In this document: positions 1-36,052 of the stretch, piece by piece
Layout of the letters: every line of letters starts with the position of its first letter
How positions within the stretch are numbered: position 1 is the stretch's first letter
From: a bacterium
GTDB lineage: Bacteria > Bacillota > Clostridia > UBA1381
Reading direction: 5' to 3'
DNA length: 36,052 nt
NCBI GenBank assembly: GCA_030536655.1
Contig: JAUNPN010000015.1
Span: 1 to 36,052, forward strand
Notes under the pieces: generated by a model
What the model was told of the DNA's origin: nothing
The model's input: only the letters and a program-made list of their open reading frames with translations
Databases searched by the model: none
Made by a program: the position numbers and the translations under genes

Positions 1-257
1 GACTGTGTTCACTGCGTACTATATTTAATCAGTGCTTCCTTAAACATCTGTTTTTAAGGGGAATTATTGAAATATATTGCTTAAGAATCCGATAGGTTTT
101 GCAGAATGGCGAAATTCATGATACTGTTTTATTTAATTTAGAGTCTTGGATTTCTGCTTTTTCTGAAATTATTGTATCAATTTTTTTGTCAAATCTATAT
201 TATATTACTTCGCCTTAAGGATATAAAATATATGTATGTTAAACAGTAAAAATTTAC
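1..257. other. AT-rich intergenic stretch, no gene seen
   Basis: The window opens in AT-rich non-coding sequence. I found no open frame with a ribosome-binding site and no recognisable RNA gene. A weak hairpin (CCTTAAA/TTTAAGG near 39-60) has no T tract after it, so I do not call it a terminator. The upstream gene is outside the window. Confidence 0.5.
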
Positions 258-286
258 TTGATTATTTTAATTTAGTATGTTATAAT
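258..286 (+). promoter_or_regulatory. Sigma-A type promoter of the RNA methyltransferase gene
   Basis: TTGATT at 258-263 and TATAAT at 281-286 are separated by 17 nt, a near-consensus housekeeping promoter. Transcription would start near 293, about 30 nt before the GTG start at 325. A ribosome-binding site (AAGAGGTAA, 311-319) lies in between. Confidence 0.8.
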
Positions 287-324
287 CATATTCGAAACGG
301 AAATTATTAAAAGAGGTAATTATT

Positions 325-1083
325 GTGATAACATCTTCGTCAAACGCTGTATATAAGCATATAAAAGCATTGCAGGACAAAAAGTATAGAAAAAAATACA
401 GTGAATATACAGTTGAAGGAATAAAATCGGTTCGTGACGCTTTAAATTCAAATAGGCGAGTGAAATCAGTTGTAATCTCAGAGGGATTTACATCGGAGTA
501 TACATATTCGGATGAAATTGAAATTATAACAGTATCTGCGCCGCTGTTCGCAAAGCTTTGCGATACTCAGACTCCGCAGGGTATAATGGCGGTTATTGAG
601 ATAGAGGATAAAGGAGGTTTCACGCCGGATTTAAGCAAGGCGTATATATATTGTGACGGAGTAAATGATCCGGGAAATCTCGGCACGATTATAAGGACAG
701 CAGATGCAGCCGGATTTGGTGGCGTGCTGTTATCAAAGGGGACTGCGGATTTGTATAGTCCGAAAACCGTGCGCTCAAGCATGGGGTCATTCTTTAATAT
801 TGAAACAGTAACAGGACTGGATGCAGAGTTTCTTGTCCGATGTGCTGAAAAAGGATTTATGCTTTACGGGGGCGCTCTCGGCAGAGATACAATTGACTAT
901 AGGGACGCCGATATGACAAAGCCGTCTATATTAATAGTAGGAAATGAAGCGAATGGAATAAGCAAAGAGGTCATGGAAATATGCCGATGTGTGAAAATTC
1001 CGATACTTGGAAAGGCGGAATCGCTTAATGTTTCTGTTGCAGCAGCAATATTAATGTATGAATTAGTTTCACAGAGGACTTGA
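325..1083 (+). CDS. TrmH/SpoU-family RNA 2'-O-ribose methyltransferase
   Basis: This 252-residue protein is a SPOUT-class RNA methyltransferase that would transfer a methyl group from S-adenosylmethionine to a ribose 2'-OH in rRNA or tRNA. The N-terminal ~100 residues look like the L30e-like substrate-binding domain. The C-terminal half carries the three SpoU motifs: NDPGNLGTIIRTADAAGF (motif 1), IVGNEANGIS (motif 2) and IPILGKAESLNVSVAAAI (motif 3), which form the trefoil-knot SAM site. The GTG start is preceded by AAGAGGTAA at normal spacing. The family contains rRNA and tRNA enzymes that cannot be told apart by motifs alone, so the target nucleotide is unknown. The stop codon overlaps the TTGACA of the next promoter, so dprA appears to be transcribed separately. 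Confidence 0.92.
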   Translation: MITSSSNAVYKHIKALQDKKYRKKYSEYTVEGIKSVRDALNSNRRVKSVVISEGFTSEYTYSDEIEIITVSAPLFAKLCDTQTPQGIMAVIEIEDKGGFTPDLSKAYIYCDGVNDPGNLGTIIRTADAAGFGGVLLSKGTADLYSPKTVRSSMGSFFNIETVTGLDAEFLVRCAEKGFMLYGGALGRDTIDYRDADMTKPSILIVGNEANGISKEVMEICRCVKIPILGKAESLNVSVAAAILMYELVSQRT

Positions 1084-1113
1084 CAATTCAGGATTTTTGT
1101 AGTATTGTATAAT
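1080..1113 (+). promoter_or_regulatory. Promoter of the dprA leader, overlapping the upstream stop codon
   Basis: A perfect TTGACA at 1080-1085 overlaps the TGA stop of the methyltransferase gene. With a 17-nt spacer the -10 would be TATTGT (1103-1108). A perfect TATAAT lies at 1108-1113, but the spacer would then be 22 nt. Either way transcription would start near 1115-1120, giving a dprA leader of about 165 nt that contains the structured element at 1148-1267. Confidence 0.6.
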
Positions 1114-1147
1114 GTAGTATAAAAACATTGCCGGCGATGGGGTGAAA

Positions 1148-1267
1148 GCTTGGAAAAAGATAAGCGGCGCATCTGCCGTCATTCGGGGCTTGAAGTACAG
1201 CGTATAACTGCGCCCCTCATAACGGCAATTTGCTTGCTTCTCTTTTCTTAAACGCATTGGTGAAAGG
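1148..1267 (+). ncRNA. Structured repeat RNA element, copy A (dprA leader)
   Basis: This is the first of three related elements (others at 8531-8652 and 27589-27690). The ends form a long stem, GCTTGG-AAAAAGA (from 1148) with TCTTTTC-TTAAAC (to ~1253). An inner arm pairs TGCCGT with ACGGCA and GGGGC with GCCCC. Strands outside the stems are conserved between copies: ATAAGCG(G/T)CGCAT on the 5' side, T(T/C)GAAGTA(C/T)A in the apical part, and GCAAT(C/T)TG(C/T)TTG on the 3' side. Copies A and B also share AAACG(C/G)ATTGGTGAAAG after the closing stem. Here it lies between the promoter and the dprA ribosome-binding site, so it could act in cis. I do not recognise the family. Confidence 0.65.
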
Positions 1268-1283
1268 AGTTCGGATTATAAAA

Positions 1284-2606
1284 ATGGATAATAAGATACT
1301 GTGGGTGTGGCTTTCTCTGAAAATCAGCCCCGGAAAGATGACAATTCCTGCACTTTTGGAGGAGTACGGAGATATTGAGGAGATATACCGTGAAAAGAAT
1401 TACACATATTCTGCGTATTTATCTTTTAAAGAGAGAAGAAGTCTTGCGGATAAAAGTCTTGAATCCGCATATGATGTATGCAGAAGGACTGATGAGTGCG
1501 GCGCAAAAATACTTGTATATGATGATGAAAAATATCCGGAAAATCTCAGACAGATTGACAGTCCGCCGTATGTGCTGTATGTCAAGGGTAAGGTTATTGA
1601 CTGGGACAGGTATTTGCTGATAAGCGTAATTGGTACGAGAGATTGCACGCAGTACGGCGTCAACGTTACAAGAAGGATTGCGGGAGGACTTGCGGAGCAG
1701 GGAGTTGTAATAGTAAGCGGTCTGGCAAAGGGATTGGATTCTGCGGCAACGGCGGAAGCACTCAGGTATAACAGCTACAGCGTGGGAGTTCTGGGTTGTT
1801 CGATAGACAAAATCTATCCGTTGGAGAATAAAGCACTGTATAATGCTGTTGAAAAAACGGGTATACTGATTTCTGAATATCCACCCGGCTCAAATAATGG
1901 AAAAAGTGCGTTTCCGCTCAGGAATAGAATAATAGCCGGGATTTCGAGCGGGCTGCTTGTGACGGAGGCACCGCTGAGAAGCGGAACAAACATAACCGTG
2001 AATTATGCATACGATTATAACAAGGACGTTTTTGCAGTTCCGGGAAGTATCTTTGAAAAGAATAATGAAGGAACCAACAGACTGCTTAAGGGCAGTGCCA
2101 AGGCAACGGTATGTGCTGAGGATATTCTTGAAGAATATCCGGACATAGCTGAAAGACAGCGGGCTCCGATGGGCAATATATTTATTGAGGAGCTTCCCGA
2201 AATAGAAGCTCTTATAGAATCAGGCATAATCAAAAAGGACAACAAACGTGAGGGTATGGGTTACAGCGAATACAGAACGGCTTCCGGAAAGGCAGGAAGA
2301 ATAGGTATCGGCAGGAGAAGCGTTTTTTCAAGAAAAAGTACAGAAATTTATGAAAGGCAGCAGTCTGATAAAATAGCAGCTTCAGAGCCGAAGGAGCAGG
2401 AAACAAATGATAAGAAAAGGCTGCCTGAGGGACTGAGCAAGGATGAAAAGCTTGTAGCTGAAGTTCTGCTCGGCGGTGAAAAGATGAAGGATGAAATAAT
2501 ACGGGAAACAGCTCTTGATGCGGGTGATGTAAATACGATGCTCATTCTGCTTGAAATGCAGGGGGCTGTAGAGGTATTGCCCGGAAATATATATAGATTG
2601 AAATAA
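1284..2606 (+). CDS. dprA: DNA-processing protein DprA (Smf)
   Basis: DprA protects incoming single-stranded DNA and loads RecA during transformation; the gene is also widespread in Clostridia not known to be competent. The 440-residue product has an N-terminal helical region, the Rossmann-like DprA core (SVIGTRDCTQYG, SGLAKGLDSAA, GVLGCSIDKIYP, ISEYPPGS, FPLRNRIIAGIS, RSGTNITVNYAY, VFAVPG) and a C-terminal winged helix (last ~50 residues). A charged, low-complexity linker of about 80 residues separates the core from the winged helix. The usual His after GID(A/S)AA is Thr here (LDSAATAEAL). I place the start at the ATG at 1284. The upstream in-frame TTG at 1230 falls inside the structured RNA element, and GAAAGGAG (1262-1269) is the only plausible ribosome-binding site, though its spacing (about 14 nt) is long. 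Confidence 0.93.
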   Translation: MDNKILWVWLSLKISPGKMTIPALLEEYGDIEEIYREKNYTYSAYLSFKERRSLADKSLESAYDVCRRTDECGAKILVYDDEKYPENLRQIDSPPYVLYVKGKVIDWDRYLLISVIGTRDCTQYGVNVTRRIAGGLAEQGVVIVSGLAKGLDSAATAEALRYNSYSVGVLGCSIDKIYPLENKALYNAVEKTGILISEYPPGSNNGKSAFPLRNRIIAGISSGLLVTEAPLRSGTNITVNYAYDYNKDVFAVPGSIFEKNNEGTNRLLKGSAKATVCAEDILEEYPDIAERQRAPMGNIFIEELPEIEALIESGIIKKDNKREGMGYSEYRTASGKAGRIGIGRRSVFSRKSTEIYERQQSDKIAASEPKEQETNDKKRLPEGLSKDEKLVAEVLLGGEKMKDEIIRETALDAGDVNTMLILLEMQGAVEVLPGNIYRLK

Positions 2607-2632
2607 CGAATTATTCGGCAGGAGGAAAATAG

Positions 2633-4744
2633 ATGGCGAAAAAAAAGCTGTTGATAGTAGAGTCACCTGCAAAGGCAGGAACTATAAAGAAGTATCTCGG
2701 AAAAGATTATACTGTTATGGCGTCGATGGGGCATGTTATAGACCTTCCGAAAAGTCAGCTTGCAGTAGATACAGAAAATCATTTCAAGCCGAGGTATATT
2801 ACAATACGAGGAAAGGGACCGCTTTTGGCAAGCCTGAAAAAGGAGGCGGCAAAGTCTGACGTAGTGTATCTCGCAACCGACCCTGACCGTGAGGGAGAGG
2901 CTATAAGCTGGCATCTGGCAAATGCGCTTGGCATAGACGTAAATTCAAAGTGCAGAGTAACCTTTAATGAAATTACGAAAACGGCTGTCAAGGCTGCAAT
3001 AAAGGAGCCGCGCAGTATTAATATGAACCTTGTTGATTCTCAGCAGGCAAGGCGTGTACTGGACAGAATAGTCGGTTATAAGATAAGTCCGATTTTGTGG
3101 GAGAAGGTAAAGCGCGGACTGAGCGCTGGAAGAGTACAGTCTGTGGCGACAAAGCTTATCTGCGACAGGGAAGAAGAAATTATGAATTTTAAGCCGCAGG
3201 AGTTTTGGACAGTAGAAGCGGTGATAATTGAGCCTAAGTCAAAAAAGAGCTTTACAGCGAAGTACTATGGTGAAAACGGTAAGGAAAACAAGCTTGAAAA
3301 CAAAATGCAGGCGCAGAGTATAATAGATGCCGTAAAGAAAGCAGAGCTTACCGTAAGCAAGGTGAAGCGCGGCGAGCAGCGAAGAAAGCCGCAGCCGCCG
3401 TTTACGACCTCAACTCTTCAGCAGGACGCGTCAAGAAAGCTGAATTACCAGGCGACAAAGACAATGCAGATTGCACAGGGCTTGTATGAAGGCGTAAGTC
3501 TTGGCGGCAAGCTCGGCACAATCGGTTTGATAACATATATGCGAACCGACTCATTGAGAATTGCCGATGATGCTCAGCGTGATGCTGTTGCATACCTGAC
3601 CGAGAAATATGGAGAGGAATATGTCAAAGCAAGGCAGTACCGTACAAAGAAGAATGCGCAGGATGCGCATGAGGCTATACGTCCTACTTCAATATCAATT
3701 TATCCGGACAGCATAAAGGATAAGCTGACGAATGAGCAGTATAAGCTTTATAAGCTTATCTGGGACAGATTTGCCGCAAGTCAGATGGCGGATGCAATAT
3801 ATGACACAACAAGCGCGTCAATTGACGCTGACGGTCATACCTTTCGTGCAAGCGGCTCAAGCATCAGATTCAAGGGTTATATGGCGGTTTATGTTGAGGC
3901 AACGGATAAAAAGGAAGAAAAGTCAAAGCTTCTGCCGCCGCTGGAAGAAAATCAAAATGTGAAGCTTAAGGAAATCGACAGCAAGCAGCATTTTACTCAG
4001 CCGCCGCCCCGGTATACTGACGCTACGTTAATTCGTGAACTGGAGGAAAACGGAATAGGCAGGCCTTCCACTTACGCTCCGACAATCTCAACAATTGTAT
4101 CAAGAGGATATGTGCAGAGGAGTAAGAAGCAGCTTGTCCCGACGGAGCTTGGAAATGTGACAACCGAAATAATGAAAAATAATTTCAAGGATATAGTAGA
4201 TGTGGAATTTACCGCCGGGATGGAGCAGAAGCTCGACAACGTAGAGGACGGGCAAATTAATTGGGAAGAAGTTTTGGAAGAATTTTATCCGCCTTTTAAG
4301 GATAACTTGGAGAAAGCGCAGGAAAATATTGCAAAGATAAAAATAAAGGACGAGGAGTCCGATGTAATATGCGAGAAATGCGGCAGAAGAATGGTGTATA
4401 AGCTCAGTAAGTTTGGTAAATTCCTTGCGTGTCCGGGATATCCGGAATGTAAGAATGCAAAAACCATACGTGAAGGTACGGGTGCATTTTGCCCGAGCTG
4501 CGGAGGAGAAATGCTCGTTAAGAAGTCGAGAAGAGGTAAAATATATTACGGCTGTGAGCATTATCCGAAATGTGATTTTATGGTATGGGATGAGCCGGTC
4601 AAGGACGAACGCTGTCCGCAGTGCGGCGGACTTCTGCTGAAAAAGAACGGACGCGCAAAGAAAATCTACTGTGCTAAGCCTGAATGCGGATACGAAAGAA
4701 AGCTTACCGTTGAAGAGATGAGGGAGAAGAAGGATGAAGGTTAA
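2633..4744 (+). CDS. topA: DNA topoisomerase I (type IA)
   Basis: TopA relaxes negatively supercoiled DNA by transient single-strand cleavage. The 703-residue protein begins with the Toprim domain ([18 protein letters not shown]; acidic cluster [13 protein letters not shown]). The catalytic tyrosine lies in [12 protein letters not shown], at about residue 302. The C-terminal part has three four-cysteine zinc ribbons (CEKCG...CPGYPEC, CPSCG...CEHYPKC, CPQCG...CAKPEC), the standard arrangement for Firmicute TopA, and the length is normal. A strong GGAGGAAA precedes the ATG. The gene follows dprA by 26 nt and its 3' end overlaps trmFO by 11 nt, a dprA-topA-trmFO order common in Firmicutes. Confidence 0.97.
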
Positions 4745-6038
4745 GGTAATCGGCGCGGGGCTTGCGGGCTGCGAGGCAGCATGGCATCTTGTACATGAGG
4801 GAATTGAGGTTGAGCTGTATGAAATGAAGCCGAAAAAATTCTCGCCCGCGCATTCGAGCGAAAGCTTTGCGGAGCTTGTCTGCTCTAATTCATTGAAGGC
4901 GGACAGGATTGAGAATGCATGCGGCTTGCTAAAGGAGGAAATGCGTCTTTTCGGTTCGATAATAATGGAGGCGGCAGATGCTGCAAGGGTGCCGGCAGGA
5001 GGAGCATTGGCTGTTGACCGTGAGGTTTTTTCAGGATATATTACTGAAAAGATAAAGAAGCATCCGCTTGTAACGGTAATTAATGACGAGGTAACGGAGA
5101 TTAATCCGGACGAATATACAATAATAGCGACGGGCCCGCTGACTTCGGACGCACTTGCGGAGAAAATTGCTGAGATTACGGGAAAAGAATCAATGTATTT
5201 TTATGATGCGGCAGCGCCTATTGTAACCGAGGAAAGCATAAACAGGGATAAGGTTTTTAAAGCCGCTCGCTATAACAGAGGAACGGCGGATTATATAAAC
5301 TGTCCTATGACGAAGGAGGAATACACAGAATTTTATAATGAGCTGACAAACGCTCAGACAGCGCCTTTGAGGGAGTTTGAGAATCAAAAGGTTTTTGAGG
5401 GCTGTATGCCGGTTGAAGTTATGGCAAAGCGCGGATTTGAAACACTTGTGTTCGGTCCGTTAAAGCCTGTCGGACTTGTAAATCCGAAAACGGGTAAGGA
5501 CGACGCTTACGCGGTTGTCCAGTTAAGACAGGATAATAAGGAGGGTACGCTCTACAATCTTGTCGGATTCCAGACTAATTTGAAATGGGGTGAGCAGAAG
5601 CGGGTGTTCTCTATGATACCGGGATTGGAGAATGCGGAGTTTGTGCGTTACGGAGTAATGCACAGAAACACGTATCTTAATTCTCCCGGAATTTTAAATA
5701 AATATTATCAGATGACGGAGCATCCGAAAATATTCTTTGCCGGACAGATAACCGGTGTAGAGGGGTATGTCGAAAGCGCTTCAAGCGGTATTTTGGCAGG
5801 ATATAATATGGCAAGGCTGTTAGAGGGCAAGCCGATGTATGAGCCTGATGCAAAAACCTCGATTGGTTCGCTTGTGCTGTATATAAGCAGTAACGCTGCG
5901 GACAGACTGCAGCCGATGAATGCTAATTTCGGAATAATCGAGGGTTTAAATGAACGTATCCGCAAAAAAGCGGACCGATATAATAAAATTGCGCTGAGAG
6001 CGCTGGATATTATAAAAAAACAGTTGGAGGTAAATTAA
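4734..6038 (+). CDS. trmFO: Folate/FAD-dependent tRNA (uracil-54) C5-methyltransferase TrmFO
   Basis: TrmFO makes ribothymidine at position 54 of the tRNA T-loop, using methylene-tetrahydrofolate as carbon donor and FAD as reductant. The 434-residue product starts with the FAD-binding [13 protein letters not shown] motif, followed by the family signature [19 protein letters not shown]. The conserved [13 protein letters not shown] segment carries one of the catalytic-region cysteines, and [21 protein letters not shown] near the C-terminus closes the FAD site. The length matches the family. The ATG lies inside the end of topA (11-nt overlap), implying translational coupling. The gene is almost exclusive to Firmicutes and some other lineages that lack TrmA, which supports the taxonomic call. 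Confidence 0.96.
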
Positions 6039-6045
6039 AATTAAA

Positions 6046-6483
6046 ATGGAAAAGAAAAATAAGATTATACTTGCAGTAATTGCGGTGGTAATTGTAGCGG
6101 CTGTAATAATTGCGGCTTCATGTTCATCAAAACCGAACAGCGGAAAAAGCTCCGTAAATGACGGCAATACGGCGTCGGTACAGGCAACCGAGGAGCCGGA
6201 GGTAACGCCTACATTTGTATACTTTGTATCTCAGAATGACGAAAACTATGCAGATGCAATGGCTGTTGTAGAGAAGCTTAAGGCAGAGTACAACGGAAGA
6301 GTCAACTTTGATATAAGAGATTATGATGCAGATCCGTCAATTGCCGAAAATTTTGCAATGGTAGTAGGAAACACTCCGGCATTAATTATGCTTGACACGC
6401 ATAATGCACCCTGCGATTTCCTGTTTAAGAATGCGGATGAAGCTTCATTGAAGGCGTCCATCACAAAGGCGTTGGGAGAATAA
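6046..6483 (+). CDS. Small membrane-anchored lipoprotein with a redox-dead thioredoxin-like fold
   Basis: The 145-residue product has an N-terminal hydrophobic segment (IILAVIAVVIVAAVIIAASC) ending in a lipobox-like AASC, so it is probably lipidated and faces outward. A Ser/Asn/Thr-rich spacer follows. The last ~95 residues resemble a thioredoxin fold: a beta strand (PTFVYFVSQ), a helix, a second strand (VNFDIRDYDAD), a TPALIMLD segment with the cis-proline position, and a final helix. The CxxC redox motif is absent (the position reads SQNDENY), so a disulfide role is unlikely. The gene sits 7 nt after trmFO and 1 nt before the glycosyltransferase gene, so it is probably cotranscribed. Its function is unknown; binding or scaffolding at the membrane is only a guess. 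Confidence 0.75.
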   Translation: MEKKNKIILAVIAVVIVAAVIIAASCSSKPNSGKSSVNDGNTASVQATEEPEVTPTFVYFVSQNDENYADAMAVVEKLKAEYNGRVNFDIRDYDADPSIAENFAMVVGNTPALIMLDTHNAPCDFLFKNADEASLKASITKALGE

Positions 6484-6484
6484 C

Positions 6485-8488
6485 ATGGGCGGTATACTTT
6501 TATACATATATTTTCTTGCGGTCGGTTTTCTTTATGCCAACGAGCTTTTCAGAAAGAAGAATATATATTTTCGTGCATGGATGGGCGGAGTATTCGGAAA
6601 TGTAATTTTAATGGCAGGAATTGTTATTCCTTCGATATTCTGCGGTTTTACTTTTTTGAGCCATATAATACTTGCAGTGCTTGCGGCAGTTCCGTATGCC
6701 GTAATTTGTGTGAAGCGAAAGGAAAGGAAATCGGTTAAGGAGCTTTTGTTTTCAGACGGAGCTGAAACAGAAGTATACATGGATACAAAGATATTCTGTG
6801 CACTGGTGCTCCCGATTTCAATTATAATTTGGGTGCTGATGACAAATCATATTTTAACGCCGTATGAGGGCGGCGGTGTGGCAAGCGGTCAGTGTACCTA
6901 CGGAGATTTACAGATGCATCTTAGCTTTATAACAAGCATTGCAGAGCAGCACAAGTTCCCGCCGGACTATAACCTTCTTGCCGGTACGACAATGAATTAT
7001 CCGTTTTTTGCGGATATGCTTTCATCAAGCTTGTATCTGTTTGGAACAAGCTTAAGATGGGCGGTGCTTATTCCGAGCTATGTGCTTTCGATGCTGATAG
7101 TAATGGGATTTTATATACTTGCGTACACTGTTACAAAGAGAAAGGCTGCGGCGGTATTGGCTGTTGTGTTTTTCTTCTTCTGCGGAGGATTCGGCTTTGC
7201 ATATTTTATGAATGGAGCAAAGGCTGATTCGACTGTGTTTACGAAGATATTTACCGACTATTACCATACGCCGACTAACTATAACGAAAATAACATCAGA
7301 TGGTCGAATACAATATGTGATATGATTATTCCGCAGAGGACTACTATGGCGGGTTGGTGCACTGTTATTCCGGCAATCTGGATGCTGCTTGAGGCGTTAA
7401 AAACAAGGAAGCGTTCAATCTATATAACTCTGGGAGTGTTTGCCGGATGTATGCCGATGATTCATACACACAGCTTTCTTGCACTTGGAATGATTTCGGC
7501 TGTATTGTTCTTTATGTATCTTAAGGCTCCGAGGGATGAGGATACTGCCGCATCGGCAGAGGAGACGTCTGCAAAAGGGAAAAAGAATGCCGCAAAGGCT
7601 GTTCCGAAGGATAATAATTATACAAAGCAGTATGTTATAAACTGGGTGATATTCGGCGCGATTACAATTTGTATGGCATTTCCGCAGCTGTTTTATTGGA
7701 CATTCAGGCAGACAACAGGAAATGAATCATTCCTGAGATACGGTTTCAACTGGGTAAATGAAAAGGATCCGTATTTGTGGTTCTATCTAAAAAACTGGGG
7801 TATAGCGGCGCTGTTTATTGCACCGGCGGCATGGGGTGCTTCAAAGGATAATAAGAAGCTGCTTCTGGCGGCTGCGTTCATCTTTATTACAGCGGAGTTT
7901 ATTATCTTCCAGCCTAATAAGTATGATAACAATAAGCTTTTTTATGTGGTATACATGATAGTGCTTATGGTAGTAAGCGGATGGCTGATGGATGTATGGG
8001 ACGCTATGAAGAATGTAAGAGGCCGAGCGTACCTCGGAGCTGTTGTCATTGCGGCAGGAACGCTTTCCGGAGCACTCACGATAGGCAGAGAATATCACAG
8101 CGGCGGTATGTATCAGACGTTTAATTCAGATGATATAAAAATGGCGGAGTATATAAAGGAAAATACCCCGTCAGACGCGGTATTCTTAACAGGTATGCAT
8201 CACATTAATCCGGTATGCGCATTAGCCGGAAGAACGATTTATCTTGGCTCATCGCTGTATGTGTACTTCCATGGAATGGGTGATGAATATTATAAGAGAA
8301 AGGCAGAGATTGAAGCAGTATATAAAGGTTCGTATGAGGATATGCTTGAATTTTGTAATAAAAACGGAATTGAGTATGTGTATGTTGGCAGCAATGAACT
8401 GAGCGAGCTTAAGCCTAACAAGTCGATGCTGGAACAGCTTGAAGTTGTTCAAACTATAGGAAGAGATACTTTGTACAAGGTCAAATAA
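6485..8488 (+). CDS. Polytopic GT-C-type membrane glycosyltransferase-like protein
   Basis: The 667-residue protein has about 11-12 predicted membrane helices and a C-terminal outside domain of about 120 residues. The first large loop carries an acidic GDLQMHLSFITSIAE motif near residue 140, the position where GT-C enzymes (PMT/ArnT-like, using lipid-phosphate sugars) place their catalytic Asp. The later segment QPNKYDNNKLFYVVYM and the soluble tail (EYIKENTPSDAVFLTG) recall other bacterial GT-C proteins. A Lys/Ala-rich cytoplasmic loop lies near residues 355-380. The gene starts one nt after the stop of the lipoprotein gene. Donor and acceptor sugars cannot be read from the sequence. It could modify surface polymers or proteins. 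Confidence 0.72.
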   Translation: MGGILLYIYFLAVGFLYANELFRKKNIYFRAWMGGVFGNVILMAGIVIPSIFCGFTFLSHIILAVLAAVPYAVICVKRKERKSVKELLFSDGAETEVYMDTKIFCALVLPISIIIWVLMTNHILTPYEGGGVASGQCTYGDLQMHLSFITSIAEQHKFPPDYNLLAGTTMNYPFFADMLSSSLYLFGTSLRWAVLIPSYVLSMLIVMGFYILAYTVTKRKAAAVLAVVFFFFCGGFGFAYFMNGAKADSTVFTKIFTDYYHTPTNYNENNIRWSNTICDMIIPQRTTMAGWCTVIPAIWMLLEALKTRKRSIYITLGVFAGCMPMIHTHSFLALGMISAVLFFMYLKAPRDEDTAASAEETSAKGKKNAAKAVPKDNNYTKQYVINWVIFGAITICMAFPQLFYWTFRQTTGNESFLRYGFNWVNEKDPYLWFYLKNWGIAALFIAPAAWGASKDNKKLLLAAAFIFITAEFIIFQPNKYDNNKLFYVVYMIVLMVVSGWLMDVWDAMKNVRGRAYLGAVVIAAGTLSGALTIGREYHSGGMYQTFNSDDIKMAEYIKENTPSDAVFLTGMHHINPVCALAGRTIYLGSSLYVYFHGMGDEYYKRKAEIEAVYKGSYEDMLEFCNKNGIEYVYVGSNELSELKPNKSMLEQLEVVQTIGRDTLYKVK

Positions 8489-8498
8489 ATGGGGGTAT

Positions 8499-8527
8499 AA
8501 AAAATTGCCCAGACCGTTCAAGGGCAA
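8499..8527 (-). terminator. Intrinsic terminator for the regulator gene (minus strand)
   Basis: Read on the minus strand, TTGCCC-N11-GGGCAA is followed by six T residues. It would end transcripts coming from the MocR-type gene, just before they run into the glycosyltransferase gene. Confidence 0.55.
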
Positions 8528-8530
8528 AAA

Positions 8531-8652
8531 GTTTGGGGAAAGATAAGCGTCGCATCTTGCCGCCCTCAGCGACTTGAAGTATAAACATACGTCGGCGTCG
8601 CTTCTGACAGCAATCTGTTTGCTTCTCTTTTCCCAAACGGATTGGTGAAAGC
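8531..8652 (+). ncRNA. Structured repeat RNA element, copy B
   Basis: This is the second copy of the element at 1148-1267. The closing stem GTTTGGGGAAAGA (8531-8543) pairs with TCTTTTCCCAAAC (8626-8638) over 13 positions with a single G-T wobble. Bases differ from copies A and C but pairing is kept. The inner arm pairs AGCGAC with GTCGCT. The conserved strands ATAAGCGTCGCAT, TTGAAGTATA and GCAATCTGTTTG are present, and the AAACGGATTGGTGAAAG tail matches copy A. No gene lies downstream on this strand, since the next gene is convergent. Here the element is either a 3' UTR of the glycosyltransferase transcript or a free RNA ending at 8776-8782. Confidence 0.65.
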
Positions 8653-8715
8653 ATTTATAAGTTTGATTTTACCTGTTTTAGAGCGTCGAAAAACAACATG
8701 AAAGATAAATAATGC

Positions 8716-8745
8716 AGAAAATCCGCTTGTAAAAGCGGATTTTCT
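8716..8745. terminator. Perfect 13-bp hairpin between convergent genes
   Basis: AGAAAATCCGCTT (8716-8728), a GTAA loop and AAGCGGATTTTCT (8733-8745) form a perfect stem. It is not followed by a clean T-run on either strand. It may be a weak bidirectional terminator or an RNA-stabilising hairpin. Confidence 0.4.
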
Positions 8746-8748
8746 GTG

Positions 8749-8782
8749 TTGTTCGCCCTTGAACGTTCTGAACAATTTTTTT
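8749..8782 (+). terminator. Intrinsic terminator after copy B
   Basis: TTGTTC (8749-8754) pairs with GAACAA (8770-8775), followed by seven T residues (8776-8782). It would end transcripts from the topA-glycosyltransferase side or a free copy-B RNA. The loop contains the right terminal inverted repeat. Confidence 0.6.
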
Positions 8783-8823
8783 ACATCCCGTATGCCTTAT
8801 TTCGAGTTGTTTTACAGTTCCAT

Positions 8824-10176
8824 TTATTTTATCAGTATTTCATTAAATCGTTTAAGCGCGGCTTCATCGGCGCGGGCATAGCCTATAATCAATGCGTTGT
8901 CCTGTTTATCGGTAAAGTAGAAATCACTGATATAACTTAGTTTTATTCTGTTTTCAAACGCTCGTTTTCGTATTTCTGCAGCGGCATTTGTTTTTGCAAG
9001 CAGCTGTATACCGGATTTTTCGCCGGAAATTTCAAAATCAATATTGGAGCTGTTAAGCAGCTCAATCAGGGCATCGCGGCGTTTTCGGTAAAGAAGCCTC
9101 GTGCGGTTCAAATGGCGTTCGAGCCAGCCGCCTGTTATGAAGCGTTCAAGCGTATGCTGTTCAAACCTTGGTACGGTAGGTGAAAAGCGTCCGTAAAGTG
9201 TAAAGAACGGCTCGGCAAGTGATGAAGGCAGAACCATGTATGCAATTCGGATCGAGGGGGCAAGTGTTCTTGAAAATGTGCTCATATATATGACTCTTTC
9301 GTGCAAATCCATGCCCTGCATTGCGGGAACGGGTTTGATTGAATAGTTAAATTCGTTGTTGTAATCATCTTCAATAATATAGCGGTTTTTTGCAGAGTAT
9401 GCCCATTCAAGAAGCTTATACCGGCGGTCGGCGCTCATTATAATCCCTGTCGGAAACTGGTGGGAGGGGGTAATATATGCGATATTCGCACCGCTGTAGG
9501 AAAGTTCTTCCGTAATCATACCCTCATTATCAAGACCTATGTATTCAATGCGTCCGCCGGTGTTCGCAAAAATATCGTGCGTTTTGCGGTAACCGGGATT
9601 TTCAACCGCGTAAATGCTCCCTTCCGGGAGGATACGGGTAAGAAGCATCAGAAGATATTCCATACCGGCGCCGACTACTATTTGGTTAGGCTCGCAGGAA
9701 ACACCGCGGAATTCATAAAGATATTTTGCAATGGCGCAGCGCAGTTCAATATCTCCGCTGAATTCACCTGCACGGAGGAGGGATGGGTTTTCATACATGA
9801 CCTCCTTTGAAAGCTTAATCCATGTTTGTGACGGAAAGGCGTCCGGATCCTGAGCGCTTATGCTGAAATCATAATCAAACTCCGGCGTATGCTTTTCCGG
9901 AATATTAAACCGGGGCGAGATCTGAGTTTTTGACTGTAATCTTCGTGCATAGTAACCGCTTCGGGGAACACTTTTCAGAAACCCCTCCTGAACAAGGATA
10001 GAATAAGCGGTTTCCACTGTGTTGACGCTCAGCCGCAGATGTGAAGCAAGAGCTTTTTTTGACGGCATACGCTCGCCCTCGGCAATGCGTCCGGAGCGGA
10101 TTTCGGCAGCAATGTAATTGTAAAGCTGAATATACAGCTTTTCAGATTTATTGAATGTCATCGTAAAATTAAACAT
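8824..10176 (-). CDS. MocR/PdxR-type regulator: GntR HTH fused to an aminotransferase-like domain, PLP lysine replaced by Arg
   Basis: The 450-residue protein has an N-terminal GntR winged helix (about residues 10-78; MPSKKALASHLRLSVNTVE) joined to a fold-type I aminotransferase domain. The aminotransferase motifs are clear: VGAGMEYLLMLL, VENPGYRKTHDIF, PSHQFPTG, IIEDDYNNEF and the C-terminal IIGYARADE. The family senses pyridoxal phosphate bound to a lysine in a TFSK(S/T)LAP motif; members control vitamin B6 synthesis, GABA use and similar pathways. Here that motif reads STFSRTLAPSIR, with Arg303 (codon AGA at 9268-9270) in place of the lysine. The gene has a strong GGAGGA site before its ATG. 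I see no separate promoter in the ~25 nt between it and the tRNA terminator, and no vitamin B6 or aminotransferase gene next to it, so its target is unknown. Confidence 0.88.
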   Translation of the reverse strand: MFNFTMTFNKSEKLYIQLYNYIAAEIRSGRIAEGERMPSKKALASHLRLSVNTVETAYSILVQEGFLKSVPRSGYYARRLQSKTQISPRFNIPEKHTPEFDYDFSISAQDPDAFPSQTWIKLSKEVMYENPSLLRAGEFSGDIELRCAIAKYLYEFRGVSCEPNQIVVGAGMEYLLMLLTRILPEGSIYAVENPGYRKTHDIFANTGGRIEYIGLDNEGMITEELSYSGANIAYITPSHQFPTGIIMSADRRYKLLEWAYSAKNRYIIEDDYNNEFNYSIKPVPAMQGMDLHERVIYMSTFSRTLAPSIRIAYMVLPSSLAEPFFTLYGRFSPTVPRFEQHTLERFITGGWLERHLNRTRLLYRKRRDALIELLNSSNIDFEISGEKSGIQLLAKTNAAAEIRKRAFENRIKLSYISDFYFTDKQDNALIIGYARADEAALKRFNEILIK

Positions 10177-10205
10177 AGCGTCCTCCGCGTGTATTTATTT
10201 AGTAA

Positions 10206-10235
10206 AAAAGCACCTGCATAAGCAGGTGCTTTTTT
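10206..10235 (-). terminator. Intrinsic terminator after tRNA-Leu (works on both strands)
   Basis: AAGCACCTGC-TTAT-GCAGGTGCTT followed by T6 on the minus strand is a perfect intrinsic terminator directly after the tRNA gene. The mirror-image A/T runs make it usable in both directions. The two arms repeat the tRNA acceptor-stem sequences CACCTGC and GCAGGTG. Confidence 0.85.
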
Positions 10236-10236
10236 A

Positions 10237-10317
10237 TGCAGGTGACAGGACTTGAACCTGCACGTCAGTGACGCCAGCTCCTAAGGCTGGTGCGTCTGCC
10301 AATTCCGCCACACCTGC
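10237..10317 (-). tRNA. tRNA-Leu, anticodon UAG
   Basis: The minus-strand sequence folds as a class II tRNA. The acceptor stem is GCAGGTG/CACCTGC with discriminator A at 10237. The D-arm region GGCGGAATTGGCAGACGC is typical of bacterial tRNA-Leu. The anticodon arm is CCAGC-CTTAGGA-GCTGG, giving anticodon UAG (reads CUA and other CUN codons). There is a long variable arm, and the T loop contains GGTTCAAGTCC. CCA is not encoded and would be added after transcription. The gene has its own perfect promoter and terminator. Confidence 0.96.
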
Positions 10318-10329
10318 AAACCAGTAATT

Positions 10330-10358
10330 ATTATACCATGATTTTACGTCAGTGTCAA
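10330..10358 (-). promoter_or_regulatory. Consensus promoter of tRNA-Leu
   Basis: On the minus strand a perfect TTGACA (10353-10358) and a perfect TATAAT (10330-10335) are 17 nt apart, 12 nt upstream of the tRNA 5' end. This is the strongest promoter in the window. Because no other promoter is visible for the downstream MocR-type gene, read-through from here may supply it. Confidence 0.9.
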
Positions 10359-10466
10359 GAGGTATGCCGAATTTTTTGAATTGGCAATATTGCACAAAAA
10401 AATGCTTAAATAATTGTACAAAATATAAAAATATTTTGACTGTTTAACGATTTTTAACAAAAAGTC

Positions 10467-10526
10467 TATACAAAAAATTGATTTTATGCTATAATAACAA
10501 TAACTAATTATGCGTTTATACGCATA
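10467..10526 (+). promoter_or_regulatory. Promoter and dyad in the leader of the large secreted protein
   Basis: TATAAT at 10490-10495 has an extended -10 (TGC just upstream) and a weak -35, TATACA at 10467-10472, at 17 nt. A perfect inverted repeat, TATGCGT-TTAT-ACGCATA (10509-10526), lies just downstream of the expected start site. It could be a leader hairpin or an operator. The ribosome-binding site AAAGGAGAG is at about 10540-10548. Confidence 0.6.
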
Positions 10527-10555
10527 GGAATTTTTCTATAAAGGAGAGAGAAAAG

Positions 10556-13500
10556 ATGAAAAGTAAACTTTTCAAGAAAACCATTGCGTCAATTTCGGCA
10601 TTGGCAATGGTAGCTTCGACATTTGTCATTCCAATGACTGCAAATGCAGCTGAAACGTATTACACTCTTGATAATGAGAGTGCAACAGATACAACGGGCT
10701 GGGCGTCAGCTAATTTTCCGGATGGTATGTCAATAGCATCAGATTCAAATACTTCGATAAGCAAGTATTTTCTGTACAAGAACTCAACCGGAAGAGGTGC
10801 ACGTACCGCATATTATAATTTGCCGGCTGCAGCAAAAACCGTAGACGAAAATAAGAAAGCAGTACTTGAGTTTGATTTTGTGTTACGTAACGGAGGAACC
10901 AATGGCAATAACCAGATTGCTTTCACCAGTGAGACAGGAACACCCATAGGAAATGGTGATTATAACAAGCAAGACTATGTTTTGATGATTACTCAGCCGA
11001 AGGATAAGAGCGCTCAGTTTGCATTAAATGGAACAGATGTATATTCAGCAAATTATGCAAATGAAACATGGGCACATGCAAAGGCAGTTCTTGATTTTGC
11101 TCAGAAGGATGTTCTTGTAACAATCACGTCGCTTGATGGTTCAACAACATATTATGAAACCAGTAAGGTAATGATGGGAAATGATGCATCAGAGCTTACA
11201 CAAATCTTTATTAATGCGGCACGTGATAATTCATGGGCAGGTATTGATAATGTTGTAGTACGTTCGGTAGAGGACGGCGATATTGTAGGAACATACTATA
11301 AGGTAACATTTGATGTAGATGGTAAGTCAACGGTTAAGTCAGTTAAAGAGGGCGAAAAAGTTGAAGAATTACCGGATTCATCAAAGACAGGATATATCTT
11401 CAAAGGATGGAGCAAGGATGGCAGCGATACTCTCATGACAGGTGAGGATGTATTAGCAACTGCAATTACAGCAGATACAACCTTTACAGCTGTATATGAG
11501 GCTGATACATCATATATTGAGCCGATGGTATCGGCAGAGTTTACATCTTTCCCGGAAAATGGCTTACTTATAGCTGGGGCAGATGAAAATACAGCAGCCT
11601 CAAACCTTATCGGAATCAAGATTAACGGAGAGCTTGGTACAGATCTCTTGGCAAATCCGGATTCAAGAGTAAAAGACCTTGATGTAAAATATGAGCTTAA
11701 GGGCTTCCGTTGGGTAGCTTCAAAGAATGAACCCACAACAGATGTTATAGAGGATGAATACTGTGACAGCTATGGAAAAGTAGTAAAGAATGAGGATAAA
11801 TCAATTGACTTCCAGTTAAAGAGTCATCCGTTTAACTACTATGGTGAGGTTGTTGCAACAGTTACATATAATGGTCAGACATTAAGCATTTCAAAACCGC
11901 TTGCATATCTTGGAAATACTGCAAATCAGGCACAGAATGTAATTCTTCCACGTGGTGGATACATTGCAGACTACAACAGCTATTCACCGGATATGGTAGG
12001 ATATAAGGCTGCTATTTCACCGGACAATAAGACTTCGGTTGACCCTGTAACGGATAACTGGGCTGCATATGGCGGAAATGTTGGCAGAGGAGTGTATCTT
12101 GCAGAGGAAGAAGGAAACAAATTCCTTAAGATTAAAACAACAGGTTCAAACAGCTCGTCATTTGCAGCAAACCAGATCGAGGCTGTTACTGATACACAGG
12201 TTGTATTCAGACAGAAGGTACGTTTCTATAATCCGAACTCATCAATAATATTAAAGAGTGTTAATCCTGTAACATGGACAGCAGGCGAAGCAACATCATT
12301 TAGTGTTAATTTTACAGGCAGTGAATTAAACATTAACAATAATAGGATTACAGATGCTGCAACAGGAATATGGTATGAAATTATTGTTACATCAGACGTA
12401 ACGTCAGGCAAATGCTGTGCAATAGTTAATGATGCAGAAGGCAACAAGCTTGGCGAGAGCGAAATCGTAAGCTTTAGCGATGCAGGCTCTAAGACCCCGA
12501 CATACTATATGTACAGAACACCGGATAACTCAGTCGGCGAACTTGACTTTAAAGATGTAACAATATATAGGGCAGAGATGGATGGAGCTACATTAGCTAC
12601 AACAGCATCGGCGACAACACTTGCAATTCCGGAGGAAGGTGCTGCACCGTCAACTGCAAATCTTACAGTAAGTGCAAAGACAACCGAAGGTTATGAGGCA
12701 ATCGGAGCAGCAACATGGACAGTTGCAAATGATGCAGCAGGTATTACGGTGACACCGTCAGCTGAGGATTCACACATGGCAACAATCAGTGTTGATTCAA
12801 CAGCTTCAGCAGGAACAGCAACAGTAAATGTAACAATAGGCGGAGCAACAAAGCAGATTGATTTTACAATCACAGCTTCAAAGGACAGCATAAAGTTTGC
12901 TGACCCGGTTGTAAACAGCATTTCAATTCCGCTTGATGACAATAACACAGTAGTTTCATATCCGGTAAGCGTAATCGACAAGGATGGAAACGATATTGCA
13001 GGAAAGACAGTTTCACTTGCATTGTATGACCAGAATAATGTAAATCCGGTAACATTAAACGGTATAACGTTAGAGAACGGTGTTCTTACAGTAACAAAGG
13101 ATGCTGTTCCGACAGTTGTAACAATTAGAGCAACATCAACAAATTCAAATAATGAGGAAATTACAAATACAGTTAAAGTGACAATTCACGGATTGGCATT
13201 TGACTTAGGCACAGCTGATGAAGAAGCAGTTGCAAACGGCTATACCCCGGTAACTTCAACAACAGCATACAGCGAAAAGTTGGGTTATGGTATTGAGGGA
13301 GCAGCAACAGCAGGAGGAACGGCTTCGTTAGAAGATGCTGATACTGACTATCTTGAGGGTAACTATACATTCAAGGTAAATGTACCAAACGATAAGATTT
13401 ATAAGGTAACATTAAACTATGAGGGTAATGCTGTATTCGAAAAGATATCAACAGACCTTTCGGGTGTAGTAAGAAACAATGCTGCAATGGGTAAGGTTGA

Positions 13501-15670
13501 GTATTTGGCATTCGTACATGATGGTGTTCTTGACATAGGCTTTGATAAGAAGGTTTCATCAATAGTAATTGAAAAAATCGAAAGAGAAGCAGGTATTAAG
13601 CCGCATGTATACACAGTAGGTGACTCAACAATTGCAAACAACGGTTCATGGGCATATGTTCTCAATCGTGATTTCGCAAACTATTCAGAACTTGGACAGT
13701 ATGTAACATTCACAAATAATGGTCGTGGTGGTAAGAATCTTTCAAGCTACTACACAGGCGGCGAGCTTTGGGATAGAGTAGTAACAAACATTAAGCCGGG
13801 CGACTATGTAATGATAGGCGATATGGGTACAAACGGTATGGGTGCTGATTTTGAGGGCTCATTCAAGTATTATGTGGATGCTTGCTTGGCACTTGGCGCA
13901 AAGGTAATTCTCAACTCATATTCACCGCATGGAGCAGTAGGCGATTATGCTTCAGGCTATAACTCAGCAACTCAGAAATTCAATTCTTACAGACAGGATG
14001 CTTACGATAATATTGTAAGAGCAATGTATGAAGAAAGAAAATCAGAACTTGCAGGATTTATTGATATTGGTAAGAATGCAGATACTGCGTTTAACGCATA
14101 TGTAGATGATTATGCTGCAAACGGCTATGAATCAAGAGATGCTGCTGCACAGGCAATTATCTCATGCTTCGGTGACCATAACCATTACAGCAACGGAACG
14201 ATTGCTGCGCAGCTTATGATTGAGGGTTATAAGGGAACACCGGGTATTGTTTCAGAACTCATAAGAATTGTAAGTAATACAGAGCCGCAGCCGACAGCAC
14301 CGGCAGAAACAGCTCAGCCGACAGCACCTGCGGAAACGACTCAGCCGACAACCCCGGCAGAAACAGCTCAGCCGACAGCACCGGCAACAGATGATCCGAA
14401 CAAGGATACTGTTACTGTATATGCTGAGAATGGTGTTGCAATAACAGCTGAATATACAGAAAACGGTGCATTAAAGGCAATCAAGTCAATTGTTGATGTA
14501 GCAGACGGTCAGAAAGTTGTTACGGCAGCAGAGGGCGAAAGGGTATTTGCATGGGATTCATTATCAGGCATGAAGCCGCTTGCAACAAAGGAAGTATCAG
14601 CTTCAGAAGTGGTAGAGCCGACAACCCCGGCAGAAACAGCTCAGCCGGGCGGAGATGATGAACCGAAAGAAACAGCAGATCCGGCAGCAGAGGCAAAGGT
14701 TATCTGGAAGGCACAGAAGGATACAGCATATGCAGCGGGACAGGATTTAGGAAACGGACTTTCACTCGTATTCGGTACAGAAGATGGTGCAGCTCCGGTG
14801 TATTCTGATTTTACAAATACAGAAGAGGACGGAACTGTAACACCGATTACAAAGATTGTAGGCGGAGTAGAGCTTACAGGATATGTTTCAGCAACAACAG
14901 CAAACGGAAGCTGGTCCGGTACTTCTGTTGACCCGTCAAAGACAACGGTAATTAAGTACACTGCTGCGGAAGACGGTGTATTAACTGTATATCTTGATAA
15001 TGTTGGTACAGATAAGAAAATCTGTGTAGGACAGGAAGGCATGAAGAAGGGAGAAATTGAAGCAGCAGCAACTTACGGTACGGGAAATGCAATGGCATTC
15101 CCTGTAAACGTAAAAGCCGGAGAGTCATATTACGTATATGTAGCAGGTTCAAAGGGTCGTTTCTGTGGCGCTGCCTTTGAGGCGGGCGAGTTGCCGGTTG
15201 TTCCGGATCAGACTGATCCTCCGGCGTCAGAAATACCGGCGCCGCAGGACGGCGAGTGGGTTATGTCAGCAGCTTATAACTCTTGCCCGGCAGGAACAGA
15301 ACTGATGAAGGGACTTACCACTTTATTTGCCGATACAAAGAATAACAAAAAGTATCTTTCATCAGATGATAACGGAACCTTTAGTGATGGCGCTGCAACG
15401 GGAACAGCTTTAAAGTATGTTGCATGGACTGACGGTACATTAACAGTATCATTCACAGGTCTTGGTACTCCGGGTTCAACAGGACCTAAGACAATGTATA
15501 TTGTTCCGGAAGGCGGAAAGCAGACAGAGCCGCTTGCTTCAGTACCAAATGAGAGTACAGAGAAAATGGATGGAAGTATTTCTGCAGACGTAACAGCAGG
15601 TACAACCTACTATATTTACGGAGCGGGAACGAAGGCGTGCTTCAGTGGTGCATCATTTGTTCAGAAATAA
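10556..15670 (+). CDS. Large secreted multidomain protein with SGNH (rhamnogalacturonan acetylesterase-like) domain
   Basis: The 1704-residue product has a signal peptide cut near residue 31 (PMTANA). Beta-rich N-terminal domains follow. An InlB-type Listeria-Bacteroides repeat lies at about 247-317 (VTFDVDG...GYIFKGWS). Two Ig-like domains lie near 680-880, and a carbohydrate-binding-like module (FDLGTADEEAVANGYTPV) at about 883-1010. The SGNH esterase domain spans about 1015-1235: nucleophile Ser1024 in VGDSTIAN, block II NNGRGGKN (1054-1061), block III GDMGTNG with Asn1093, and block V DHNH (1207-1210). Proline/threonine linkers separate two related C-terminal beta modules (about 1382-1545 and 1566-1704). 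Related domains occur in pectin-side-chain deacetylases (CE12-like) of gut Clostridia. Block III lacks the usual GHND. No LPXTG, SLH or dockerin anchor is visible. The gene is monocistronic, and the substrate is inferred. Confidence 0.85.
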   Translation: MKSKLFKKTIASISALAMVASTFVIPMTANAAETYYTLDNESATDTTGWASANFPDGMSIASDSNTSISKYFLYKNSTGRGARTAYYNLPAAAKTVDENKKAVLEFDFVLRNGGTNGNNQIAFTSETGTPIGNGDYNKQDYVLMITQPKDKSAQFALNGTDVYSANYANETWAHAKAVLDFAQKDVLVTITSLDGSTTYYETSKVMMGNDASELTQIFINAARDNSWAGIDNVVVRSVEDGDIVGTYYKVTFDVDGKSTVKSVKEGEKVEELPDSSKTGYIFKGWSKDGSDTLMTGEDVLATAITADTTFTAVYEADTSYIEPMVSAEFTSFPENGLLIAGADENTAASNLIGIKINGELGTDLLANPDSRVKDLDVKYELKGFRWVASKNEPTTDVIEDEYCDSYGKVVKNEDKSIDFQLKSHPFNYYGEVVATVTYNGQTLSISKPLAYLGNTANQAQNVILPRGGYIADYNSYSPDMVGYKAAISPDNKTSVDPVTDNWAAYGGNVGRGVYLAEEEGNKFLKIKTTGSNSSSFAANQIEAVTDTQVVFRQKVRFYNPNSSIILKSVNPVTWTAGEATSFSVNFTGSELNINNNRITDAATGIWYEIIVTSDVTSGKCCAIVNDAEGNKLGESEIVSFSDAGSKTPTYYMYRTPDNSVGELDFKDVTIYRAEMDGATLATTASATTLAIPEEGAAPSTANLTVSAKTTEGYEAIGAATWTVANDAAGITVTPSAEDSHMATISVDSTASAGTATVNVTIGGATKQIDFTITASKDSIKFADPVVNSISIPLDDNNTVVSYPVSVIDKDGNDIAGKTVSLALYDQNNVNPVTLNGITLENGVLTVTKDAVPTVVTIRATSTNSNNEEITNTVKVTIHGLAFDLGTADEEAVANGYTPVTSTTAYSEKLGYGIEGAATAGGTASLEDADTDYLEGNYTFKVNVPNDKIYKVTLNYEGNAVFEKISTDLSGVVRNNAAMGKVEYLAFVHDGVLDIGFDKKVSSIVIEKIEREAGIKPHVYTVGDSTIANNGSWAYVLNRDFANYSELGQYVTFTNNGRGGKNLSSYYTGGELWDRVVTNIKPGDYVMIGDMGTNGMGADFEGSFKYYVDACLALGAKVILNSYSPHGAVGDYASGYNSATQKFNSYRQDAYDNIVRAMYEERKSELAGFIDIGKNADTAFNAYVDDYAANGYESRDAAAQAIISCFGDHNHYSNGTIAAQLMIEGYKGTPGIVSELIRIVSNTEPQPTAPAETAQPTAPAETTQPTTPAETAQPTAPATDDPNKDTVTVYAENGVAITAEYTENGALKAIKSIVDVADGQKVVTAAEGERVFAWDSLSGMKPLATKEVSASEVVEPTTPAETAQPGGDDEPKETADPAAEAKVIWKAQKDTAYAAGQDLGNGLSLVFGTEDGAAPVYSDFTNTEEDGTVTPITKIVGGVELTGYVSATTANGSWSGTSVDPSKTTVIKYTAAEDGVLTVYLDNVGTDKKICVGQEGMKKGEIEAAATYGTGNAMAFPVNVKAGESYYVYVAGSKGRFCGAAFEAGELPVVPDQTDPPASEIPAPQDGEWVMSAAYNSCPAGTELMKGLTTLFADTKNNKKYLSSDDNGTFSDGAATGTALKYVAWTDGTLTVSFTGLGTPGSTGPKTMYIVPEGGKQTEPLASVPNESTEKMDGSISADVTAGTTYYIYGAGTKACFSGASFVQK
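14288..14386 (+). repeat. 27-bp in-frame tandem repeats encoding a Pro/Thr linker
   Basis: Units start at 14288, 14315, 14342 and 14369 (the last partial) and encode QPTAPAETA-type nonapeptides. A further related unit occurs near 14615-14647. They encode flexible, probably extracellular linkers between the esterase domain and the C-terminal modules. Such repeats can change in copy number by slippage. Confidence 0.85.
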
Positions 15671-15695
15671 TTTCAAAATCCGATAAAGAATGATA

Positions 15696-15744
15696 AACTC
15701 CCCCTTAGATTTATTCTGAGGGGGAGTTACTATATTAGTTTTTT
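15696..15744 (+). terminator. Terminator after the large secreted protein gene
   Basis: AACTCCCCCTTAG (15696-15708) pairs with CTGAGGGGGAGTT (15716-15728), a 13-bp stem with one wobble. A T-run follows at about 15739-15744, slightly distant from the stem. It may also stop minus-strand transcripts from the EamA gene. Confidence 0.7.
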
Positions 15745-15806
15745 AGAAGTACCCATAAGAAAAAAACAGCGTCCCAAAAATCCGGTACTGATTTTTTATG
15801 GAAAAA

Positions 15807-16691
15807 TCAAAATTTATTTTTAAATTTTATGTTAAGAATAACAATTGCAAAGATGATAAGACACATACCCGCAATTTTTTCGGTATCCATCGTTTCATGA
15901 AAGAATACCGCACCGATTACCGCCGCCGCAAACGGTTCAATCGCCGCCAGAATAGAAGCCTTTCCGGCTTCCGTTCCCTTAAGTCCCTTTGTATATAACA
16001 TAAACGGAATTACCGTGCTTAAAAGCGACAACCCGAAAACCGACCATATCCCTTCGGGACAAAGAAGCAGCCGCACGTTTGATATAACCCCCGAAAAAGG
16101 TACTATAAATACAGCTGCGGTTATAAATGTAAATGCGGTTATCGTTGCGGCACCGTATTTTTTTGCGAGAAATTTTCCGAATATACTGTAGAGAGCATAT
16201 CCAAAGCCTGAGCCTAAGCCGAGAATTACAGCCTTGAGCGATACGGCGCCGCCGCTTGAAGACGCTCCGGTAACCAAAATCAGTCCCGCAAGTGTTACGG
16301 CAAGTGCTGTTATCTTTCTTGCCGTAAGTCTTTCGTGAAAAAGCGGCAATGACATAAGCATAACAAATATCGGAGCGGTATATAGGAGCAGCGCCGGAAC
16401 TGCCGCTCCTCCTATAATTTCTATCGCCTCAAAATAACAGAAGTTGAACAGAACTATACTTCCAAGACCTGTTCCCAAAAACAGAGGTATATCTCGGATT
16501 TTTATATTCAGTCCGTCTCTGTCGGCAATCAAAAGATATATAACCATTATCAAAGCCGAAAAGAAAACCCTTATCGCCACAATTTGAAGCGACGTAAACC
16601 CCATATCCGCAAGACAATTTACAAATACCGATATTATTCCCCATAATATTCCCGCTGCTATTATACATAAGCTGTTCTTTATCTTAATCAC
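15807..16691 (-). CDS. EamA/DMT-family transporter
   Basis: The 294-residue protein has ten hydrophobic helices arranged as two five-helix EamA repeats. The first starts with AAGILWGIISVFVNCLADMG and the second near GSGFGYALYSIFGKFLAKKYG. This family exports or imports small metabolites, often amino acids or nucleotide-related compounds, and its specificity is rarely visible from sequence. The GTG start at 16691 lies 14 nt after the stop of the permease-kinase gene with only a weak AAAAAGGGC site, so translational coupling is likely and the exact start is uncertain. Its place as last gene of the hydantoinase cluster suggests transport of a substrate or product of that pathway, which is inference. 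Confidence 0.85.
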   Translation of the reverse strand: MIKIKNSLCIIAAGILWGIISVFVNCLADMGFTSLQIVAIRVFFSALIMVIYLLIADRDGLNIKIRDIPLFLGTGLGSIVLFNFCYFEAIEIIGGAAVPALLLYTAPIFVMLMSLPLFHERLTARKITALAVTLAGLILVTGASSSGGAVSLKAVILGLGSGFGYALYSIFGKFLAKKYGAATITAFTFITAAVFIVPFSGVISNVRLLLCPEGIWSVFGLSLLSTVIPFMLYTKGLKGTEAGKASILAAIEPFAAAVIGAVFFHETMDTEKIAGMCLIIFAIVILNIKFKNKF

Positions 16692-16705
16692 GCCCTTTTT
16701 ATTTC

Positions 16706-18826
16706 TTACTGAGCATTTATATATGCCTCTATATGATCGGCAAGCTCGTCAAGTCCCATACTGCTTGTATTTACGCACAGATCGTAATATTCGGGCTTAC
16801 CCCACTCATAGGTTGAAAAATAATTGAAATAGTATTCTCTGTTCTTTTCTTTTTTGTTTATGTAATTTTCTGCCTTAACTCTGCTCATATTTCCACGCTT
16901 TTCAACATTCTTCACTCTGTCCTCATAATTCGCCGCAACAAAAACATCTATTGTATTTACGCCCGCCTCGTTGAGAACGTAGTTTGACAGTCTTCCGACT
17001 ATTATACACGGAGACATTTTAGCAAGCTGAAGAATAATCTTAGACTGAATTTTAAACATCTTATCGCTTGTTGACGCATCATACTCCTTAGCCGCATAAA
17101 TGCTTCCTGCGGTAAGCAGATCCAAAAGCTCACTGCGCTGCATTTCTTCAACGTTCCTTACCTTGCTTTCGGAAATATTCAGAGCCTTTGAGGTATATTT
17201 TATCATATCCTCGTCATAGAAGGGAATATCCAGCTTCTTTGCAAGTATGGCGGCAAGCTCTCTGCCTCTGCTGCCGTACTGACGGCCGAATGTAATAATA
17301 AGCCTGTTTCCGGTACGCTCCTCGTATTCCTTTCCTCCGGTATATTCCGCCGTGCTGACGTCGACGTTTATCTCAGGTATTATATCATATCCCGCTTGTT
17401 TTTCGTATCCCGGAATTATCCAGTCTCTTCCGGCAGAAATACCAAGATATTCATTATCATAATTCGATTCAACCTCTGCCTGCGGAAATTTCTTAAGGTA
17501 CCACAGCTTCATCAGTGCAAAATATACAATAAAAGCTGCCGGGAAGCCGAAGAAATATCCGAAATCGGAAAAGATATTTGCAAGGATTGTACCTGCGATA
17601 AGAGCTGCCATACCGCAGAGGTTTATTCCTCCGTGATAACGATACTGTCCGTCTGATTTGTATAAATCCTGAACGTTAAGCCGGCGGCGTCTTATAATAT
17701 AGTAATCGCATATCATTATACCGGCAATTGCGGACAAAATCGAACCGAAATATCCCAGGTACGTATAAAGCTGATTCAATATGTTCCATGGCTGAACAAG
17801 GCAGCCGATAAGTCCCGCAATAATTACCGCGAGTTTATAAGGCAGCTTCCACCGCGCGCCGGCGTTTGTAAAGCACATTGCCGGAGGAACAAGGTTTGCC
17901 GCCGTATTTGTAGACCACTGTGCAAGAATAACCATTACAAGAAGTATCACAAGCGTAACGCCGGTTGCCTGCTGCTGAATAACCTCAACCGGATTCCAGT
18001 TTCCCGTGGTCTTAAATGAAATGGCTCCGATTATTGCTATAAAAGCTTCAATTATCGGAAGTGTGGCAAACTGCGGTATCCAGTTGTTAATATTTCTTTT
18101 AAACCAATTCTTTTCTCCCATAGGAGCCTTAAGGCTTCTCGTCATATTGGGAATATCCGCCGCAAGCGCAGCCCACATACCCATATTTGCGCTCATCGTG
18201 ACAAACCAATAGCTTGCGGAGGGCTGAGCGGGGTGATACCCAAGAATTGAGAAGTTCTGAAGAGCGGCAAGGTTATTTACCTTATAAAACATCCAACAGG
18301 TTATTAGTATTATGCAGGGAGCAGCAAAGGATGAAAACTTATCTATAGCTTTTATGCCGAGCATTGTATTTATAACCTGAAGAGCCGCAAAGATCACGAA
18401 CCAAAGAAACCAGTTGTCAATTCCGAACAACGCCATGGTAAAATAATTTATAGCTGTAGAACCTATATACGTATTTATTCCGAACCAACAGGAGGCTATA
18501 ATTCCCCTTGCCACGGACGGAAGATGGACTCCGCTTGTGCCGAAAGGCGCTCTTAAATACGTAGCAAAAGAAAGTCCGTGTTCAACGCCGATATCTCCGG
18601 TAAGACTTCCGATGAATGCAATTATAAGGTTTGCGACGAAGGTTGCCGATGCAACTCCTATAACGCCCATTTTTTCAATACCGCTTGCGCCGAAGCTGAA
18701 AACGGAAATTACTATTGCCATTCCTATCCATATGTTTGCAAATCCCAAGCCGCTCAAAGCGCGTCGTCTTGACGTGACAGGCAATACGTCATCCGAGATA
18801 AGCGTGTTTCTTTTATTTTCTTTCAT
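16706..18826 (-). CDS. NCS1-family permease fused to a cytidylate-kinase-like domain
   Basis: The 706-residue product has two parts. Residues 1 to about 455 are an NCS1 nucleobase/hydantoin:cation symporter with about 12 helices (LSGLGFANIWIGMAIVISVF, SCWFGINTYIGSTAINYF, AQWSTNTAANLVPPAM). About 50 polar residues follow. The last 200 residues (16706-17308) are a cytidylate-kinase-like P-loop domain of the Cytidylate_kin2 type: LIITFGRQYGSRGRELA at the phosphate loop, LDIPFYDEDMI, CIIVGRLSNYVL and a Lys/Arg-rich lid. NCS1 members include the hydantoin transporter Mhp1 and cytosine and allantoin permeases, so hydantoin uptake fits the neighbouring hydantoinase genes. The fused kinase domain is odd, and its substrate is unknown. 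I start at the ATG at 18826, preceded by AGGATGTGG; a GTG at 18835 is the alternative. Confidence 0.87.
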   Translation of the reverse strand: MKENKRNTLISDDVLPVTSRRRALSGLGFANIWIGMAIVISVFSFGASGIEKMGVIGVASATFVANLIIAFIGSLTGDIGVEHGLSFATYLRAPFGTSGVHLPSVARGIIASCWFGINTYIGSTAINYFTMALFGIDNWFLWFVIFAALQVINTMLGIKAIDKFSSFAAPCIILITCWMFYKVNNLAALQNFSILGYHPAQPSASYWFVTMSANMGMWAALAADIPNMTRSLKAPMGEKNWFKRNINNWIPQFATLPIIEAFIAIIGAISFKTTGNWNPVEVIQQQATGVTLVILLVMVILAQWSTNTAANLVPPAMCFTNAGARWKLPYKLAVIIAGLIGCLVQPWNILNQLYTYLGYFGSILSAIAGIMICDYYIIRRRRLNVQDLYKSDGQYRYHGGINLCGMAALIAGTILANIFSDFGYFFGFPAAFIVYFALMKLWYLKKFPQAEVESNYDNEYLGISAGRDWIIPGYEKQAGYDIIPEINVDVSTAEYTGGKEYEERTGNRLIITFGRQYGSRGRELAAILAKKLDIPFYDEDMIKYTSKALNISESKVRNVEEMQRSELLDLLTAGSIYAAKEYDASTSDKMFKIQSKIILQLAKMSPCIIVGRLSNYVLNEAGVNTIDVFVAANYEDRVKNVEKRGNMSRVKAENYINKKEKNREYYFNYFSTYEWGKPEYYDLCVNTSSMGLDELADHIEAYINAQ

Positions 18827-18840
18827 TGTTACCACATCCT

Positions 18841-18886
18841 AAAAACAAAGCGGGCAGGGAGACATAAATTATGCATCTTTGCCCGC
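18841..18886 (-). terminator. Terminator-like hairpin between hyuB and the permease gene
   Basis: On the minus strand GCGGGCA (18886-18880) pairs with TGCCCGC (18856-18850), followed by TTTGTTTTT. It lies immediately after the hyuB stop and before the ribosome-binding site of the permease gene. It would lower transport-gene expression relative to the enzymes unless read-through occurs. Confidence 0.6.
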
Positions 18887-18904
18887 AGATTATTGACCTT
18901 TATG

Positions 18905-20683
18905 TTATTTTGACGCCCTTAAAGCTTCTGTAGCCGCAGCATCCACAGTCATCGACGCCGGGTCGATAACAACGCCGTATGATTTTTTTGCGTCCTCTAT
19001 GGTTGTAAAATCGTCAAGAACATCGCCCAAAACCAATTCGGGATCTCTCTCAAAAGGATTTCCGTAACCGCCGCCGCAGGGAGTACGAATCTGAAGCACG
19101 TCGTTTACTCCGAACTCCTCATCCGAAAGCTTAGCTTGGAGCGATACCGCGTCCGCGCTGCCGGGGTTCTTTGTAAGGCTTGCGGAATGTCCGTCCGCAC
19201 CGCCGAACAAGCCCTTCGGGGCTTCAATATGTCTGTCGCCCTCACAGGTAACAGTTCCCTCCTGCAAAAAGCGTGTTTCGCGGATTATTCCCAATCCGCC
19301 TCTCCACTTACCCGGAGCGACAAGTTCGGGATTAAGCTCATAACGCTCAACTCTGAGCGGATAATGCCATTCAATTTCCTCAATTGGTACGTTTCTTGTA
19401 TTTGCTACAAGAGCGTCGCAGGAATCGATAGCATCCTTTCCGCAGCGTCCACCGTAAGAGCCTTCATCAACCTCAAGGTATACCCAATATTCGCCTTTGT
19501 CTTTGTTAAAGCCGTTGTAGCTTACAAAGTGAATATGCGCGCTTGTACCCGCGGATACCCTGTCGGGCATAACATCTGCCAAAGAACGCATTACGCAGTC
19601 CGCAAGCAGATTTGCCTGATTAAATCTTGAGAATGACGCTCTGGGGAAGTTCGGGTTAAAAATACAGCCTTTGGGCGCGATAACTGTTACCGGACGTCTC
19701 ATACCATCGTTTTGAGGAATATACTGATGATAAATATCATCGTCAAGGAACAGAGCGTGCATAATGTAGCTTATCGACGTCATTGTCGTGCCCTCAAACG
19801 ACGCGTTAAACGCAGTGTATACCTCGTCCGCGCTTCCCGTAAGGTCTATTGTAACCGTATCGCCCTTGATAGTGGTCGTTGTGCAAACCTTAAGCATTTT
19901 GTCAAGATTTATACCGTCGTTGTCAAGATAGCCCTCCGCATAGTATGTTCCGTCCGGAACCTTTGCAATTGCATTTCTGAGCATTCTCTCGGAATAATCC
20001 ATCCAGTCTTCAATAGCCGAAAATACAGTTTCAATGCCGTATTTGTCAAGCAGTTCCGTAAATCTCTTTATACCGTGACGGGCGGAAGCAATCATAGCCT
20101 TTAAGTCATTCTCGTTCATTGACGGAGTACGAACGTTATCGAGAATCATTCTCCAAAGCTGGTCATTTCTCTTGCCCTCTTCATATATCTTTAACGCATA
20201 ATAAATTCTTGTTTCTGCATATATATCACGCGCAAATACGTCCATACCCGGAGTATGCGAACCGTTATCGAGAAGATGCGCCTGTACGCAGGAAAAGCTT
20301 ATGAGCTGACCTTTGTAAAAAATCGGGAGACATATATGCAAATCGGGAGAGTGCGAGGTTCCGTAGTAGGGATGGTTATGAATAAAAATATCACCCTCAT
20401 GAATATCCTCAAGCTTCCACCTTGTAAGAATACCCTTAACATTTCCTCCGATCGAGCCTACGTGCATCGGTGTGCTTTCGCTTTCGCAAAGCTGTCTGCC
20501 GTTTATATCGACAATACCCGCGCCTATATCCTCGGATTCGCGTATGATACTCGAATATGACATTCTGTAAAGTACCATACCCATTTCCTGTGCAATCATC
20601 TTAAAGGAGCCGCCCAGAACCTGCAAGGTAACCGGATCAACTTCGACTCTCGGGATATTTAACCCTTCAATCATCTTAGCCAT
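18905..20683 (-). CDS. hyuB: Hydantoinase B / oxoprolinase family protein (HyuB subunit)
   Basis: HyuB is the second subunit of ATP-dependent hydantoin-opening enzymes (N-methylhydantoinase, 5-oxoprolinase, acetone/acetophenone carboxylase relatives). The 592-residue protein shows the family's opening block (DPVTLQVLGGSFKMIAQEMG), the SESTPMHVGSIGGNVKG region, the metal-ligand-rich segment GDIFIHNHPYYGTSHSPDLH, and the C-terminal GGLGIIRE and PCGGGYGNPFERDPE motifs. The length is slightly above the family norm. The ATG has a GAAAGGAATG site and starts 25 nt after hyuA. Separate A and B genes, rather than a fused oxoprolinase, are the bacterial hydantoinase pattern. With the neighbouring carbamoyl-amidase gene, N-methylhydantoin is the most attractive substrate, but another hydantoin is possible. 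Confidence 0.9.
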   Translation of the reverse strand: MAKMIEGLNIPRVEVDPVTLQVLGGSFKMIAQEMGMVLYRMSYSSIIRESEDIGAGIVDINGRQLCESESTPMHVGSIGGNVKGILTRWKLEDIHEGDIFIHNHPYYGTSHSPDLHICLPIFYKGQLISFSCVQAHLLDNGSHTPGMDVFARDIYAETRIYYALKIYEEGKRNDQLWRMILDNVRTPSMNENDLKAMIASARHGIKRFTELLDKYGIETVFSAIEDWMDYSERMLRNAIAKVPDGTYYAEGYLDNDGINLDKMLKVCTTTTIKGDTVTIDLTGSADEVYTAFNASFEGTTMTSISYIMHALFLDDDIYHQYIPQNDGMRRPVTVIAPKGCIFNPNFPRASFSRFNQANLLADCVMRSLADVMPDRVSAGTSAHIHFVSYNGFNKDKGEYWVYLEVDEGSYGGRCGKDAIDSCDALVANTRNVPIEEIEWHYPLRVERYELNPELVAPGKWRGGLGIIRETRFLQEGTVTCEGDRHIEAPKGLFGGADGHSASLTKNPGSADAVSLQAKLSDEEFGVNDVLQIRTPCGGGYGNPFERDPELVLGDVLDDFTTIEDAKKSYGVVIDPASMTVDAAATEALRASK

Positions 20684-20708
20684 AAAATATCATTCCTTTC
20701 TATGCCGC

Positions 20709-22781
20709 TCAATCATTGATATCTATTACAATTACGCCATAATCGTTTACATTACCCACACAATCGGGTTCGATAACAATAGTCGTATCCATCTGATTGA
20801 TAATAGCCGGACCGGGGATAACATCTCCCGCCTTAAATTTCGTTCTGTCGTAAACCTTTGTCGTCATATGCTTGGGCTTTCCGTCAACCTTAAACGTAAC
20901 TTGTCTTTCATCAATAACGGCAGCGGATATATCGCCGTTTCCTTTTTCAATCTCAATCGGTTCAAGATTTTCTATCGCTCCCGTACCGATTACACGAATA
21001 TTAACGATTTCAACCGCAACGTCGCGGAACGCACGTCCAAACTGCTTCTTATGGATTTCATGGAATGAATCCTTAAGCTTCTCTATTGTTTCATCCGTAA
21101 CATCGCCGCCTATTATGGGAACTCTCATCTCATAACCCTGACCCTCGTAACGGCAGTCGGCAACTCTTTGAATAACAATATTGTCATCGGTCATATTGTC
21201 CTCTGTCAGTCTTTCGTACGCTTTCTTCTCAAGAGCCGCAAAGTCATTTGAAAGTCCCTCAAGATTTGCGTTTGTTGAAAGCTGCATTTCGGTTTTTGAA
21301 AAATCGTACATAAGATCTGTGTTTACAAGACCGACTGCACATAAAGCTCCCGGATTAAGCGGAACGATAACGTTCTTCATACCCAATTCTCTCGCTACCG
21401 AACAAGCGTGGAGCGAGCCGGCGCCGCCGCAGGCAAAGAGCGCAAATTCTCTAGGGTCAAAGCCGCGTCTTACGCTTTCCTTTTCAATCTCCTGAATCAT
21501 ATTGTTATTCATTACGTCAATAATACCCTGAGCTGCTTCGTAAAGATCCTGTCCGAGAGGACTGCCTACCTTATCCATAATGGCTTTTTCCGCAAGCTCC
21601 GGACGAATCGTCATTCTTCCGCCGAGAAGCTTTCTTCCAAGCCTTCCTAAAATAATGTTGGCGTCGGAAACCGTAGGCTCAGTACCGCCTCTGTCGTAGC
21701 AGGCAGGTCCGGGAACCGCGCCCGCGCTCTGCGGTCCTACGCGGAAAAATCCGCCCTCGTCAATGTACGCGATAGAACCGCCGCCCGCGCCGATTGTACC
21801 TACGTCAATCATTGGAACCATTGCGGAGTATCCGCCGACCTTTGTATCGAGCAGATGCTTCATACTTGGCTTTAAATCCGCCAGTACTGAAATATCCGCG
21901 GAGGTTCCGCCTATATCCAAAGTAATAACGTTATTTATGCCTGTAAGCTTTGTTGTCCAAATGGCGCCCAGAACACCTCCGACAGGTCCCGAAAGCAGGA
22001 GATTAACCGGTTTTTTACGCGCGGCTTTTGCCGATGCAACTCCTCCGAACGACTGCATAAGATGGACCTTTGCGGTATAACCCTGTTCTTTCAGCGTCAT
22101 TTCAAGCTGTTTAATATATCTTGCAGTTGTGGGACCTATGTAAGCGTTAAGTCCTGTTGTTGTAAAGCGCTCATATTCTCTGAACTGCGGAAGTACCTCG
22201 GAGCTGACAGAAATGTATACCTCGGGATATTCTTCTTTTATTATTTCCTTAACGCGCTGCTCGTGAGCGGGGTTAAGGAATGAAAACAGAAAGCACACGG
22301 CAATCGCCTCTACCTTTTCTGCTTTCATCTTTCTTACCGCAGCTCTGACCTCATCCTCGTTGAGAGGTATAAGCTCGGCTCCGTCCGGCGCGGTAACGCG
22401 CTCCGAAACTGCGTATCTGTCACGTCTTTGGCAAACTGGATATTTCTGCCACGGAATATCTTCAACAATCGAAAAGTTAGTTGGTCTTTTATGGCGGGCG
22501 ATGTGAATAATATCTCTGTATCCCTTTGTAGTGATCATACCCGCTCTTGCGCCTTTGTGCTCAAGAACCATATTTGTTGCAATTGTTGTTCCATGGAAGA
22601 TCTCCTGTATCTCGTTATGCTTTATATTAAGCTTATCGCAGATGGCATTTATTCCCTCCATCATACCTATTGACGGATCATGCGGAGTAGTCGAGGTTTT
22701 ATATACCTCAATTTTTCCGTCGTCGTCTACGTATATAAAGTCCGTAAACGTACCGCCTACATCGACACCTATTCTTTTCAT
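20709..22781 (-). CDS. hyuA: Hydantoinase A / oxoprolinase family protein (HyuA subunit)
   Basis: HyuA is the ATP-using subunit that phosphorylates the ring-opened carbonyl with HyuB. The 690-residue product starts with the acetate/sugar-kinase phosphate motif (GVDVGGTFTDFIYVDDDG), followed by GTTIATNMVLEHKGARAGMI and RHKRPTNF. It also has the second nucleotide motif TLDIGGTSADISV and the family hallmark GAGGGSIAYIDEGG...GPQSAGAVPGPACYDRGG. All key motifs and the full length are intact. GAAAGGAG precedes the ATG. Its partner hyuB follows after 25 nt. The upstream gap of 124 nt to the amidase gene contains a terminator-like hairpin, so hyuAB expression may be set by read-through. Confidence 0.92.
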   Translation of the reverse strand: MKRIGVDVGGTFTDFIYVDDDGKIEVYKTSTTPHDPSIGMMEGINAICDKLNIKHNEIQEIFHGTTIATNMVLEHKGARAGMITTKGYRDIIHIARHKRPTNFSIVEDIPWQKYPVCQRRDRYAVSERVTAPDGAELIPLNEDEVRAAVRKMKAEKVEAIAVCFLFSFLNPAHEQRVKEIIKEEYPEVYISVSSEVLPQFREYERFTTTGLNAYIGPTTARYIKQLEMTLKEQGYTAKVHLMQSFGGVASAKAARKKPVNLLLSGPVGGVLGAIWTTKLTGINNVITLDIGGTSADISVLADLKPSMKHLLDTKVGGYSAMVPMIDVGTIGAGGGSIAYIDEGGFFRVGPQSAGAVPGPACYDRGGTEPTVSDANIILGRLGRKLLGGRMTIRPELAEKAIMDKVGSPLGQDLYEAAQGIIDVMNNNMIQEIEKESVRRGFDPREFALFACGGAGSLHACSVARELGMKNVIVPLNPGALCAVGLVNTDLMYDFSKTEMQLSTNANLEGLSNDFAALEKKAYERLTEDNMTDDNIVIQRVADCRYEGQGYEMRVPIIGGDVTDETIEKLKDSFHEIHKKQFGRAFRDVAVEIVNIRVIGTGAIENLEPIEIEKGNGDISAAVIDERQVTFKVDGKPKHMTTKVYDRTKFKAGDVIPGPAIINQMDTTIVIEPDCVGNVNDYGVIVIDIND

Positions 22782-22825
22782 GGTGTACCACTCCTTTCAA
22801 AATAAAAGATATCAGAATCAAGGAA

Positions 22826-22877
22826 TAAAAAAGCAGACTGCGGGAATTGTTTCCGTTACAAACCCCGTTGTCTGCTT
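22826..22877 (-). terminator. Terminator or attenuator between the amidase gene and hyuA
   Basis: On the minus strand AAGCAGAC (22877-22870) pairs with GTCTGCTT (22838-22831). CGGG/CCCG extends the stem inward, and a T-run follows (TTTTTTATT). It lies in the 124-nt gap after the amidase gene, and no strong promoter is visible between it and hyuA, so it would act as a partial terminator inside the operon. No separate sensor domain was recognised in the short leader. Confidence 0.65.
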
Positions 22878-22905
22878 CATATATTCAAATGTCTGTGTTT
22901 AATAA

Positions 22906-23640
22906 TCAATCAAAGCGTCTTTCGTGCTTTGTGTATACTGATGGGTCGATACCCTCCAGGTATTTTACAACCTCGTCAACCGGAACGACATCCGCAAACT
23001 TAGCGTCCATATCGAAAAGGTTCCATTCAACAACGCCGGGAACTCTGTCGCCGACCGTACCCTCGGGAACGATTGTCTTGAATCCGTAGCCGGTTGAATC
23101 CATAACCGTATGTCTTACGCATGCACAAGCTGTAGCGCCCATTACTATAAGAGTATCAACACCGAGATATGTAAGAGTCTGCGCAAGATATGTTCCGAAA
23201 AAGTTGGAAGCAAATTTCTTGTGAATTACCGGCTCCTCCGGGCGGGGTTTCAGCTTCGGGTCGATTTCCATCCAGTCGCTGTTTATATCAAGTGTTGAAA
23301 GAGGAATTTTTTCGTCCCATCTGCCGAGATCCATCTGGTCGTTTCCAAGGAAGCCCGTTGTTGTATGGAAAATAGGAACGCCGGATTTTCTTGCAGCCTC
23401 CAAAACCTTTAACGCTTCCGCGCAAACCTCCTCCGAGTGGTCGCAGGTGAAAGGATGACCCTCGCTCATCCAAGCCTTAGCCATATCCACCGTAGTGATA
23501 GCCGGCGCTTTGCCGTAACCCATCTTTCGCATGAAGCCGCGTTCTTTGTATATCTTCTTAGCCTCGGCAAACGCCTTTTTTAAAAGCTCCTCGTCAAACT
23601 CATAGTTATCAACGAATTTAAAATCTTTATTCTCTGCCAT
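22906..23640 (-). CDS. Isochorismatase-fold hydrolase, N-carbamoylsarcosine amidase-like
   Basis: The 244-residue protein belongs to the cysteine hydrolase (isochorismatase) superfamily. The family triad is visible as Asp52 (ITTVDMAKAW), Lys141 or 142 (IHKKFASNFFGT) and Cys174 (GATACACVRHTVMDS). The long N-terminal extension and the spacing of these residues resemble N-carbamoylsarcosine amidohydrolase, which splits N-carbamoylsarcosine to sarcosine, CO2 and ammonia. Next to hyuA and hyuB this makes a two-step route from N-methylhydantoin to sarcosine, as known in creatinine-fermenting anaerobes. The choice among N-carbamoyl amino acids is inference. I start at the ATG at 23640, preceded by GAAAGGAATTG; an upstream in-frame ATG at 23667 has no such site. 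It is the first gene of the operon. Confidence 0.85.
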   Translation of the reverse strand: MAENKDFKFVDNYEFDEELLKKAFAEAKKIYKERGFMRKMGYGKAPAITTVDMAKAWMSEGHPFTCDHSEEVCAEALKVLEAARKSGVPIFHTTTGFLGNDQMDLGRWDEKIPLSTLDINSDWMEIDPKLKPRPEEPVIHKKFASNFFGTYLAQTLTYLGVDTLIVMGATACACVRHTVMDSTGYGFKTIVPEGTVGDRVPGVVEWNLFDMDAKFADVVPVDEVVKYLEGIDPSVYTKHERRFD

Positions 23641-23729
23641 AGTTATCAATTCCTTTCTGACATTCAAAATTGTTTCGATACAGTCAAATACTTTTTATCC
23701 GGATTTCTTATTCCCTGTAACTTGACATT

Positions 23730-23758
23730 ATTATAAAACAACTCGTTTAATTTTGCAA
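23730..23758 (-). promoter_or_regulatory. Promoter of the hydantoinase operon
   Basis: On the minus strand TTGCAA (23758-23753) and TATAAT (23735-23730) are separated by 17 nt. Transcription would start near 23722, giving a leader of about 80 nt before the amidase ATG. Confidence 0.65.
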
Positions 23759-23770
23759 TACCTTTTCCGC

Positions 23771-23798
23771 TTTTGTCAAACCGTTATCAATGACAAAA
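23771..23798. promoter_or_regulatory. Candidate operator: 8-bp inverted repeat upstream of the operon promoter
   Basis: TTTTGTCA (23771-23778), a 12-nt spacer and TGACAAAA (23791-23798) form a perfect dyad. It lies 12 nt upstream of the operon -35 box, between the two divergent promoters. That is a normal place for an activator site, and the divergent HTH gene is the obvious candidate to bind it. Confidence 0.45.
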
Positions 23799-23891
23799 AA
23801 TTGACGTGCAGTCTTTTTCCGCGGCAGCAGTGACTTATATTGCTACAAATCCATCCCGTTTCCGACTGTATTTTATGTTAACTATTACTAC

Positions 23892-23920
23892 TGGAAAATT
23901 CGTATATTATATGATATAAT
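23892..23920 (+). promoter_or_regulatory. Promoter of the divergent HTH regulator
   Basis: TATAAT at 23915-23920 has an extended -10 (TGA immediately upstream) and a partial -35, TGGAAA (23892-23897), at 17 nt. The regulator ATG follows about 30 nt later with an AGGTGAT ribosome-binding site. Confidence 0.65.
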
Positions 23921-23950
23921 TTATATATAAAATTATATCAGGTGATGCAT

Positions 23951-25447
23951 ATGAAAAATAATTCTTTTTCCGTTTTCGGACGAGTGATGAATTTGTTGAA
24001 TGTATCAACATCTGCAATGGCGCAGTCCCTGCATGTAGACGCAAGTCTTATCAGCAAATGGCGGACAGGAGCCAGAAGCCTGACAAAAAATTCCCCGTAT
24101 TTTGATGACGCTGCAAGGACACTCGACGAAAACTACAGCGGCGATTCACATTCCCTCGCTATACTTCTGCATGATTTCATCCCAAATGAAGAATACGACG
24201 CTTCCTCCGATACGCTTACGCTTATAACGCAGGCTCTTTCGTCAAGCGAAGATGTTTTTCCGCAGGAGTATGATATGATATTCGGAAGCGAAAAGACCTC
24301 TCATATGCTTTGCTTCGGCGGAAGCGGAGGCAGGCAAGAGGGTGTAAAGCGCGCTCTGACCTATGCGGAGGGACTGGACTCGGGCAGGGAAATCATAATT
24401 ATAGATTCGGAAGAATTTTATTGGCTGCTTGAGGACGACGGCTTTTTGATCCGCTTTGAGGATCGCATATACCGTCTGCTTGAAATGGGCTTCCATGCAA
24501 AATTTATACTTCATTATTCTCCGTCGGCGGAGAATTTCAGAAGATTTTTTGAAAAAATCAGCCCTGTGCTCTTTCATCGAAACGCAGAATGGTATTATTC
24601 GGCATATTATGACGAATCGGTTATGAATGTTTCTATGCTTGCTGTAAATCATTCGGTTATGGTTCTGGGGATCGCGGTAAACGGATTCGATTCCACTACA
24701 ATGATTTTTACGGATAAACCTGCAATAGAGCTGCACTACAGACTTATAAACAATATTATAGAAAGATGTACTCCGATTTTCTGCGATTTTAAGCCGGACG
24801 AGCTTTTATCTATTGTGGGGAATGCCGCCGCTTTCAGAAAAAGCTCGATTCTGTATTCTTTTCTGCCCGTACCGGCATTTATTGCCATACGTCCCTCGCT
24901 CCTAAGACCCATACTTGAGGATAACGAGGTTGACGATGAAACCGCGGAAAAGGTTATGAAGCTTAATCATGATTTCAGACTAGTGGTTAAAAGCTATAAT
25001 CCAAATCTGGGGAACAGCCGAGATACATTTATACAGATATTTCAGCTTGAAAAATTCACCAAAAGAGTAAAGCAAGGCTCCTTTATAAGCCGCAGTCTTA
25101 CAAACGTATGCGGAAAAGACATTGTAATAACTTCTCAGAGGCACGCTCTTGCCCTGCGTCATCTTGTGGATACGCTGCTTGTAAACGACAATGTCAGGAT
25201 CGTAATGGCGTCGGAAAAGGACTACAGATATATGCCCCAGATAAACTGTTGGGTAAAGGAAAACGGCTTCGTTCTTCAAATGGATACAAAGGGCTTTCGC
25301 GCCTGCGATGAAAGCATAGCGGTAAGCGCTGCGGCGATTGCGCTTGCTCACTGTGTTCACCGGGTGCCGCCGGAACGCAAGGAAAGGAATTCGATAATAG
25401 AATTTTTGTCCGAGCTTGCGGAGGAACTGGAAAAAAGCGAAACATGA
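23951..25447 (+). CDS. HTH transcriptional regulator with a large uncharacterised domain
   Basis: The 498-residue product starts with a Cro/C1-like helix-turn-helix (about residues 1-60; STSAMAQSLHVDASLISKWRTG). The remaining ~430 residues match no family I can name. They include a GSGGRQEGVKRALTYAE segment, a strand-rich REIIIIDSEEFYWLLEDDG region and a C-terminal half with several predicted alpha/beta elements. I see no membrane segment or obvious cofactor motif. It is divergent from the hydantoinase operon, sharing a ~280-nt control region, so it is most simply the cluster's own regulator, with the large domain sensing a ligand or metabolite. I start at the ATG at 23951 because AGGTGAT (23940-23946) is well spaced for it; GTG 23942 and ATG 23945 overlap that site. 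Confidence 0.75.
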   Translation: MKNNSFSVFGRVMNLLNVSTSAMAQSLHVDASLISKWRTGARSLTKNSPYFDDAARTLDENYSGDSHSLAILLHDFIPNEEYDASSDTLTLITQALSSSEDVFPQEYDMIFGSEKTSHMLCFGGSGGRQEGVKRALTYAEGLDSGREIIIIDSEEFYWLLEDDGFLIRFEDRIYRLLEMGFHAKFILHYSPSAENFRRFFEKISPVLFHRNAEWYYSAYYDESVMNVSMLAVNHSVMVLGIAVNGFDSTTMIFTDKPAIELHYRLINNIIERCTPIFCDFKPDELLSIVGNAAAFRKSSILYSFLPVPAFIAIRPSLLRPILEDNEVDDETAEKVMKLNHDFRLVVKSYNPNLGNSRDTFIQIFQLEKFTKRVKQGSFISRSLTNVCGKDIVITSQRHALALRHLVDTLLVNDNVRIVMASEKDYRYMPQINCWVKENGFVLQMDTKGFRACDESIAVSAAAIALAHCVHRVPPERKERNSIIEFLSELAEELEKSET

Positions 25448-25488
25448 GCTTTTTAAAGCATTCAAAAATATACTGAGATTTACTCTAT

Positions 25489-25527
25489 ATCGTATCCCAT
25501 GCAAGAATAATTTGCATGGGATACGAT
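25489..25527. repeat. Perfect 16-bp inverted repeat after the regulator gene
   Basis: ATCGTATCCCATGCAA (25489-25504), a 7-nt loop and TTGCATGGGATACGAT (25512-25527) form a perfect stem 42 nt after the regulator stop. No T-run follows on the + strand (AATATAGG). It may still act as a terminator or mRNA end, or be the end of a decayed mobile element. Confidence 0.5.
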
Positions 25528-25534
25528 AATATAG

Positions 25535-25760
25535 GCAATAAGCATAAATACGTTCTTTATACTTATCGAATACCAAGGAATATCCCTCTTTAAGCTTCTA
25601 AAACTCAGCACAGCATACACTACCTATTCCTGCGGCACGACAGGTGTGATTTTTGTTGATTATCTTAAAAATGTACTTATCCCCACTCCTAAACAAGGTG
25701 ATATTGTCATTATGGAACATTCTGACAATACTCCGATTATACGCAATTGTTCATCCAAAA
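25535..25760 (+). pseudogene. Remnant resembling an IS630-family transposase
   Basis: In the frame that runs from 25535 the translation contains TGVIFVDYLKNVLIPTPKQG followed by DIVIME. This recalls the DDE domain of IS630-type transposases, where a segment of the form F..yL...L.P.lk.GDivvmDN is typical. The acidic residue after the VIM strand reads E rather than D, and neither an N-terminal domain nor the following His-rich block is present. I treat it as a short decayed fragment. No terminal repeats are identified. Confidence 0.4.
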
Positions 25761-26103
25761 GCTCAAAAAGGCTGAAAAATCCTTTTTTAAATGTATCCTC
25801 ATTTAATAGCTGGATAAAAGAAGTTGTGAAAAAATACAAAAGCAATATCCTGATTTTCCTGAAATAACAAGCCGCTGTTTCCGACATACCTTCGTAAGCC
25901 GGGTAATAAAATATGGTATGCCGTTAATCTATCTGCAAAGAATAGGTGGTTGGAGTTCAATGGATATGATTACCAAAGTATATTCCTATATTGAGTTTGA
26001 GCAGCTATATGAGGCTATGAATCAGACCCATGAGCGAAGGAACAACATAATATCTGTTAGGGGGAAATTAGGGTACAGACGAGAAAATGAAACAGATAAA
26101 TAG
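25761..26103 (+). pseudogene. Frameshifted C-terminal fragment of a tyrosine recombinase (phage-type integrase)
   Basis: The first part (NPFLNVSSFNSWIKEVVKKYK) and the second part (EITSRCFRHTFVSRVIKYGM) are in different frames, with the shift near 25845. Joined, they match the C-terminal catalytic domain of integrases: the R-H-T-F box, PLIYLQRIGGWSS (GG-W box) and KVYSYIEFEQL with the nucleophile tyrosine. The N-terminal core-binding domain is missing. The fragment is therefore dead, but it shows that an integrating element once sat at the right edge of the hydantoinase block. Confidence 0.7.
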
Positions 26104-26204
26104 TAAAAAAGTCGATAAAAGCGGACAAAATAGAAAAAAAGTAAAAAATGTTAACAAAAACAACCAAAAAAATATAAATTAAGTAAAATTTTGCTCATTT
26201 CCTC

Positions 26205-26233
26205 TTGATTATTTCCGTTGAATATGAGATAAT
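26205..26233 (+). promoter_or_regulatory. Promoter of the DUF512 gene
   Basis: TTGATT (26205-26210) and GATAAT (26228-26233) are 17 nt apart, with TGA just upstream of the -10 (extended -10). The start site would be near 26240, 26 nt before the ATG at 26266. The stretch 26104-26204 before it is AT-rich and holds nothing I recognise. Confidence 0.7.
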
Positions 26234-26265
26234 ATAGAATGGAATATACCAGAAGGAGTAAGCCT

Positions 26266-27588
26266 ATGAGGAAAGCCGATACAACAATTGAATATGTAGA
26301 GCCATTTTCGCCGGCTGCGCAGGCAGGTCTTCTTGCGGGTGATAATATACTTAAAATCAATGGCTGCGATTTTCATGATATTCTTGAATACCGCTATCTC
26401 ACAGCGGAATATGAGGTAGAAATGGAAATCAGAAAAATAAACGGTGAGGTTGAAAAGGTTGTTATAACAAACGATTATGAGGATTTGGGAATTGAATTCA
26501 AGGAGGGACTTATTGACGAGGCACAGTCCTGTCATAATAAGTGTATCTTCTGTTTTATTGACCAGCTTCCAAAAGGAATGCGTGAAACCGTCTATTTTAA
26601 AGATGATGATACCCGCCTGTCCTTTTTGCAGGGGAATTATGTCACATTGACAAATATGTCCGATGAGGAGATTGACAGATTAATTAAGATGCGTGTTTCT
26701 CCTATTAATGTTAGTGTACACGCAACAGATCCCGAACTGCGCTGCAAAATGCTTAATAACCGTTTTGCCGGAAAATGCTATAGTATATTGAAGAAATTTT
26801 CTGAAAACGGTATAATGATGAATTGCCAAATAGTACTCTGCCCCGGAATTAATGACGGAAAACAGCTTGACCGTACCATTAAAGATCTGGAGGCACTGTA
26901 TCCGTATGTAAACAGCGTTTCGGCTGTACCTGTGGGACTGACACGCTACAGAGAGGGGCTGTACAAGCTTAAGCCGTATACAAAGGAAACGGCTGCGCAG
27001 GTTATAGAGCAGGTAAGCGAGCATCAGAAAAGACTGATAAAGAAAATAGGCACCCGTCTTATATACCTTTCGGATGAGTTCTATATTAAAGCCGGACTGC
27101 CGCTGCCGGAGCCGGAAAGCTATGAGGGTTTTCCTCAGCTCGAAAACGGCGTCGGACTGGTTGCCAGCCTTAAAGAGGAATTTGACGAGGCAATAAAGCT
27201 TGTAAAGAGAAAGGAATATTCAAGAAAATCTGTCATTATGGCAACAGGAGAAATTGTCGGAGATTTTATATCTGAGCTTGGAGCTATGGTGCAGGACGCG
27301 TCCGGTATAGAGGTCAGGGTATATCCGATAAAAAACAATTTTTTCGGAGGCGAGGTAAATGTTTCGGGGCTGGTAACCGGCGGAGATATTATAGAGCAGC
27401 TCAAGAATGTTCCGAAGGCAGACGCGCTTCTGATACCGCAGACAATGCTTCGGGATGATGATGAAATATTCCTTGATGACACAACCGTTGCTCAGGTTGA
27501 GGATGCATTGGGTATGCCGTTGATTCCGGTATTGAATGACGGATATGAATTTATAGAAAAAATAATAGGCGAAGAGCTTGAATTTTAA
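26266..27588 (+). CDS. PDZ / radical SAM / DUF512 protein
   Basis: The 440-residue protein has a short N-terminal PDZ-like domain (about 5-60; FSPAAQAGLLAGDNILKING). A radical-SAM type cluster motif follows, CxxxCxxC at Cys89, Cys93 and Cys96 (SCHNKCIFCFIDQLP). The C-terminal DUF512 region contains PVGLTRYREGLYKLKPY and VSGLVTGGDIIEQLKN. This family is common in Clostridia and is often next to der, as here, but its reaction has not been established as far as I know. The ATG at 26266 follows AGAAGGAG; the in-frame ATG at 26239 would place this site inside the gene. The structured RNA copy C starts one nt after its stop. Confidence 0.9.
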   Translation: MRKADTTIEYVEPFSPAAQAGLLAGDNILKINGCDFHDILEYRYLTAEYEVEMEIRKINGEVEKVVITNDYEDLGIEFKEGLIDEAQSCHNKCIFCFIDQLPKGMRETVYFKDDDTRLSFLQGNYVTLTNMSDEEIDRLIKMRVSPINVSVHATDPELRCKMLNNRFAGKCYSILKKFSENGIMMNCQIVLCPGINDGKQLDRTIKDLEALYPYVNSVSAVPVGLTRYREGLYKLKPYTKETAAQVIEQVSEHQKRLIKKIGTRLIYLSDEFYIKAGLPLPEPESYEGFPQLENGVGLVASLKEEFDEAIKLVKRKEYSRKSVIMATGEIVGDFISELGAMVQDASGIEVRVYPIKNNFFGGEVNVSGLVTGGDIIEQLKNVPKADALLIPQTMLRDDDEIFLDDTTVAQVEDALGMPLIPVLNDGYEFIEKIIGEELEF

Positions 27589-27690
27589 CACGAAAAATAA
27601 GCGGCGCATACCGCTCTATTTAGGAACTCGAAGTATAAGCATACGGCTTCGTTTCTTAAAAGGGCAATCTGCTTGTTTATTTTTCGCGTG
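27589..27690 (+). ncRNA. Structured repeat RNA element, copy C (der leader)
   Basis: This is the third copy. The closing stem CACGAAAAATAA (27589-27600) pairs with TTATTTTTCGCGTG (27677-27690), with entirely different base pairs from copy B but the same position. The inner arm pairs TTTAGGAAC with GTTTCTTAAA and GCTC with GGGC. The conserved strands ATAAGCGGCGCAT, TCGAAGTATAAGCATAC and GGCAATCTGCTTG are present. It starts one nt after the stop codon of the DUF512 gene and ends 35 nt before the der ATG. No separate promoter is obvious, so it is probably part of a polycistronic transcript. Confidence 0.65.
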
Positions 27691-27725
27691 AATAAGCCGT
27701 TTTAGTGCGGCAGATTGGAGGAAGA

Positions 27726-29048
27726 ATGAAACCGACAGTAGCAATAGTAGGAAGACCGAATGTGGGAAAATCCACATTATTTAATAAAATTACAGGACAG
27801 CGCATAAGCATAGTAGAGGATACACCGGGTGTAACACGTGACAGAATTTATGCGGACGCGTCATGGCTGGATAAGCATTTTACGTTAATAGATACGGGTG
27901 GTATTGAGCCGGCTGCAAAGGATGAAATCTTAAGTCAGATGCGCCGTCAGGCTCAGCTTGCAATTGAAATGGCGGATGTTGTAATACTTATGACAAATGT
28001 CCGTGACGGTGTTACCGCAAATGACCAGGATGTGGCAAATATGCTGTTAAAGGCTAACAAAAAGATAGTTCTTGCGGTAAATAAGGTTGATAATGTGGGT
28101 GACCCTCCGTTTGAATTTTATGAGTTTTACAATTTGGGCTTAGGCGACCCGATAGCAATCTCGTCAACACATGGTTTGGGCGTCGGTGATTTATTGGACG
28201 AAGTAACTCACAAATTCCCGGAGGAGTCAGATACCTCCGAGGAGGATGACGAAATCAAGGTTGCTGTAATCGGAAAGCCTAATGCGGGAAAATCCTCGCT
28301 TATTAATAAGATTCTCGGTGAAGAACGCGTTATTGTTTCGAATGTAGCCGGAACAACAAGAGATGCTATCGACTCGCATTACGAAAAGGACGGGGAGCGT
28401 TTCCTTTTCATAGATACTGCCGGAATGAGAAAGCGCGGCAGAATTGATGAAAATATAGAGCATTACAGCGTTGTACGTTCATTGGCTGCGGTTGACCGTT
28501 CGGATGTTTGTGTAATTATGATTGACGCGTCAGAGGGTATTACGGAGCAGGATACAAAGATTGCCGGTTATGCACATGAGCAGGGCAGAGCTTGTATTAT
28601 AGCTGTAAATAAATGGGATTTGGTTGTCAAGGATACAAAGACAATGAAGAATTTCACTGACAGAGTGCGTGAGGAATTTGCCTTTATGTCATATGCTGAG
28701 ATTGTATTTATCAGCGCAAAGACCGGCTCAAGAGTTAATAAGCTTATGGAAATGATAAAATCCGTAAATGAGCAGCATAAGAGAAGAATTACAACAGGTA
28801 TGCTCAACGATGTAATAAATGAGGCAACCGCAAAACAGCAGCCTCCGTCGGACAAGGGAAGAAGATTGCGTATTTACTATGCAACCCAGGCATCGACAGC
28901 ACCTCCGACATTTATAATCTTCTGCAATAACAAGGAGATATTCCATTACTCATATCTTAGATTTATAGAAAATCAGATAAGAGATAATTTTGGCTTTAAG
29001 GGTACGCCTATTAATTTCATTATAAGAGAAAAGGGCGAGAAAAAATAA
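27726..29048 (+). CDS. der: Ribosome-assembly GTPase Der (EngA)
   Basis: Der is an essential GTPase with two G domains in tandem that acts in maturation of the 50S ribosomal subunit. The first G domain shows GRPNVGKST, DTGG and NKVD. The second shows GKPNAGKSS, DTAG and NKWD. The C-terminal KH-like domain follows (LRIYYATQASTAPPTFIIF). The length of 440 residues is normal. I start at the ATG at 27726, with GGAGG at 27717-27721; the in-frame GTG at 27705 has no ribosome-binding site. It leads a der-plsY-gpsA group found in many Firmicutes. Confidence 0.97.
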   Translation: MKPTVAIVGRPNVGKSTLFNKITGQRISIVEDTPGVTRDRIYADASWLDKHFTLIDTGGIEPAAKDEILSQMRRQAQLAIEMADVVILMTNVRDGVTANDQDVANMLLKANKKIVLAVNKVDNVGDPPFEFYEFYNLGLGDPIAISSTHGLGVGDLLDEVTHKFPEESDTSEEDDEIKVAVIGKPNAGKSSLINKILGEERVIVSNVAGTTRDAIDSHYEKDGERFLFIDTAGMRKRGRIDENIEHYSVVRSLAAVDRSDVCVIMIDASEGITEQDTKIAGYAHEQGRACIIAVNKWDLVVKDTKTMKNFTDRVREEFAFMSYAEIVFISAKTGSRVNKLMEMIKSVNEQHKRRITTGMLNDVINEATAKQQPPSDKGRRLRIYYATQASTAPPTFIIFCNNKEIFHYSYLRFIENQIRDNFGFKGTPINFIIREKGEKK

Positions 29049-29094
29049 ATAAAGGAAGCTTCTTTTTAGAGTAAGCTTAAATTCGGAGGTTGTT

Positions 29095-29769
29095 ATGGAT
29101 AAAACAATTATGATATTAGCCGTGATGGCGGGAGTAATTTCCTACCTTATCGGCTCAGTTAATTTTTCAATTATGCTTTCAAGGGCTGTAGGGGGCAAGG
29201 ATATACGCAGCAGCGGCTCCGGTAATGCGGGCGCTACAAATATGATGCGAACCTATGGCAAAAAGATGGGTGTAATAACGTTGCTGCTTGATGTGGCAAA
29301 GGGTATAATTGCGATACTTATCGTAAATCTTATTGTAAAATATTATAATGATACATCGCTGAATGATGCGTTTCTTGCGGAACTGGATCGTGCGTCGCTT
29401 CCGTATATTGCGGGATTGTGCGTAGTTCTGGGACATAATTTCCCGCTTTATTTCGGCTTCAAGGGCGGCAAGGGTGTTGCAACGTCCTTGGGCGTTGTTC
29501 TGATGCTTGATTGGAAGCTTGGTCTTATAATCGCAGTATGCGCGGTTGCGGTTATGGCAATAACGAGATATGTATCCTTCGGCTCAATCCTCGGCGGAGC
29601 GGCTTTTATCGTAGGAGAAGCAATAAGAATGGTTGTGGCTCAGGACTTTATTCCGGTTAAGCTTGTATGCTGTGTTCTTATCGGCGGTATGCTGATAGTA
29701 CGTCATCATGCGAATATAAAAAGACTTTTAAACGGAACGGAAAACAAGCTTGGAGCAAAGAAAAATTAA
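29095..29769 (+). CDS. plsY: Glycerol-3-phosphate acyltransferase PlsY
   Basis: PlsY moves the acyl group from acyl-phosphate to glycerol-3-phosphate, the first step of phospholipid synthesis. The 224-residue membrane protein has about five to seven helices. It carries the conserved motifs SGNAGATNMMRTYGKK and GHNFPLYFGFKGGKGVATSLG, which form the phosphate and glycerol-3-phosphate sites. The C-terminus ends in a basic tail. The following gpsA gene makes its substrate glycerol-3-phosphate, which explains the pairing. An upstream GGAGG precedes the ATG. Confidence 0.96.
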   Translation: MDKTIMILAVMAGVISYLIGSVNFSIMLSRAVGGKDIRSSGSGNAGATNMMRTYGKKMGVITLLLDVAKGIIAILIVNLIVKYYNDTSLNDAFLAELDRASLPYIAGLCVVLGHNFPLYFGFKGGKGVATSLGVVLMLDWKLGLIIAVCAVAVMAITRYVSFGSILGGAAFIVGEAIRMVVAQDFIPVKLVCCVLIGGMLIVRHHANIKRLLNGTENKLGAKKN

Positions 29770-29782
29770 GGAGGTTACGGTG

Positions 29783-30769
29783 ATGAATATTTCTGTTATA
29801 GGCAGCGGCAGCTGGGGAACAGCGGTAGCTGTAATGCTCGCGAAAAAGGGCTGTGATGTGAAGCTTTGGTCATGGATTCAGGAGGAAACGGACAGATTGA
29901 ACCGTGACCGTGAAAATAAGGAATTTCTTCCGGGAATAGCTTTTCCAGATAATATATACTGTACGCATGACATTAAGGAATGCTGTGACGGCGCGGATTT
30001 AATCATAACTGCTGCGCCTTCTCCGGCAACGCGCACAACGGCAAAAACTCTTTCGGAGTATGTTTTGCCCGGACAGAAGATTGTCAATATCTCAAAGGGA
30101 CTTGAGAACGGCAGCCTTAAACGCTTATCAGAGGTATATAAGGAGGAAATACCCCAAGCTGATATTTCGGTGATGAGCGGACCGTCGCATGCGGAGGAGG
30201 TTTCAAAGGGACTTCCTACAACGAATGTGGTTGCGTCGGACAATAATGAAACAGCAAAATTTATTCAGGATATACTCATGGGCGAAAGCTTCAGAATCTA
30301 TACCTCAACAGATATTATCGGAGTGGAGCTCGGCGGAGCATTAAAGAATGTAATCGCACTCTGTGCAGGTATTTCAGACGGGCTTGGCTACGGTGATAAT
30401 ACAAAGGCCGCGTTAATGACAAGAGGGCTTGCCGAGATTGCAAGGCTCGGTGAAGCAATGGGCGCAAAGCCGACTACGTTCATGGGTTTAAGCGGCGTCG
30501 GAGATTTGATTGTCACTTGTACAAGCATGCATTCAAGAAACCGTCGTGCTGGTATACTCCTGGGAGAGGGGTATTCTCTTGATGAAACGTTAAAAAAGGT
30601 GCATATGGTTGTAGAGGGAGTGAACACTGCTTCTGCTGCATATGAGCTTGCGCATAGGTATAATGTTGAAATGCCGATTGTTGAGCAGGCGTACGGGATT
30701 CTTTACGGAGGAAAGAATCCGCGCGGCGCAGTGCTTGACTTAATGACAAGAGAAAAAAAGGGAGAATAA
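29783..30769 (+). CDS. gpsA: NAD(P)+-dependent glycerol-3-phosphate dehydrogenase
   Basis: GpsA reduces dihydroxyacetone phosphate to glycerol-3-phosphate for lipid synthesis. The 328-residue protein has the N-terminal Rossmann motif GSGSWGTAVAVML, then NISKGLENG, MSGPSHAEEV and the catalytic lysine segment GVELGGALKNVIALCAG. The C-terminal domain is complete. A strong AAGGAGGT at 29768-29775 overlaps the plsY stop and precedes the ATG at 29783; GTG at 29780 is the alternative. The upstream in-frame ATG at 29750 lies inside plsY and before the ribosome-binding site. Confidence 0.96.
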   Translation: MNISVIGSGSWGTAVAVMLAKKGCDVKLWSWIQEETDRLNRDRENKEFLPGIAFPDNIYCTHDIKECCDGADLIITAAPSPATRTTAKTLSEYVLPGQKIVNISKGLENGSLKRLSEVYKEEIPQADISVMSGPSHAEEVSKGLPTTNVVASDNNETAKFIQDILMGESFRIYTSTDIIGVELGGALKNVIALCAGISDGLGYGDNTKAALMTRGLAEIARLGEAMGAKPTTFMGLSGVGDLIVTCTSMHSRNRRAGILLGEGYSLDETLKKVHMVVEGVNTASAAYELAHRYNVEMPIVEQAYGILYGGKNPRGAVLDLMTREKKGE

Positions 30770-30775
30770 TGCGCA

Positions 30776-32131
30776 ATGAATATTGTAATTATCGGCGGCG
30801 GTAAGGTTGGAAGAAAACTGGTTGAAGATTTCGCAAAGGAAGGACACAGCGTAATTTTAATTGATACCCGAGATGAAATCATCGAAAGAATACAGAATGA
30901 TTATGACGTTATGGGCGTATCGGGCAGCGGAACAGATATAGATATTCTGGACGAGGCGGGAATAAAAAACTGTGACCTTGCCGTGTGCGTAACGGATAAG
31001 GATGAAATCAATGCCCTTTGTGCGATTGTTGCAAAGAAACGCGGCGCAAAAAACTGCGTCGCAAGAATAAGAAACCGTCAGTATTTCCGTCAGCTTGGCT
31101 TTATGCGCGATGAGCTTGGGATTAATCTTATCATAAACCCCGAATTTTATGCTGCTAATGAAATTTCAAGAATACTGAGATTTCCGGCGGCAATAAAGAC
31201 TGAAACCTTTGCAAAGGGGAGAATAGAGCTTGCAGAATTGAAGCTTCCGGAAAGCCTGGAGGACAAGCCGATATTTGAGATTTATAAAAAATATAAGGTA
31301 AGGCTTTTAATATGTGCCGTAGCGCGCGGAGATAAGGTTATTATACCGAACGGTAATTTTGTGCTGATGCGCGGCGATAAAATTCATATTACAGGCTCAC
31401 ACGCTGATATAGCAAAATTTCTGAAGCTGGCGGGAATTGATAACCTGAGATTGAAAACTGTTATGATAATAGGCGGCGGAAGAATATCAAATTACCTGGC
31501 AACTCAGCTTATTGAAAGCGGTATGAAGGTAAAGATAATAGAAAGTAATCATGACCGCTGCATGGAGCTTGCCGAATATATTCCAAAGGCGAAGATCATC
31601 TGCGGTGACGGTACGGATCAGTATTTGCTGGACGAGGAAGGCATTGATACGGTAGACGCATTTGTGTCGCTGACCGGAATTGATGAGGAAAATATAGTAA
31701 TATCAATGTATGCCAGAATGAAAAAGGTTGATAAGGTTGTTACAAAAATCAACAGAATTTCTTTTGCGCAGATGCTTGATACAACAGGAATTGACAGCAT
31801 TGTAACTCCAAAGGATATAACAGCTAATATAATAGTAGGCTATGCGCGTGCTATGAATGAGGCCGACAGCGACCCGGAGGTTGTATCCTTGTACAGAATA
31901 ATAAAAAACAAGGCGGAAGCAGTGGAGTTTAAGGTGACGAGAAATTCTGGGGTAACAAACAGGGCGCTTAAGGATTTGAAGTTAAAGAAAAATATTCTTG
32001 TTGCCGCGATAGTAAAAAAGGGCGGCGGCAGAAGCGGAGTGCCGGACGGTAATTCAATGATAGAAGTAGGAGATACTGTTGTAATTGTCACTACAGAAAA
32101 ACTTAAGCGTCTGACAGATATTCTTGCATAG
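30776..32131 (+). CDS. trkA: TrkA: NAD/nucleotide-binding regulatory subunit of Trk potassium uptake
   Basis: TrkA is the cytoplasmic gating protein of the Trk potassium channel. The 451-residue product carries two RCK units. RCK_N Rossmann motifs are at the start (NIVIIGGGKVGRKLVEDF) and the middle (VMIIGGGRISNYLATQL), each followed by an RCK_C domain (LPESLEDKPIFEIYK; LKKNILVAAIVKKGG). Two units per chain is typical of TrkA and contrasts with the single-unit KtrA at 34980. The gene starts 6 nt after gpsA and trkH follows 9 nt later. Confidence 0.94.
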   Translation: MNIVIIGGGKVGRKLVEDFAKEGHSVILIDTRDEIIERIQNDYDVMGVSGSGTDIDILDEAGIKNCDLAVCVTDKDEINALCAIVAKKRGAKNCVARIRNRQYFRQLGFMRDELGINLIINPEFYAANEISRILRFPAAIKTETFAKGRIELAELKLPESLEDKPIFEIYKKYKVRLLICAVARGDKVIIPNGNFVLMRGDKIHITGSHADIAKFLKLAGIDNLRLKTVMIIGGGRISNYLATQLIESGMKVKIIESNHDRCMELAEYIPKAKIICGDGTDQYLLDEEGIDTVDAFVSLTGIDEENIVISMYARMKKVDKVVTKINRISFAQMLDTTGIDSIVTPKDITANIIVGYARAMNEADSDPEVVSLYRIIKNKAEAVEFKVTRNSGVTNRALKDLKLKKNILVAAIVKKGGGRSGVPDGNSMIEVGDTVVIVTTEKLKRLTDILA

Positions 32132-32140
32132 GAGGATTGT

Positions 32141-33583
32141 ATGAATTTTCGTAAGGTTCTGGCTCTGACCGGAAGAATGCTTATCGCAAACGGAATGCTT
32201 ATGATTGCGCCGCTGTGCGTGTCGATAATATATAAGGACGGACAGATACTTCCGTTTGTATATTCCATATTGATTTCATTCGCGCTCGGAGCCTGCGGAT
32301 ATGCTGCAAAGCCTAAAAACAGTGAGATATATGCGCGCGAGGGCATGATAATAGTCGCACTGACATGGGTTTTGTTTTCAGTGGTAGGCGGATTGCCTTT
32401 TTGGTTTTCAAAACAAATTCCAAGTCTGGTAGACTGTATATTTGAAACGGCGTCCGGTTTCACTACAACGGGTTCGACAATTCTTACCGATGTAGAAGCT
32501 ATGAGTAAAAGTTTGCTGTTCTGGCGTTCCTTCACTCATTGGATAGGCGGCATGGGAGTGCTGGTATTTGTAACGGCGATAATATCGGACAAAAATTCGA
32601 GAACAACTCACGTTATGCGTGCGGAGATGCCCGGTCCGAAAATAGGAAAGCTTGCGGCAAAGTGGCAGTTTTCTATAAGAATACTTTATGCGATTTATAT
32701 TACGCTGACAATAATAGAAATTTTGCTCTTGTTATTAGGCGGTATGAATATATATGACAGTCTGGTACATACCTTTGGCACAGCCGGAACCGGCGGATTT
32801 GGTATAAAAAATACATCAATAGGGTACTATGACAGTGCATATATTGACTACGTAATAGGCATATTTATGCTGCTGTTCGGTGTGAATTTCAATATATACT
32901 ATCTGATACTTGTAAAGCAGTTCTTTCATGTAAAGAATAACAGCGAATTAAAGCTTTACCTTTCAATCGTTGCGGGAGCATCGATTCTTATTATGATGAA
33001 TATAACTTATATTTACGGCTCGCCTTTAAAGGCATTTCGTTATTCTTTCTTTCAGGTATCATCAATTATTACGACCACCGGCTATGCGACGACAGATTTT
33101 TGCAAATGGCCTATGTTCAGCCAGATGATTTTGCTTGCGCTTATGTTTGTGGGAGGATGTGCCGGTTCAACCGGAGGCGGCTTAAAGGTGATAAGAATCA
33201 GTATAATGCTAAAATGCACATTAAATGAAGTAAAGAGGGCGGTAAGTCCGAGAAGCGTGCTTACCGTTAAGAATGACGGAAAACCGCTTGAGTCTCAGGT
33301 GGTTCAGGGTGTATCAATGTATCTGGTAGTATATGCGGTTATAATGGTTGTTTCAGTGTTAATTGTTGCGCTTGATAATTTTGATATGGCAACCACCATA
33401 ACTTCTGTAATAACTACGCTGAACAATATAGGACCCGGATTGGCGTCTGTTGGTCCTGCCGGGAATTTTTCGGAATTTTCTGTACTATCAAAGCTTGTGC
33501 TGACATTTGATATGCTTGCAGGACGTCTTGAGCTGTTTCCGATGCTTGTTTTGTTTACACCGTTGGCATGGAAAAAGATATGA
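32141..33583 (+). CDS. trkH: TrkH-type potassium uptake membrane subunit
   Basis: TrkH forms the ion path of the Trk system. The 480-residue membrane protein has four pore-loop repeats, each with a filter glycine: SGFTTTGSTIL, GTAGTGGFGI, ITTTGYATTDF and LNNIGPGLASV. The ~480-residue length and the CAGSTGGGLKV(I)R motif after pore 3 fit TrkH rather than KtrB. It follows trkA with an AGGAGGATTGT ribosome-binding site, so the pair forms one transport system. Confidence 0.93.
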   Translation: MNFRKVLALTGRMLIANGMLMIAPLCVSIIYKDGQILPFVYSILISFALGACGYAAKPKNSEIYAREGMIIVALTWVLFSVVGGLPFWFSKQIPSLVDCIFETASGFTTTGSTILTDVEAMSKSLLFWRSFTHWIGGMGVLVFVTAIISDKNSRTTHVMRAEMPGPKIGKLAAKWQFSIRILYAIYITLTIIEILLLLLGGMNIYDSLVHTFGTAGTGGFGIKNTSIGYYDSAYIDYVIGIFMLLFGVNFNIYYLILVKQFFHVKNNSELKLYLSIVAGASILIMMNITYIYGSPLKAFRYSFFQVSSIITTTGYATTDFCKWPMFSQMILLALMFVGGCAGSTGGGLKVIRISIMLKCTLNEVKRAVSPRSVLTVKNDGKPLESQVVQGVSMYLVVYAVIMVVSVLIVALDNFDMATTITSVITTLNNIGPGLASVGPAGNFSEFSVLSKLVLTFDMLAGRLELFPMLVLFTPLAWKKI

Positions 33584-33607
33584 TATATCGGGAGGACACA
33601 GACAATA

Positions 33608-34960
33608 ATGAAAACTGCATTGAAATTTAGGATCCGTAAACAGCAAATTAATGCTCCGCGACTGATAGTTTTGAGCTTTGCGGCGGTTATTCTTGTCGGA
33701 ACGTTTCTGTTAATGTGTCCGTTTTCCAGCAGCAGCGGTCAGATAACGCCGTTTCTCAGCGCGCTTTTTACAGCAACATCGGCGACCTGTGTCACGGGTC
33801 TTACGGTTGAGGAAACAGGAACTTATTTCAGTTTTGCGGGTCAGTTCATTATATTGCTTCTTATTCAAATTGGCGGATTGGGATTTATGACTATACTTTC
33901 AATAACTGTTACAAGAATGCGCAGGAAAATGAGTATGCGTAACAGGATAATATTGTCACAGTCACTGAGTCTTGATTCGGCAGATGATATAAGGGAGGCT
34001 GCGCAGAATTTGATAAAGTTTGTTGCATTTATAGAGGGAATCGGTGCAGTTATTTTATTGATAAGGTTCTTGCCGCTGTATGGGGTAAAAGGCATATGGT
34101 ATGCTGTTTTCCATTCGGTAAGTGCGTTTTGTAATGCAGGCTTTGATATATTAGGCAGCGGTGACAGTATTATGCAGTTAAATAATGATTTGACGGTTAT
34201 GCTGACGCTGGCTTTTCTGATTATTTTCGGCGGAATAGGTTTTTTGGTTTTTGAAGATATATACAGAAAAAGGCTGTTTAATAGACTGTCGGTATATTCA
34301 AGGCTTGTTCTTACGGTGACTGCGGTTCTTATAACTGCGGGTACAGTAATATTTTTTGTTATGGAATATGGTAATGATGCAACAATGGCAGATATGCCGA
34401 TGTGGCAGAAGGGTGTAAATTCTTTTTTTCAGTCTGTAACATGCAGAACTGCCGGTTTTGACAGCATAGGTCAGTCTGCTATGAAAGATGAAAGCAAGCT
34501 GGTGAGTGTGCTGCTGATGATGGTCGGAGGAGCTTCCGGATCTACGGCCGGAGGTATAAAGGTTGCTACAATAGGAGTTATCGTGCTTGCGGTTGTCAGT
34601 GCGCTCAGGTCGAGAGAACAGATTGTGCTTTGGGGAAGGAGTATACCTCAGAGAGCTGTAAATAATGCAATGCTGCTGCTTGCGATATGGTTTATGCTTG
34701 TAATGTCCGCCTCGGTTTATGTAAGCTTCAGTACATCGGCAGAATTGATTGACGCTTTATTTGAGGTTTGTTCGGCATATGCAACGGTAGGTTTGAGCGT
34801 GGGCGTAACCGCGGATGCGAATGTGGGGGTTAGAGTACTTTTAATACTATATATGTTTTTCGGCAGAGTCGGAATAACAACCATAAGTCTTATGTTTATC
34901 ACCCGCGGCAGCATAAAGGATAAAATACGCTATCCTGAGGGACGTATAATAATAGGATAA
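33608..34960 (+). CDS. ktrB: KtrB-type potassium uptake membrane subunit
   Basis: KtrB is the pore subunit of Na+-dependent potassium uptake. The 450-residue protein has four pore loops with the KtrB-like filters CVTGLTVEETG, FCNAGFDILG, CRTAGFDSIG and ATVGLSVGVT. GGASGSTAGGIKV marks the intramembrane gate region. It is a distinct paralogue of the TrkH gene just upstream rather than a simple duplication, because the filters differ in each repeat. It is paired with the ktrA gene 19 nt downstream. Confidence 0.93.
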   Translation: MKTALKFRIRKQQINAPRLIVLSFAAVILVGTFLLMCPFSSSSGQITPFLSALFTATSATCVTGLTVEETGTYFSFAGQFIILLLIQIGGLGFMTILSITVTRMRRKMSMRNRIILSQSLSLDSADDIREAAQNLIKFVAFIEGIGAVILLIRFLPLYGVKGIWYAVFHSVSAFCNAGFDILGSGDSIMQLNNDLTVMLTLAFLIIFGGIGFLVFEDIYRKRLFNRLSVYSRLVLTVTAVLITAGTVIFFVMEYGNDATMADMPMWQKGVNSFFQSVTCRTAGFDSIGQSAMKDESKLVSVLLMMVGGASGSTAGGIKVATIGVIVLAVVSALRSREQIVLWGRSIPQRAVNNAMLLLAIWFMLVMSASVYVSFSTSAELIDALFEVCSAYATVGLSVGVTADANVGVRVLLILYMFFGRVGITTISLMFITRGSIKDKIRYPEGRIIIG

Positions 34961-34979
34961 TATGGGAGGATGATAGTAA

Positions 34980-35639
34980 ATGAAGTCATTTGCAATAATA
35001 GGACTCGGTCGCTTTGGACGGTCGCTTGCCATGCGTCTGTTTGAGATGGGGTATGAGGTTCTTGCAATAGACAAGGATGAGGATAAGGTATATGAAATAT
35101 CTGAACAAGTAACACAGGCAGTATGCGCAGATTTAATGGAGGCAGGAGTTATAAGAGAGCTTGCTTTGGAAGAGTATGACACTGCGGTCGTTGCAATAGG
35201 TAATGAACTTGCCGCAAGCATACTTGTTACTATGCAGCTTAAGGAAATTGGTATAAAATATGTTTTGGCTAAAGCAATGGATGAGAACCATAAAAAAGTG
35301 CTGACAAAGGTAGGAGCGGACAGAGTTATAATTCCGGAAAATGATGCCGGGCTCCGGGTAGCGGCGCAGCTTGTGCAGCAGAATGTATTTGACGTTATAG
35401 ATATTTCAGATGAGTATTCAATAGCGGATATAGCTGTTCCGTCGCAATGGTACGGAAAAACGCTTACAGAGCTGGATATACGCAGAAAGTACAGTGTAAA
35501 TGTAATAGCTCTGAAGGATAAGGAAACGGGAATGATAACAACAATTGCACCGAAGCCCGACTGCCCTTTGTCTGAAAATGAAGCGATGGTTGTAATAGGG
35601 GAAAATGATAATCTGCGTGTGCTTTACCGATTGAAATAA
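34980..35639 (+). CDS. ktrA: KtrA-type regulatory subunit of potassium uptake
   Basis: KtrA forms the octameric cytoplasmic ring that gates KtrB in response to ATP/ADP or c-di-AMP. The 219-residue protein has one RCK_N domain (FAIIGLGRFGRSLAMRLFEM, then the acidic AIDKDEDKV) and a C-terminal RCK_C domain (VPSQWYGKTLTELDIRRKY). The single-unit architecture and length match KtrA/KtrC. It is the last gene of the run that starts at der. A GGGAGGATGA ribosome-binding site precedes the ATG. Confidence 0.94.
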   Translation: MKSFAIIGLGRFGRSLAMRLFEMGYEVLAIDKDEDKVYEISEQVTQAVCADLMEAGVIRELALEEYDTAVVAIGNELAASILVTMQLKEIGIKYVLAKAMDENHKKVLTKVGADRVIIPENDAGLRVAAQLVQQNVFDVIDISDEYSIADIAVPSQWYGKTLTELDIRRKYSVNVIALKDKETGMITTIAPKPDCPLSENEAMVVIGENDNLRVLYRLK

Positions 35640-35653
35640 AATAAAAAAAAGAC

Positions 35654-35682
35654 TTGATTTTTTGGGCGAAATGTAGTATAAT
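35654..35682 (+). promoter_or_regulatory. Promoter of a putative small RNA
   Basis: TTGATT (35654-35659) and TATAAT (35677-35682) are 17 nt apart. Transcription would start near 35689-35690, exactly at the base of the first hairpin of the RNA below. Confidence 0.75.
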
Positions 35683-35688
35683 AATATT

Positions 35689-35766
35689 CGGAATATGAAA
35701 TTACTATTCCATAATCAATCATCATAGGGGCTGTTCCTAACCAAAACAGCCCCGTTTCCTTTTTTA
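35689..35766 (+). ncRNA. Putative ~75-nt small RNA
   Basis: Downstream of a near-consensus promoter come a 5' hairpin (GGAATA 35690-35695 / TATTCC 35705-35710), a 16-nt unpaired linker (35711-35726) rich in A, T and C, and a GC-rich terminator hairpin. There is no start codon with a ribosome-binding site and no gene in the rest of the window on this strand. It is therefore either a free small RNA or a leader whose gene has been lost or lies beyond the edge. I do not recognise the family. Confidence 0.55.
35727..35766 (+). terminator. Strong intrinsic terminator
   Basis: GGGGCTGTT (35727-35735) pairs perfectly with AACAGCCCC (35745-35753), followed by a T-rich tract (GTTTCCTTTTTT). It would end both the putative small RNA and any read-through from ktrA. 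Confidence 0.85.
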
Positions 35767-35820
35767 AAAGAAAGATGAAATCTGACAAAATTAATAAAAC
35801 TGATAACTATTACTGGATTA

Positions 35821-35855
35821 AATCATGAACCCTCCGTTTGACGAGGGTCATGATT
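35821..35855 (-). terminator. Hairpin overlapping the end of the transposase remnant
   Basis: AATCATGA(A)CCCTC pairs with GAGGGTCATGATT, 13 bp with one bulge. Read on the minus strand it starts at the stop codon of the ISAs1-type fragment and is followed by a short AT-rich stretch. It may be the old terminator of the insertion sequence. Confidence 0.4.
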
Positions 35856-35945
35856 TTACCCTGCTTTCATCCTCTCGAAAAGCCATATCCAATACCAAAT
35901 GTGATTTGTTTTCAATGCTCCAATGCCTTCTAAAACTCCCATTAA
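35848..35945 (-). pseudogene. C-terminal remnant of an ISAs1-family transposase
   Basis: The minus-strand frame ending at 35848 reads RRHWSIENKSHLVLDMAFRE then DESRVKS and stop. It matches the typical C-terminal ISAs1 block of the form HW.IEN.LHW.LDV.F.ED.SR. The frame is closed by a stop about 12 residues upstream of this block, and the rest of the transposase is not in the window. The remaining sequence to 36052 is AT-rich, and I see no further coding sequence in it. Confidence 0.6.
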
Positions 35946-36052
35946 AGCTAATTTTTCATCGAAATCACCGTTTTTATTTTATAATATCATAAAACATGTA
36001 TAAGTGTTTGCCAAAGTAAATTCAAGTCTTAAATTTGTCAGACTAAGTTCTA

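Follow-up and report, generated by a model that had tools for sequence, protein, structure and literature searches.

The window analysed here, the whole 36,052-nucleotide stretch of contig JAUNPN010000015.1 (assembly GCA_030536655.1) from a gut bacterium of the Clostridia (UBA1381), contains three copies of a folded repeat of ∼110 bp. Copy 1 has its hairpin (P1-core-P2-P3-apical-P1′) at 1146..1254 on the plus strand and belongs to a GTTTGG-type subfamily. A displaced host Shine-Dalgarno of dprA, GGGGTGA, lies directly 5′ of it at 1139..1145 (+). A tail at 1255..1281 (+) follows the hairpin, carries the element's own Shine-Dalgarno GAAAGGAG (1262-1269) and ends in TATAA, 2 nt before the dprA ATG at 1284. 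The fold is best supported on the minus strand of the same segment, 1146..1254 (-), where it displays tandem GA internal loops.

Copy 2, also of the GTTTGG subfamily, has its hairpin at 8529..8639 (+) and a tail (GATTGGTGAAAGCATTTATAAGTTT) at 8640..8664 (+). No gene start follows this tail and the downstream gene is converging. A 30-nt inverted repeat with 87% complementary arms (8499-8528 and 8752-8781) brackets copy 2 together with a strong terminator-like hairpin at 8708-8753; this is possibly an older repeat or a terminator split by the insertion. Copy 3, at 27589..27691 (+), represents a divergent ACG-type subfamily. It abuts the TAA stop codon (27586..27588, +) of an upstream DUF512/radical-SAM gene, and its tail at 27692..27725 (+) consists of a small GCCG..GGC hairpin (27696-27711) and a Shine-Dalgarno, GGAGGA (27717-27722), before the der ATG at 27726. 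Elsewhere in the window, at 10556-15670, a 1704-aa open reading frame displays a Listeria-Bacteroides repeat domain and is likely a surface protein.

An initial annotation, made from sequence alone, had described three elements (1148-1267, 8531-8652 and 27589-27690) that share unpaired motifs and have closing and inner stems that differ in sequence but still pair. This observation is confirmed. The motif ATAAGCG(G/T)CGCAT is found at 1160, 8543 and 27597, and both the closing and inner stems vary between copies with pairing maintained. Minimum free energy z-scores against dinucleotide shuffles are -2.7, -6.4 and -5.7 for copies 1, 2 and 3, and scores with a covariance model (R1) are 116, 129.5 and 90.9 bits. 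Three corrections are needed: part of the motifs described as unpaired is paired, the element continues past P1 into a tail that ends at the start codon, and the better-supported folding strand is the minus strand.

A match to an Rfam family, or a lack of further copies and of significant covariation, had been put forward as outcomes that would overturn the proposal of a functional RNA family, and neither was obtained. No Rfam family reaches its curated threshold, and there is no match even at E<=5 for copy 1 or at E<=1 for six divergent loci. The host genome (3.49 Mb, 266 contigs) has 122 hits to the 13-base motif with up to one mismatch, compared with 10 for the reversed control. R1 finds roughly 100 full or truncated copies, and many contigs end inside copies. 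Some copies are in exact 111-bp tandem arrays. There are also about twenty mini forms of 42 bp (P1 plus AAGC-ACC-GCTT), usually directly after a full copy, for example at 1623-1664 of L030, 1623-1664 of L024 and 1348-1389 of L021 among the host contigs.

Copies are found with R1 in most relatives of the same family. Copy number differs within the family: G006, G028, G067 and G011 are, like the host, high-copy genomes, whereas G001, G004, G016, G017 and G025 are zero-copy genomes. With a second model, R2, built from 69 diverse copies, 61 of 95 genomes of the order have matches, and apart from one borderline hit (E 6e-5) all are in the host's own family. In a class-wide sample, 33 of 391 genomes match, including patchy strong hits in other clostridial families. 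Named records are uncultured gut Clostridia, including Candidatus Ornithomonoglobus and Candidatus Avimonoglobus. A phage-borne element is not indicated, as the exact pattern has 0 matches in viral contigs.

In an alignment of 88 diverse copies, 7 of 38 consensus pairs covary at family-wise E<=0.05 against 400 alignments simulated along the phylogenetic tree. These pairs are spread over P1, P2, P3 and the apical stem, and only one pair outside the structure reaches the same level. Covariation and copy number reject a chance or decayed repeat. In some variants the core AAGC/GCUU helix is replaced by GCUC/GAGC. Sequestration of the Shine-Dalgarno by a conserved anti-Shine-Dalgarno in P1 was considered but rejected by inspection, since the GCUC/GAGC variants lose the CUUCU segment.

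The strand preference differs from that assumed in the initial annotation. In the variable helices, A·C on the plus strand, which is G·U on the minus strand, outnumbers G·U by 58 to 10 sequences, and by 22 to 3 after clustering at 75% identity (p=1.6e-4). The minus strand folds better in 83 of 88 copies, with a mean of -45.8 versus -37.3 kcal/mol. Composition explains about 2.4 of the 8.6 kcal/mol difference. DNA energy parameters show the same sign, so RNA and single-stranded DNA are not separated. The consensus fold is -72.8 on the minus and -55.4 on the plus strand. Both UC/UC loops of the plus strand become GA/GA on the minus strand, a stable motif. Conserved plus-strand G·U pairs in the core point the other way, but the variable helices are given more weight because conserved positions are uninformative.

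The elements are found mostly at one functional address. Where both flanking genes point the same way, the element is co-directional in 114 cases and opposed in 3 (p=3e-30), and an upstream stop codon lies within 30 nt in 92 co-directional cases versus 4. The 5′ end often abuts or overlaps this stop codon. A host Shine-Dalgarno lies immediately 5′ in 47 of 68 sites versus 23% of control windows (p=1e-15), and the tail carries its own Shine-Dalgarno in 96-100%. In the host-type subfamily the start codon follows the tail by exactly 2 nt in 24 of 31 cases. Removal of the element in silico restores a Shine-Dalgarno at normal spacing in 80% versus 19% of controls. These genomes are draft MAGs and the gene calls are simple open reading frame calls. 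Most copies in the distant families keep the same position after the upstream stop codon.

Comparison of empty and filled sites suggests mobility. At der, the host alone among the relatives shown has the element, and same-family relatives have the plain stop-Shine-Dalgarno-start junction. At dprA most relatives have the plain leader. In the host the element sits between GGGGTGA and the ATG, whereas genome G006, of another genus, has a copy (locus L284, G006 C3) immediately 5′ of its dprA ATG with a different upstream gene; the same gene start thus appears to have been hit twice independently. Polymorphic insertions between strains of one species were not available for comparison. Low-copy genomes carry copies at unrelated, non-orthologous loci, and a conserved housekeeping master copy was rejected on this ground. 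The downstream genes share no function and include those for a holin, isocitrate/isopropylmalate dehydrogenase, SHMT, UvrC, GerAC, GH28, DprA and Der.

The means of mobilisation was not found. Y1 transposase has 0 matches in the 98% complete host assembly, which argues against a REP/RAYT-type system. Reverse transcriptase (RVT_1) is present once in the host but is absent from G011, a genome with ∼36 copies, and from others with many copies. A reverse transcriptase as general mobiliser is not supported, although with draft genomes these absences leave the matter of a retroelement undecided. A general target-site duplication that copies the Shine-Dalgarno was favoured at first but weakened as more sites were added: the excess is weak (p=0.002-0.006), most sites are not identical, and the data do not settle whether a duplication of fixed length exists.

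These findings are best explained by a new family of non-autonomous, dispersed mobile elements that occupies ribosome-binding sites without destroying them, a reading given a probability of roughly 0.7. Each element is a ∼111-bp module whose minus strand folds into one long hairpin with a conserved core, in which helices are joined by two GA/GA loops of the tandem sheared G-A type, with a conserved apical hairpin and a following tail of ∼27-35 bp that carries a Shine-Dalgarno. The analysis itself demonstrates the many copies, the empty sites in relatives, the co-directional position between host Shine-Dalgarno and start codon, the replacement Shine-Dalgarno of the tail and the structure conserved by covariation. 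It is an inference, on the other hand, that an unidentified enzyme acting in trans recognises the folded minus strand, as RNA or as single-stranded DNA, and inserts copies at ribosome-binding sites; that the carried Shine-Dalgarno keeps the downstream gene translated, so that insertions are tolerated and the family can reach ∼100 copies; and that tandem 111-bp arrays and 42-bp mini forms arise later by recombination or slippage. The fixed position could partly reflect selection rather than targeting. A stronger proposal is not excluded but is tentative: a new class of bacterial mobile element that uses ribosome-binding sites as its insertion site in fixed orientation, replaces the Shine-Dalgarno it displaces, and is mobilised through a folded minus-strand nucleic acid by an enzyme not yet known. 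The interpretation in the initial annotation is therefore partly supported. It was right about a family unknown to Rfam, real covariation and many more copies, but "functional RNA rather than a decayed repeat" is not supported as stated, in that the element is a dispersed, apparently mobile repeat with no common regulon and a selected fold that appears to be on the opposite strand; that some copies act as RNA is not excluded.

Other readings are less likely. An ordinary TIR-type MITE, with P1 as the terminal inverted repeat, movement by a DDE transposase and placement at gene starts as survivor bias, would agree with the palindromic ends, small size, high copy number, lack of coding capacity and weak signs of flanking duplications. 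However, the element extends ∼27-35 bp beyond the 3′ arm to the start codon, so the inverted repeats are not exactly at both ends, and P1 varies freely in sequence while the internal core is conserved, the reverse of transposase-bound termini. A matching autonomous insertion sequence was not tested for. Also unlikely is a cis-acting intercistronic regulatory RNA, of riboswitch or protein-binding type, that controls translation or stability of the downstream gene. The strict co-direction with the mRNA, the proximity to the start codon with a Shine-Dalgarno, and the conserved core and covariation are in keeping with it, but there is no common downstream function, the element is absent at orthologous der and dprA sites in most relatives, the fold is favoured on the non-mRNA strand, and near-identical copies and tandem arrays are present.

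Two readings draw on the minus-strand fold. A bacterial SINE-like retroelement, whose minus-strand RNA is reverse-transcribed into target DNA at Shine-Dalgarno sequences, might also account for the fixed orientation, the Shine-Dalgarno-proximal target and the variable short flanking repeats at some sites. Against it stand the absence of reverse transcriptase from G011 and others with many copies, although these are draft genomes, and the lack of general flanking duplications, and the strand preference with DNA parameters means that RNA is not proven; an RNA intermediate was not assayed. A minus-strand small RNA, antisense to the leader, that controls the downstream gene is least likely, as a minus-strand promoter would have to lie partly in host coding sequence and none was shown, and the sites are variable with no common targets.

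Among characterised systems, BOX elements of Streptococcus pneumoniae (PMC3049150) are likewise small interspersed, MITE-like repeats with stable folds, tandem internal modules, many copies and effects on neighbouring genes. BOX is modular, boxA-boxB(n)-boxC, whereas the present element is a single 111-nt fold with a conserved core, a tail with a Shine-Dalgarno and a position between host Shine-Dalgarno and start codon, and is found across Clostridia; this comparison rests on the published description, without alignment to BOX sequences. Bacterial MITEs, including ERIC and Correia elements (PMC10969869), are also short, non-coding, palindromic, multi-copy and mostly intergenic. Here the 3′ arm is not terminal, signs of a target duplication are weak and not consistent, the conserved part is the internal core and gene orientation is strict; as it fails the terminal-repeat criterion, the element is not classed as a MITE. 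REP/BIME elements, moved by RAYT (Y1 HUH) transposases, are often intra-operonic, located after stop codons and folded as a single strand, but the element described here is ∼111 bp with a long core, and Y1 transposase is lacking in the host genome. Integron attC sites lie between a stop codon and the next start, conserve structure more than sequence and fold on one strand. The present copies flank ordinary operon genes, no cassette arrays were seen, an internal core is conserved, and AAC/GTT ends are not kept in the GTTTGG subfamily. In the literature, the four core strings searched appear only in one unrelated cancer paper, and other searches gave only analogues.

Small structured repeats are usually thought to land in intergenic space more or less at random and to survive where harmless. 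The present family is found mostly in the gap between Shine-Dalgarno and start codon and supplies what it displaces, which suggests either a mobile element with ribosome-binding-site specificity or an extreme case of selection. It offers ∼100 natural experiments per genome on how translation starts tolerate insertions. Unannotated, it also fragments assemblies of gut Clostridia.

Two copies, L080 and L211, overlap long opposite-strand open reading frames (349 and 495 aa) in the simple gene calls, and these may be rare insertions inside genes or false open reading frames. In some copies (L083, L086, L149, L162, L196, L325, L352-L363) a second apical module (GGGGCGGUAC..GUACAGCACC) replaces the UUGAAGUA type, so the apical part of the element appears modular.

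Follow-up and report, generated by a model that had tools for sequence, protein, structure and literature searches.

An NCS1 permease fused to a C-terminal PF13189 kinase-fold domain in a clostridial N-methylhydantoin-type operon: a candidate regulatory tail

The window analyzed here, a stretch of 36,052 nucleotides from a clostridial contig, carries on its minus strand a single gene whose 706-residue product joins a complete permease of the NCS1 family to a complete kinase-like domain of the family Cytidylate_kin2 (PF13189). The original prediction had read the open frame this way, and the frame is intact with both Pfam domains present. Both domain families are known, but the literature searched has no earlier description of a transporter that bears this type of soluble C-terminal domain; open-access text yielded no published account of an NCS1 or MATE fusion to PF13189 or of a PF13189 transporter tail. 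We give about an even chance to the reading in which the tail is a cytosolic regulatory domain, sensing a nucleotide or other ligand, that unrelated transporters have recruited several times. The gene, its parts and its neighbors are as follows.

15807..16691, minus: EamA/DMT transporter, 14 bp downstream of the fusion
16706..18826, minus: fused gene, NCS1 permease plus Cytidylate_kin2 domain, 706 aa
16709..17308, minus: Cytidylate_kin2 (PF13189) NMP-kinase-fold domain, residues 507-706, P-loop GRQYGSRGR
17309..17443, minus: linker, about residues 462-506, with no in-frame start codon
17444..18805, minus: NCS1/Mhp1-like permease, residues 8-461
18905..20683, minus: N-methylhydantoinase B-type subunit (HyuB); PF02538, 1.1e-149; N-methylhydantoinase 7hk5, 6e-193
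20709..22781, minus: N-methylhydantoinase A-type subunit (HyuA); 7hk5, 2e-220
22906..23667, minus: N-carbamoylsarcosine amidohydrolase-like protein, isochorismatase fold; 1nba, E 2.5e-63
23942..25447, plus: divergent 501-aa protein with an HTH-like start, probable operon regulator

The reading frame runs without internal stops from an ATG at 18826, with AGGA 10 nt upstream, to a stop codon ending at 16706. Pfam assigns residues 16-423 to Transp_cyt_pur (PF02133; E 4.6e-48) and residues 510-688 to Cytidylate_kin2 (E 3.9e-48). The same domain pair recurs elsewhere: among 84,980 species genomes scanned there are six further full-length matches (L008 to L013, 69-81% identity), and the frame is open throughout in L008 to L012. 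L013, a Lachnospiraceae copy, has a single frame shift near residue 645, within the kinase domain (about 5463-5485), and an intact permease part; the shift may be an assembly error, or decay in which the tail is beginning to be lost. At three loci (the window, L008 and L009) the stretch that starts 70 codons before the kinase domain and ends 24 codons inside it contains no in-frame ATG, GTG or TTG, so there the domain is not an internally started separate protein. The linker evolves faster than any other part of the fusion, with pairwise identities of 0.48-0.66 across residues 445-506. Between the fusion genes of different loci, synonymous sites are saturated or nearly so; pairwise dN/dS, taken from unsaturated dS only, is 0.06-0.13 for the kinase part and 0.05-0.08 for the permease part, and these codon comparisons show purifying selection on the kinase domain. 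The conserved fusion copies, the low dN/dS and the missing internal start together indicate that both parts are inherited as one chain. A sequencing error joining two genes, which the original prediction had raised, would be in keeping with the partly metagenome-assembled origin of the compared genomes and with the frame shift in L013, but five independent intact fusions, synonymously saturated among themselves and lacking internal starts, already refute a frame shift or misassembly, and we put its probability close to nil.

The architecture is rare, being found in one of 391 sampled genomes of its class and one of 95 of its order. Because it is absent from the other sampled genomes of both, the fusion has probably been scattered across taxa by horizontal transfer; the G+C content of the operon (0.45) is not strikingly odd. 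Two apparent relatives were discarded. In a Photobacterium plasmid match (apparent query coverage 94%) the permease frame stops at 503 aa, leaving no fusion, and in the Bacillus locus L014, where tblastn had carried the match on to residue 659, the frame that follows encodes a short-chain dehydrogenase rather than a kinase domain.

The permease part resembles Mhp1 (NCS1; PDB 2jln, 4d1a), with which phmmer aligns residues 8-461 at E 1.4e-56. Its PF02133 match exceeds the family cut-off, while its score for the TIGR00800 subfamily (188 bits) is below the cut-off of 353. Foldseek gives a TM-score to Mhp1 of 0.85-0.87 by target length on a model of middling confidence, and the permease is predicted to have the 12-helix LeuT-type fold. 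The phmmer alignment retains S305 and T306, the equivalents of Mhp1 S312 and T313, which we take to be Na+-site residues, and Mhp1 topology would presumably place the tail on the cytosolic side. The whole-protein AlphaFold model (mean pLDDT 67, residues 451-493 below 50) is too weak to position the tail relative to the permease. Also retained are the hydantoin-site residues W114, W218 and N311, corresponding to the stacking Trp residues W117 and W220 and to N318 of Mhp1. The fused protein differs from Mhp1 in having N118 at Q121 and M217 at G219, and Mhp1 has no kinase-fold tail. Roles for all five of these Mhp1 positions (W117, W220, N318, Q121 and G219) are described in PMC4195764, Trp117 and Asn318 being hydantoin contacts.

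The tail scores 164 bits against PF13189, for which the curated cut-off is 28, and covers profile positions 1-175 of 176. Phmmer matches it to the structural-genomics kinases 3hdt and 3fdi, both solo PF13189 proteins, and an AlphaFold model of residues 497-706 (pLDDT 85) superposes on 3hdt with an rmsd of 1.6 over 163 (Z 22.3) and on 3fdi with Z 21.4. Bacterial CMP kinases (2h92, 2cmk) follow at Z 13-14 and about 12-17% identity. By this model the tail folds as an NMP kinase with 3hdt as its closest structure.

The active site is another matter. The Walker-A motif GxxxxGK[S/T] is absent from the tail, whose P-loop, GRQYGSRGR, has no Lys and has Arg (R520) in place of the preceding Gly. The Lys position is Gly in all 74 solo PF13189 relatives; one position earlier, 66 of them have Gly and the other 8 have A, N, S or D. 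The seven NCS1 tails have Arg (five), Cys or His there, so that a solo P-loop reads GSGGR and a fused one GS[R/C/H]G[R/K]; all seven also have Asn at the D615-type position. Most signature residues of the family are nevertheless kept, with R515, G518, G521, Y537, D538, G611, R612, R663, W675 and Y681 common to the NCS1 copies and all 34 aligned solo proteins. To judge from the alignments, the tail departs from the pattern of a P-loop family that is itself deviant, and for this reason "kinase" states only its fold. Nucleotide binding may be weak or absent, because the Walker-A Lys is missing family-wide and the Gly before it is replaced in the NCS1 copies. A role for the tail as the housekeeping cytidylate kinase is rejected, as the genome has a canonical Cmk gene at another locus; there are further solo PF13189 genes as well (L002, L003).

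The genes around the fusion point to its substrate. The order of the operon is N-carbamoylsarcosine amidohydrolase, HyuA (single copy in the genome), HyuB, fusion and then EamA, with gaps of 14-124 bp. HyuA and HyuB accompany the fusion in seven of seven loci, the upstream amidohydrolase does so wherever the contig reaches that far, and the EamA gene lies beside the fusion also in L008, L009, L011 and L013; the operon enzymes are mostly 84-93% identical across loci. None of these enzymes occurs within the stretches read around the closest unfused NCS1 relatives (seven loci, 31-47% identity). Since the neighbors are an N-methylhydantoinase and an N-carbamoylsarcosine amidohydrolase, the pathway would be that of creatinine and N-methylhydantoin; the hydantoin-type catabolic operon recognized originally is borne out and, from the 1nba and 7hk5 matches, is more exactly of N-methylhydantoin type. 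The permease substrate is probably N-methylhydantoin, or creatinine itself. Conversion of N-methylhydantoin to N-carbamoylsarcosine and on to sarcosine is known from a clostridium, Clostridium sp. FS41 (PMC4417704). The FS41 enzyme, however, is ATP-independent and only its B subunit gene was found, whereas the genes for A and B are both present here, and no transporter fusion was reported there. Sarcosine reductase (GrdB-type, PF07355) has no match in the genome, a profile that is silent in control genomes too. A reading of the locus as a defense system is rejected, as PADLOC finds no match there. The divergent 501-aa protein has no Pfam or NCBIfam match; its relatives adjoin the operon in L008, L009, L011 and L012 (33-40% identity), and they are possibly an undescribed regulator family.

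We know of no assigned role for the PF13189 family, and the open-access papers searched describe none; the family has matches in 372 of the 391 genomes of the class (a count that includes ordinary Cmk). A survey of PF13189 for long open frames shows the domain on other membrane proteins, C-terminal in every fusion found. MATE fusions occur at L058 to L061 and L116, and by full-length match at L066 and L068. An EamA/DMT fusion lies at L117 (1626-3263), with further such loci at L127 to L132; within one family, 7 of 17 genomes carry a DMT/EamA fusion at close to its full length. The DUF6198 (YczE-like) fusions at L125 (2245-3600) and L126 (2119-3603) come from two viral-collection contigs, with an integrase-like gene next to the fusion. 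In the related MATE fusions L116 and L118 the P-loop Gly is also replaced (GTAGK and GSVGK). A tree of 45 domains places the NCS1 tails in one well-supported group on a long branch, and the MATE tails apart from them, intermixed with solo proteins; this separation makes it likely that fusion happened more than once.

Solo PF13189 genes also tend to lie near MATE genes, at 11 of 75 loci (nine on the same strand, six of them within 15 bp) where about 1-3 would be expected from some 15 MATE-like candidates per genome, although the 75 loci come from high-scoring hits, some close kin, and an exact probability for the excess should not be pressed. At L123 the MATE and PF13189 genes overlap by 8 bp. 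The family is not only transporter-linked, since solo members are found beside UppP and SLT genes too. The solo gene directly precedes a uppP/bacA-like gene at L002 (in this same genome, C243), L004, L005, L007, L032, L044, L053 and L055, and the pair often follows an SLT transglycosylase gene, a second conserved membrane-linked context in this bacterial order. Another common architecture, of about 310-345 aa in total, is PF13189 followed by a conserved C-terminal region of some 100 aa (L119, 1462-2403; L120, 1031-1966), which has no Pfam match and looks by eye like a PD-(D/E)XK nuclease.

In the regulatory reading, the permease would be an Mhp1-type carrier that uses Na+ coupling to import N-methylhydantoin, formed from creatinine by deamination, and its C-terminal cytosolic domain would bind a ligand from the cytosol, probably a nucleotide or another metabolite that carries phosphate. 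Closing and opening of the tail would alter permease activity, and N-methylhydantoin uptake would thereby follow the energy or nucleotide state of the cell. The tail would probably derive from a free PF13189 protein, other members having joined unrelated transporters independently. We infer the substrate, the cytosolic side, the ligand binding and the regulation alike. A precedent is the K+ importer KimA (PDB 8b70), a Foldseek match of the whole fusion model: this symporter is inactivated by the nucleotide second messenger c-di-AMP (PMC10284832). KimA belongs to a different transporter family, and the tail of the present protein is an NMP-kinase fold with a putative ligand.

Of the two functions suggested originally, the better candidate is still that a nucleotide-binding domain gates the transporter; import coupled to phosphorylation is not supported. 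An active tail might phosphorylate the imported compound, or a nucleotide derived from it, and so trap it in the cell; the NMP-kinase fold and the residues conserved in 34 of 34 solo proteins and the NCS1 copies speak for such channeling. But the next two enzymes, by homology, use unphosphorylated N-methylhydantoin and N-carbamoylsarcosine, the P-loop is eroded in the fusion clade, and MATE and DMT proteins, whose families mostly export, carry this tail too. N-methylhydantoin has, moreover, no hydroxyl group to phosphorylate. Given that the later steps of the pathway take the unphosphorylated compound and that the genome has a normal Cmk, substrate phosphorylation by the tail is unlikely, and we rank it third, as improbable. 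A regulatory input shared by the tails is favored over phosphorylation of cargo because the NCS1, MATE, DMT and DUF6198 proteins have no common cargo.

Ranked between the two, possible but doubtful, is a tail that is catalytically dead and binds no nucleotide, serving to dock a partner (e.g. an ATP-using N-methylhydantoinase) or to aid membrane assembly. Replacement of the P-loop Gly by three different residues within one clade, faster evolution of the kinase domain than of the permease, and strict co-occurrence with HyuAB would all suit such a scaffold; the acceptor-side and LID-type residues are still conserved, however, and at the loci read no HyuAB partner accompanies the other transporter fusions. 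Alternatively the kinase domain could have been carried along in a neutral gene fusion, having a housekeeping role of its own and being retained only for its use as a membrane-anchored enzyme. PF13189 is abundant enough in the class for this, and genes neighboring transporters can join by chance, but at least four families of membrane proteins have captured the domain, seven species have the fusion in one and the same operon, where the closest unfused NCS1 relatives never occur, and the genome has its other solo PF13189 genes; this origin we consider the most improbable of those weighed here, the joining artefact aside.

The regulatory reading extends to a wider proposal, which we hold tentatively and short of even chances: PF13189 may be a general regulatory module of bacterial membrane transporters, comparable to CBS, STAS or RCK domains, that senses a nucleotide or nucleotide-like signal and acts in cis (fused to NCS1, MATE, DMT and DUF6198 proteins) or in trans (as the next gene). 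If PF13189 does tune transporters, the family would gain a function and a new class of transporter control would be described. Many gut Bacillota carry PF13189 proteins, and a tail that governs uptake of the creatinine product N-methylhydantoin would bear on the use of host nitrogen waste by gut bacteria. The fusion puts the question of PF13189 and transporters into one testable polypeptide.

Elsewhere in the window, positions 10556-15670 (plus) encode a secreted-looking protein of 1704 aa that contains a List_Bact repeat along with several sections that recur, and positions 30776-35639 (plus) hold two tandem TrkH-type K+ channel genes flanked by two TrkA-type regulators.
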